Shown here: positions 1 to 64,000 of the stretch, in pieces
Layout: each line of letters starts with the position of its first letter
Position numbering within the stretch: the first letter of the stretch is position 1
NCBI GenBank assembly: GCA_963678705.1
Contig: OY783209.1
Coordinates: forward strand, 6,138,001-6,202,000
From: Panorpa germanica
Taxonomy: Eukaryota > Arthropoda > Insecta > Mecoptera > Panorpidae
Length of the DNA stretch: 64,000 bases
Reading direction: 5' to 3'
Made by a program: the position numbers and the translations under genes
The notes under the pieces: model-generated
Database searches by the model: none
What the model was told of the DNA's origin: nothing
Seen by the model: the letters and a program-made list of their open reading frames with translations, nothing else

Positions 1-3000
1 TTTTGGATCATCCTGTGTTTTAAAACATGTACGTTCAGAAAACACATTCACACGTACGACTGTCTATATTTTACAACAATAAACCCGTTAGGTGTTAAAG
101 TTCAAAGCTTTATAAAAACTTTGTTTATGAATTGTTTTCATCAGACAATAACTCAGACTACAAAACAGAGAAGACATATATTCATCATTATCAACGAAAC
201 ATATCTGTAAACTAGTGGCCGACAAGTTTTTCAAGCCACCTCCTTCACACCCACTCGTTCTAACACATTCTTTAAGGTTGTATAACATTTTGTATTTTCT
301 TATCAACTCCCAATAGGGTAGTTCAACTGTCATATAAAAACCTAAAGCTACGAACTGTATGATTTACGCGAGTTCGGTGACTAGTACGAACAAGTTTCAA
401 CAATATGGCGTCGTCTTATTTATATTATTGTTCTTCGGTTCTTTTCTTTGATATTTATATAGTTTAGGTAATGTGCAATGTGACATAGCTAGTACGAAAT
501 ATATGTCAGGTGAATTTACAGTTAAGATAAAACCTTGTGCTGGATGCACTGTTAAGCCAAGTCTAAGACTTTAGTCGTAATTATTTATTTTACGAGTTTT
601 TTTGAGTTGGTCAGTTTCTAGATAAAAGCAGACGAAGTACAATAACAAACTGAATAGCTGAAGTGTTCACCAAAATTTCGCTTAGTTCACTAAAACACAC
701 ATCAAATATGCTACACAAATTATCGCATACATACGAGTATATACCAGCCGAGTCAACTTGGAGCCACCTGCACTAGATTTTTCCTCGTTCAGATCTCTGC
801 TCATTTCACCCAATTCAAAAGGAATGAAAGAAAAAGGGGATAGATATAGGGCAGGGAAAAAATACTCAGTAAACTGACAGCGAGTTACATAAATAAATAT
901 TATAACAGCATACTGAATATTGTCTGTAAGGGTTTGTTACACAAAGAATAGAGGGGTGGTAAGAACACAGTGTCACATTGCGAAAAGAGTGGAAATGTTC
1001 AAAAGCTTAGAACCGAAGAACTAAAACAAATACACTTGTAACATACAAATACTAGAGAAGGTTTTACATGTAGATATATTGTTCTTTATTATCATAAAAA
1101 TAGAATTCATAGGTATGTAACTAGTGTGACTTAATGGAAAATATATTTTTTGAATATTACATATACAGCATTTGTTTTAAGCATCAAAAGATAAAACAGC
1201 ATCATTACCTAAACGTTTTTAACAACTTTTAGATAGTTACACCTAATTGAATTAAATCCATTTAATGAATAGATATAATTATACATATATATATATAGTA
1301 AAAATATAATTAACGATTATACGAATTTCCCATAAAATATGTAAATGTAATTTGCAATTTCTGGTTAAACGAATAGTATCAAGTCATTAAATGATTCACT
1401 AAGTGCATTCGATCGTTGATGCTCTGGCTGTGTCATTAACCCAGTTTGCAGGCGAAATGTTACTAGATACAGAGCAGAGCATTTGGTTGATCTACATCAG
1501 AGCCGCATTGGACGAATGAATAAGCTTGGTTAATATAACATAAAAAAAACATTTTTACAAAATACTATAAAAAAAGTTAAATTAAATTAAGTATCACTTC
1601 ATATATATTGCTCATATTTTCTATTAAAAATGCACTGGTAAAAATGTATTTAAATTAAGAACCGATTATTAATTTATTTTAAGATGAATTCTTGTCTCAA
1701 TTTGTTAAACAACTCTATGAAAATGCACTGTTTATATTATGAAAATTAATATTCTGGTATCTGAATTATTATTAACACCTGGTTCTAAAATATGCTTTAG
1801 AACTGTTTTAAAATTTATATCGTTTTTTTTTAAAGTGATGTGTTTATAATTACAGCAAGTTGTAGCATGGTAATGAAATTGTTTTGCAATCCTCTGTCAA
1901 ATTTTCTGCAGACGCCCATTTTCATCTTGTAAAATTCTTATATATTATGTAGTCTGTAATTTGTAGTAGACTCCAATTCAACGCAGAGAATCATGAATCA
2001 TGATTTATGTACATAAAACATAAAACCTTAAATGCATGTAACAATTGACTTAAACGAAACCTAATTGATGTTAAGAGGCATTGTGATTCTATTATTTTGA
2101 AAAAATGTAAATATTTTCTGGTCTGGTTACAATACATATATTAACATTATTAGTATTAGTATTAGCATAGAATTTTTAACTAAATGGTAATTCTTTTATG
2201 TGAAATAAACCTTAAGATAGGTATAGTCATAAGCTTAATCGGTAGAATGTTATACATTTTTGTACAATTATTAAATACATCAGTATTTAATTCTCCTGAA
2301 CATTTGGAGCCTATTGGCCGTGTTATTGGCTTAAGATAAATTTAATCAAACTTTAAATAATTTGCGTAAGAAACAATGAAATCTTTAATTTGAAATAAAA
2401 TAACAAATCAGTATGTTTTCTAATTAAATAACTGAAAATAGAGTGATATTGCTTGTACATTCATAACACCAAACCAAAATTATTGGCACTAATTGTATTC
2501 ACATTTGATACATCTACCGCGCCTACCTGATTTGATGTACAACTCCGACCCTGATCACGATTGTTTTTGCAAACGTTGCAAATTAAATAAGAGTGAGTGA
2601 GATAAAAATAACATTTAAAACAAGTTGTTAGAATGAGTTGGAGAATATAGAATTCGCGTGTGGATCGTATCGTATCGGCCACTCAGTTGGCGCTAACTGA
2701 CTGGTGGAATTAGATTTAATTAAAATATCTTTTACATGGAGATATAAGTTTTATTTTATTGTTTTTGTTTTAACACTGACACTGGTGACTGGAGACTGGA
2801 GACTGGAGACTGGAGACTGGTGAAATAATATCAGTGGTTTTCTTCCACGAATTTTATCAGTTCATCTTCTCATTTTATGTCACATTTAAAGTCTCACGCT
2901 CGTGAAATGTGGGGCACTGTTTTATGATGACGTTTCACATTATATTTAATGTAATGCTTTGTTTTATTTTTATTATGACTGAATATTTGTAAAATCAATG

Positions 3001-3081
3001 AACAAGAATCGCGTCATCCATAAATAACATGCATACATTGTAAAAATCAAATATACGGTATAAAAAATAATTATTGCAATG
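1..3081. other. AT-rich stretch with no convincing gene
   Basis: No open frame here has recognisable domains or credible splice structure. A minus-strand frame of 81 codons (88-333) and one of 73 codons (2461-2682) contain several cysteines, but neither has a family match I recognise or good splice sites. The only structured sequence is a short GACTGGA tandem array near 2787. The stretch is probably intergenic or intronic. Confidence 0.5.
2787..2822. repeat. GACTGGA tandem repeat
   Basis: About five consecutive copies of the 7-bp unit GACTGGA run from 2787, the last one incomplete. Degenerate ACTGGTG units flank it on the left. This is a short minisatellite in non-coding sequence. Confidence 0.85.
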
Positions 3082-3083
3082 TA

Positions 3084-3671
3084 CGAGGCGTTTTTTTTAA
3101 GTAAGTACCGTTTTGGAATTAAAAAAAGACGTGCAAAGATATCACAATAATTTTATTTTTACATGAAAGCCTGTACCTTAATCTACTTTTCTACAGCCAT
3201 TACAGTCTGATTCTTCATTGTATACGTTGTTTACTGAGTGTTTAAGATGCCTCCGACAATCGTGAGTCCCGCCGCTTGTGAAGTACGGGCTGTTATACGA
3301 TTTCTTAGTGCTAAAGGCGTAAATCCGATCGATATTCATCGTGAGATCTGTGAAGTTTACGGACAAAACATTATGAGTGATGGAATGGTAAGGAAAAGGG
3401 TAAGAGCAGTAAGGGTATCGTTTTGCTGCATCACAATGCCCGTCCACATGTGGCGAATCGGATACAGTGGTTAACAAGTCAGGCGGCAGAATTTTATGAG
3501 GAGGGTATTCAAAAACTGGTGCAACGTTATGACAAGTGCCTCAATATTCACGCAAATTATGTAGAAAAGTAGATTAAGGTACAGGCTTTCATGTAAAAAT
3601 AAAATTATTGCGATATCTTTGCACGTCTTTTTTTAATTCCAAAACGGTACTCACTTAAAAAACACGCCTCG
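3084..3671 (+). mobile_element. mariner-like element, internally deleted, with expanded inverted repeats
   Basis: The element is bounded by TA dinucleotides (3082-3083 and 3672-3673), the usual Tc1/mariner target duplication. A plus-strand frame from the ATG at 3247 encodes the N-terminal helix-turn-helix part of a mariner transposase, with segments such as DIHREICEVYGQ and SDGMVRK. It then breaks, and the sequence resumes with the extreme C-terminal end of the gene in another frame, ending at a YVEK-stop just before the right arm. The DDD catalytic core is absent, so the copy cannot transpose on its own. The terminal arms are unusually long: 3084-3194 and 3561-3671 are inverted copies of each other (111 bp, about three mismatches). 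The related copy at 8117-8699 has only about 30 bp of inverted repeat, so the 3' end of this element seems to have replaced its original 5' end. Confidence 0.85.
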
Positions 3672-3673
3672 TA

Positions 3674-5960
3674 ATTTGAAGTGTCTAGATGCAAAAGGAT
3701 GTAAGTGACAAAAGTAAAATTCTTCAGAAAACGAGTTTAAAGTTAAGATCGTGTAAGCGTTGTCGTTCAGTAGGTTTTAGAATTCACTTTGCGCCACTAA
3801 ATAGTTTAGTACATCTTCTATCGTTTGCGCTCGTTATCTCAAATTTTCAAAATTTGTCACTTTGCTTCTAGACGCCTCATTTGTGGAACACTCCACAAAT
3901 CGTTGACGAGTAAAAAAGTTAAGTAACACAAGTAATTAAGCGTTAATGAAAATGTTAAATGTTTTATTTAACTGTAGATTTAAATCATAACATAAAAACG
4001 TAATTATCAAAGTTTCATAAACGATATCTTATCAGTAAAAAGCTTTTATTCTCGCTAAAACCTTCTTTCCGTTTGCAAAAAAAGCTTCAGAGACTTAAAA
4101 AATAAAAACCGTGTCCTTAAAATAGCACCAGTGAGTAGCTATTAAACTATATAGCTACAATAAATATTTGACTTAACAAGTTATTTAAGATTATAGTAGA
4201 GTTATTACTTCTAGAATAAAGATATCATAAAATTAATAAAATATGAGTGTAATAAAAACAGGTTATAAAAGGCAACAAAAGTCCGGAAAAAATACGACAG
4301 ACGTGGTGCGACTGTGGGTAAGCGCTAGGGTATGTGCATTATAACGATTTGTGTGGATTTATCATCAACACAGCATAAAATTGTAATTAAATATGGTCAG
4401 TTTTTATAAAATACACGATACTTAGGTTTCATTTCATTACTCAGATGTTTGTAACATTCAGTGAACGTTCTGCATTGAAAAAAAATAATATTTTAATAAT
4501 GCAAATAATAATTAATTATAATAAACAGTGGTCAACATTATCGTCGGTCAAGCCACCCTGATAATTATTTATTTAGATTTATAAGTATTTTTTTTCACAT
4601 GCATCTATTTACAATAATATCTGACTTATAGAAATTTAAATTACATATGGTTTTTATAGTACCAACTTTCAAGCAATATCTGTCAAAGTTTCATGACATT
4701 TCAACTAATACTTTAGGAGATATAGTGGTTTTAGTGATACTACTTCAGTAATTTTCAAAACAATGAAAAAATCTGAATATTGTTTATTGATAAACCATTG
4801 CAAAAAGCGCAATGGAAAAAATACCGTTTAAGCAAGTAATAGCTTGACAAGTATTATTTATACTCGGATTTGTTAATAGTGGCGCCATTTATTCCACATT
4901 GAACCAACAACCATTATTTCCACAAAATTATAGGTAATATACGCAAAAGGTTTTTTGACAAGAAAATATTTAATGTTTTTATTTTAGACGACTCCTGAGA
5001 AAATCTTACGAAACCGACCATCGGTAAGCCTTCTGCCAAACGTTTCTCACGAAACAGATTATATCTCCACCATTTTTAATATTTTTAAATAATTTTTGAT
5101 GTAAATATATCCACAAATGTATTAAATGAATTTAATGATAATAAATAAATATTTAGAGATATACTCTATATGAGTATACAGATAAAAAAAACATATTCTT
5201 ATCCATAAAAATATATTCTTTTTATGCTAATTTTGTACCTTAATGAGCAATATAAACATGTGCAAGTTTTGAAAATTACACTTTATAATATAACTAACCC
5301 TTACTACATATAATTAAAGTTGTAAACTTCAGTTATTAATTTGACGCCGTCATTTTATTGATAGGAACGTCATCACCGAGAAGAACACCTCGCGAACCGC
5401 AGTTTCTAATTACTACTTAATAGTTTCGTTTCCAACATTCTCTATTTACCACATTAAAGTGTCTTTTACGTAACATTGTAATTACAGAAAATAATTAATT
5501 AATAATTTTCCTCTCACTGCTCATTTACATGAATATATTTTTAATTTGCCTGCATTTACACAATATTTTCCAGGGCTTTCTATTTCCTTTAATACCTGCT
5601 ACACAAACACAAACGCTGTGATTACGTAATATAGACATAAATTATACGTTCTGTATCAATATAACTATGTAACGAATATCTGAAAACTAAAAACTGAATT
5701 ATAAACTAAGTTAGGGTCTTATTCTATATATATTTTATATTTAAGCCCTTGGTAATACCCTCCATTTGATTGAAATGTATAGACAGATGACTAGATCTAA
5801 TAAAATAACAAATGAGGGGATGTTGGGGTAAATAAATAAAATCAAGATACCCGAATTGAAAGCATAAACAAAATTATAAATTTTTTTCATTATTATACTG
5901 AAAACAATTAGTTAGTTTGTTTGTTTTTCTTATGAAGTAGTTTTATTCTTTTAAAAAAAA
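3674..5960. other. AT-rich spacer
   Basis: No gene, RNA gene or clear repeat boundary is visible in these 2.3 kb. It separates the mariner relic from the start of the small-gene block. The core promoter of the next gene should lie near its right end, but no TATA box or initiator stands out against the AT-rich background. Confidence 0.5.
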
Positions 5961-6545
5961 ATGAGTTTTAGCGAAGATGGTTCCGATAATAGGTCTCGTC
6001 GTTTACAGAGTAAGTCCTCCCAGGGTTCAGATGGTCACAACGCAATGATTTACACGGACCCAGATGCGTCGTATACATCGTACCCCCTAGCATCTGGGTC
6101 CCCATCGCAGCGTAATTTGAGGTACAGAAATTCAGCAAATATGAATGCGATATTTGGAACGGAAGACCCTAATTGTAAATATGGTTTACACTACGAAAAC
6201 CCTAATGCAAGAAGTCAAATTAAAGATAAAGGTGAGTCGAACAGCTCCGCCAACATGAACGCGATATTCGGTACGAATAATCCAACGCCCAGACAATGCC
6301 ATTATCGACACAGTGATAATATTGGCGATATTATCAACGATGGATGCACAATAGGCAAGCATGAAGATACTTCCGTCAGTGACAGTCAAAAACAATGTGA
6401 CTATTCGCAACCACAACAACCAACTCCGAACCAATCAACTGGGATGGCTCAAAAGGTTGATCATCCAGCCCCAGCACCAGCCCCTACTCCACCAACTCCA
6501 CGAAAACGCGTACCTCCAGGAGGTTATTCTTCAGGACTCTGGTGA
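5961..6545 (+). CDS. Jupiter/HN1 (JPT)-family-like protein, intronless
   Basis: A 194-residue frame from an ATG preceded by a run of A. The C-terminal end RVPPGGYSSGLW (183-194) matches, from memory, the conserved PPGGYSSGLW terminus of the insect microtubule-associated protein Jupiter. The decapeptide SANMNAIFGT occurs twice (58-67 and 96-105), with a weaker third version near 118-126. It resembles the MASNIFG motif of Jupiter and vertebrate HN1/JPT proteins. The rest is low-complexity, rich in Ser, Asn, Gln and Pro, as is usual in this family. The N-terminal LRPPGGGSS motif typical of Jupiter is missing. Known members bind microtubules; whether this one does is inference. Lack of introns and the shortened N-terminus suggest a paralogue or old retrocopy rather than the main Jupiter gene. 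AATAAA signals lie downstream near 6676 and 6716. Confidence 0.7.
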   Translation: MSFSEDGSDNRSRRLQSKSSQGSDGHNAMIYTDPDASYTSYPLASGSPSQRNLRYRNSANMNAIFGTEDPNCKYGLHYENPNARSQIKDKGESNSSANMNAIFGTNNPTPRQCHYRHSDNIGDIINDGCTIGKHEDTSVSDSQKQCDYSQPQQPTPNQSTGMAQKVDHPAPAPAPTPPTPRKRVPPGGYSSGLW

Positions 6546-7222
6546 ATCAAAACATACTCTCAAAATCCATGTCAATAGCTCAAATTTTATAGAATTTTTA
6601 TTTATTTTGTTTACCTTTTCATTCGGATTATTTTGTATCTGTATTTTTAACAAAATCTAAAATATTGATTTCATTAATAAATTAATCAGCACCTTTTGTA
6701 TAATTGTTTTATTTTTAATAAAAGTGTTAAAAGTTACTAGTTATTAGATTCTAACTGGGTCGGCTGTAAAGTAAAAGAAAATAGACAGGCTCAGAAAAGA
6801 AAGAAAGGAACTGGGAAAGGAAAACTTCGGAAATGTTTATTTTGGAAATATTATTAATTTAGATTGGATATAAGTTTCTTTATAATGATAGTAAAGTTAA
6901 GAATGAAAGTAATTAAAATTTATAAATGAAGTTATAAGTATATAAGTACTACAGTTATAAGTACTTTGTAACTGTAGGTTTTCATTTATCCGAATTTGAA
7001 TCAAGAAAAAAGTTGTATAAGGAATTCAAATTTCATGAAAATAGAAACACTTTTCAGATCGCTTTTACTATTTAGAGTTCATTGCAATAAATCTAGATAT
7101 TGGAGCAAAATAAATCCACATCCTTAGTTGGCTTGTTATAAAGTTCTATTGTTTTTACGCTTTATGGTATATATACCAGAAGTATTTTTTTATAATATAT
7201 AATTAAAAAGTTAATTTTGGAA
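6546..7222. other. spacer with likely polyadenylation signals
   Basis: Contains the 3' untranslated end of the Jupiter-like gene (AATAAA-type signals near 6676 and 6716) and the upstream region of the first tandem-family gene. A TATATATA-like stretch near 7165-7175 and another near 7193-7200 could serve as a core promoter, but such sequence is common in this AT-rich DNA. Confidence 0.35.
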
Positions 7223-7786
7223 ATGGTTAAAGATCCGATAAAATTTCAACGATCCGTTCCTATAATTCGGTGGTACCTGAAGTCATCAGCTTACACTGGA
7301 AAGAAACCATTTATACCGGATTACCTATTAAAAGATGAGTATGACATGTCATTAATTCTAGCGATGGAATACAATCGCATGTGGTGGTTAGCTCAAAAGG
7401 CTTATCTTTCTTTAAGAGCAAAGGGACCTTCGGAAAAATACTTTCTTCGTCCTTCTATAAAAAGAGGTAAACATATCAAAGAAAGTTGTAAAAATAATTT
7501 AGATTTCACAATGGCTGCATATAAAAATGTTCCGGCAAAGACAAAGCATTACCATGGTGAAACATTCGACTCCAAGAACCCGTGGCCTGGAGAGAGGAAG
7601 AAAATTCCTGAACCAAAAGGTATGATAAATAGCGAGACTGCAAAAGATGAAAGTGCAGAGAAGAAATTACTGAAGAAAAAAACATCGATGAACAAACCTG
7701 CAGCTGATGTATCGAAGAAGGACGCATCCAAAAGCAAACCCTCTAATCCAGTAAAATCTAGAAATTCTTGCGGTTCATGTAATTAA
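7223..7786 (+). CDS. tandem-family protein of unknown function, copy 1
   Basis: A 187-residue basic protein. I use the ATG at 7223; an in-frame TTG two codons earlier is not a likely start. I do not recognise the family. Its shared architecture, seen in all five copies in this window, is: an N-terminal block with KSSAYTGKKPFIPDYLL (20-36), then MEYNRMWW (48-55), a basic KRGKH segment (80-84), and a second block with FTMAAYKNVPAKTKHYHG (95-112). A Lys-rich tail follows (FDSKNPWPGERKK, then KKLLKKKTS). There is no signal peptide, membrane span or known catalytic motif. The tail looks disordered and very basic, which would fit nucleic-acid or tubulin binding, but that is only a guess. It is intronless and in the same orientation as its paralogues. 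Confidence 0.75.
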   Translation: MVKDPIKFQRSVPIIRWYLKSSAYTGKKPFIPDYLLKDEYDMSLILAMEYNRMWWLAQKAYLSLRAKGPSEKYFLRPSIKRGKHIKESCKNNLDFTMAAYKNVPAKTKHYHGETFDSKNPWPGERKKIPEPKGMINSETAKDESAEKKLLKKKTSMNKPAADVSKKDASKSKPSNPVKSRNSCGSCN

Positions 7787-8114
7787 TAGTAACTGTGGTA
7801 CCGCAACATTTTTGGAGGCAAATTCAACGATGACAAATTTGATACTTGATGAATATATAAATGGTTAATTAAATATAAATAGACCTAAAACCAGTCTAGA
7901 ATTTTTGCTATGGAAATGCATAAAGGAGGATGGAGAAAAAGTAACAATCCAAACTAGCTTAGATTGTAAACTACTATAGAATTTTTGTGATACTTTTTTT
8001 TTACACTTATTTATATGAGTATATATTAATTTACAATATTTCTATTTACATTTATATTTGCTTTAATAAATATTTTTTTTATTTATTTACGTTATTTGTT
8101 GCTGTTAGTTATTA
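7787..8114. other. spacer with polyadenylation signal
   Basis: 3' flank of tandem-family copy 1. An AATAAA is visible near 8066. Nothing else is recognisable before the mariner relic. Confidence 0.4.
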
Positions 8115-8116
8115 TA

Positions 8117-8699
8117 CGAGGCGTGTTTTTTAAGTAAGTACCGTTTTGGAATTAAAAAAAGACGTGCAAAGATATCGCAATAATTTTATTTTTACATGAA
8201 AGCCTGTACCTTAATCTACTTTTCTACATAATTTTCGTGAATATTGAGGCACTTGTCATAACATGGCACCAGTTTTTGAATACCCTCCTCATAAAATTCT
8301 GCCGCCTGACTTGTTAACCACTGTATCACAACTCCGACTCCGTTCTTCATCATGCACATTTGTGCGGCCATCTTTAAATGCTCTCACCCATTTCCTTACC
8401 ATTCCATCACTCATAATATTTTGTCCGTAAACTTCACAGATCTCACGATGAATATCGATCGGTTTTACGCCTTAAGCACTAAGAAATCGTATAACAGCCC
8501 GTACTTCACAATCGGCGGGACCACGATTGTCGGAGGCATCTTAAACACTCAGTAAACAACGTATACAATGAAGAATCAGACTGTAATGGCGTCAGTGCGT
8601 AGACGAGATGTAGGTAACCAGTGCGCATGCGCGGAACACCGACCGTAGCGCTGCAAAGGCGGAAACGCAAAACGGTACTTACTTAAAAAACATGCCTCG
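8117..8699 (-). mobile_element. mariner-like element, internally deleted, reverse orientation
   Basis: Flanked by TA duplications (8115-8116 and 8700-8701). The terminal inverted repeats are about 31 bp and begin CGAGGC. Read on the minus strand, it contains a longer piece of the same transposase N-terminus as the element at 3084, including RKWVRAFKDGR and HDEERS. It then jumps to the C-terminal end (QAAEFYEEGIQKL through YVEK-stop). The deletion break differs from that at 3084, so the two arose from independent deletions of one parent. The catalytic core is missing. Its N-terminal terminal sequence is distinct from its C-terminal one, unlike the copy at 3084. Confidence 0.85.
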
Positions 8700-8701
8700 T
8701 A

Positions 8702-9198
8702 TAATTATCATTTCGTCTTTAGTGGTAAATACTTTTCTTATACTTCTTTTACATTCATATTATATTAGTTAAAACATAACAATTCCCAATAAATATAGGT
8801 AAGTTCTGAAAACTATGTATTAGCCTAGTGGACTATAAAATGTAACCCCAACGCCAATTGGAGTATAGTGACTATTTGCGCTGATCAATAACGCAAAAGC
8901 CTCAAATGCACGATGACAGTACTGTCATCAGTTAAATCAAAAATAACTCCGTTTGAAATTGCGCTGTCACTTCAGTTTCCGTAACGTATAGACAGTGCTG
9001 TAAAGGTACTGTCTAGGTGAATGCCATCCGTCATGAAAGAAGTGCCGTGAAGTCGATCTTGGTTGTCCAAAACAGTTTCCAGAGAATTATATTTCTTTAT
9101 ATCAAAGTACTCTGCTTGAAATAATTAAATTAAAAAAACTAAAAAAAAAATTTTTTTTTAAATTTACTGCAAAATTAAATATTAAATAAATTACCAAA
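8702..9198. other. spacer upstream of tandem copy 2
   Basis: No gene is visible. The last 25-30 bases before the ATG at 9199 (an AAATTAAATATTAAATAAATT-type string ending in ACCAAA) closely resemble those before the ATGs at 10378 and 23080, so the 5' leader was duplicated together with the genes. Confidence 0.5.
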
Positions 9199-9605
9199 AT
9201 GAAGAAAAAGATAGCATGGAAACCTGCGCGTCCAGTTTACAGATACTACATTAAATCTTCCGATTATACTGGTCAGAAGCCAAATATTCCAGAATATTTA
9301 TTAACAGAAGAGGTTGATTTATCAAAATTGCTATCGATGGAATACAACAGAAAGTGGTGGGATGCAAACAAGATGTATCATGCTCAAATATTGTCAAGTG
9401 ATGACGAGAATTACTTCATCCGTAAATACATAAAAAGAATTAAACATAATATCTTTTAAATATAAAAAGCGATATGGCATTATAAATGAAACAGTTTAAA
9501 AGTGTTCTTGGATTTGACCCTAAGAATTCTTGGCCTGGAGAAAGAAAGAAACAGAAACTTAACGCTGATAGAGAAAGTGCATTAAAAGTGCAGAGAAGGT
9601 GCTGA
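9199..9605 (+). pseudogene. tandem-family copy 2, decayed
   Basis: The frame from the ATG at 9199 runs 86 codons. It keeps the family's N-terminal block (KSSDYTGQKPNIPEYLL), the MEYNRKWW motif and the KRIKH segment, then meets TAA at 9457-9459. Homology resumes in another frame at 9486: MKQFKSV corresponds to the second conserved block, followed directly by FDPKNSWPGERKK, as in copy 1. About ten codons between these (the PAKTKHYHG part in copy 1) are deleted. A stop, a frameshift and a deletion make this a relic, although an 86-residue truncated product is still possible. Confidence 0.75.
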
Positions 9606-10377
9606 AGAAACAAACGAAAATTCCGATTAAGTTAAAGTAATATACTGCAGAAAAAGAAATTAAATAACGCCGAAAATCAACAACAAGATTATTTATATTA
9701 ATTTCTACAATATAATTTTTTCGAATTTCCAAATAACTAATTAATCGTTTTAATAATGCATGTCTTATTGTACTTTTTATATTATTTTGAAATATGTTTA
9801 TTTACATTTACATCAATGAATAAATGCTAAATTTTCCTAATTTATCTTGAAGGAAAAACACAGTAAATTAGCGCGTTTACGAAAATAAATTGTAAGAAGT
9901 ATCAGGCTTTTATGAGCTCGGGTGTGGATTATTACGAGCATACCCCACTTTAACCATCCCTGCTACTCCCTATCATGCATAGTTGTTGATATCCTCTACA
10001 TGCAATTTTATTTTTAACTGTATTGCTAATAACAGGGAATCTGGGAATTGTGTTTCCGCCTGGCTATCCTAATGCTGGACATACACGTAACGATTTACCG
10101 GATAGTTTTGCCGGAACAGTTCACCTGTAAGCTTTACCGGAGCGTAAATGTTTGGGATAACGTACAACATTAACTGTGACTTTTTTCGCAAGCCAATAAG
10201 GGCTGACTTACTAATGGGTAATGTGATTTTGGTTGTACAAACAAAAGTTTATGAGCAATTTTACTATTTATTATCAAGGTATGCTGTTTTATCAAAAATA
10301 AATAAAAATTGTTATTTTTTATTGTGCTAAATTTTGCATAATTTACAAAAAAATTAAATTTAAAATTAATTATCAAA
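9606..10377. other. spacer with possible MITE fragment
   Basis: No gene. Around 10068-10145 there is a GC-richer patch with repeated ACCGG/CCGG steps; its start is similar to that of a patch at 54908-55085. The final bases before the ATG at 10378 share the leader seen before 9199 and 23080. Confidence 0.35.
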
Positions 10378-10414
10378 ATGAAGAAAAAGACAGATTGGAC
10401 ACCTGCACGTCCAA
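10378..10414 (+). pseudogene. tandem-family copy 3, 5' fragment (cut by the LTR element)
   Basis: An ATG followed by codons for KKKTDWTPARP, closely similar to the start of copy 2 (KKKIAWKPARP). After CCAA at 10411-10414 the LTR begins, and translation would stop within it after 13 residues. The rest of the gene resumes at 21741 in the same reading frame. Removing the element and one copy of the CCAA duplication leaves an open frame of 155 codons plus stop, so the gene was probably intact until the insertion. Confidence 0.85.
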
Positions 10415-11384
10415 TGTAACAGTCCCATATAGATTCATTAATTATTGATAATATATTTTAACTAACTATTTAGGAACCATTGGATGGTTCAAATACAAAG
10501 TAGTTTTAATAGTTTTAGGCGTCTAAATGTCGTGAACATTATTTACATTAAGTATTGCTTTATCGATAGAACCATGTTCGTATATTAGTATAATATTCAA
10601 AATTGCTGACATAATATTTACAATAACATTTAAGAGAAATATTAATTAACTTCGTTTGTTGAAGGCACGTGTAGCTTTTGGGCGTGAAGCACGTGGAGTT
10701 TTAATTAATGTTTATGTTGGAACCAAATATGAAAAGTCCAAAGAACTGACGGAATGACGGAATGTCATCTGACTTTAGTAGTGATGACGAAATAACATTT
10801 GAGTTCAAACGAGTTCATATATTCAAACAAAGAGCTTTAATCTATATAAGCTTAGTTTAAGAGAGTAGAGGGGGGCAGTCCATTCAGATCAATCAGCCAG
10901 TTAGTACGTCGAGACCCAATCGAAAGGTCTAAACAGACCCCGTCAAATAAGGAAGTAGCGCCCCTTAGACGGTTGGTCCGGTTTAGTCAGTCGCTTTGAT
11001 ATAATAATGATAAAATTACTAAGATTTGTATTAATTAAGTATTTGAATAATAAAGAAAATAGTGTTAATGATTCCCTTGTTTTAATTGTAAAAGTACTTA
11101 GAGTTAACGGCCGCGTCGCGTTAAATAAAGTGATTGTCCAAAGCAGAAGAAGCTGCCTGCAGAAAGTACAAAAAGTAAGTAAAACCTAATATATTTATGT
11201 AATATGATTAGATGAGGTAATAAGTCCTGATAGTTATATATACCTCCACAATTAGCTCAGGTCATCCGACTCAAGGTGATCCAGATCACTAAACGAACTT
11301 TCGCATGAGACGATTGTAGTATCGCTCTCATAAAATAAGTAACTACCACCATATATAGGTAGAGATATAAGGGGTAGGGTTACA
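10415..11384 (+). repeat. 5' LTR
   Basis: 970 bp, TGTAAC...GTTACA ends. A TATATAAG box at 10843-10850 suggests a start of transcription about 30 bp downstream, in the GGGGGCAGTCCATTCAG region. AATAAA polyadenylation signals lie at 11049-11054 and 11124-11129, so R should end shortly after. TGACG-type motifs near 10745-10790 could bind bZIP factors, but this is a guess. A 60-codon open frame at 11007-11189 is probably fortuitous. Confidence 0.95.
10843..10850 (+). promoter_or_regulatory. TATA box of the LTR promoter
   Basis: TATATAAG within the 5' LTR (same position in the 3' LTR at 21199-21206). It is placed about 200 bp before the first AATAAA, consistent with a U3-R arrangement. Confidence 0.6.
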
Positions 11385-12654
11385 TTTTGGTGTCAGGTGT
11401 GGGGTCAATTAAAAGAAAAAGAAAGGTGTATTGAAAAGAGGTGTATTAAAAGAGAAATATGTTAAAAGAGAGGTATTGAAATTGTGGGGTCACATTTAAA
11501 AGAAAAAGGGTATAGAAATTGTAAGGTATTTTGAAAGAGAGATACGTTAAAAAAGGTATTAAAATTGTGGGATATTAAAAAAGGCAGAAATTTGAGTAAT
11601 TTGGAAAAAGGCATTAAGTGGAAAATTTAATTTGAGAAAATAAAGAGGTAAATCTTAGTAACTGGGAAAAAGAAATAAGAATAAGTTTTATTAATTGTGA
11701 AAAAAGGAATAAATTGTAGTAACTGGGAAAAAAGATAATTGTGAAAAAAGGAATAAATTGTAATAACTGGGAAAAACGGATAAAAAGGATTAATTGGAAA
11801 AAATATAGGTTATTAATTGCAACTAGCAACTGCAGATTAATAATTAGAAAAAGAAAAGATATCAGCATAATTCAAGAAAAGGGAATATTTAAATAATCAA
11901 AGAGTGGGGTATTTTAAGTTTTTGTAAAAGGGAATAAATTTAAGGAACTAAACAGTAGATAATTTTTCTAAACCATAACTTGTTAAAGTTGAATATTGTG
12001 TTTTAACCGTAACTAAATAAGGGATATTTTTTTAAAATAGTTTTTGTAATTCACAAGTAAAGTGGCACGTTTTTATAAAGTATAAAGTTTAGAGTCATTG
12101 TAACAGGAATTGAAAAAATAAGTAGTTTTTGTTTTGTCGTAATTTTATTAAGTGATTGGAACGATTAAAAAATTTGTAACACAACTTATTTGAAATTATT
12201 TTGAATTTATTTTTAGATTATATGAGAAAATATTGAGTATTACATAAAATAGTTTATTTGATTTTATTTAACTAATAATTAAAAATAATTTTATCAATTT
12301 ACAATTCGTTAATATACTTTTGTCATAAATACTGTTTGTCATAATTTTTATTTGAGTTTTTATTGTTCTAAAACAGTTATTAGTTATACTAGCATTTTGT
12401 TTGACCTACTTAAAAATAATTTGTTTGTTTATTTTTATGTATATATAAACAACTAGACGTTCCATTCCGTTTCAAAAAGTAAAACACAAGCGTACAGTTT
12501 TGTTAAAATAACTAAGGCCGTGTAAGATATTGTTTACTTTTAAAAAAAAAAAAATAGATTTGTTTTAACGTCCAAGATTGTAAAATATTTGTAGTAGTTT
12601 TTGAAGCTTACTAAAGGTTTTTATTTGATTTAAAGTTTATTCTAAATAGTTAAA
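11385..12654 (+). other. long untranslated leader with degenerate purine-rich repeats
   Basis: 1.27 kb between LTR and gag without a coding frame. It is strikingly poor in C on the plus strand. A unit of about 45 bp containing TTGTGAAAAAAGGAATAAAT and then TAACTGGGAAAAA recurs at about 11694-11731 and 11740-11776, with a partial copy near 11655. Looser GTATTGAAATTGTGGG-type units recur from about 11401 to 11570. It may hold packaging or translation signals; no function is visible. Confidence 0.7.
11388..11405 (+). other. primer-binding site
   Basis: TGGTGTCAGGTGTGGGGT begins three bases after the 5' LTR. TGG pairs with the CCA end of a tRNA, and the remainder resembles, from memory, the complement of the 3' end of insect tRNA-Leu (…CCTGACACCA). 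The exact tRNA needs to be matched against the host set. Confidence 0.7.
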
Positions 12655-13767
12655 ATGACAACTAATGAACCAAACGCAGTTATTGCCCCAGAAATTCCTA
12701 AATTGAAAGGATTGAATTATATACCATTCTTTGACGGTACAGGTAGCATAGCAACATTTTTAAATGCGGTGAATCAAATGGCAGAGTTGTTGGATTGGAC
12801 CGATAAGGTACAATCAGTTACCGTATTTGCGAAAGTGTCGCCTGATGTAGCTGAATATCTTTTGTCTAATTCGGAGGTTCAAAGTGAGAACCGTAGTTAT
12901 ATGAGTATTCGTAATGCATTATTGTCTAGATATAGCAGAAAAGGACCATCTGCTCTGAGACAAGCAGAAATTGAGTTCGGGGGTTGTAAACAAAGACATG
13001 GCGAGACTGTTTATGAATTTTCACAAAGGTTATGGGCATTAGGGTCAAAATGTGTACCAGAAGCAATTGATAAAGAGCAAGAAAAGAAGCTTACAGTTGA
13101 GTTGCAAGTAGCCGTTTTAAAAAGATTTAAAGAAGGGATATCGCCGAGATATTCTAAGTTTATTTGGGCCGTGGATCCCAAGAGTTTTAATAGTGCCGTT
13201 GAAATTGCGGAAAGAGTAGAAACCGATGATTTAGTCTCATCGAAGCAAGGCTACGTAGCAGAGATTGCTACAGGTGGTACAAACCGAATAAATAGAACCG
13301 ACCACTATTATGTAAATCGCACATCTCAAAATAATCAATCGTCTATGCGACCTAGCAACTCGCGTAGCGGTTCACAAAGCCGAAGGTTAAATAATAGGCA
13401 AAGAGATGGAGTAAGATGTTACAATTGTAACAGAGTAGGACATTTTCAGAGAGATTGTCGTAGTCGTCCTCAAAGGGAAGTAAGAGATCGATTTCAAGGA
13501 AATCGCAGTTCAAAAAGGTATGAAAACCGTAGTCAAAGTAATGACCGATTAGGGAGAGTTAGAGTCCTCCAAGAATATAATGATAGCCGTAGTCCTGCGA
13601 GAAATCAGAGACAAGTGACTTTCCAAAGTAACAGAAATATTCGCAGCATCGAAAATAAGCCAAGCGAAGTAGAAGAAAGAAATTTACGCGCGTCCAATAA
13701 TTATGAGGATAATTTAAACGGATTGATGGCTTCACTCACTACCCGAGACGTAGAAGCCATTCAATAA
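12655..13767 (+). CDS. gag: Gag polyprotein of the LTR retrotransposon
   Basis: 370 residues from an ATG (context AAAATGACA). Residues 1-200 form a Ty3-type Gag domain; the stretch LRQAEIEFGGCKQRHGETVY (101-120) followed by EFSQRLWALG is typical of retrotransposon Gag. Residues 205-250 are rich in Asn, Ser and Arg. A CCHC zinc knuckle, C255-x2-C258-x4-H263-x4-C268, lies within an Arg-rich nucleocapsid-like region. It assembles particles and packages RNA by family knowledge. The frame ends at 13765-13767, sixteen codons past the frameshift site at 13713-13719, where a fraction of ribosomes would enter pol. Confidence 0.95.
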   Translation: MTTNEPNAVIAPEIPKLKGLNYIPFFDGTGSIATFLNAVNQMAELLDWTDKVQSVTVFAKVSPDVAEYLLSNSEVQSENRSYMSIRNALLSRYSRKGPSALRQAEIEFGGCKQRHGETVYEFSQRLWALGSKCVPEAIDKEQEKKLTVELQVAVLKRFKEGISPRYSKFIWAVDPKSFNSAVEIAERVETDDLVSSKQGYVAEIATGGTNRINRTDHYYVNRTSQNNQSSMRPSNSRSGSQSRRLNNRQRDGVRCYNCNRVGHFQRDCRSRPQREVRDRFQGNRSSKRYENRSQSNDRLGRVRVLQEYNDSRSPARNQRQVTFQSNRNIRSIENKPSEVEERNLRASNNYEDNLNGLMASLTTRDVEAIQ

Positions 13768-13782
13768 GTAATCAAAAGGGTA
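13713..13782 (+). promoter_or_regulatory. programmed -1 ribosomal frameshift signal at the gag-pol junction
   Basis: The heptamer T TTA AAC (13713-13719) is correctly phased in the gag frame (codons TTA 13714 and AAC 13717) and fits the X XXY YYZ rule. Six bases later an uninterrupted 8-bp stem forms between ATGGCTTC (13726-13733) and GAAGCCAT (13753-13760). Loop bases TACCC (13740-13744) can pair with GGGTA (13778-13782), giving an H-type pseudoknot. The pol frame is open from just after a stop at 13710-13712, so the slip must occur in exactly this window. Pol lacks a nearby ATG. Function is inferred, but all the parts are visible. Confidence 0.85.
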
Positions 13783-13793
13783 ATCTTACAGAG

Positions 13794-16700
13794 TTGTATG
13801 TACCGGCATTTCATGATAATCAATGGTTTCTTAATTTAGTAATTAATGGTCAAAATTGTAACGTTCTTATAGATAGTGGTGCAGGCGCCAGCCTACTAAC
13901 TAGAGAATGTTTAAAAACAGAAAAAATTACAGAATCGCAAAATATTTTGCGAGATGCACAAAATAATAAAATACATACACTTGGTAAAAGCAGATTAAAG
14001 TTAGATTTATTTGGGGATAATGTGACTTTTGATTTTGAAATTGTAGAAAATATGGAAAATTGGACAGGGATAATTGGGTTAGACTTTCTTCGTAAATTTG
14101 GGATAATTGTAGATTTTGGAAAGGGTATTTTAATATACAGAAACGTTATTTACGACATTAATCGTAATACTGTACATGATTTTCAGAGAGATAACTTAAA
14201 TATAAATAATATGATTAGAGAAAATGTAAATGGTATCATTAGAAAGCAAAAGCGTATTATATCAAAGTCAGGGAAAATCGTAGAAAAGAATAGAAAAGGT
14301 AGAAATATAGGTTGTACTGAAACAGAAAATATTGACGTAAAAAAAGAAGTAAATAATCAGCGAATTGATAAGATAGGGCACGATTATAAAAGTTTTGATG
14401 ATTTTCTAAAATGGAAAAATAGTAGATTTCCAACGATAGAGACGTTGTGCAGTATAAATTTTAATAAGGGAGATTTGTTTAATGCATCTAGCAAGTATGC
14501 ATTGGGTCATTGTGTAGCCTCAGATTTACGTATGTCACAAGGAATAGCAGTTGAATTTAAAGAAAGATTTGGTAGAGTTGAGCAGCTTTTGAAACAGAAA
14601 CAGGAAAAGGGTGGATTAGCTATATTAAAAGATGAAAATCGTTTTATATATTATTTAGTGACAAAGAAGAGGAGTAACGAGAAACCTCTCTACGCAGATT
14701 TATATTCGTCAATAATTAAATTACGGGATCATATGTTAGAAAATAAAGTGAAATTTATTGCATTACCATACATAGCATGTGGGCTAGATAAATTGGATTT
14801 TACAATAGTGAGTAAAATGATTGAATATATATTTTCTGAAAGTAAAATAAAGATAGCATTCTATGATGGCGAATCGGAAAAAGATGAAAAAAGGTATATG
14901 AGCTGTATAATAAATGAAAATGATAAAGATTTTAAAAGTAACATTGACGGAAAGAATGTTAAATCCCAAGAACAGGTAAAGAAATGGAAGAATTTACAAA
15001 CAAAGTGGTTAAAAAGAATACACACAGCTGAGCGAGTTGAAAAAATAAACATAAATATGAATGAGAAATCTGAAACCACTCGAAAGCGAACAGACGCACA
15101 CATGTGTAGTAGTAATCGGTATAGTGTTAGGTTACTAGGTCAAGAAACGTTACCGCCCCGATGTACAATAAATGTTTATGCATTTCAAAAAGACATTAAG
15201 GAAGGTCATGGGATTTTTAACCCAGAATTGAGTATAGATGGAGTATTAGTAGCAAGAAGTGTAAATTCAATATGTAAGGGTAGGTTAATATGTAGAATAA
15301 CCAATGTTACGCAAAAGAATATTAATATACCAATAAATACTAAGATAGGTATAATAGAGCCATATGATGACGAATATACTGAAACAGTTGAATTATTAAG
15401 AGAACACGTCCGGCAACGTAATAAAAATATTTTAATTGGTGCTGTACGATCAGCAGAAACAAACACAGGGTTTGAAAATATACAATTATTTGATGAAATA
15501 GGTTATAATAATTTAACAGCTAAAGAAGATAAAATTATACATGAAGTTACCAATCAGTGGAAGCAAAAAAGTCATAAGAATGATGATATAAATAAAACAC
15601 AGAGAATAACGGAACTTTTTAGCAAAATAAAGTTAAATCATTTAAGTGCTAGAGACCAAAGTAAAATGGAAAATTTAATTTACGAATATCGCGACATATT
15701 TTTAACAGAAGGTCAAGAATTGAAAACTACCTCGATAGTTAAACATAAGATAATAATTCAAGATGTTCCTCCTATAACTAAACAACCATATAGAGTTCCG
15801 CATGCACAGTTACAGGTACTGAGAGAACAGATAGATCAAATGCTTGAAGATGGCATAGTAGAACCATCAATGTCACCGTGGTCCAGTAATGTTGTTCTTG
15901 TAAATAAGAAAGCAGCAAATGGGGAAAACAAGGTTAGAGTTTGTATAGATTACAGGGGTCTTAACTCAATAACAAAAAGAGATTACTTTCCATTACCATA
16001 CTTAGTAGACACTCTTGATAAATTAGGCAAAGCAAGTTTATTTACCAAATTAGATTTAGCATCGGGATTTTGGCAAATTGAAATGGACGAAAAATCTAAA
16101 GAATTAACAGCATTTTCAACACCTGATTTACACCTTCAATTTAATGTTATGCCGTTTGGGTTAGTATCAGCTCCTGCTACATTTCAGAGACTTATGTATG
16201 CAGTGTTAGCGGGTTTAACCGGAGTACATTGTTTAGTTTACCTAGATGATATTATAATATTTAGTAACGATGATGTAGATTCACATATTCAGAGAATTAA
16301 AGAGGTTTTCGATCGCTTGAGAGAAGCAAGTTTGACATTGAAGCCTAGCAAATGTGAATTTATGAATAAAGAAACGCAATATCTTGGTCATATTATTTCT
16401 AGTGATGGTGTAAAGGCAGATCCAGAAAAAACGGAAGTAATTAGAAACTATCCGCGTCCGAAAACAGTTAAACAAATCCGATCTTTTATAGGGTTAGCTT
16501 CATTTTATAGACGATTTATAAAGAATCTTTCAGAATTATCATCAAGCCTAACAAAACTAACTTGCAAAAATGAGTCATTTACTTGGGGACCTGAACAAGA
16601 GAAAAGTTTTGAAGCATTAAAAAACGCGTTATGTTCTGAGCCAGTCTTAGCTTACCCAGATTTTAGTCAAGAATTTATATTAGGTACAGATGCATCAGGA

Positions 16701-18629
16701 ATCGCATTAGGCGCAATCCTAAGCCAAGTTCAGGATGGAGTAGAACGTCCTGTCGCATACGCTTCTCGTAAATTAAATAAATGTGAGAAAAATTACTCAA
16801 CCACAGAAAGGGAATGTTTAGCGATTTTATGGAGTTTATCACATTTTCGTACGTATTTATATGGTAAGAAATTTAAGATTCAAACAGATCACAGATCATT
16901 ACGTTGGTTAATGACTATGAAAGATCCAATGAAAAGTAGATTAGCAAGGTGGGCTTTAACTTTAGCAGATTACGATTTTGAAATTATTTATAGACCAGGG
17001 GTAAAACACGGTAATGTCGATGCATTAAGTAGAATAGAAACAGAAAGTATTGCAGCCGTAGCAGCTGAAGAAGTTCCATATTGGGATTGGTGTCAAATTA
17101 AAAATGAACAAGCTAGTGATTCCCATATTAAACAATTAATAACACAAACTAAGTATGGGGAGAAAAATGATTATTATTTAGATGATAGGGGTATATTGTA
17201 TAAGAAAAGTAATGAAAAAACAGATAGAAATGACTGTGTAGTAGCACCAACACGAATGGTACCGAATATATTGTATATGTTTCACAATACGCCTTCAGCA
17301 GGGCATAGGGCATTTGAAGGGACACTACAGATAATAAAGAAACATTTTGTATGGCCAGCAATGAGACAAGACATAAAAAGATATTGTGAAGAATGTTTAA
17401 GCTGTCAAATGAGAAAAACTTCACCTCATTTAAAACGAGCACCGTTACAGAAATTTAAACCGCTTACTTATCCATTTGAAAGAATTTCACTAGATATTGT
17501 AGGACCATTAGTACTCAGTAATTCAGGAATGAAGTACATTTTAACAGTTCAATGTGCATTCTCAAAATACTTGCAAGCGTTTGCAATACCTGATCAGTCT
17601 GCAGAAACGGTAGCAAAGGTATTTTGTGAACAAGTTATAGCACGTTATGGTACTCCTAAAGCTTTATTGACAGATAGAGGTACTAACTTTTTGTCCGAAT
17701 TATTTAGAAACGTTTGTAAGAGACTAGACATTACGCAACTTTCAACATCAGCGTATTCTCCTTCGACAAACGGAAGTTTAGAACGTTGTCATCGTATATT
17801 AAAAGACTATTTGTCACATTTCGTGGATTCTGATCAAAGGAATTGGGATTCCTGCTTAAACTACGCTGTCATGGCATACAATGCAGCTATACATAGTTCG
17901 ACACAAGAAACACCATTTTTTCTAATGCATGGTCGTGATATGGTATTACCATATGGTGAAGTATTAAAACCTGAAAGAGTTAGATACGACCTCGATGATA
18001 ATTATGCCGCCGAATTAATTTTAAGATTAAAGAACGCTTTTAAGTTATGTACAGAAAGGTTAGAAACAGCAAAAGATAGACAAGCTAAACAATATAATAA
18101 AAAGTCGGAACCGGTCAAATTTAAAATAGGTGATCATGTGCTATTGAAACATATGACGCACACACCAGGATTAAGTAGAAAGCTTGGAAAAGTATGGCGA
18201 GGTCCTTATAGAATTATTGATAGAACCAGCGAAGTAAACTTTTTAATAAAGGAAATTTATGGAAAACGGGAAGAACGAGTGCATGTTAATCGCCTCAAGA
18301 AATTTAAAGGTAATACAGCTGAGGTATTCTCAGGAAATAATGAAGTTCATTCAGAAAGTGAATCTGAAGATGAAGAAAATGGTACGAATCTAAATACAGG
18401 TTTCGGTAATTTATTGAATTTTGGTTATACTAATGATACGAATAATGATATATCAGATGAGATAGAAGAAATAATCGAGATAGACACGAATATTGATAAT
18501 AATGACAATATAGAGAATATTGATATTGAGATAGAAAATCCAGTTGAAGATACAATTGGGCATAGTTACTCTTTGCGCAGCCGATGCGTTGCACCAAAAC
18601 AACCGTGGATATCGAATAGTAGAATATAA
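13794..18629 (+). CDS. pol: Pol polyprotein: protease, macro domain, RT, RNase H, integrase
   Basis: 1,611 codons from 13794 (a TTG, not a start); the frame is open from 13713 and should be read by -1 frameshift from gag, giving a fusion of about 1,990 residues. In order: aspartic protease (DSGA at 27-30); a basic linker; a macro domain (about 220-358); a linker with a LPPRCTINVYAF region near 453-464; reverse transcriptase with FTKLDLASGFWQ (750-761) and YLDD (816-819); RNase H (TDAS at 965, Glu1007, Asp1032, Asp1076). Then integrase: zinc finger H1164, H1171, C1201, C1204; catalytic D1234, D1294, E1330 with 35-residue spacing; and a GPY/F-type module (VWRGPYRIIDRTSEVNFLI). The tail is highly acidic and ends in YSLRSR. 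No stop or frameshift is seen, so it is probably functional. Confidence 0.95.
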   Translation: MYVPAFHDNQWFLNLVINGQNCNVLIDSGAGASLLTRECLKTEKITESQNILRDAQNNKIHTLGKSRLKLDLFGDNVTFDFEIVENMENWTGIIGLDFLRKFGIIVDFGKGILIYRNVIYDINRNTVHDFQRDNLNINNMIRENVNGIIRKQKRIISKSGKIVEKNRKGRNIGCTETENIDVKKEVNNQRIDKIGHDYKSFDDFLKWKNSRFPTIETLCSINFNKGDLFNASSKYALGHCVASDLRMSQGIAVEFKERFGRVEQLLKQKQEKGGLAILKDENRFIYYLVTKKRSNEKPLYADLYSSIIKLRDHMLENKVKFIALPYIACGLDKLDFTIVSKMIEYIFSESKIKIAFYDGESEKDEKRYMSCIINENDKDFKSNIDGKNVKSQEQVKKWKNLQTKWLKRIHTAERVEKININMNEKSETTRKRTDAHMCSSNRYSVRLLGQETLPPRCTINVYAFQKDIKEGHGIFNPELSIDGVLVARSVNSICKGRLICRITNVTQKNINIPINTKIGIIEPYDDEYTETVELLREHVRQRNKNILIGAVRSAETNTGFENIQLFDEIGYNNLTAKEDKIIHEVTNQWKQKSHKNDDINKTQRITELFSKIKLNHLSARDQSKMENLIYEYRDIFLTEGQELKTTSIVKHKIIIQDVPPITKQPYRVPHAQLQVLREQIDQMLEDGIVEPSMSPWSSNVVLVNKKAANGENKVRVCIDYRGLNSITKRDYFPLPYLVDTLDKLGKASLFTKLDLASGFWQIEMDEKSKELTAFSTPDLHLQFNVMPFGLVSAPATFQRLMYAVLAGLTGVHCLVYLDDIIIFSNDDVDSHIQRIKEVFDRLREASLTLKPSKCEFMNKETQYLGHIISSDGVKADPEKTEVIRNYPRPKTVKQIRSFIGLASFYRRFIKNLSELSSSLTKLTCKNESFTWGPEQEKSFEALKNALCSEPVLAYPDFSQEFILGTDASGIALGAILSQVQDGVERPVAYASRKLNKCEKNYSTTERECLAILWSLSHFRTYLYGKKFKIQTDHRSLRWLMTMKDPMKSRLARWALTLADYDFEIIYRPGVKHGNVDALSRIETESIAAVAAEEVPYWDWCQIKNEQASDSHIKQLITQTKYGEKNDYYLDDRGILYKKSNEKTDRNDCVVAPTRMVPNILYMFHNTPSAGHRAFEGTLQIIKKHFVWPAMRQDIKRYCEECLSCQMRKTSPHLKRAPLQKFKPLTYPFERISLDIVGPLVLSNSGMKYILTVQCAFSKYLQAFAIPDQSAETVAKVFCEQVIARYGTPKALLTDRGTNFLSELFRNVCKRLDITQLSTSAYSPSTNGSLERCHRILKDYLSHFVDSDQRNWDSCLNYAVMAYNAAIHSSTQETPFFLMHGRDMVLPYGEVLKPERVRYDLDDNYAAELILRLKNAFKLCTERLETAKDRQAKQYNKKSEPVKFKIGDHVLLKHMTHTPGLSRKLGKVWRGPYRIIDRTSEVNFLIKEIYGKREERVHVNRLKKFKGNTAEVFSGNNEVHSESESEDEENGTNLNTGFGNLLNFGYTNDTNNDISDEIEEIIEIDTNIDNNDNIENIDIEIENPVEDTIGHSYSLRSRCVAPKQPWISNSRI
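14451..14867 (+). other. macro domain (OARD1/TARG1-like) inside Pol
   Basis: Pol residues about 220-358. GDLFN (226-230), LGHCVASDLRMSQGIAVEFK (237-256), LKQKQEKGGLAILK (266-279), FIYYLVTKKRSNEKPLY (284-300) and LPYIACGLDKLDF (324-336) align along their length with OARD1/C6orf130, the hydrolase that removes ADP-ribose from glutamate. The human enzyme uses Lys84 and Asp125; the equivalents here, K291 in VTKKR and D332 in ACGLD, are both kept. One glycine of the IGCG loop is Ala. Base composition matches the rest of pol. The domain is in frame, without introns, between protease and RT. Hydrolase activity is inference. Confidence 0.9.
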
Positions 18630-20770
18630 CTAATTATAACTGTCAGAGTTTCAATAGGATATAAATTAGTTAAGGTCAATTTGAAAAAGGGATTATTTTA
18701 TCGTTTAAGTAGTTGTTAAAGGGACTAATATGGTACTTTAATATTTTACGAGTAAAAGAAACATAAAAACAGAAAGGTCATGAGTTGAGAAAATAAACAT
18801 ATAATTAGAGACTAAAGTTATTTGTAACAGATGTATTGAAATTCGAGTCAGAAAGGTCATAGAAGAAATTAACACTTGAGAATATAAGTGAACATAAATA
18901 AGATTTCTAACAGGGGGTTGGAGAACATAAATTAGATAAGGGTACAATAATATACAAATTAGACCAGAAGTTACAGATGTACGAAACATGAGTAACAATA
19001 ACGTTTAAAGAATAATTATTTTTATGTTTTATTGAGATATACTAATGCTATATAATTTCAGATGGACAAGATACATAATAAATGCAGCAAACAGGATGAG
19101 ATGACTTATTTGAAGATTTTATATCATAAATATTGAATAAATTAAAATGTTTTTCTGTTCACAGATTGTTTTGGAAACTTTAATAAAGAAAGAAGAAGAT
19201 TTGAAAATTGATAAGAGGTATTCATTGAAAATTTGAACACTTGTAATGTTAAATTGCATTGAGATATAATATAGTAAAAAGAAAGAGAAATTTTATTTTG
19301 TGAAGCACATGTATTACTACATGCGAATATAAAAAGTTGTTTTAAATTCAAGTAACAAGTGTTGAAGTTTAATAATTATGTTTACCTTGACTATAGTATT
19401 TGAGTAAAGTATCTATAAAATTAAGATTTTGTTGTTTAAAAAATAATAAATAGAGTTAAGAATAATTTTTGATATAACCATGTTAGAATAATGTTTTGAT
19501 TTGAAAGAAAAAAATATAATAAATTTGTTAAATGGGAAAAATACAGTAAATAAGAATAAGTTCATTAAAATATTCATTAATAAAAGTATAAACTAAAGTA
19601 TGAAATATTAATTCTAAATTTAAGAGAAAAGTTAAATTTGTATTTTAATTAAAGGAAAAAATATGTTTACATTAAATTTCATTATTGTGTAGAATTAACA
19701 GTAGTTTGTAAGAGATGTGAAAATAATTTATGGCATAAATATTGCAAAGTTGGAAAACATATATATAACAATCAAAGAAAAAGAAAGTAATAAGATATTG
19801 ATGATATTAAAAAAAAAAGAAACACATGCCGTAAGATATTTACATGTTATGTTTAAAATATAACTAAAATAACTAGAAATTAAGATATGCTATGAAATAA
19901 ATTCATATTTTGTAATGACTATAACTTCTAAGAAAAGTTAATCGAATTATTAGTAAAAGAGCTATACAAGAGCCAAATTTGTTATGTCAATTGTAAGAAA
20001 TTATAGAAAAGAAGACAGAAAATGAATTTATAATTAAGATAATTACGTAAGGGTATAAATTGCAGCATTTACAACAACGAGGAACTGAAGGATGAGACAA
20101 ATAGTTGATTTTCATAATGCGTAAGACTAAGGTAATAAGTGTGAATACTTGAACGAGTCAATGAACGAATGTACGAGAGAAACTACCAGAATGCAAGCCG
20201 TTATGAGATGAAGATTCCGATGAAATCGACGCAAATTGAAAAAGATGAAGAAAACAATACAAAATGACGAAGTACGTGAATAATCGAGAAGAAATTAAGG
20301 GTCTAAGTGAAGCAGTAATCACTTAAGAAGAAAACATATATCATATGTGTATTAATCTACAAGTATTGTAAACAGAACGAGAATTTACAAATGTAATGGA
20401 CCATTAAAAACTATCAGTATTGTTTATGCAACCTACGGAAATATGAAGCCAGATGCAAAGCAGTAGGGAAGGACGCATTCGAAAACAAACCAAGGCAGAG
20501 CGTATTCGAAACGAAGAAAAGTATTCACTTATTTATCAAGGTTACTCGCATATTGTTATGAAACTATGAGAATGAAATCTACCTATATAAAGCAGATAAA
20601 GAAGAATTATTTTAATTATCAACGACTATATATTATTGATTTATTGATTTAAATTTTAAATTACATTTATTTTATTAAGGTTTCAATTATGAATGAATCT
20701 AGAAATACGGGAAAGACTAATAAAATTATAATCATTGGATTATAGATTTTAATTTAAAAACGGGAAGCAA
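18630..20770 (+). other. post-pol non-coding region of the retrotransposon (no env)
   Basis: 2.1 kb between the pol stop and the 3' LTR. It is A/G-rich on the plus strand, with only short frames on either strand. Nothing resembling an envelope gene (signal peptide, furin-type site, membrane span) is seen. It could be a degenerated third gene or an RNA-level region; I cannot tell. Confidence 0.7.
20755..20770 (+). other. polypurine tract
   Basis: AAAAACGGGAAGCAA immediately before the 3' LTR, mostly purine, in the position expected for the plus-strand primer. It is interrupted by single C residues. Confidence 0.6.
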
Positions 20771-21740
20771 TGTAACAGTCCCATATAGATTCATTAATTA
20801 TTGATAATATATTTTAACTAACTATTTAGGAACCATTGGATGGTTCAAATACAAAGTAGTTTTAATAGTTTTAGGCGTCTAAATGTCGTGAACATTATTT
20901 ACATTAAGTATTGCTTTATCGATAGAACCATGTTCGTATATTAGTATAATATTCAAAATTGCTGACATAATATTTACAATAACATTTAAGAGAAATATTA
21001 ATTAACTTCGTTTGTTGAAGGCACGTGTAGCTTTTGGGCGTGAAGCACGTGGAGTTTTAATTAATGTTTATGTTGGAACCAAATATGAAAAGTCCAAAGA
21101 ACTGACGGAATGACGGAATGTCATCTGACTTTAGTAGTGATGACGAAATAACATTTGAGTTCAAACGAGTTCATATATTCAAACAAAGAGCTTTAATCTA
21201 TATAAGCTTAGTTTAAGAGAGTAGAGGGGGGCAGTCCATTCAGATCAATCAGCCAGTTAGTACGTCGAGACCCAATCGAAAGGTCTAAACAGACCCCGTC
21301 AAATAAGGAAGTAGCGCCCCTTAGACGGTTGGTCCGGTTTAGTCAGTCGCTTTGATATAATAATGATAAAATTACTAAGATTTGTATTAATTAAGTATTT
21401 GAATAATAAAGAAAATAGTGTTAATGATTCCCTTGTTTTAATTGTAAAAGTACTTAGAGTTAACGGCCGCGTCGCGTTAAATAAAGTGATTGTCCAAAGC
21501 AGAAGAAGCTGCCTGCAGAAAGTACAAAAAGTAAGTAAAACCTAATATATTTATGTAATATGATTAGATGAGGTAATAAGTCCTGATAGTTATATATACC
21601 TCCACAATTAGCTCAGGTCATCCGACTCAAGGTGATCCAGATCACTAAACGAACTTTCGCATGAGACGATTGTAGTATCGCTCTCATAAAATAAGTAACT
21701 ACCACCATATATAGGTAGAGATATAAGGGGTAGGGTTACA
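20771..21740 (+). repeat. 3' LTR
   Basis: 970 bp, offset by exactly 10,356 bp from the 5' LTR and without any difference I can see by eye. Identity of both LTRs means that little time has passed since insertion. It is followed by the CCAA target duplication and the rest of tandem-family copy 3. Confidence 0.95.
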
Positions 21741-22175
21741 CCAATTTACAGATATAACATAAAGTCATCTGATTTTACTGGTAAGAAGCCATTTATTCCT
21801 GAATATTTATCAGATCAGGAAGTGGATGTGACGAAATTACTGGCTATGGATTACCACAGAATGTGGTGGCATGCAATAACGATGTATCAAGCTCGAATGG
21901 CTGGCGGTGCTGGTGATAGGTTCTTTTTTCGTACATACGTTAAAAGAATTAAACACAAAATTCTGGAAAATCCAAAAACAAAGTTGGATTTTTCAATGAA
22001 AAGATTTCAAAACGTTCCAGCAAGAACAAAACATTTTCAAGGGGATAAATTTGAACCCAAGCATTCTCAGCCTGACGAGAAGAAGTTGGACAAGAAAGCT
22101 TCTACTGAGAAAGCTTCTACAGGGAAAGCTTCTTCAGAGAAAGCTTCTACAAAGAAAGCTATCGAATGCGTATAG
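21741..22175 (+). pseudogene. tandem-family copy 3, 3' fragment
   Basis: Continues the frame interrupted at 10414. It starts with the PIYRYNIKSSDFTGKKPFIP block, then MDYHRMWW, KRIKH, and FSMKRFQNVPARTKHFQG. The C-terminal tail is made of about four units of a 15-bp repeat giving KAS(T/S)xK steps (22097-22160). Stop at 22173-22175. The fragment has no ATG of its own before the conserved block. Transcription from the adjacent 3' LTR could produce an N-truncated product, but I see no evidence for one. Confidence 0.85.
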
Positions 22176-23079
22176 AATTCCAAACGCATCTATCAAAAAA
22201 TTCAAAAATTGGAACATATTATTTGATGAGGATATTTATTTCTAAGAAATTTTGGACGTTGCATGATGACGTTAAAACCTACAAGATTTATCTCTGGAAA
22301 TGTGCTACTGAATTTTGTAAAATGCTATTACTTTTCAGGATATTTGAAATTGAAACACTTGTCACCCGTTTGCCTGGAATTTGTAGAAGAAATTCTTCGT
22401 GATCTACGTATCCACGCGATCAGCCAGCATCTAAACTTACAAATTAGATAGATGAAGATTTTATAAATTAGGGAATATTTTATAATTTTATAATGTTTGT
22501 ATACTTGTTTATGTTGATATTATTATTACTTGTGATAAATAAATTTATTAAATGATTTTTATATTATACTTGAACAAGAATTGGTAGGCTCTAGTGTATT
22601 AAAGTCGTTATATTTTAGTTTTATTGTCTTGATGCAGCTAGAATTACCAATAAATTGCGTAATAGTTGGATTTCAAGAGAGAACATTTCTTGAGAGAATA
22701 TTCCTTTATATAAGCGACGTTTTATTAAAACCTTCATTTTAAATAAACCCAGAAAAACTATAAATTACTTTTTTTTAGGTCCCACGCGAAAATCTACGCA
22801 ATCACAATTGCCCACAAATTTAAACAGCATTAGTAAAATCCTAGTTACCTATTTGTTTAGCAAGGAAAATAAATTTTGTTAAAAATCATTATGAAATTGG
22901 ATTTGAATGAATAAATTTTCACTAAATTTAATTTTTGCTTTTTAGAGTTTGAAAATTGAATTTTAAATTGAAAATAAAAATTCCAACCTAATTATTATTT
23001 ATTAAATCGTATTTAACCGAATTAAAATTGTGGAATTTAAATAATTGGTAAAATTAAATTTTAAATAAATTATCAAAAG
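22176..23079. other. spacer between copies 3 and 4
   Basis: 3' flank of copy 3 (AATAAA near 22539) and 5' flank of copy 4. The bases just before 23080 repeat the AAATTAAATTTTAAATAAATT-type leader of copies 2 and 3. Short frames between 22166 and 22451 have no family signal. Confidence 0.45.
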
Positions 23080-23784
23080 ATGCAAAAGGGTAAGAAATGG
23101 ACACGGGCTGTACCTATTTACAGGTGGAATATTAAATCGTCTGAGTTCACTGGGCAGAAGCCATATATTCCCGCTTACCTGTTACAAAATGAAGTAGACC
23201 TAGAAAAACTACTGACAATGGAATACAGACGCTTGTGGTTTCACGATATTCATATGTATAGCATCCTTAATAAAAAAGATGGCAAGGGTTCTAGCAGTAT
23301 CTTACGATCTCCGGTAATACAAAGGATCAAACATATTATAACTGATAGCCCGAAAACAAAAATGTCTTTCACGATGAGTCAATTCAAAAACGTGCCTTCC
23401 AAGACGAAGCACTTTCAAGAAAACAAATTTGAGAAGAAGGATCCTAGGTCTAAAGAGACAAAGAAAATAGAGAAGAAAAGTAAAAAGAAAGAAGAAAATG
23501 ATCAAGTTACAGAGGATGCTGAGCCTACTTCTCGTAGTAGACCTCACAGTGTGGCTAGTGCTAAGATTCCATCATATGCTGAACATATGGAAAGGCTTAG
23601 AAATGAACCCCCACTTTGTAGAGCAAAAAGATGCCCGATATATTGCACCGGTCATCAACATCCAAAACCGCATTCGTGTTTCCCAAAGCCAAAGGACAAA
23701 TTATACGACAAACCTCAGGGTTCAGAACTTTTGGGGAATCAGTCAGATTCGCCATGTACATGTATGAGACACCTACAATGTTAA
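23080..23784 (+). CDS. tandem-family protein of unknown function, copy 4, with Cys-rich tail
   Basis: 234 residues from the ATG at 23080. The family core is intact: KSSEFTGQKPYIPAYLL (19-35), MEYRRLWF (47-54), QRIKH (81-85) and FTMSQFKNVPSKTKHFQ (97-113). A Lys/Glu-rich linker follows (120-145). Unlike its paralogues it has an extra C-terminal region of about 75 residues with seven cysteines (180, 185, 189, 200, 226, 228, 234) and several His and Pro residues, which could bind metal or form disulfides. Intronless. The extension has no family I recognise. With copies 1 and 5 it is one of the three intact members. Confidence 0.75.
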   Translation: MQKGKKWTRAVPIYRWNIKSSEFTGQKPYIPAYLLQNEVDLEKLLTMEYRRLWFHDIHMYSILNKKDGKGSSSILRSPVIQRIKHIITDSPKTKMSFTMSQFKNVPSKTKHFQENKFEKKDPRSKETKKIEKKSKKKEENDQVTEDAEPTSRSRPHSVASAKIPSYAEHMERLRNEPPLCRAKRCPIYCTGHQHPKPHSCFPKPKDKLYDKPQGSELLGNQSDSPCTCMRHLQC

Positions 23785-24047
23785 TAAAAATGAAAGTGTA
23801 TATTTTGTTAAAATAGAATATCATTTAAAAATATGAACATCTCATTTTAAAACTTAGTAGCCGTAATTGCAAAATGCAGACGTCGCATAGTGATTTAAAA
23901 CACGAATCCAGGACAAACTTCCAAATTTTATGTATGTGATGTATTGGGTGTTTCCCAATGACTGTACCAGAGAGCATAATGCGGCATTATGCTCAAAATT
24001 GATGTTCCACTATATCCACTTATCAATTACCTTTAACGGTGGGCCAA

Positions 24048-24669
24048 TGGGCTTGTGTCCTATGTTTTAATTTCTATAAAAGTGTACTATATATTGATAA
24101 AGTGGGTTACTAGAATCTCGAATGTTCAATTATTTTTTAATAACTCCTTATATGTTAAGAGATATTAACAATTAAAAAAGTCATTTTGTCTTTTTAATTA
24201 TTAAAGGGATTCAACGTTGTACACATTCCAAGTGCATGTGACATCACAATCCTTGTGTAAGGTTACCAACCTCATAAATCTCTGCTATATGTATTTATAT
24301 ATCAAAATATCAAATATTATTTACAGCTATTTCAAGGAATAATAAAATTTAAATATTATGTCTGCTTTAGCAGGGTTAAATAAAATAAAAACTTATTATT
24401 CTTTCACTTAACTTGATTATTTGACTACCAACAACTACAGAACATTACCACAGCACTGACCTACTCAACGAATAACTGACGTTAAAATGCATTTCACGTC
24501 ATACAAATATGGCCGACCATTTCCAGCGCTAAAACTACAATTCAAATTTTTAATTTCTATATCTCCGTTTAGATATTTAATAAAACAGACACACCAATAC
24601 ACATTTATTAACATCAATTTCAATCAACAATTGAAAAATCGACCACTAAAAAATGAGGACACAAGCCCA
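24048..24669 (+). mobile_element. MITE family A, copy 1 (complete)
   Basis: 622 bp with perfect 13-bp terminal inverted repeats, TGGGCTTGTGTCC and its complement. No coding capacity. Four related copies in the window lie in the same orientation (28841, 41122, 44381, 47150). The target duplication is unclear. The interior carries conserved strings such as AATCTCTGCTATATGTATTT and ATGCATTTCACGTCATAC. Confidence 0.85.
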
Positions 24670-24959
24670 TTCCAAAACAGGCCAGGCGCTAGTACGCTGC
24701 ATAAACTCTATGATATATGTTCATTTTAGCATACAGGTCAATTACAGAAATCATTACACTATATTAACCTAAAGAACATGATGCAAATGGTAAAGTTGTA
24801 ACGTTGAATGGGCAACATTTGTTTTTCGTAGTAGGCTATGCTAATCACGAACAAATAAATTAGTTTATTATTTATTTTACATTACGAGTTTAAGTAATAT
24901 AATTTTATATTTAACAATTAATTTTAATTTTAGATATATTTTAAATTAAATATACAATA

Positions 24960-25511
24960 ATGGTTTTTCTACCAAAACCGAAAATTCAATTTCAAAAGGC
25001 ATTACCTGTTAGGAGATATAACATAGAATCTAGTGATTACACAGGAAAGAAGCCATTTACGCCAAAATTCCTGTTAGAACAGAAAACACCAGATATCCAA
25101 AAACTGCTAACGATGGAATACAGACGGATGTGGTTTAAAAACTTGAAGTTTTACCAATTTAAGCATGCTCCAATTTTGACCAAATTACCAGTGCTAAGAA
25201 AACGAGTAATCCAAAGAATTAAACACAAAAAATCGGATGATACAGAAAGTAGTTCTACGGTAACGATGTCTCGGTTTCAAAATGTTTCCGCTAAAACGAT
25301 TCACTACCATGGAGATAAATTTCGCCCTAAGAAACAAGAGACAGAATCAGAAAAGAAAAATGAAGAGGTTCCTAATGCAAGTAAACGCAGTGCTTGTTGT
25401 AAAAAAATTAAAGATGACAATAATCTTGAAGATTTGAAGATCTTTCCAAAAATAAAAAAAGCAAAAGCGTTAAGGAGCCGAGAAAAAAATGAGATGTTTT
25501 TTTGTGATTGA
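24960..25511 (+). CDS. tandem-family protein of unknown function, copy 5
   Basis: 183 residues from the ATG at 24960. Family blocks: ESSDYTGKKPFTPKFLL (23-39), MEYRRMWF (52-59), QRIKH, then FQNVSAKTIHYHG. It departs from the others at several conserved places (I to T in KPFTP, P to S and K to I in the second block), so it is the most divergent intact member. Lys/Glu-rich C-terminus with a CCKK pair. No introns, signal peptide or membrane span. It is the last member of the cluster; its leader differs from that of copies 2-4. Confidence 0.75.
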   Translation: MVFLPKPKIQFQKALPVRRYNIESSDYTGKKPFTPKFLLEQKTPDIQKLLTMEYRRMWFKNLKFYQFKHAPILTKLPVLRKRVIQRIKHKKSDDTESSSTVTMSRFQNVSAKTIHYHGDKFRPKKQETESEKKNEEVPNASKRSACCKKIKDDNNLEDLKIFPKIKKAKALRSREKNEMFFCD

Positions 25512-28500
25512 GAAATTGAAGTGGGATGAGTGCTACACTAAGATAATTACTAATAAGAATAGTAAATTTGTGACCATACCTTACTCTAATTAATTGTAGA
25601 TTTTTAAATTAGAGTTTTCAGCGAGAATTTTGTGTTTTTTCATAGTATTTTGGAAGTTATAAGGCTGGCGAGATAGTTCTTAAAGGTCCAAAATTAATAC
25701 CGCTGACTGATTTTAGAGTACGGTTGTATTGACATAGGCATAGGCATTATTTGTACTGTTTGCCAATTATTTGATGTCAAGTGGACGTGTACGATTATTT
25801 GCCGACGCACCTGTCAGCACTTATTTTTAAAATACGGTAAATAAACAACACCCTAACATTATCTAATCTTATGACGCATTCACTTAAATAAAATAAGAGT
25901 TTATGAGTAAAAACGTTTAGATACGTTAATGCTGAGCATTGTAGGTTATGTTTTAATGTCATAGTTGCCAGCGCTTCTGTGTACGGTACCTGAAACATAG
26001 CTGAAGCAAATATTTGGACGGTTTGCTCCGAAACTAAATCGAGCAAGTGTGAACGCGGCCATAAAATAATTGATTTTAACGTAGTTTGTTTGAGTGACAA
26101 TAATTTATTTACATTAATAATAACTAAAATTGAATTATCTTTGTCACGGTGTAATTCTCTTAAAACAAATCATCCTCCCCCTTCCTTTCAGTATATATAT
26201 TACAAATAGAAACTTATGATACAATATGCTTCACCCCGAAGTTTTGATACAGGTTTATAAACTTTTTAAGCTCTCGAACTTAAAACTTTTAGAAATAAAT
26301 CAATGTTTTTATGTATAATAGAGTATAAGCCACCGTAGAGAATAGAAATGTTATTTTAATAATCCTTCAATTTCCAAATATACATTTCCGTGTTTAAAAT
26401 GTTGTATATGTTGGATTAAAATAACAAATATTATTTTGAAAAACAACACTTTATTTGAAAATGTGAAATTTAAAAAACAGTTTCAGCTCAAGTTTTAAGT
26501 AATTCAAGAAATGATTTTTATGAAATGAAACTGTTTTATTTTAATTGTAAACCTTTGTAAATTATAAATGTTTAACAATGATGCAAGAGTTCAAATAAAA
26601 CTTTAACTAGAATTCTAACCTGGAATACAAATACATTTCAGAAAATTGATAGTGAGAACACAATTTCTGAATTAATATAATCATAAAATTATCTCTTTAG
26701 TGTTTTTAAAATCGCAAAAAATCTTTCTTACAGATTATTACAGCTAGAAAATTACCTTTTTATATCATCCTGCTAAACAGACGCCTATTTAAAATTAATC
26801 TAACATAACAAGTTACGTGAACAATTTTACCTAATGCACAACTTTTTGTGACTTATTTTACTGCTTTTGAAAATAAATCAACCCTTTTGGGCATTAGCAT
26901 ATTCATAAAACTACTTAAAAACACTTTCTTCTAGGATTATAATATCTTTAGAAGTTCTTTTTATGGTTTAAAGTATTTTAGAATATCTATAAAAGAAAAC
27001 CCTTTTAGATTAAATATAAATGGTTTTTTTATAAGTATAATATTACATAAATGTAAGGTAACATCCATATTGCCAAATCAAAACGCAGAAAAGTAAAAAA
27101 ATACAAAAAGATAAATAATTTTAACAGTATTATTTGTAACAATAACATTTGGTACTACAAAACCAAATTTACGAAAATAAACATATTTATGTGATATTAT
27201 TTTAGTGAATCCATGAAAAAGCCGTAAAAGAAAAAAACGCGTACAAGAAATTCACAGAAATACTCGAATAACCCAACAGCAACTAAAAAATAAAAACAAA
27301 CAAACATTATTTCTGATCCAAAATATAAAATGTTAAGAAATACGAGTATATTATTAAAAAGTAATTTTTTATTATATATAAAATAATTTATTTTCTTCAG
27401 TCTGAAACTGACAGCATTTTCTGTGGGTGGGAGAGGGTGAAGCTCTTGCAAGTTCGACTACATATAGACCGGACCGAGCCGGACCGCACGTCATAATGTT
27501 TTTCTACGTGCAAAGATAGTCAGTGATATATTGATTACATAACTAATTAATGCAACTGTCTTTAGCAGCAATTTAAAAGGAAACAGGTTAACATATAGCA
27601 AAATCAATACTGTTTTGACAAACCCTGTAGACATATGAAGTGTTCAGAACAGAAATGAATTAAGTCCACTCTTACATGTTACCGAAAATTATATATGTAT
27701 ATAGATCGATTCAATGATCGCTATTGCTTTTATACTCTATTGAAAATTCTCACTACTTAAAATTAATAACTAATTCATAGTTTACATAATACCATGTCAT
27801 AAACAAATATCAACAAATATATCCAATCGATATGTCAAAATACAGTCAATTTTAGTCTGACCCTCATGTCTAATCTAACCCTGGATATTTTTTATGCATA
27901 TTTTGTTTTAATTGTTTTATTTTAAGCGTTAATGTTTAAGTTTTTATTTTCTTACTTGCACAGTTCCCAGAAAAAAGTTCATATTATATGCACATACTTA
28001 GGGACTTTTATTAAATATAAATCCGAACCCTAATTGTGACATTAATATCTTAAAATTAAGACAAGGCTTGACGGTTGCAGCTTTAAACTCGAGTTGACTC
28101 TCAACTGTTAAATGGTCTCAACAGCAGATATAATATTGGGTCAATTTTAGGGTATGTATATAAATTAGGTCACTTTTTTAAATGCTATTTGTAAATTGAA
28201 TTGCTGGCATACCACAAACTCTTTAAAATTACCTTTTTTTGGTCCCACGCGTATTGTGTCTTGTAAAACCATTACCATTTTTTGGTATGTCACAAATTCT
28301 TCTTACTCGACTATTGATTCTTGCGGCACTGGATGCAGAACAATAAAAGATTCGAAAGCAAAAAGGACAATAAGTAACAGTTAAATATATTTGTATTCAA
28401 TAATGGCGCCTACTTCAAAATAATGTAAATAAGTGTAAGGATACAATGCGCCACAGATTCGGACACCTGTGGTGTAGAACCTCATTAAATATTTCAGCAG

Positions 28501-28840
28501 AAAACCTCTGGCAGTCTAAACTGACTGTCCAGCTAAACACAGTTTTTATATTTTGTTTAAAATCCCAGGTAAAAAATGTAACACATAAATCAGCTAGTGC
28601 AAAACTTTACTGCAAGACGAGTTCTATGTGAGAAGTAGTAAATGAGCCTAGAAATTTGTGGCAAGCTACCAAGAGCAAACCTTGCAGTGCCAGACAATAT
28701 TCAAACCGGGGTAAAGAAGATAACCTTTTACATTAAAAATATTATGTAAACTATAACGATTGGCGACCTATTTATGTAAATATGTGTATCTATTTTAAAT
28801 AAAAAGATAAAGCATCTGAAAAAAAACCATTTAAGACAGT
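25512..28840. other. AT-rich spacer
   Basis: No supported gene. A GC-richer spot at about 27415-27510 and short frames near 28196-28631 were examined and carry no recognisable domain. The string TTTTTTTGGTCCCACGCG near 28235 also occurs near 22770 (TTTTTTTTAGGTCCCACGCG), which suggests a small dispersed repeat. Confidence 0.45.
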
Positions 28841-29164
28841 TCATAAATCTCTGCTATATGTATTTATGTATCAAAATATCAAATATTATTTACAGCTATT
28901 TCAAGGAACAATTAAATTTTAATATTATGTCTGCCTTAGCAGGGTTAAATAAAATAAAAACGTATTATTCTTAAAATGCATTTCACGTCATACAAATATG
29001 GCCGACATTTCTAGCGCTAAAACTACAATTTAAACTTTTAATTGCTATATCTCCGTCAACATTTAGATATTTAATAAAATAGACACGCCAATACACATTT
29101 ATTAACATCAATTTCAATCAACAATTGAAAAATCGACCACTAAAATATGAGGACTCAAGTCTAT
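28841..29164 (+). mobile_element. MITE family A, copy 2 (truncated)
   Basis: Homologous to the right half of the element at 24048, starting at the CATAAATCTCTGC string and ending in a degraded right terminus. An internal stretch of roughly 80 bp (the part with CACAGCACTGACCTACTC) is deleted. Confidence 0.8.
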
Positions 29165-29939
29165 TAATGAATTCATTTTAAAAGAATAACAGAACACAAT
29201 CAAGCAATTGAAATAACTTCTAAAATAAATCAGTTCCATTGTTTGTAATTTGAAATTAATTGAAGGAAATTAAAACAAGTTCCAACATGTACATGTATTT
29301 ACATATTTTTTTGCATTTGGATACATTTGTACATTTGTACCTCCGACCGAACACAACATTATTTGCATAATTTATTACACGAGTACCTCCAACACTCTCC
29401 CCTCTCTTCTCCTCACCACACGTCCTCTTCACCAACCCACAACTCAACTGATTTGAATAAAACAGATTGCTCTCATCATGCTACGGAAAAATTAAATTAT
29501 AAAAACAATTTCAAATTGAATTTTAATTATTTTCAACTATTTTCCGACAGATAATTGTTGAATTATTTTTATTAAAAAAACAAAATGTAATTACGAGAGC
29601 TCATTGAAAAAGATTTGTGAGAATTAAAAACATTTTAGTATTTTTATGGAATAAACTTACTCATTTATTTGCTGGTTTCAGTTGAGTGAATTTTATCATT
29701 AGTGTTTTCTTTTATTAACTCCATACACAATAGTAATACCTGCTGAACACAGTTACATGTATTTAATATTTATTTAACGTAAAAATGTTACCTTTTACGC
29801 AGTGCTACAGTAAATTTTATTGGAAAGTCATGGTTCACTAGGAGTGCGCCAACTTTTGCACAGTTTTACATTCTTACATACGAGTATTTTGCACAATATC
29901 CAAATATTTATTTTTATTGAATTGTGACGAGAGTGATGC

Positions 29940-30183
29940 CGGAGGATTTGAAAAACAGGGAGACTAGAGAATGGAAGCAGGTATTGAGAAAAAGAGGAAG
30001 AGAAAGTATGCAGGATGTGTGGAAGGAAGAGGAGAAATTGGAGCCCTTGAGAAATTGGAGGTGTTGAGAGAAGTTAGAAAGTGGAGTTTTCCTGGAGGAG
30101 ATTTTCCAAGCGAAGAGAGAGAGAAGAAATGGATGAAGGAAGTTAGTAGTAAGTTAAGAGAGATAAACGACAAGGAGAGGTAG
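29940..30183 (+). other. purine-rich fragment, possibly from a LINE
   Basis: An A/G-rich stretch with a 70-codon frame (29971-30180) rich in Lys, Arg and Glu. Its composition is like the LINE tails at 39.9 and 58.0 kb, but I cannot align it convincingly with them. It is not a host gene I can support. Confidence 0.3.
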
Positions 30184-30889
30184 TTTGATATTTACTCATA
30201 AAAGACTAAGCTAAGAAATACTCGTAACAGGCAATGTAGAATAATTAAATATTGGTAGAATTAAGGTTGAAGAAAGTAAATATTTGTTAAATAATTAAAT
30301 ACAAAATACATTATTTTAATATTGTAAATGAATAACTCTCAGTTAAACTAATTACATCTCATGCAGGTTGTTTTATCCAATATTCAAGTAAATACCATCC
30401 TATGAAAAGCAGTCTAAAAACTTGAAAAACATTTGATAAAAAATACAAAAGATATATTTGGTAAATAATTCCGTGCATAATAATAAATAATATACTTTGC
30501 AAGTACTCGAAGTTTCTTAACAAAAGATTGTTTCCAATTCATTATCTTTAGACAATCAAACAAAGAATAGAAAATAAACAAAGAACTAAATAAATTTTGC
30601 TAGTTTAAAATAAAGTAAACAAAAGAACTTTAACAATAAATCTAAAGTGAATAACTAGTCGATAAACAAAAATGTTCAAATAATTTGCACGTGATGTTTC
30701 ATTTTGTTTAAGGTCAAAGCTCATTTAACATTATTTGTTACAGCTGTTAATTATATTCGTTAATGAATTGGTTACTTTAGAAACCAAGACAGAGAGGAGA
30801 CACTTGACACACATACAAAGATATATAATCCAGGACGCGGATTTTTAATAAATAATATTATACATTTTTTTAAATTTATAATTTGAGAT

Positions 30890-31115
30890 TTCATTCGTAG
30901 AAAAAGGAACAAGATATATCTGTCTATGTTACACTTTAATGGTTTATTTGCAACTTCATTCAATACTGGTACGGTAGTGAGTCCAGGTGAAGTGATTTTG
31001 CCATTTGTAGTTGATATCACTAACATTTCCCTTGAGCGAGTGAAATTAAATTGAATTGTTTCATGATAAAAAAAATCATACACATCAAAATGTTTACTGG
31101 TTGAGTTCGAATCCG
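30890..31115 (+). repeat. dispersed repeat B, copy 1
   Basis: About 225 bp similar to 44055-44285 (shared strings include GTTACACTTTA, TGGTTTATTTG and ACTTCATTCAATACTGGTA). The right-hand part is also related to the inverse of 48590-48735. No coding function can be read. Probably a transposon remnant. Confidence 0.65.
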
Positions 31116-31786
31116 CCACCTTAGGTACTAACAACTGCATCACACGATGGCTTAACGTGAGGTTAAACTTTGGCCTTCACCAAAGCTTCTAATAGGTTAA
31201 ACGATAAATATTTAATCTATGTGTAATTTTAGAATCGTCATAAATAATAAATTGAAACCTTTGAAACCATTCTTAGAAGAATATAATAAGTCGTCGTAAA
31301 TATGACACTAGTTTAATCTATATTTAGATTATTTTCTTAATAATTATTTGTTTATTTGACAATAGTTACCCTATTACGATTTTAAAAAAAATGTGTTATC
31401 AACCTTTACATGATTTATCAAATGCTTCAACCCTAAACCCAAACCCAACATCAACCCTAAATGCATAACATCTTATTTTCAAACAAAGTATCTTTTTTAT
31501 ATAATAATTTATAATAAATGTTACAGTAAAATATTTTAATTAAAAGTTCTGATATATATTTTTAAATTCAATTTTATTTTGGAAAAAGTTGGTTTTTGCA
31601 GATATACAAAATTGCATTTGCAGATACCATCAGGATTGTTTATACCATAAAACAACTTAAACCAATTGTTCTTCTTCTTAAAACGTATTTAAACATTGAA
31701 ATATATTTTCCTTATACTTACTTCTACAATTGTTATATTATATTTAATGCGAGATATAAACTAGCTGTTAAAATCGCAATTATATA

Positions 31787-31790
<4 letters not shown>

Positions 31791-31867
<77 letters not shown>
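31791..31867. repeat. (AT)n microsatellite
   Basis: An uninterrupted AT dinucleotide run of about 77 bp. Confidence 0.95.
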
Positions 31868-31871
<4 letters not shown>

Positions 31872-32546
31872 TATATCCTCCATTTAAATGGTTTGTTACA
31901 AATTTGCTCCACTTAATAAAACAAGGACCTTTTCAAAAAAGGACAATTGACAGCACTAATAATAATGTTAAGAATACGAAGAACAATTAATTAAACGAAA
32001 GCCCTTAAATAAAAAAAAAATTGATAATATATTGGTAACTAATTTACGCTTTTCTGTAACTCAGTCTGATATGAAATGAATGGGAAAATAAATAAATGAC
32101 ACACTCACAAACACAGACGACGTTGTGTCAAAATTTCAAGTCAATCGAGCGACTGAATTTTTATATATAAAGAAAATAATTAACTTAATTTTTCTTGAAT
32201 GTAATGCACTACATAAACAAAAATTGAGATTTTCAATCTTATCACATTTATATATTAATTAACCGCCTAGTAGTTTCAAACATCTGAAGCAACAATAGAA
32301 AACTTAGTCAATTATTTAGTCAAACTTTATTGATTCCCTAAAATAAAAGTAAACTTTCTAATTTTCTTTTTACCTTTTTTTTATTCAATCAACAAATTTT
32401 TGAATTTCCAAGAACTTCTCGAAATATATATACAAAAAAACTTAGGTAAAATAAAAGTATGTATACACAATAAGAAGAATAGGTGTAAGTGTATTTGTAT
32501 TTGTTCAGATTGGTATGTTAAGAATTGTAGTAAATTGTTTCCTTAC

Positions 32547-32793
32547 CTCCGCAGGCGTCCTTAAAGTCATCGCAACAGTCGCCGAGTTTCAAACAAGCAT
32601 GGTCGCAATAACAAGGTTTGTCACTTAAATCCTCGACGATGGCATTGATAGGTGTTTTTTGTACAACGCAAGAAGAATCCCTTCCCGTGCAGCATAAACT
32701 AGCTTCTTTACAACTACCCGCGAAAACACCACCGTCAAAAACCACTGCACACAAATACACAAAAACCCACTTCACCGAAAATAAAGCCATCAT
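32547..32793 (-). CDS. secreted somatomedin-B protein (SBSPON/RPESP-like), first coding exon
   Basis: A 247-bp exon, 82 codons plus one base, starting with two consecutive Met and ending at a consensus donor (GGAG|GTAAGG). Residues 1-25 form a signal peptide (hydrophobic WVFVYLCAVVF). Ten cysteines (28, 34, 35, 42, 61, 63, 67, 73, 74, 81) in the order C, CCxGRDxxC, CYCDxxC, GDCC, C give a somatomedin-B domain. The CCTGRD spacing is that of RPESP/SBSPON proteins, which continue with a thrombospondin type-1 repeat. That later exon should lie at lower coordinates, but I did not find it in this window, so the intron is large or the rest lies outside. Likely extracellular-matrix protein. Confidence 0.8.
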
Positions 32794-33180
32794 AGCCAGA
32801 AATAAAACAAATGAGAATTAGAAATACCAATTAAAAAATATGATCAAATTTGTGTTGGTTTTTTTTAATGTATAAAAATGTCATTAATAATTCCAGGAGT
32901 TAGTTTCTTTTATGAGGAATAATCTCGTGGATACTTTATGAGAAGGTTCTGCAACGTACGTCTAGCTTCAACGACGGCCAAAGCCAGAATAAAACGGGTG
33001 GCAATATTCGATTCCCGCAGGAACACTGTTTGCTGCGGCTTGCGAACGTAGAGTGTAGAAACAGAGTTGACTGGAGTTGCGTCTGGTATCAGGACTATCA
33101 CTCGAAAGGGGTGACACGAGCAACACAAACTACACGAACTATAGATGGTTAACTTCAAACTAAACTTCATCAAAAAATGT
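32794..33180 (-). promoter_or_regulatory. likely 5' UTR and promoter of the somatomedin-B gene
   Basis: Directly upstream of the start codon on the minus strand lies about 170 bp (roughly 32940-33110) much richer in G+C than its surroundings, which would fit a core promoter or leader. It also contains an 87-codon minus frame (32910-33173) of no recognisable family. An additional 5' exon or uORF is possible. Confidence 0.35.
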
Positions 33181-33505
33181 CAAAGAAGGAATATAGAAAT
33201 TAGGTTATCGGGTTTGTCTTAAATATGATAAAGTTTACTATCAGGTCGTGTAATGTGCGATTATAGGATATATTACCAGTTAAAATAACAATTTAAGGAT
33301 CCTGAAAAATTATAAGGTGCTGAAATAATTAGTCCTGTAAACTGATTACGCGTTATTCTTATACTCAGCCATTGGATTTATAACTTGTCTATAATTATTA
33401 TAAAGTCTTAAAGAGTAGGAAGATCACAGTGGTGTACCCAGAAAAGTCTTGTCGTTAAATTATCTGATTAATACCCATCGGTAGTAGGAAATACCCATAT
33501 ACCTG

Positions 33506-33797
33506 CAGTAACGTAGCGTGCCTTAGACGGGCCCTGTATCAAAATTTGTTGGCGGGCCCAAATGATGGGTAAAGATTTTTCACAAAATGAACAATAGCGC
33601 TTGTATTGAATTAAAATAATTATATATTGATTATACGTTATTACTTACAACTAATACTCCTAAGAACTAAGCTAAGTACGGAATAAGAGTTTAAGTGAGA
33701 TTGTGGATAATTTTTTTTGAATTTTTGCTTAAACACGTTTGGGCCCCTTGTAGCCCGGGGGCCCTGTATCATTGATACGGCGGTAGCTACGCCACTG
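33506..33797. mobile_element. hAT-like MITE
   Basis: 292 bp. Ends CAGTAACGTAGC... and ...GCTACGCCACTG are imperfect inverted repeats of the CAGTGGCGTAGC type. The flanks give an 8-bp target duplication with one mismatch, TATACCTG and TATATCTG, which is the hAT size. The interior has GGGCCC-rich segments and no coding frame. Confidence 0.75.
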
Positions 33798-36170
33798 TAT
33801 ATCTGGTTTGTTGGTATCTATACGTATAGATGATTCATAACAAGAATATAATATTGCAATAAATTCAAAAAAAATCATTTTACCAGTTCCAATATATATT
33901 GTCGTCTTTCGTTTACAACAGAAGTGTACTTATTCGATTTCTGTACCCGACAAAATGTGCACGATATTGGTACCCATAAAAAAAGAAGAATGCCGTAAAA
34001 AAATAGAGTCATTCTTTTTAATTTAACAAGCTTAAAATTTAAATTTAATTTGCAAGCAAAAGGTTAAGTTTTGTAGGTTAAAAGGTTTAATTTAAACTGT
34101 AAAAGCTTTTTCTTTACGTTGTAGGAATGAAAACGTGTTATACGGGGGTACAATGTATATTATTTTGTATAAAATATTACCAGTGGTGGACCAGACAGCG
34201 TACTTGTCACAAAAGATTGACAGAGGCCTCCCAAGATGTATCTAATTTTTAATTTAAATAGCACTGGTGGTACAACTTCAGGTAGCAGTTCATTATGTTC
34301 TTAACTATAAAATGAGTGCTATAGCATTACTTATAAAAATAGATAAGATCTTCAAATGTGATTTATGACATTCAGTGTTTAGGCATCTATGTATATCTGA
34401 TTTGTGAACTATTTGAAGTAGGTGGGAGACAGCGTCACCGTCGGTACTGCAGGTAAGAATGTACGACGGAGACAAACGATATGGATGTCCAATGAGAAAC
34501 CAAAAGTGTCCAGAAAGTTTGTGTCTACAAGACTGGACACGAGCCCTGCACAAGGCCAAATACATACATACATAAACTCGATGTTTAATTCTTTATTTAT
34601 ATTATAATAAAAAGGAATATTCCATTGGAGCTTGTTAGCGCTTTAAAAAAACAATATGTTTTAAAATACACCTAACGTTTAAAATTTGATCAGAAATCAT
34701 TATCGTATTTCTATGTATCTCTGATTAATATTCAAATGTCCGCAAAACACAAAACATGCTCGCGATGCTATAAAGAAAAGTTGATCTAGTAAAGACGGTA
34801 ATATGCTGGTAGCGATAAGATGGGGCGCGGACAATAACGCGAAACAAATGCATGTATACAAATAGATATTATTGCCGTATTTGGTTAATTATTAATGTTT
34901 CTAATTATTCCAAACATGACTAAACACAGTAAAATCATCTGCTTAAATCTGCATCTGTATCTGCATCGTTATCGACCACAAAAACTAAACAATTGAACAA
35001 AGAACGAGTGGAGATGAAAATTAAATAAAGTTTGCGGTCACGTACAGACGGTACAGATGTCAGCACATTACCAAATATGTGTGAAATTAGTCAGAATTGG
35101 TCATAACTCTTTCTGACATTTATTCTCTTATCAAGGAAGTGGTTATGCATATTGTATTTGGTAAATTTATATAAATCTTTTATCCACCACAATGAATATT
35201 CTTAGAATTACTAAATAATTGAAGACTTTTTCTGAAGACGTCAGTTTTCAGACATTTAGAAATATCAAATATTAATGTCAACTCGGGAGGTAAGGAATAT
35301 AAATAATGCTTTTCGCTTTAAACACAGTAGACCCTCTGTAACGCGAGTTGTAGTAGTGCGAATTAATGTAATGCGACACCAAACAAACCAGTCACAAACA
35401 AACGACAGAAAACAAACAAAGCCAATATTATGTAAAAAATCTGTCAATTGATACACATAAAAGTGGTGACATAACCTCAAATTTGAGATTTCAACTTTAA
35501 CTCTCAATATCTTCTATTTCTTAATAAAAAGTGGTAACAAGTGGTAAAATAAATATTACGTAGTGATTTTGACATGTTTTGAGTATACAATAAGCATAAT
35601 AAAACATACAAAAATGCAGTAGTTTTTTTTACAAAGTGAAAAACAAAAGGTGTAGCTAAATCGAATAATTACCAAGAATATTACAGTAATTGGTTTCCTC
35701 CAAAATCTTTCATTGTCCAAATGTGTTAAATATTTCAAAAGGTTAACAATTCTGTTACATTATCATTTAATAAATGTGAGAGACAATAAAAATCTGTTAT
35801 TAATGCACAAAATGCTTGAATATGTAAAGGAATGTAGAATTATAGCTTTTGCTATGTCACCTTACATTATATTAACCTAAAAAATAGTATAACCTAAAAA
35901 TGTTAAACAGCTAATCGTCAATTTAACAAATGTTTAGCAGGTTATTTTAAATCAAAGATAAAACTTTCTCACTATTGTACTTAACTTGAATATTACAAAT
36001 TTTTGTTTCATTATATGTTAAATATCACATATGATTAAAATCACAATAGCAGCGGGAAAAATAAATAATTCTAACGTCAAAATTTAAAATGTTATGTTTT
36101 GTATATAAATTTGTCAAAGAAATGAAATGAAATTGATAATAAAGAATAGAATTATCAATTAACTTTGAAC
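33798..36170. other. spacer
   Basis: No supported gene. A GC-richer segment at 34420-34575 ends in an ACATACATACATA tail and may be the 3' end of a retroposon. At 35326 the string CAGTAGACCCTCTGTAACGCGA resembles the terminus of pogo/Tigger-type elements; the opposite terminus was not found. Confidence 0.4.
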
Positions 36171-36970
36171 ATGATGCTTGAATTTTTCACAGCAGCCTGC
36201 CGCGAAATATGGATTGGAAGTCGAAATTCCTGGTATAGGCAAAATGATGGATCGTTGACAAAGCCGCATAATTCTATCGGCAGTAAGTCTTGGTGTTGGA
36301 GTATTAATATGATGTCAGAACCGGTAAGATTTATATTAATTAAAACCCCAAATTTAGTTAATTTTTCTAACAGGCTTTATTTATATCTTTCCAGTCATCA
36401 GTTCTTTCCTATTTCGTAAAATTCCTCTCTGGAATTGAAATATTTTTTTCTCTTTCACAATAAAAAGCGAGTGGGGGGAGTAGGTTGCTATAGGTCTCTT
36501 CTCAATTTAGTTATGACAAGTTACAATTGATTTTGTGTAGTAATTGTGATAGGCTTCCATATTAAGTACCGCACTAAGCTCTTATCACTCTTGGTACACC
36601 ACTGTTTATATCTACGAGTATTTCATTTAGATAGAACTTATTGCGTTACGTTTATTTTCAGACTCCTTTAAAGGCTTCTGGAAGCAAAGATTCAATAATC
36701 TTCAAAAAAAAGTCAACTGAACCTCCAGTTGAAAAGAATGCTCCAGCAACTGAAAATATGTTTAAGAAACCCCCACCACGTCCTTCTGCAAAACACACGA
36801 TGGAGATGTTAAAAAACAATCCAAAAACTGCTCCGATGTTGAAGTGGTTCATTCAGCGAATTGAGAAGTTTATTTTAACATCGGAGCTCTTCTGCATCAC
36901 TATCGTCATCGCGTACTATTTGTCTTTAGCGTGGTTAGTCAAGTGTTACGTTTTCAGGAGATATCAGTAA
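36171..36970 (+). CDS. small membrane protein of unknown function, two exons
   Basis: Exon 1 ends at 36323 with donor CCG|GTAAGA. The intron is 36324-36661 with acceptor TTTATTTTCAG. Exon 2 (36662-36970) continues in the same phase. Exon 2 encodes 102 residues: a Lys/Ser/Pro-rich part (FKKKSTEPP, FKKPPPRPSAKH), then PKTAPMLKWF and a single hydrophobic segment (LFCITIVIAYYLSLAWLVKC) close to the C-terminus RRYQ. This suggests a cytosolic N-terminus and a tail anchor. The start is uncertain: ATG at 36171 gives 153 residues, ATG at 36309 (MMSEP, then exon 2) gives 107, and the shorter form reads more naturally. A splice acceptor at 36192 could also join an unseen 5' exon. Family not recognised. 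Confidence 0.6.
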
Positions 36971-39252
36971 TTGAAGTAAATATAAAATAATTAAAAACAA
37001 ATGATTTTAAAGAACTATTATTTATAAATTTTTCCTTTTTTTCTCTTTAATTTCAGTATTCTTTTTGTGTTCTTATTTCGTTTAATCTATATTTTCTTTA
37101 GTTTTGTTTTTTCATGATTACGTAGATATTCAATTATTGCACAATTCAAAATTTCTTAGTTAGTATGGTTGCTTCAACGCCTACCATAACAGGTCTGTGT
37201 CCGAGCTAAGATGCGTAATTATTCCATGTGTAAAGAATACTAAAACTTACATACGTTCCTTAGAAGGACTCACGTCAAAAATTATTACCTAAGATTAAGT
37301 TTTAGGTTGACAAGGCATTGGAGATCACATTCTAGCTTTTTCGTAAGCAAAAATATGGCAAACAAGTTGAATAAGAAAATCTTTTACTGTAATTACATGT
37401 ATATTATTATTCACATTTATTATTATCATATAAATTGTTTTTTAATATATAAAAGTGTAAAATCTAATCCTATATAAATAATATAATTATCGCTAAAATT
37501 ACAAACAAGCATAATGACTAATTTCTTAAAAGATCGACTTTAGAATGTGTTAAACATTCTTTTATTACTACATACGAAACATGATATTTTGTAAATACTA
37601 CAGCGCATCTGCAAATGAGGTTATGTCAAACGTACTTGGACTGTACTAGCTCATCGCATTGATAGTTATTGTTAGGATTTGACTCACCGAGAGCTATGTC
37701 TGGCAACATACTTCTGCTCTTTCTGGTTCAATCTCCAAACCAGTGTTATATTTTCTAGGTTTAGTTGTTATCAAGGTCAAGTGATTGTGTACTTAAATAA
37801 TCATAAACTTAAGAGGAAGCAACGTAATTCATATATAAGAGTTCTCGACATTATAATAGCTGCCAACTCAAACTCAATATAAGAAATAGGCTGACGTTAA
37901 ATTAATTACATTTTAGGGATGATGATGGAGAAGAGGCTAGAAGATGGAGCATGAAAGAAACAAGAAGTAAGTAAAATAAAAGTTATAGAAAAACAAACGA
38001 AAAAGTAAATAAGCCAATGAAGAAATGATATAAGCCTTGAGGAAGACTGAAGGACTAAAGAATTTAAAGTATTAGTTATATTTTAAGTGTAGTCTGTAAT
38101 TTTGGGCTAAATGTATTTTAAATTATGATACAGTGAAATGAGATGAAATATTAAATACGTAAAGACAAAAACAATTATAACAAATACATACATACATTAA
38201 ATTAAAAAAGAAAAGATAGCATAGATAAGTCATCGTATAGCAATTAATCTTGTAACTGTTGACCATGAATTGATCTATGATAAATTACTTCCCCGATAAA
38301 TTAATTGCGATGAACTAGCTTAGTACCAAAAAATACATATATACGATTATAGGATATAAATGTATCTATTCAATTAAGTAAAAATTAAAATCAGTTAGAT
38401 TTGCTTTACAAATATCTAATATATTATTAAAGGCACATTATATCTGGTTTGTCTTAAGGGCCTTTTACACCATCAGTGGCTCTATTTCTGACTTCCACTC
38501 AATGAAAATGTGCCGTTAACCTCTTTCTCTTTTTTTTCATAATTTCGTATGCTTTTTTGCAAAAAGAAAAGAGAAAAACGTGAGCGAAAGTTAGGAGTAT
38601 AATCAATTCAACAATTAGTTTCAGATTAACTGCCCATTTATCGAACGTACAAACACTAAAATCTGAACGTTGGAACTGAAACGATGTCGGAAAACTTATT
38701 AGATCTTAGAAATCGCATAGGTAGTAAAATAACTGATGTATAAACAAACGCGCCGATTCGACTAATCGCTCGCAGTCAGTTCCTTTGAAAATCTACTTCA
38801 GTGTTCGTGTGCAGCTGTCAAGTTAAGGCTACGGGATTGAGACAGTTTTCATACATGTTTGTATAGCTGTGCATATAATGCGAAAACAATCGTACAAAAT
38901 GCAGAACTTCGGAAACCTGAATCGGAAATTGAATGAAAATAAAGTCTAACCTAAACCTGATTCAAGGACGGATCTGATCGTATAAAAGACTCTTTAAGTG
39001 TGCATAATACAAGTTCATGTTTCTGTTTCTTTCATTTCTGTTCATGAAATGCACTGGCATCTCGAATCCTGATAGAATTTACTGACAACAAACATGAACG
39101 TGGACTGTTACACATACTATTTGTAAATATATTGATTTATAAAACAAGCAAATAAACATTTTTAATAAAATGGCAATACTTTCTTATTGATATAAATTTA
39201 CAATCAGTTTAATTGGAAATCATTTTAAAAAATGTTCACAAATTGAACTGAA
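36971..39252. other. AT-rich spacer with possible promoter-like patch
   Basis: No supported coding exon. Around 38750-38840 a GC-richer patch contains CGCAGTCAGTTCC, which fits the insect initiator TCAGT. It could be a transcription start for a plus-strand transcript, but no gene follows that I can identify. Confidence 0.35.
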
Positions 39253-39716
39253 TTAGGCACATATCCGGTTCCCGTGCGGTCTGCAACCGTGTCTATTTAC
39301 TCTTTCCGGTTTCTGGCTGTCTATTCTTCTCGTGTGAATCCCGTTAAGTCTTACAGAGTTTTTGTAGTCCGTGATTTCTCGCTGTTTCTTTTCCTAAACA
39401 AATGAAAGTTTGTTAATCCAAAAGCAAAATGGTCAGCTACTATTGGTACATAAAGGTACTACTCTTAGGCTCTCTCACACTAGCGACGCTGACTCTTTCG
39501 TAAGACGAAATTTCTACTGTAATGTTTATCACTCTACTAAAAAAATCGAATGTCGGAAATAGTCTGCTCCAGTGTGGTAGAAGGCTCGTAAAATAAAATA
39601 CAAACCACATCTTCGATTCTTCGGTTCATAGCTGCAATATTTTTAATTGCGTACTCCACTTTATTTGACAGTTCATTAGGCGTTAAGTTCTCTGAATACC
39701 GAGTGGTCTCCATCAT
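39253..39716 (-). CDS. EGFL7/Slowdown-like gene, probable C-terminal exons
   Basis: Two likely exons on the minus strand. The first, 39609-39716 (or to 39606), follows acceptor GTTTCTAG and reads MMETTRYSENLTPNELSNKV, then EYAIKNIAAMNRRIED. Its helical heptad-like character matches the C-terminal coiled region of EGFL7 proteins. Its phase 0 start matches the phase 0 end of the EGF exon at 40616. The donor is weak (GAT|GTGGTT or GTG|GTTTGT). The second, 39253-39393, follows acceptor TTTGTTTAG and stays open for 46 codons to TAA at 39253-39255; its sequence is basic and not recognisably EGFL7. The first exon is fairly secure, the second less so. Confidence 0.55.
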
Positions 39717-39894
39717 CTAGAAACATAAATTTGTAACATAAATAAATTTAGACATAGCACTCAAAAATATGTTAAACTATAAAATTACATTTTATGAAAT
39801 GAACAACAACTTATCAAGCCAGTAACTCGGGATGAGCGTAACTTTCAAACAATCATCCAAATTAATATAGTAATATTTTTCTTACGAAAGGAAT

Positions 39895-40400
39895 GGAATG
39901 ACGACAGAGGAGGCAGAGAGAAGAAGAGAAGAAGGCACAAATGTGGAAGAGGAGCTAAGGAGAAAATACAACAACAGGAAAGAGTGGAAAAAATTGAGAA
40001 GAGCAATTACAACAAAAGATATAAAAGGATTTGGGAGAGAGATATACCACAATACTTAAGAGAAGAAGACACAAAAAACATGAGAAGTATTACAAGATTC
40101 AAATTGGGAAACAAGGAGAAAGGAAACAGATACTGGGCAAATAGTGGGCAAGGATGTGCAGGATGTGCGGAACGGAGATAGAAACATTGGAGCACATTAA
40201 ATTTTCATGTGAGAAAAAGGTAATGAGCGAAAAGAATATTGGGCAGTTATTAAAGGAAGATAGTGAAAGGAAGAGGTGAATGGCGGAGATAGAGAAAAAA
40301 AACGAGGAAAGAGAAGGAATGGCAGAGTAGAAACAGGAGTGAGAGTAGTAGGAAGAGCGAAGCAGCAGCAGTAGCAGTTTTGTTTTTATTTTTATAAGAA
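39895..40400 (+). mobile_element. LINE fragment (family 1), in an intron
   Basis: Purine-rich sequence related to 57965-58620 and, inverted, to 50060-50560. It encodes scraps of a non-LTR retrotransposon C-terminus: a cysteine-containing tail with ETLEHIKFSCEKK, then NIGQLLK. Frameshifts break it. It lies antisense to the EGFL7-like gene, between its exons. Confidence 0.65.
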
Positions 40401-40615
40401 TAAATTTATATTATATTTTTTTCGTTTGGAAGGAGTGAGAATGTTTAGATTTAATAAGGATCAAAATTGAATTAAGCACAATGATATATAAATAAAATGA
40501 CAAAAACATTAAAATAAAATAATAATAATTATATTTTTCTGATTGCCATTGACTCGAAGAAAGATCTGTGACCAAAAAAACCTTTCAAAACATTTACAAA
40601 ATATATTGAACCCAC

Positions 40616-40914
40616 CTTTTCTATCTTAGTAATCCGAGCGTTAATAAACTCAAATTCCAGATCTTTAGCTTCAAATGCAGGAGTTTCGTTATCATTTCTC
40701 CGGCATGATTGCCCGTCTGGCTGGAGTTTGAAACCATCTCGACATTTACAGAAGAATGATCCGGGTGTGTTGAAACACATTTGGTCACATGGTTTCAGTT
40801 CAGAGCATTCATTGATATCCACTTCGCATTGAGATCCTTTATATCCTGTTCCGCATGTGCACGTGTCTGGGCGAACGCACGTGCCTCCGTTTTGACATGG
40901 TTTTGTACAAAGAG
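40616..40914 (-). CDS. EGFL7/Slowdown-like gene, EGF-domain exon
   Basis: A 299-bp exon between acceptor TTATTTCAG and donor AAAAG|GTGGGT. It holds two EGF domains: a laminin-type short EGF (CTKPCQNGGTC, then CTCGTGYKGSQCE) and a calcium-binding EGF (DINECSEL through CFNTPGSFFCKC to C). A hinge (NETPAFEAKDLEFEFINARI) follows. Together with the EMI exons at 45189-45588 this is the EMI-EGF-EGF(Ca) order of EGFL7/8, whose fly homologue is Slowdown, a secreted protein at muscle-tendon junctions. Phases at both ends agree with the neighbouring exons (2 bases complete the codon begun at 45189; ends in phase 0). Confidence 0.9.
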
Positions 40915-41121
40915 CTGAAATAATAATCATATAATGTATTATACACATATAATTTAAAATGACATATAACTACATGTCGTTTCGTATTAAAATATGTTTA
41001 AGTTTTTACATCAGCGTAATTATTTGTTGTTATTTGTGTTACATAAGTTGCAGGCGCATATAAAAAATAGTCTAATATAATAATGACATAAAAACTACTC
41101 GAAATAAATATTTAAAGAGAA

Positions 41122-41747
41122 TGGGCTTGTGTTAATTTCTATAAAAGTGTACTATATATTGATAAAGTGGGTTACTAGAACGTCAAATGTCCAATTATTT
41201 TTTAATAACTCCTTATATGTTAAGAGATATTAACAATTAAAAAAGTCATTTTGTCTCTTTAATTATTAAAAGGATTCAAAGTTGTACACATTCCAAGTGC
41301 ATGTTACATCACAATCCTTCTGTAAGGTTACCAACTTTACAGATCATAAATCTCTGCTATATGTATTTATATATCAAAATATCAAATATTATTTACAGCT
41401 ATTTCAAGGAACAATAATATTTCAATATTATGCCTGCCTCAGCAGGGTTAAATAAAATAAAAGCCTATTATTCTTTGACTTGATTTGATTATTTGATTAC
41501 CAACAGCTACAAAACATTACCACAGCACTGACCTACTCAACAAATAACTGACGTTAAAATGCATTTCACGTCATACAAATATGGCCGACCATTTCTAGCG
41601 CTAAAACTACAATTCAAACTTTTAATTGCTATATCTCCGTCAATATTTAGATATTTAATAAAATAGACACGCCAGTACACATTTATTCACATCAATATCA
41701 ATCAACAATTGAAAAATCGACCACTAAAAAATGAGGGCACAAGCCCA
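41122..41747 (+). mobile_element. MITE family A, copy 3 (complete), intronic
   Basis: 626 bp, termini TGGGCTTGTG and CACAAGCCCA, closely similar to the copy at 24048. It lies in the large intron of the EGFL7-like gene, antisense to the gene. Confidence 0.85.
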
Positions 41748-42908
41748 TTATCATGCAAATAGTGGTAACTCTACTTTATTTTATAAGAAAAATACTATAA
41801 TAAAGATTTTTCTAAATGATACGATGTTATTTCGATACGATTTTTCGTACTAGTCCATGAGCTGCATTCCATGTGGCTTTTGGTTGTTAAATTCTTTTAG
41901 CCAAACACAGGCTCATGGACTACGCTCGTCAAGATACACAACGTATATGATACATACATGAATAAAAGAGAATCAGGGGGAAAGGCACATGCACAACACC
42001 TAGGGATCTACTGTAACAATAACTATAAGCGATAATTATCGCAACGTACACTTTCCCTCGCTTCCAAGTTTCATACGATAAATCCAATGCGTCTGATACA
42101 TGCTATGCGTATCTATGAACGTTTACATTATGATAAATTATTCAAAACACCACGTGGACAAATTACCATCGCTTTTAAAATACAAAGTGGCTGTTTTTTT
42201 TAACTATCTATTTCCCATTGCACATAGCGTTGAAGAGAAATGAATTCTCAGAAATAAATCGCAATATTTTTTATAGTAGTTTTACAACCAATAAAATTTG
42301 CAGTCTGATAATTTTATGCACAATATAAAATAATAAAGATTAAATTTAAAATTAGCTATAAAACTGAACAACAGTGTATTTTGGATTTACGACGTCGAGA
42401 ATTAAGAATCGAGATTCAATGAACTCAATTTTCAGTTGATTGTTCGACTGCTGCATTCATGTGCATGTTGGTTACTTGGTTGCATATTCTACAGAATGCA
42501 GTCTGTTATGCGGGTTGTCGGACCACCGGATCGCAACCTCGTAAAAACAAACATAAAAATAATGCAAATGCATTATACAAATCTACAAGTTAATATGTCA
42601 CTCTATAAACTGTAAAACTTTTATAAAACTTTTGGCATTTATGGTTTCCATAAATAATATTTAGAAAGTTTAGTTTTTTTCTTTTGCAAGCTATAAATTT
42701 ATTCAATTTATTCAAATATTATCTGTATTGCAAGATTTATTTGATAAAATATATGTGAAACAAAATAATTTATATTAAGCTTGAATCTAATAAAACTGTT
42801 TATATAAGGATAAAGTTTATTTAAACATAAAAAAATGTATCTTTTACATCAAATTGTTGGGTTAATATAATGTAAGAATAGACGACACAGTGGGCGATAG
42901 CGTTGCTT

Positions 42909-43210
42909 CCCTACAAACAATTTTGATCGGAATCCAATTAGATGCGAATCGTATCACTCTGAATGGTGATTGGAATCCTATTAGACATTAGTGAGACATT
43001 ACATGCAGCTTTAGACAGCATGTCTAAACCGGCCGGAACGCTCCGTACCCCCTCTGATTGCCTTCCTAATACTTTCCAAACGAGGTTTGCCGAGGTGCAA
43101 GTCGTGGTACTACCCAGTACTACCACATATGTTCTCCCGAACACTGTTTGACTACTGTCTTACCACTCTCTGATACGAGATTGCTAAGATACGACAAATT
43201 GTTTGTAGGG
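42909..43210. mobile_element. MITE with 15-bp inverted repeats, intronic
   Basis: 302 bp bounded by CCCTACAAACAATTT and its perfect complement AAATTGTTTGTAGGG. The inside is much richer in G+C than the flanking DNA and holds no credible gene. No clear target duplication, so the superfamily is uncertain. Confidence 0.7.
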
Positions 43211-44054
43211 TTGACACTGACTACATAGTTTCTTTTTATGTTTAGCGAGAAATGTATTTGGCAGCGGTGCTATACACATATTTTATGACCCACCATTATA
43301 TAAACAGCCAGTTGCTTATCTCTTACTGGTTTACTGGAAACGTCAATGACTACAAAATCATTAATGACATAAAAATATTGTCATTTCTGATTTTTCTAAT
43401 TTGACAACATAATTTACGACAAAAATATATTTAAATATTTTTATCTTATGAAGAATAATCTTTCACTACTACTGGATGATGCATTATTAATAAGAAGCTC
43501 CTAAATCACTTAATGCGTGACAGGTTTATATTTTATCGTACAGTGTTATAATGGCATGGGTTACAAGGTCAAGTGTCTACAGATATTCTCTTTTGTTCTG
43601 ATTCCTGACTCTCACTCTCTTTGTTTAATGAAATATTCAACGTATACTAATACTTTGTAAATGCTTGTTGGAACATCTGTTTTGTTAGTAGTAATGTGTA
43701 GTAAAAGATTCATGAAATGACGTCAGAGTTTGTGACGTCACCAAACAAGGAATATCCGTTAATAGTAGATGAGTTGTTATAGAATGATAAAACAGTCACA
43801 AGGGCTGCATTTAAACGTTTATGAAACAAATTTCAATTTAAAATATTAGTGGCCGAGATTGGTGAATCCAATTTCATATCTTACCGCTTTCCTTTAGCAA
43901 ACCCAACCCAGCCAAAAAATTGTCAGAATTTTTAGAATAATATTCTAAATAAAATAATATTCTAATATAAGAAGAATATTCTTTCTCTTTCCAACATAAT
44001 ACTTCATAAGCGGATATATAGTTGTATCTTTTACGTTGAAAATATTAATTTTAG

Positions 44055-44290
44055 TAGAGAAGCAAGAAACAAGATATTTCTGTCTCTGTTACACTTTAGT
44101 GGTTTATTTGAAACTTCATTCAATACTGGTAAGGTAGTCAGGTCAGGTAAAAAGATTAAGCCATTTGTAGTTCATATCACTGACATTTCCTTGAACGAGT
44201 GAAATCAAATTAATTGTTACATGAGAAAAAAATCAAACGCATCTTCAATATGATGTCAAAGTGACCCCAAAATGTTTACTGTGTGATGAT
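44055..44290 (+). repeat. dispersed repeat B, copy 2
   Basis: Similar to 30890-31115, and its right part (CGCATCTTCAATATGATGTC and beyond) to the inverse of 48640-48695. A transposon remnant in the EGFL7-like intron. Confidence 0.65.
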
Positions 44291-44380
44291 AAGATAAAGA
44301 TAAAATGAGTTTTCTTAATATATGATGTACTTATTGCAAAGTATCTTGTAAAGCTGGAAGGATACAATTAAAAAATAATT

Positions 44381-44993
44381 CTATGTCTTAATTTCTATAA
44401 AACTGTACTATATATTGATAAAGTGGGTTACTAGAACCTCAAATGTTCAATTATTTTTTAATAACTCTTTATATGTTAGGAGATATTAACAATTAAAAAA
44501 GTCATTTTGTCTCTTTAATTATTAAAGAGATTCATCAATGTACAAATGCCAAATGAATGTTACATCACAACCGCTGCCAACCTTACAGCTCATAAATCTC
44601 TGCTATATGTATTAATATATCACAATATCAAATATTATTTACAGCTATTTCAAGGAACAATAAAATTCCAATATTATATCTGCCGTAGCAGGGTTAAATA
44701 AAATAAAAACTTATTATTCTTTGACTTGACTTGATTACTTCGACTACCAACAGCAACAAAACATTACCACAGCACTGACCTACTCAACAAATAACTGACG
44801 TTAAAATGCATTTCACGTCATACAAATATGGGCGACCATTTCTAGCGCTAAATCTACAATTCAACCTTTTAATTAATATATCTCCGTCAACATTTAGATA
44901 TTTAATAAAATAGACACGCCAATACACATTTATTAACATCAATTTTAATCAACAATTGAAAAATTGACCACTAAAAAATGAGGACACAAGCCA
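44381..44993 (+). mobile_element. MITE family A, copy 4, intronic
   Basis: About 610 bp homologous to the copy at 24048. The left 13-bp terminus is lost and the right is slightly damaged (GGACACAAGCCA). Confidence 0.8.
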
Positions 44994-45188
44994 ATTGTTA
45001 TAGTAAATATAGGATATTACATCCGTAGAACACAGAAGCGGCTACAAATAAATATTATTAAGTGCCATGCACTCATTATATGGCGATAAATATCTCCATA
45101 TTTGACAAAAAAAAAGAGCTAAGTAAAATTAGGTATAAAAATAGAGCAGGCGGATTAACTTTGTACATCTTCTAGATAAAATACTTAC

Positions 45189-45588
45189 GTTTATTGCAAC
45201 CGTGGCTGACTTTAGTGATTTGAATCCATCCTGGGCAACAAGCGTACATTGTTTCTTTCGTAAATTTCGGCTTCACAATATCGCGATAAGCCGTTTCGTA
45301 AACTAACCTAAAAATGAAAGAATACATAAATCCTTGACTACAGCAATAGAACAATTTATTTAAATGGAATTATTAATTGTAGCACACATCAAAAGTCTAT
45401 CTGAAGTAGAAGTGTGGTTTTATAGGACACGGGTCATATTCAGTTCATGTAATTACCTGACTCCTTTGCAAACTTCACCTTCTTTGTCGTGGCACTGCGT
45501 CGTGTATTGTCTGTACGCCGGTTTGCAGTACGCCTGAACCGTCTTTACGGATCGCTGAATATTCTTTTGATGTGAACAAACGTGACGT
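45189..45588 (-). CDS. EGFL7/Slowdown-like gene, two EMI-domain exons
   Basis: Exon 45457-45588 (acceptor GTTTCAG, donor AG|GTAATT) encodes RHVCSHQKNIQRSVKTVQAY, then CKPAYRQYTTQC and EVCKGV. Exon 45189-45307 (acceptor TTTTTAG, donor AAAC|GTAAGT) encodes VYETAYRDIVKPKF, then MYACCPGWIQI and HGCNK. The spaced cysteines and YACCPGW are the hallmark of an EMI domain. The codon split across the exons (AG+G, Arg) and the join to the EGF exon (C+CT, Pro) keep the frame open throughout. The gene is minus-strand; the upstream exon with the signal peptide should lie above 45588 but was not found. Gene span in the window is at least 39.6-45.6 kb. EGFL7-type proteins are secreted matrix factors. Confidence 0.9.
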
Positions 45589-47149
45589 CTGAAACATTCA
45601 AAATAATTACTTTTTATTACTTGTATTTCGTTTTAAACACCAGGATATAATTTACTGTATGTTTGATTATCTTGTTACGTAACTGTAAAAAACTTTCAAA
45701 CTGGCGCCTGATTTAAGCAACCATTTTAACATGTAGTATACACAGTAATATGTAGAGCAATAATAATTAAATTGTGCCGAGAAATATTTAGTTGCATTTT
45801 AGCTGCGGCTACTCTTTAAAAATAATATATGTATGCAGACAAACCCTAAGTAGGCGTATATTTTCGCGGCATCTGTCGTATTAATTTTAAAATAATGTAC
45901 AAAACATTAAAGATAAGTATACGTTGTTTATGAATAAGAATAATGAACTTTAAAGCATTTAAAGTTGCGATGTTATGATTATTGCAGTTGCAGACGAGTG
46001 CTTCACTGATTTACATGAACATATGTGGTGTCGCTCGGTCTTTATGCATATTTGCACATTGTTGACCTATGACAACGCATGACGCTACCCAATGCATGAC
46101 GGGAACCTTACCGTATTACATGTTACATGGGTTACATGTTACAAGCGCTATGACGAAGCAACTCTTGAATTATTCAACGATTTTGTATTTCTAAACATTT
46201 TATGGCTAGCTACTTGAAACTGTTCTAGTAAGTTTTTAAATCATCGCTATCTTAGTGACTTATTTTGTATTTTTTTCTCTGACGACATGCGTCTTGAATT
46301 GGACTAGTGTGATATTCATTAGTTTCTTAATATTAGCATATAAAATTGTAGTAAAAATGCAACTTAAGGCTAAACTTTTATTTGTCAATTTTAACAAACA
46401 AAATGAATGTCAGAAAAAAGTTACAAAATGAGGTCCTCAGGGTTAAGTGCACAATCGAGACAAATCTTTGTTAAGAGAAATTGGCAAAGGAATCAATAAA
46501 ACGCTAATTCACACATATAATATAGAATTAATTAAGGAGCTTCAAGAACATTCTATCTAGTTAAAATTTAAAAAAATAATAGTACATGAAACTAATATCG
46601 GAAATTAGTGTTTTTAGTTAACTTACGGGTACTGTAAAATTACGGTTACTTTATTGTTTCGGTTGTTAACATGAAGTTAAGTTCACGGGCATACCGTTAT
46701 TTATAAACCGTTTTCAATACCTATTTTTAAATAGGGGTTCTTTAAATGGGAATATTTACAACGAAAAATAGGAGCCAAATTATTTATAGTTGCTAAATGT
46801 AACAGCCCGTAATATTTGTACAAGTGAAGGTAGCTATGTGGTAACGCAGATGTAAATTAACATAAGATGATAAGTACTTGTACTATATGTATTTACTAAA
46901 CACACCTTAGGTCTTACTCATATTAGTTATGGTAAATTAACGCGAAGGTACTCTTATCTCCTTGAGAACATCAGACATTCCACTAGCGCGATTTATTGTT
47001 ATTGATATTTATCAAATAATTTGATACAGTTTAAAATTAAAACCGAAAAATAAAAGTAAAGATTTCTTAAAGGACAGAGTCATGATTGTCAACCACCGAA
47101 ACAAATGGTACCTAGTTTCCATTTGAAAGTAAAAATCAAAAAAAAAAGT
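45589..47149. other. intron or upstream region of the EGFL7-like gene
   Basis: No exon recognisable. A ladder of ACATGTTACATG-type short repeats lies near 46110-46145. The signal-peptide exon of the EGFL7-like gene should lie somewhere upstream, but no minus-strand candidate with a start codon, hydrophobic core and donor of the right phase stood out. Confidence 0.4.
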
Positions 47150-47687
47150 TTTATTTTTTTAATAACTCCTTATATATTAAGAGTCATTTTGTTTTTTTAA
47201 TTATTAAAGGGATTCAACGTTGTACACATTCCAAATGCATGTGACATCACAATCCTTGTGTAAGGTTACCAACCTTACAGATCATAAATCTCTGCTATAT
47301 GTATTTAAATATATCAAAATATCAAATATTATTTACAGCTATTTCAAGGAACACTAAAATTTCAATATTATGTCTGCCTTAGTAGGGTTAAATAAAATAA
47401 AAACTTATTATTCTTTGATCTGACTTGATTATTTGACTACCAACAGCTACTGAACATTACCACAGCACTGACCTACTCAACAAATAACTAACGTTAAAAT
47501 GCATTTCACGTCATACAAATATGGCCGACCATTTCAAGTGCTAAAACTACAATTCAAACTTTTAATTGCTATATCTCCGTCAATATTTAGATATTTAATA
47601 AAATAGACACGCCAATACACATTTATAAACATCAATTTCAGTCAACAATTGAAAAATCGACCACTAAAAAATGAGGACACAAGTCCA
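47150..47687 (+). mobile_element. MITE family A, copy 5 (left end truncated)
   Basis: About 540 bp homologous to the copy at 24048 from its AATAACTCCTTATAT string to its right terminus (GGACACAAGTCCA). The left 100 bp are missing. Confidence 0.8.
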
Positions 47688-48494
47688 TTGACTTCAATTT
47701 CATTGTATCTTCTATGTTTAATACAATAATTTCAATGTGTTTCATGCGAGGTATACATCTCTGTGTACGCTATCAGTAAAACGCACATATTTTTTTAGAT
47801 TCTACGTAAAATGCTATTTGATTTATTTTTATCAAAACTTGAACTTTCACGCGGCTATCTGAAGTTATTTAAGACAACTTATACCACACATTATTAGTTT
47901 AAGTACATTAACATTTACGTGATATAAATTTAAAGCATTTACGTACATACAGGCATAAATACAAGTTGAATAAATATTTTAAGTGTTGTCTTTCCATTAT
48001 AATTACCATAATATTCTCGAAACGTGCAGGAAACCCATAAAAGTAGATCCATATATGTTGAATGTATGAAGAAATGATAATTGCATCAAATATAATAAAT
48101 TAGTCCACTTTAAAATGAAATGTTTTAACAACCAATAATATTCCTTCGTGAGAATGTTATCTTTAGCGTTAGCACTAGCACCCAGTGTTTCTTACCGATG
48201 GTGAAACAGTTCACGCAGTTCAAGGTGCTACAGTAAACCAAAGAAAGATATATTTGCATTTATTGCAGAACCAAGAGAACACATTAGTTACGAGAGTAAT
48301 AATTGAAACGCCCACTTGGTGACTCATTTACACTTTCAGACACAGTGACAGCACAAGCACAGGCAGGCAGTTTCAGATCCTTTCTATTTATTAAATCTGA
48401 TTGATTAGGTTCATTTATTACATAGATTATTTTCTAACTGATAACATATTAACTTTATGAGTAAAAAGTGGTTCTAACTGCTAGATAATACACT

Positions 48495-48735
48495 TTAGGA
48501 CCGCATTTGGTTACATGTGTTAGAAAACCTAATCATAATTTGGTATTTCTTTACGTGCAGATTGGGCGTAGCAAGTTTTAACTGGCTAAACTGACTGACA
48601 AACAAGTCTGTTATCCTTCGTGTTCCATTTTGCTCACTGCCCAGTAAACATTTTGGAGTCACTTTGACATCATATTGAAGATGCGTCATGATTTTTTTGT
48701 CATAAAAGAGTTCATTTATAGTGCAGTTTCTCACA
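48495..48735 (-). repeat. dispersed repeat B, longer copy with a transposon-like frame
   Basis: On the minus strand a 79-codon frame includes HLQYDVKVTPKCLLGSEQNG; the stretch around DVKVTP is shared with the repeats at 44055 and 30890. It looks like a fragment of a transposon protein whose family I cannot name. Confidence 0.5.
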
Positions 48736-50059
48736 TTTTTTCATATAAAATGTCTACTTTATCGGCTACAGAAGACGGAACCACTCCACCTGTCGGAATA
48801 CAAATGAAGATAAAGTTGATGCGAACTATAATTGAAGTGAAATAGTGATAGAAACGTCACTAAATAGGGCACTTTACCAAATTGTTTACTGTGTGGGGAG
48901 CAAGTGTTTTGTAGATCATGGTACAGTAAAATCATCTTTAGTAATCCTGTGCAAAAATCTTTTTGAATAAGCTAGAAACTTGTATAAATCTTTGTGTGTT
49001 GACATTTTATAAGTTCTCTCCAAAATCTAATAAAATCTGGTGTATTCTTTCCGGTTGATCTTACGACAAAATACTTTAAATCAAATTTGAAGATAATTTT
49101 ATGCTCTTCAATAAGTAAGTAAATGTTATTTAGAACATAGAAAACAAGATATCTATAAAAAAAACGATTGTTGTGACCTTTAACATTTCAAAATAGCGAC
49201 TTATATTACAATACATTCTATGAGATTGTTGAAAAAAGATTTATACAAGTTTTTAGGTTATTACATTTTTATAATGTTAATAGAGAATTAAACATTAATG
49301 CATTTGTGAAGATTAAAAAAGCAAGATCATTAATTTCGTGTGGTTACAAAAAACCATTTATGTTTTTCAGAAAATAAGGAAGTAGAAGCCACATCTTTCA
49401 GCATATGCATCAAGGCCTTCACTCTGTATTACGGAAATACCAGAAATATAAAAATGGTTGTATTTAATTACTAAGACAATAAATTTTCTATTATAAACAT
49501 TCTTTCGCATTTTAGTAGAATGCAAATTAAAATATCAAGTAGGTAGTTAAATCTAAGTACCGCTAAAACCTAAGGCAAGGTTCTTTCTACTAGGAGACGA
49601 GGTACAGAACACAGCATTCAGCTCACAGCCATTTCTAATTTGCTTTAATGGAAATAGAATCACCGTAAATCAGAGTGTCAAGATGTTCGGAAAGTCTAAT
49701 CTGCCATTCAAATTGAAATATGAATTATTATGCAATAGCAATTTACGTTATTATTAAGATGCAATCTTTAAACCGGTTGTTACCAGTTCCATGGTCCATT
49801 TAAGATGAGGATGTCTAGAGATTAAACAAACGTATTAATGGTGCAAGAGTTTTATGACCATTACAATGTCTTTAATAGAAATTCCTCATTGAGTTGAAAT
49901 ACCTGAACCTTGTTAGAAGTATTTGCATATTTTTTTTACTCCCCATTCTCTTGCCGTGCAAGTAGAGCACTTGCTGGCATGCAACAAGCTAATTTGAAGG
50001 TTCAATTTCTTTTCATTCTATAGAAGCCGTCCTGCAGTGCAGTTTCCGTGCTTAATATT

Positions 50060-50560
50060 AGCTAATTAAAGTTGTTGTTTATTGTTTATTGTTCGCCTTT
50101 CGGCTTTACAATCTACATTCTTAATACATTTCATATACTTCAACTTACAATTAAATTTACATTATTCTAGACCTTTTTATTTCCAAAAGTACTTTCTGCT
50201 TCTTCTTCTCTTGACTCCTCTTCCTTCATTTTCCCTAGTCTTCCTTCTGGACTGGTCTATTCCCTAGTCTATTTTTCTGGGCTGAAGTTTAACTGTTTCC
50301 TCGCTACTTCTTTCTTTCTCCTGCTTCCCTTCACTGCCTGTTTTAGTACTTCCTTTCTCTTCCTGTTCCTTGTGCAACCCAGCCACAAGCTTATTTATTC
50401 TCCTGTTTTTTCTTTCCTTTTTACTATTTTCGCTATCCACCTCTTTCCTTCACTGCCTCCCTTTAATAGCTGGCCAATATTCCTTTCGCTCGCTACTTTT
50501 TCCTTACACTCCAACTTAATGTGCTCCAGTGTTTCGTCCTCCGCTCCGTTAAAGCTAATT
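50060..50560 (-). mobile_element. LINE fragment (family 1), reverse orientation
   Basis: Pyrimidine-rich on the plus strand. The complement contains the same tail as 39895-40400, including the ETLEHIK-like segment followed by a Cys and NIGQLLK. Broken frames; a dead 3' remnant. Confidence 0.65.
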
Positions 50561-51329
50561 AAAGTGTTACTTTGCGTTTTAGAAAGTATAAAAGAGAACT
50601 TGAATTAACTTTTTATCGGTCTACTCAAAATTTACTTGCGTGTTCCTACCAGGGCATTCCCTTACTAGAAAGTGAGGAAGCGCCTTATCAAGAACCTTGC
50701 AGTATCTAAAGCAAAATTTTACTGAGTATTTATTTGCATGCTAGCGTTTTCTCCACCTGGTAATAGAGAACGCGTTATAAGGGAATCTAATATACCCAAT
50801 TAAGTATTAACTACATAAAAATAATGAAAGATTTGACATTACAATAAGTGAATGTTTACCACAGTCTAGCTGAAAACACTTAAGCTTTGATAAATGCAAT
50901 GTTTTCCTTTATGCATTTACGCGCAGTCTCCTCTTCTGTTTCTTTTATCATTGGAGTATTACAAGTCCTTTTATGCAACAAACTATTAAATAATTATAAG
51001 GTTGCATAAGCAAAGATAAAACATATTTATCTTAAGAGTTGTCAGAAGTTCTAACGCTCCCAGCCTTTACATTCGATAACATTCTATCTTAATCATTAAT
51101 CATTCGAGTATTTTATGTATTGTGAATTTATTTTACAATTATTATACAAAGATACTGGAACAGCAGTTGCAAATTAACTGTCGGCGTATTTTTTTCAATT
51201 ATTCAAACTCTTTGCCTTTAAGAAATATATTTTTTTGTTTATTCATTTATTTTAAGTCAGACTGTTTTTGATACCGAAGAATTTCTCCTACGACTCATTA
51301 ACATTTCATCATAACATTTATTTTTTTAT

Positions 51330-51480
51330 GTTTTCTAGGGCTTCCTAGGCACGTAGCCTTCATCGCCCCTAATAATATTCTGCTTTTTTTAAACTTTATA
51401 TCCCGACAACAAGAATGATCTATTCATGGCCACTGCTGTTATAAATTTCGGTCTCACAACCAAAAAGTCTAAAAAAGAAA
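51330..51480 (-). mobile_element. LINE 3' fragment (family 2), copy 1
   Basis: About 140 bp nearly matching the start of the fragment at 53240, sharing GGCTTCCTAGGCACGTAGCC and AACAAGAATGATCTATT. On the minus strand these are the last codons and 3' end of a non-LTR element. Confidence 0.7.
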
Positions 51481-53239
51481 TATTGCAAAATGTTACAAAC
51501 CCCTGCCTACCTTTGCTATACAATTAAGTACGAAGCTCTTCCATTCTCGTAGTGTGTAAACTATAAAGGTGGTAATATAATTGCCAGGGCTCGTTGAGTT
51601 CACAAGGTTCGCGTTTGCGCAGTTGTCTGCTTGAATTATTACCACAATAATATGTATAATTACCCATGTAGCTTTGAAACATAATTACAAGAAATATTTA
51701 ACAGAAAATGAAACAAGTTGGTTAGATCACAGCAATGCTATTGTAAAACGTGATACACAATGCATTAGCTAGAAAGAGATGACACTATAATAAACAATAA
51801 CATTGCAATATTATGGTATAAGTAATTGCACTTTTTATTATTGTATTAATTTGTATTTTAATTATACTGTATTAATGTAATAATTACTAATTTCGTGAGG
51901 TGATAGTTTATATGTGTTTATTACATCAATTTCACTAGTTGTGAAAAACTTTTATTAATCATTAACACGGTCGCTTCTTGGTGGGAACGTAGTCTATGCA
52001 TAAAGACGCTGTACAATGTTGCGTAATTACGTCCCTGTACATATTACGTTCATATGCAATACAAGGAGAAACAGCGTTTTATATTTGCATTGTAATGTTT
52101 CTGATCTTTTCATGAAAAATCGGTATTTTGACTTCTAAGTGCTGTAAAAAATTGAAAAATAAATAAAATAAAAAGGAACTCGACAGGGTTACCTGCAGAA
52201 ACTTATTACCTTATAAAATCATTTTAGTTTTTTGAATTCAGATAATCCAGAGATGAGTGAGTTATGAGTGGCACCGCAATGTTACTTTTTTTTGTGACGT
52301 CTGCGGAGATTCGCTGTCAATGTCACATTTCTTGATATTTATTTATGAAAATTTCACAAAGTATTTTTCTAATGTCATTTTATCATGCAGTAATTATAGA
52401 ATTAATTATATACTAACTGTGTCGTCAAAAAACATTATCGAAAATATGATTTTGTTTATCGATTTGACCTAAGACCCCCCTTTAAAAAAAGAAAATACAC
52501 TCAGTTTAATGTTGCAAATCCGTCAGTGGCACCAAGTCTTGTACGCTCACACTAATCCCTCCCTCTCCAACCCCTCGGTAGGGCCCTGTATATAATACAA
52601 ATAGGTTTTAAATATATTTTTCCAGTCAGTTATTACTGTCTGTTTAATTTTTATTTTTTATTATATTTATCTATTTTTTCCTTAAGTTACCTTCTTGTTT
52701 TCTTTGTAGTCTCACACATTCAAAGCTTTTACAGTGGTCAGTGGAATATTCGCTTGAGTAAATTTAATTCATTTTTGATCCGATGACATATCACTTCATT
52801 TATACATTCATTCACGTGAATTAAATTCACAGACAAAATAATATATGAATGATAAGAAAGATGATTTGCATTTATAACTATAGAACAGGTCTGGCCAAGG
52901 TGCGGTTCTTCGTCGCTAAGTTACACCGTTTCTTATGAAAACATTTTGTGAAACTTGACGTGAAAAATTCTTTTGACTTGATTTAATTATTATATACCTT
53001 TGTTTAATTATCAGTATTCTTTATGAAATGAAGTGAGAAAGAAAAGAAAAAGAATGGTCATTTGCACATTGTTAAGCTGACGTAAAACGGCGGCTGACGT
53101 AATGATGATAAAGTATTTATACTAAAGTACATTCGTGCATACACATTGCTGCATGTGCATAGTATGTACTGTCATGTTTATTCATGTATATGCAATATAT
53201 TATATATATGATATTATTTTCACATTATTTTTTATATAT

Positions 53240-53760
53240 AATTTCTCGGGCTTCCTAGGCACGTAGCCTTTTATCACTCCTAATATTGTTCTGCTTCTTC
53301 TTATACTTTATATTCAGGCAACAAGAATGATCTATTTATGGCTACTGCTGTTATAAATTTCGGTTTCTCAATCAAATAGGTGGTGTTAGCAGGAAGCGTC
53401 TGCGAAGCCCTTTGGAGTCCATTTCTTGACATTACTGTATTTTTATATTGCCATATATTTTTATATTGCCATAGAATGTGATCAGAATCTGCTTCCTCTG
53501 CACCACATTCAATGATTTTGTTTCTTGCTAGATGTTTCGGAGCTACAGTATGATTCATTCTTAGTCTTGAGGTCATTGTTATTAATCTTCTTGGCCATTT
53601 TAGTTAGGCAAACCATGGCTTACGTTTCAGTATTGGTTGTGTTTTATAAAATTCTCTACCTTTATCAGAACTATCCCACTTGTGTTGCCAATTTTCATTT
53701 CATTTTTTTTCTAATTCAGCTTTCATATCTGATTTTATAAAATATGAAATATAGTTATCG
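53240..53760 (-). mobile_element. LINE 3' fragment (family 2), copy 2
   Basis: The minus strand (53576-53301) encodes 91 residues beginning TSRLRMNHTVAPKHLARN, then a Cys, EADSDHILWQY and NAI/FITAVAINRSFLL-type ending. This is the usual C-terminal region of LINE ORF2 proteins downstream of the reverse transcriptase. An 18-bp segment (ATTTTTATATTGCCATA) is directly duplicated within it, adding IWQYKN. Truncated and inactive. Confidence 0.7.
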
Positions 53761-54907
53761 CAGGAAGCAGCTAGCTTGGCTAGGGAATATCTAATGTTAT
53801 GTACAGTAGCGTAACTAGAATTATCGGGGCTTTACCCGGTAACAACACTACTCGTTCCAACACTTGTTATTTTATTTGTGACCTTATATTCAAATATTTG
53901 ACATTACTGCTATTGTGGTCTAGACCGATGGCAACAGGTTCATCGCACATTGATACAATCTGACAGATGAAGCATTCTCTGAATTATAATATTTAAATCT
54001 TAACTTGTCATAAATCAAAAGAAGTTTAACAAAACACCTTTACATATGTTTTTATATTATTTTTTATTTTTGTGATACAATATTCACACCTGATCCCTTA
54101 AGTAAAAACACTTTAAAATGCTTGTCACAATTTGTAGGTTAAGATGACGCTGCAGATTAGATATACCAGAGGGCGCAACATTCGTTTTTATTATGAACCA
54201 TCTTATATGTAATAAACCCTACTGTATGTATCAGAACTCACAACTCCTAATGTATGGTAATTACAATAAGTTAAAGAAACACATATTCTTTAAATAAACA
54301 TTATTTTTCTTTCTACAATCAACACATACCTCTGTCACATCTGGCAACACTTTTGCTGTGCTGTCATTTTTATAGACGCCAGCACCATCTGTTTCAAAAC
54401 GCACTACAACTAATTTTCTTTAAATGCAATAAAAAATGAAATTCGTAAAGTTTATTGTTGTTTAAGGCAGGTTAGTTGAAGTAGTTTTTATCGTGTAATC
54501 CACATTTATCTCGATTTGTTCGGTGTTATTTGGGATGATCCTTCTCTATCATCATCGTTTATCCATTTTTATTCAAATTTATGACGTTTATCTCCTTTAT
54601 TCGAATTCTACTGACTTAAGGTAAGATTGTTTCCTTGAGTATATGCATATACTCGTACTTAAAATCGTTCTAATAGAGCAATATTCGAAAATATTATTCT
54701 AAGAGTATCCGTAGAAACTGATACCTTTAATTTGGCCACCATTTCGCGATCTAGAGTCATGGGAAAATAATTATGAAACACTATACAATACATCAATTCA
54801 TATAGTGCTTATTTAGTCGTTTACTATCAAGATAAGAATTTCGTTTATTTCTTGCTCTGCGGTAAACCTCTTTTTCTTAGCTTTCTTATCTAAAGAGTTC
54901 CATTAAT

Positions 54908-55085
54908 AATGCCGGACATAACGGTATGCCTGACACGTTTACCTTTAGCAGATTCCCCGTAAAGGTAAAGCAGAGCCTGCTTGTGATAAAACTGTAGGAA
55001 TAAGTGTACAGTTTTATTACATACACACTCCGGGTTACCTGTACAGGTAATCTACTCCGGTAAACCTACAAAATATACCGTTACG
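54908..55085. repeat. GC-richer patch, possible MITE
   Basis: Contains AATGCCGGACATAACGGTA at the left and many ACCGG/GGTAAACC steps. It contains small internal inverted repeats (AAAACTGT...ACAGTTTT; GTTACCTGTACAGGTAA). The left end resembles that of the patch at 10068 (AATGCTGGACATA). Boundaries uncertain. Confidence 0.4.
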
Positions 55086-57964
55086 TATTATGAAATATAC
55101 AACCAAACGAGTCTTGTATTTCTTAGTTAACATAGTGGAGATCAACAGTGATTGGGCTAGTATCGGAAATGGGCAAGAAGAAGTAATAAGACTGACAAGA
55201 GTACATATGTATTACTTTTGTAGCAACAACAAAATTATTCAGTTTCATATATCTGCAACATGCTGTCTCGGATGTTTATTGATTTAAGCATCTTGTTCCA
55301 CCACTTCCTCAGGATGTTTTTCTTTTATTTCTTTTTAGATGATGATATCGATACCACACTTGCTTGAACATATCATATTTTGTTAATATTAATATACAGT
55401 CAAAAGTTTTCTTTTATTTTCAAGCAACTTTATATAAACCAAAGCAAATATGTAAATACTCTGAAGTTGCATTCAGATCTTACATCAGTACAGTACATAG
55501 TTGGATACCTTAACTGTATTGGTAACTAAACTACACGAGTAGAAAACCCTAGATGTTGTAAGGGTCCCGATGAGGTCCTGATAAGGATCGAGTACAGCAA
55601 CATTTAAACCTTTTTAGATTAAGTATTACTAGGTTTCGTTAAAGTAAAATGTTACCCGTATTTAAGGTAAATCCATGTTTTATGTTTGGTGGATTGTAAT
55701 TAAATATCTTCAACCACGCGTACTAAAAATATAGCGACAGATAAAAAAAAATTGACAGTTAATAATGAGTTTTTGAAGAAGTTGTATTTAAACACCACCT
55801 TAAGCCTGTCTGAACCAGAGATCAAAAGATCCTCGACATGTGTTTACAAGCACCAACACCGCAAAGTAAAAACGTCGTAAGACAAGCGTGGGTGATAAAA
55901 AGAAAGTGAGACAGAAATACAAAAACCACAAAAGATAAAAAGAGATAAATGAAAAGAAATGATGCACTTTTATTTCTTTTGGAATAATTTACATTTTAAA
56001 ACATAAATCTTTGTATTTTTATATTTTATTATTTTGTTAATTTAAAACAAATTAACGGACATAAGAATCATGTATGGCACTCGTTAATTAGATGAAAAAA
56101 TTTAGTGAAAATATTTGTTTTAGAAAGTTTGTTGGTTTAAGCGGTTTTGTTTGTTTTGTTTCATCTTGCACTGATATGTTAAATACTGTTTCTAAATAAA
56201 TTGCTACAAACGTCAGTTTATGTACTAAATGTTGTTCGAGAGAATTTAACAACTAAAGAAAATAAATATTCGAGACTAATGCGTGAAATAGATCCTCACT
56301 TCTGTTGCATATGTATTTAATTAACTGATTTGAAACGTATTTGTAAATATAAGATAAATATAATGAGATAATACTTGCTTTCTCTAATTTTCTTAGCTTG
56401 TTGCGCTTTTTATTCAAGTTACATCTTAACGAAGGTATGTTTTTAGCCGCTAGAAAGCGCTGTAATCATTGTCGCTTAAGGAGTTATCAAATTTGTATTG
56501 TTTAGATTTATTAATTATACTCTTAAGAATATTTTAAGAGTTTACTTATGTTACTCTTAAAGTTAAAGTAAATGTTACTCTTATTATGTTATGAATATTA
56601 CTTAAGTTATAGCTATTTGAAGTGAGTATATACTAATACATTACTTTTTCTTCCTTTAATTTTATCCCAAAACTATTTTTATTGAAGTGGCTCGAGAATT
56701 ACTCAACCGATTTTAATAAAAATATTCGGCACATGCTTTTAAAAGATAGTTGATTAGGTTGTTAAATATTAAACCTGTATAAAACTCCCCAACGAGTATT
56801 AAACTAACTTCATACTGATTACAACTGTTTAGCAGAGTTTGTACAAAGAAAGATATCAAAACTATCATTATATAACTAATATAAACTTTGACATTTTATC
56901 AATAAATTAATATTTAATATTGTAATTAATATCATGAATGTCAAGACCCAGACATAAGACGGTAATAATGTAAACTGTAATAAAACAATAATGCTTGCAG
57001 TAATTAATTAATTTATGACCACTTGGCGTTTATGGTGACAGAATTTTTCAATTATTTTATGACTGTATGCACTTAAGAGGTTCGTTGAATATGTTATTCT
57101 CATAAAACATAAAATGCTGCATGCGATATGCAATTATGTGCATTTGAATAAATGAATCATTTCTTTCCTTTGCATTCGATCCTTATAAATAATTATGAGA
57201 TTGAATAATCTTTTTCATTTTCAATTGAATAATTAATTACAATAATACAATGAGAAGCATTAGAAACTTACTTACTTTATGTCTGACAATGTGGGGATTA
57301 TTTTCTTAATAAAATTAGGTCTAATTTGCGCACTTAAAATATTATTACTCCCATATCAGACGCACTGTGCAGTACAGTTCTTTATTTGCCTAAACCTAAA
57401 ACAAATAACTCAATATACAGTTGATTGTTCAATATTTTAAACAAAACATAAAAAAGCAAAACAACTTCTACGAGACATTTTTATGAACGCATAACCATAA
57501 ATCAATTAATTATCTGAATACAGTCGATCAATATCCACAAAGTTCAAAGGTTTACAATAATTCCTAACAATTGGTGAGTGAGTGGTGAATTACGTGTTAC
57601 GTGAACTTCAAACGATAAACGATTCAACTTGAAAGAAGTTCGCAAACTTCTGAATTAGACAGTTTAGACAAGTTTTAAAAATACGGTTTCTTTAAACAGC
57701 TTATTGAAGGTCAAAGAAATTGTAGTTGTAAAGAATATCATAATGTGGATCAAATAAACTTGACAATATGTGCAATAAGTGAGTTGTCAAAAGCTAGGGT
57801 TTAGCTAGTTTGAGATATAATTTCACTTAATTTTAACAAATAATAAATTTAAATAATTTCAATGCAGAATTTCTATCACAACAAGATGGAATACGACCGG
57901 TAAAATGACGTCAGATAGTGTTTGACTGGAGAAATATAAGTTTTATTTATATTTCTTCTAATTT

Positions 57965-58620
57965 GGTTGTTTTATAAGAAAAGAGACAAAATAAGAATCG
58001 AAGCAGGAAGGAGAGCTATTAGAGAAGCAATCAGAACATGAGAAATGCTGAATGCGAGATCTAATGCTAGAAAATAAGGCAGGAGTGTAGAAAGGAGGGT
58101 GGAAGAGGAAGAACGAAAAGGAGAGAGGAGTACTTTGAAAGGAACGGAGAAGCCAACAGAAGAAGGCACAAGTGTGGAAGAGGAGCTAAGAACAGAGGCA
58201 GAGAGGTACAGCATCAGAAAGGAGTGGAAAAAATTCATAATTGCGAATATAATGAAAGATACAAGAGGATATGGGAGAAAGATACCAGAATACATATGAG
58301 AAAAAGAGACAAGGAATATAAGAAAAATCGCAAACTTTAGATTGAGAAACGAAGAGAAAGGCAGCAGATACTGGGGAAATAGAGAGGAAAGAAACGCTGG
58401 AGCACATTCATAAGAGAAAAGAGTAAAAAGTGAAAAGAAGATTGTGCAGGTATTAAAGTAAACTTGTATATGACGGAGATAGAGAAAAGAGAAGGAAGGA
58501 CAGAGTAGAAAGGGAGAGTAGCAGCAAGAGAGAAGCAGTTGTGGTTTAAATTTATCTATTTTGTTTGTATATTTATTTGTTCTTTTAGAAAGAGTGAGAA
58601 TGGGTAGATAGAATAAGGAA
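57965..58620 (+). mobile_element. LINE fragment (family 1)
   Basis: Purine-rich, aligned with 39895-40400: shared EGTSVEEELR-type and RKEWKKF-type segments, the GYGRKIPEY/GFGREIPQY region, and the CTGGAGCACATTCAT end. Multiple frameshifts. Confidence 0.7.
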
Positions 58621-59910
58621 TAAGATAGCGCCTAATGGCAAAAACATTACCGGAAAAAAATTATAATAATAAAAAATAAATAAATATTAATACAATTTGA
58701 ACAAAATTAGAAAAAAGAAGAAGAAAAACGAAGGTCGTGTGGATTTCTCTTAAAAATACCTGCACATTAAAAAAGTTAAGTGAATATGAAGAGATACATG
58801 AATCTAAAACTAATGTCGTATCGGATATTAAAAAGGCCTTGGACTATCTTCGTAGTTAATTCTGAAATAAACTCTGATTGACACTTAATTGCCACCACTC
58901 TTTGATTTGCGGCGTTATCGTCCTTGAAGACATTGAACAAAGATGTCGTGGCATGCAGTAATTAAAAACCTATCCCAACTCGTACTTCTTTATAAGGTAA
59001 TAACTAATAAAAGTTGTGTAAAAAATAAAACAATCAAACACATTGAATGATTCATTTTGTTGATGTTCAAGGTTCAAAGTCACTGCGTGTGGTTCAAACT
59101 CCTGGTAACGGCCGTTAGTAGTCGTTAGAGAAGGATAACGACTTATGTATTCGTAGACTGTCGGGCGTAGACCGTAAAACGTAGTAGCACTTTTTAAATG
59201 AATAAAATATGTGAGGTTTAAATTAATAATCATTATTTAAATGAAATTGACCGTTTCGTTATCTAGAGAGAGGTAGTTTGGTAAATTTACGGATATTTAA
59301 AATATAGATAAAGATTAGTTTATTGATTCTTCTTATTAATGAAGGTTTTGGTTCATATCTAAGCGAAGACAAGTAGTATTAGCTAAGTGAAAATAATATA
59401 AGGAAATTCAATTATATAAAGTACATTAATTGACTTTGTATGATCACAATTGTCCACCTATCTTACGTAAGATCGTTCTTACAAATTATAAAATAAGATA
59501 AGAATAAGATTCATAAGTTACATCTTCCAAGGCAACAAATGCAATACGATATAAGGTAAATATACTCGTAATTCCGAGTCTTTCATTAGTAACTTTTAAA
59601 ATTTTAAGAACATTAGATAATTTTGCTCATCCAAAACTACTGCCCTATCTTAATTAAGATGTCATAAGTAACTAAGTATTAGTTATTATTAGAAGTCGTT
59701 ATACCGTCGTTTTCCGACGTTACAAAGATAGAAAATAGTACCTCTGGGTACTTTTAAGGTAAAGGCTCACAATGAACCTTTTGTAAAAAGTAAGCTACTC
59801 AAATCCGTACTCTTTTTAGCTTGGATTGCTTGGCTATTTATTAATTTAAAACAAGAGTGTAAATTCACTTTAAGTTAGTAAAGTAATTCTATATAAGCTA
59901 GTAAAGTGCA

Positions 59911-60150
59911 GTGGCCCAGTCATTTAAGCTTAAATTAGGTAAGAATCTCGGAATTCGAGATACCCACCTGTAAGTCTGTAAATACTTGTATATTGACACC
60001 CTAAAGTTGTCTCAAAACCTACATATGGTTTATACACCCTACCATATGTAGGTTTTGAGACAACTTTAGGGTGTCAATATACAAGTATTTACAGACCTAC
60101 AGCTGGGTATCTCGAATTCCGAGGTGAACTTACTATAATGACTGGGCTAC
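59911..60150. mobile_element. fold-back element forming a long hairpin
   Basis: Arms 59950-60028 and 60042-60120 are inverted copies of 79 bp with two mismatches around a 13-nt loop (60029-60041). A looser outer part extends to the imperfect termini GTGGCCCAGTCATT (59911) and its near complement ending at 60150. It cannot code for protein. A transcript through it would fold into one near-perfect stem. Confidence 0.85.
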
Positions 60151-63052
60151 AGTTCACGTAGCCAGCAGTCGCCACTGCTCAGAACAATCGTCTTTTGCCG
60201 ACAGTACTTTTTCATCTTTTTTAAAGTATTATTATTGACAAAGTTAGGCTACTTAAATGACCATCAATATAAACACTTTAAACTACACTATCTCAGTAGT
60301 CATTCTGCAGGATCAAGTTCTATTTTGTCGAGAGAAAATTGAATATAATATTAACTGTTCAAAATGTATACTGGATTGAATAGAATCTGTGACAAATTTA
60401 CGCTAGAAATAATACGATTATTTGGGTATCTTTCTTACTTTGATAAATTTCCTGTGGGCGACCATGATTTCCTCCACAATTTAATTTTACTTAATTTTGA
60501 TTAAATATTTTTTTACAGACGTTATTATATGTACCTTATATAGTATGTGAAATACACCTGAAGTACAAATGTATAAATGTATTGAGTTTAATTTTAGAAT
60601 CGCTACGCTATTTAATAACGTTTTTATATAAATAACAATTAATGTATATGTTTAAATACAATATTTTCTACCTGGTAGTGTAATAAATATTTTATTACTT
60701 AGAAATAGAAATACATAACGGTTCTTTCAATGGCGTAATTAATTAAATTTATTGTAAATAAAACACAATTACCTTCTGCTAATTAACGACCGTGATTATA
60801 ATGAAACAGCAAACACAACTTCTGGAATTACAATTCCAAAAACAAAGTCTTAAACACATTAAGATTATAAACGCTTGCTTATCAAATTATAATTAAAAAC
60901 TAATTAATTGCAATTTTACTTTTATATTTTTCACTTCATGTAGGTTCGATCTACTAATAAATTACGGTGGTAATTCCGCTCTTCTGTTTCAGACGTTTTT
61001 CTATTTGTTCTAGTTTTTTGTAACGATTTTTTCCAGCTATGTTAATTGACTTATGGACTTTTTGTTGGCTGGTTGGATGCTGTGCTCGTTAACAAATCAA
61101 GCTGTCCAGGACTAAAATAGTTCGCCGTAATATATGACGGTTAGTACATCCTGCAAAAAGATTGCTTTGTCTGTACTGGAATGAGCGTACTTTGTGGAAA
61201 ATATTCAGACACAAAAAGAATTGGTAAATTTTATGACATTCCTTTAAAGATCTATGGTACTGGCGTTCAATTTCGTCACATTAAGGCCCCTGTTTTGTAA
61301 CTGTTCAGGCGTCCGTTAGCTTCTGATGATTTAGGATATGCAAGTTTACCCAAAACTATCAACCGACCTTAAAGAAAAAGCAAAACAAATCGCATACCTT
61401 GACGTGGACATAAGTAAAAATTTGAAAAATCGTGATTTGCTATTTTCAACGATTTTGTGTTTAGAGTGTTTTAATGGCATCTGTATTATTGATGTAATAG
61501 CCAATCAGTTGTTGTCTTAGTAGACACGTAGCGGTCGTACGTTTCATGGCAAACATTCATAGAGTTTTAAATATGATTTCACTGTTTAATTTATTTTGCA
61601 ACCTGATTAAATAACAACTACAATAAATACTAGAATTAAAGAAAAACCTCTTCAATAATTAAACAACAACTAAAGGTACAAACTAACAATATAATTAATT
61701 TTAGTTTGTTTTCAACAACGTGCTGTATTTACATTATTCTTGTATTCGCCATAACATTGCCATTTACCATTTACCAAACTTGCCATAAAACGAAATGGTT
61801 TTTGTAGTGGTAAAAATATTTATTTACGAACAATTTTATTGTTCCAGACATATATCATACACTCCTGTAAAGAAATATGTACGGTGCAAGTACATATAAA
61901 TAACTATAGGTATAATGTATATAACAGGTGTGGTAAACAGAGGGTCCTTTGCACTAATTTCGTAGGTCGTTGAACAAAATCACACAAAGAATTGTACTCT
62001 TTATTTAGGAGAAATGGCATAACTCACTATACGAGTATATATCCTTTTCTTCATTAACAGACAAGTTTTAATTGACATCGGGCAACACTTTGTCAGTATG
62101 ATGATCAAAGTGACAGTTTCTTTCTACACCAGTTACGTAACACTTATGCTAAAATTGACCAAAAACAAATACAAAATATAGTTTAAAGTTTTGTTATACA
62201 TATACCGAAATGGTTGAATATTTTCGAAAATTAAATGAGGCAAATAATTATTGGAAAATTAAATGATGAAAATAATATTAATATCAAATGATGATTTCTT
62301 TTTAGTCACAATATGTAAAAGATATTAACAGTTAGAGGTATTATTTTTGTCCCATTAATTATTAAAACAACAAAGTACAAAAATGCCAAATGTTATTTTC
62401 ATAGACCAATTGAAAATGCAACTAACCTCCAACTTACCTACCGCATAAACAATATTGTGGAATTATAGAACTTTAATATAGTTTTTTACGAAAGTACTAA
62501 AGATAAATCACTTTAGATAAAAATGCAAACGATTAAACCATGTATTTTACATGTATTTTACTAGTATTTCACCATTCTAGCAAATGCTGGTTTTAAGAAT
62601 CTGCGCCAGATTACAAAATGAGTTTTCTTTAATAACTAAACATAGTTAAATATACAATTTCTGTTATAAACGAGTCATAATAAACGTGCCTGTGATCATA
62701 AAGTAAAGCTAATTTTTTTTAAATATGTTATAAACAAACATGTGTCAAAACCCAAGCTTACAACCAATCACATACAGGCATCTAGTTTACAAAAACACTG
62801 AACTATAATATTTATTCAAATGTTCAATTTATTCTCATACATCTTATTTTACTTTTATTTAGCGTTTGGCTACCGCTGATATATAACATGGCGTTACTAC
62901 AAATGTTTAAGTATTTGAATACAGTTTAATAAATATCTTTCAACGTCTAATAAGCAACCAGAAGCACGTGCTCAGACTGCGTAAGTTATTTTAAATCACA
63001 AAACAAATAAGAGTCATAACATGACATAAAAAGGAGCGCTGGAATACTGAGA
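60151..63052. other. AT-rich stretch with no supported gene
   Basis: Short plus-strand frames such as 61338-61520 lack family signals. The GC-richer run 61080-61380 could be an old transposon or exon but has stops in all long frames. Confidence 0.4.
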
Positions 63053-63126
63053 CTAGTTAGGTCGACGCTTGCTCTTGCTCTTGCTCTTGTTCTTGTTCTT
63101 GCGTTGCTCTGGAGGAGGGTGATTAT
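63053..63126 (-). CDS. possible terminal exon with a basic Lys/Ser tail (tentative)
   Basis: On the minus strand, acceptor CGCATCCAG at 63127 is followed by an open frame NHPPPEQRKNKNKSKSK, ending SKRRPN and a stop. Such a basic tail is seen in nuclear and heparin-binding proteins. However, it rests on a simple repeat, the acceptor has a weak pyrimidine tract, and no partner exon is visible in the window. Chance is a serious alternative. Confidence 0.2.
63068..63103. repeat. CTTGCT/CTTGTT hexamer repeat
   Basis: Six consecutive hexamers: three CTTGCT, two CTTGTT, one CTTGCG. On the minus strand it reads as Lys-Ser/Lys-Asn dipeptides within a possible exon (63053-63126) that ends in a TAG at 63053-63055. 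Confidence 0.85.
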
Positions 63127-64000
63127 CTGGATGCGATTAGAGTGCTTTATTTATAACTTTCTGCGGTGACAAAATTGTATTTATATCATTTGTAAACGTA
63201 TAAGAGGAGGTTAAAGATGAGAGCATAGTTTCGATGAGTTTATTTCTCTGTAATATATGTTTTATGACCTAGCTAACAAATTCTTTAGGTGTAATTCATT
63301 CAGTAGCTTCATCAACAATAAAAATGGAATTTTCGACTTATACGGTTAATTCGTTCCAGCGGATTTATCGTGAGTCGAATTATTGCAGTTTTTAATTATA
63401 TAAATTATGAAAAAATACTTATTTGAAGCATCTTCAAATTTTAATTCGTTTCTGGGAACGAGCGTATTTCTAAATTCGCGTACTCAATTTATAATTCTTT
63501 ATTATATGATGTTGTGAAAATATTATTAATAGCATCTCTGCATTGATAACTCTAAAAGAATGTAGTAAAAATAGGCGTATGTCAAGCATTCTGCAAAATA
63601 TTTATTTAGTACGTCTTAATCTTGATCTTGAGCTCAAAAAAAATAAAGCAAACACATACTGAAACCATCCCCTTTCTTGTTCTTAGGGATCTTATTATTT
63701 GCAACTGTAATTCTTTAAGTTCAGAGATTCCTATTTTTTCCACTTAGGATGTCGTCAATATTAAGGCGACAATGGAAAGTTGAAAGTAACAACCAAGGAA
63801 AAAACGGTTAAACTTTGCAGGAAGACAACACGCCAGAATGCAATGTACTTTTCTTTTCGAAGTAGTGTGCTTATTTAGCAAACCTCTTCTCAAATAGGAA
63901 ATAGGTGTTCAAAGAAACTCTTTTCTTGTGGGATACAAAGGAATTCCGTAGAATTGTTTTAAATGGCTGAAAAATTGAAACTATTTGACAAACGATAATA

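Follow-up and report, generated by a model that had tools for sequence, protein, structure and literature searches.

The Pol polyprotein of a young Ty3/gypsy retrotransposon in the genome of Panorpa germanica (Mecoptera) contains a macrodomain that, judged by its sequence, predicted fold and catalytic residues, is a predicted TARG1-class ADP-ribosylhydrolase and should remove ADP-ribose. We lean towards the view that this enzyme was acquired from an animal OARD1 transcript, is made as part of Pol and strips ADP-ribose from the element's own parts.

An intact element with a TARG1-type macrodomain

The window (the whole 64,000-nucleotide stretch of DNA analysed, contig OY783209.1, positions 6,138,001 to 6,202,000) contains one complete LTR retrotransposon at 10415-21740, young and with an intact Pol frame. 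Its features are as follows.

10411..10414 (left) and 21741-21744 (right): target site duplication CCAA, 4 bp, read from the sequence
10415..11384, + strand: 5' LTR with TG...CA ends, identical to the 3' LTR
11388..11405, + strand: putative primer-binding site TGGTGTCAGGTGTGGGGT, after the 5' LTR, with no tRNA matched to it
12655..13767, + strand: Gag, 370 aa, with a CCHC zinc knuckle (zf-CCHC, E 2e-6)
13794..18629, + strand: Pol, intact open frame (ORF and domain search)
13836..14093, + strand: aspartic protease (PR) domain (gag-asp_proteas 29.9 bits, cut-off 28.2; RVP 24.3 bits, cut-off 20.7)
14385..14450, + strand: N-terminal flank YKSFDDFLKWKNSRFPTIETLC, similar to the flank in the host OARD1 gene
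14451..14867, + strand: TARG1/OARD1-type macrodomain with catalytic K291 and D332 (sequence and fold comparison)
14868..15905, + strand: spacer between macrodomain and RT, nothing above cut-off in Pfam
15906..16397, + strand: reverse transcriptase (RT; RVT_1 in two pieces, E 1.2e-6 and 2.7e-23, the weaker of which, at 28.8 bits, lies slightly under the cut-off of 29.6)
16584..16973, + strand: RNase H (RT_RNaseH, E 1.4e-42)
17247..18302, + strand: integrase (IN), comprising H2C2 zinc finger, rve core and p58 C-terminal domain (Pfam)
20756..20767, + strand: AAAAACGGGAAG, presumably the polypurine tract, just before the 3' LTR
20771..21740, + strand: 3' LTR, exact repeat of the 5' LTR

The LTRs lie within an exact repeat of 973 bp (10412-11384 and 20768-21740), of which the part from TG to CA makes up 970 bp; the first three bases of the repeat (CAA) match the flank by chance and are outside the LTR. 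The element is of Ty3/gypsy type: its two LTRs run from TG to CA and are flanked by a target duplication, its Pol has the order PR-RT-RNase H-IN, and its Gag has a zinc knuckle. It had been described as recent and open, and the identical LTRs, target duplication and intact Pol frame agree with this. Pol and the 3' LTR are separated by 2.1 kb (18630-20770) with no ORF of 80 codons or more on the + strand, which may be untranslated or a decayed third gene. Sequence just 3' of the 3' LTR (21741-22017) is 72% identical to 9232-9507, which lies 0.9 kb upstream of the 5' LTR; an older duplication may therefore have been the insertion site. Elsewhere in the window, a repeat that is at most about 630 bp long, with 89-94% identity, occurs at 24060-24671, 28971-29179, 41128-41761, 44381-45009 and 47155-47700, and an open frame at 5955-6542, which ends in PPGGYSSGLW and repeats SANMNAIFGT, has no Pfam match; we take it to resemble the Jupiter/HN1 family.

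As the preliminary description had stated, the macrodomain lies in frame between the protease and the RT and aligns with OARD1 over its full length (E 2.6e-37 against TARG1/OARD1, with 137 residues aligned without gaps). Its predicted fold is that of a macrodomain, with TARG1 the nearest. Both of the catalytic residues that had been pointed out are indeed present: K291 and D332 of Pol, 41 residues apart, correspond to Lys84 of human TARG1 and its acidic partner at 125, which is given as Glu125 in passages of a review (PMC7050489) but is Asp in the solved chain. The domain thus shares with human TARG1/OARD1 and animal OARD1 (ALC1-like macrodomain hydrolases) a gap-free alignment, the fold, the catalytic Lys and Asp and the ADP-ribose loop. 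It differs from them in being intronless and part of a retrotransposon polyprotein, and in reading MSQGIA for MGAGIA and IACGLD for IGCGLD. Assignment to the DarG antitoxin family was rejected (NCBIfam DarG 42.3 bits, cut-off 250); DarG belongs to a bacterial toxin-antitoxin pair and, according to passages of the same review (PMC7050489), keeps only the Lys of the dyad. The NADAR family was likewise rejected: five Pol pieces, searched to an E limit of 1, gave no match to it.

Distribution and position within Pol

We scanned the 464 Mb genome (249 contigs), the macro-query search scoring the best 150 of 597 candidate places; with further searches scoring the best 150 of 553 and of 1,662 candidates, all copy counts are lower bounds. 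The family of the window element, F1, has at least 61 macrodomain places among the best 150 of 597, some of them pieces of one copy, and at least eight of its places there have open frames of 1,636 to 1,638 codons. A second family, F2, has a domain 43-48% identical and, within the same best 150, at least 18 places with a 1,389-codon frame. These many copies rule out a one-copy insertion.

By PR, RT, RNase H and IN seeds, F1 and F3 have the order PR-macro-RT; F2, F4 and F5 have RNase H-macro-IN. Among database Pols, P0055 (Harmonia axyridis) and P0056 also have RNase H-macro-IN, P0048 has PR-macro-spacer, P0057 macro-PR, P0049 and P0052 IN-macro at the C-terminal end of Pol, and P0047 IN-macro-Tpt1-like. 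The macrodomain is thus found at four positions in Pol. The search for other gypsy Pols with the domain that had been proposed succeeded both in this genome (F1-F5) and in databases (P0047, P0048, P0049, P0052, P0055, P0056 and P0057). That a macrodomain is no standard part of Ty3/gypsy Pol is borne out by families F6, F7 and F8, which lack it, but it is not peculiar to the window element: other Ty3/gypsy families of this genome have it, and so do elements from databases.

Within F1 the association is close. Of the 48 F1 RT places among those listed, 45 have a macrodomain no more than 6 kb upstream and in the same orientation, and at 43 of these it is 703-932 bp away. The remaining three lose similarity 5' of window positions 14927, 15074 and 15123; two have neither a protease nor a macro seed upstream, and the third (L071), near a contig end, has 416 bp of upstream sequence, too short to judge loss.

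Conservation and selection

Across 12 retroelement lineages with a mean identity of 39%, 13 of 148 columns are invariant, K291 and D332 among them, in a set that favours intact motifs because its rows were found with live TARG1-type queries. Both catalytic residues are present in 27 of the 28 F1 loci read (the other has Glu for Asp), in all 27 F2-type rows, representing 24 distinct places (L050, L051 and L052 repeat L035, L041 and L031), and in both F5 rows, but in none of four F3 rows, which have Arg and Cys instead; this is the outcome of the comparison of catalytic positions across copies that the preliminary description had suggested. Since both the databases and the genome were searched with macro queries, and the F1 and F2 loci are the best macro matches, dead versions are under-sampled. 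A chance match or decayed relic is ruled out by the TARG1 alignment, the kept active site and the cross-family invariance.

Selection was assessed from variants common to at least two copies in a reference-anchored alignment, leaving out macro singletons and dropping two F1 rows for PR, one F1 row for RT and two F2 rows for RNase H. The F1 macrodomain has 12 synonymous and 14 nonsynonymous variants (omega-like ratio 0.44, P 0.031), the F1 RT 11 and 10 (0.36, P 0.019) and the F1 protease 6 and 5 (0.34, P 0.064). The F2 macrodomain has 12 and 9 (0.32, P 0.0084), F2 RNase H 25 and 5 (0.08) and F2 IN 22 and 5 (0.09); F2 RT, with too few unique rows (6), was not counted. An alternative using MAFFT and a row filter gave 12 and 16 for F1 macro (0.50, P 0.055) and 12 and 10 for F2 macro (0.35, P 0.013), while a repeat for F2 macro on a poor alignment that kept 12 of 23 rows (7 and 9, 0.54, P 0.17) was set aside. 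These shared-variant counts indicate that the macrodomain is under purifying selection in F1 and F2. The constraint is about that of RT in F1 and clearly weaker than that of RNase H and IN in F2.

Families without an active domain

The macro region of F3 occupies the same place as in F1, but its GxGIA loop is deleted, Lys is replaced by Arg and Asp by Cys, and it has lost 11 of the 13 invariant residues; a macro profile still scores 65.8 bits on one copy, L043. Nevertheless at least three F3 places, among the best 150 of 597, have open frames of 1,526 codons, showing that catalysis can go while the element lineage persists. Five F3 loci give four synonymous, eight nonsynonymous and one stop variant, too few to judge constraint.

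Three families have no macrodomain. F6 (two places, L074 and L075) has PR and RT with none between them, the PR-RT interval being the one covered, and at one of its places the frame stays open for 1,439 codons. F7 (L069, 1,373-codon frame) and F8 (L070, 1,318-codon frame), with one place each, lack it both between PR and RT and between RNase H and IN. The macro profile found nothing above noise in any of these four loci. The F6 RT is 59-60% identical to that of the window element and the F3 RT 57%, so F6 is as close as F3. RT trees built solely from database Pols and the elements of this genome, with no named reference elements, unite F1, F3, F6 and P0056 in a group without inner resolution (89/92) and join F7 and F8 to the macro-bearing L063 (100/98). 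A sister relationship of F3 to F1 (80/82 without F6) was given up once F6 was added, although grouping F1 with F3 in the tree with F6 is not rejected (AU p 0.338). The macrodomain is an optional part of Pol, gained or lost within small groups, not fixed. Related elements lacking the segment (F6, F7 and F8) are one of the two findings that had been named as telling against the original proposal; the other, neutral decay in this lineage, was not borne out.

Origin of the domain

The host OARD1 gene (L066, C19:about 723,300-724,060) is split by introns with GT-AG borders and is 50% identical to the window domain (67/133). The 28 residues before GDLF are also alike (YEKFKKWENANFPALNSC against FDDFLKWKNSRFPTIETLC), with a local score of 50 that was reached by none of 5000 shuffles and none of 1407 other Pol windows, for a flank picked after being seen. 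The earlier suggestion of a captured host cDNA is upheld as regards origin from a host-type gene. These sequence comparisons make an insect-type OARD1 gene, by way of its spliced transcript, the likely source, 'insect-type' because the nearest relatives are an Arctopsyche protein and the Harmonia element. In both the host gene (about 2418-2687 of L066) and the Harmonia element P0055 (residues 643-702), the first macro stretch is followed by another, degenerate one, a likeness that may be informative about the transcript taken up.

The tree with host OARD1 that had been proposed to date the capture places F1 and F2 with the host gene and is compatible with one or several captures. In the best macro tree, a group of 15 (88/90) unites F1, F2, F3, P0049, P0052 and P0056 with the host gene, P0003, Arctopsyche P0050 and two RNA-virus domains, and five label changes are needed (3-6 in bootstraps). 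Instead of several captures from insect-type OARD1 genes, one old macro module may have been passed between elements by recombination, which we regard as a real possibility while somewhat doubting it. A single clade of all 17 retroelement rows is not rejected (AU p 0.115); the five label changes, the placing of F1 and F2 with the host gene and the four positions in Pol speak against it, the tree argument being limited by weak inner branches (14 of 62 starred, with the bootstrap not settled). Three standalone proteins of fewer than 135 residues and a viral-contig match were left out of this tree.

Proposed function and alternatives

As part of Pol, the macrodomain would be expected to be packaged with RT and IN, entering the virus-like particle at their dose. 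TARG1 acts on ADP-ribose on Asp/Glu and on the phosphate ends of RNA and DNA, and on O-acetyl-ADP-ribose, according to passages of two papers (PMC7050489, PMC6582358). With these substrates and delivery in Pol, the domain may remove ADP-ribose joined by ester or phosphoester bonds by host transferases, either from the element's own Gag and Pol proteins or from the ends of its RNA and cDNA, and so keep reverse transcription or integration running, most likely in answer to host ADP-ribosyltransferases. The four different Pol boundaries argue against a role bound to either RT or integrase and favour an enzyme that needs delivery only, and recurrence across families at different places suggests that the domain helps replication or escape from host control. 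A working hydrolase has to be squared with the 1,526-codon frames of the disarmed F3, with the macro-less F6, F7 and F8, and with an F2 macrodomain less constrained than its RNase H or integrase; a pressure varying by family, time or tissue, or a small benefit, would fit the first two. More speculatively, and with considerable doubt, insect-type hosts may keep Ty3/gypsy elements in check through ADP-ribosylation of the elements' proteins or nucleic acids. To this defence, so far undescribed, the elements would have responded by taking the host TARG1-type eraser, perhaps repeatedly, at any tolerant Pol boundary, F3 having since been disarmed and F6 to F8 being without it.

The domain might instead serve RNA-end repair or small-molecule clean-up, acting on Appr-1"-P, O-acetyl-ADP-ribose or ADP-ribosylated RNA ends that arise on cutting and repair of the tRNA primer or genomic RNA. 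This we consider unlikely, although the Pol of P0047 has, after its macrodomain, a C-terminal Tpt1/KptA-like domain that scores 27.8 bits (cut-off 26), CNPase or macro-domain ORFs are said, in part of one source, to occur in fish epsilon retroviruses (PMC4977317), and NADAR domains occur in brown-algal Gypsy Pol (excerpts of PMC12477816): a Tpt1-like part is present in one of the eight macro-bearing Pols examined with Pfam (the window's, P0047, P0048, P0049, P0052, P0055, P0056 and P0057), and its resemblance to solved KptA chains is weak (best E 0.17), with LRED for LRH. The P0047 domain thus exceeds the Pfam cut-off but has lost the KptA signature; its macrodomain and Tpt1/KptA-like domain (residues 1353-1513) close a Ty3/gypsy-like Pol. 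We give least credence to a tether that brings the integration complex to sites of damage or to ADP-ribosylated chromatin. The chromodomains of chromoviruses tether integration from the C-terminal end of Pol, the place taken by the macrodomain after integrase in P0047, P0049 and P0052. Macrodomains can also act as readers, as passages of PMC7050489 describe, but the domain lies between PR and RT in F1 and between RNase H and IN in F2, F4 and F5, and a pure reader would have no need of the hydrolytic Lys and Asp. Position and conservation, as read from sequence, favour a hydrolase delivered with Pol over such a tether. It also seems improbable that the segment is a passenger or spacer of no present function, gained and lost freely since harmless to the polyprotein. 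Its retention in F3 with the active site gone and a stop among the variants, and the nesting of macro-less families among macro-bearing ones in the RT tree, would suit a passenger; the invariant active site over 12 lineages, the shared-variant bias in F1 and F2 and the regular presence upstream of F1 RT would not.

Relation to known systems

Retroviral dUTPase, a captured clean-up enzyme that is only delivered with the particle, sits at the protease region or the RNase H-integrase junction; it resembles the present case in both respects, but removes dUTP and has an unrelated fold. RNA-virus macrodomains are likewise part of a replicating parasite's protein, in viruses without reverse transcription, and two of them resemble TARG1. 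Banna virus VP5 (P0046, seadornavirus) has at residues about 442-578 a TARG1-type macrodomain 50% identical to the window's, and its grouping with the Arctopsyche OARD1-like P0050 (100/91) suggests capture from an insect. In P0058, a 2280-aa polyprotein with RNA helicase and RdRp, such a domain lies near the C-terminal end (2053-2189). Viral contigs scanned with a single-protein query gave no relative; with a macro alignment, a 78.8-kb IMG/VR contig (L001 593-997) was found to encode a TARG1-type macrodomain, 39% identical, with Lys and Asp kept.

Accessory domains are regarded as rare in LTR retrotransposons in part of one report (PMC9289625), which describes orchid Ty3/gypsy elements with a captured host-type modification eraser, an AlkB m6A demethylase; this is an RNA demethylase active in vitro and encoded by an additional ORF. 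The brown-algal Gypsy elements with NADAR, in excerpts of PMC12477816, also have a captured NAD/ADP-ribose-processing domain in Pol, but the NADAR fold is unrelated, and blastp matches there were almost exclusively bacterial, whereas the source of the window's domain looks like animal OARD1. Fish epsilon endogenous retroviruses (Basta et al. 2009, cited in PMC4977317) are reverse-transcribing elements with a macro domain, which differ in being retroviruses with additional macro or CNPase ORFs, the macro class being unstated in the part of that source consulted. An LTR element with a captured eraser is therefore already known as a kind; this class and breadth were not found reported. An open-licence literature search, not exhaustive, found no report of a macrodomain in Ty3/gypsy Pol, and the main text of a survey of NAD-ADP-ribose domains in viruses (PMC9503650) contains neither 'retrotranspos' nor 'Metaviridae'.

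A review (PMC7050489) speculates, in the passages concerned, that ADP-ribosylation of RNA may contribute to the recognition of RNA from transposons or viruses, and the present elements give the element side of that idea in testable form. The active-site-dead and macro-less families provide natural controls in one genome. A catalytically conserved predicted hydrolase in several Ty3/gypsy families, at four Pol positions, suggests that the life of retrotransposons includes an ADP-ribose step, one that has received almost no attention.
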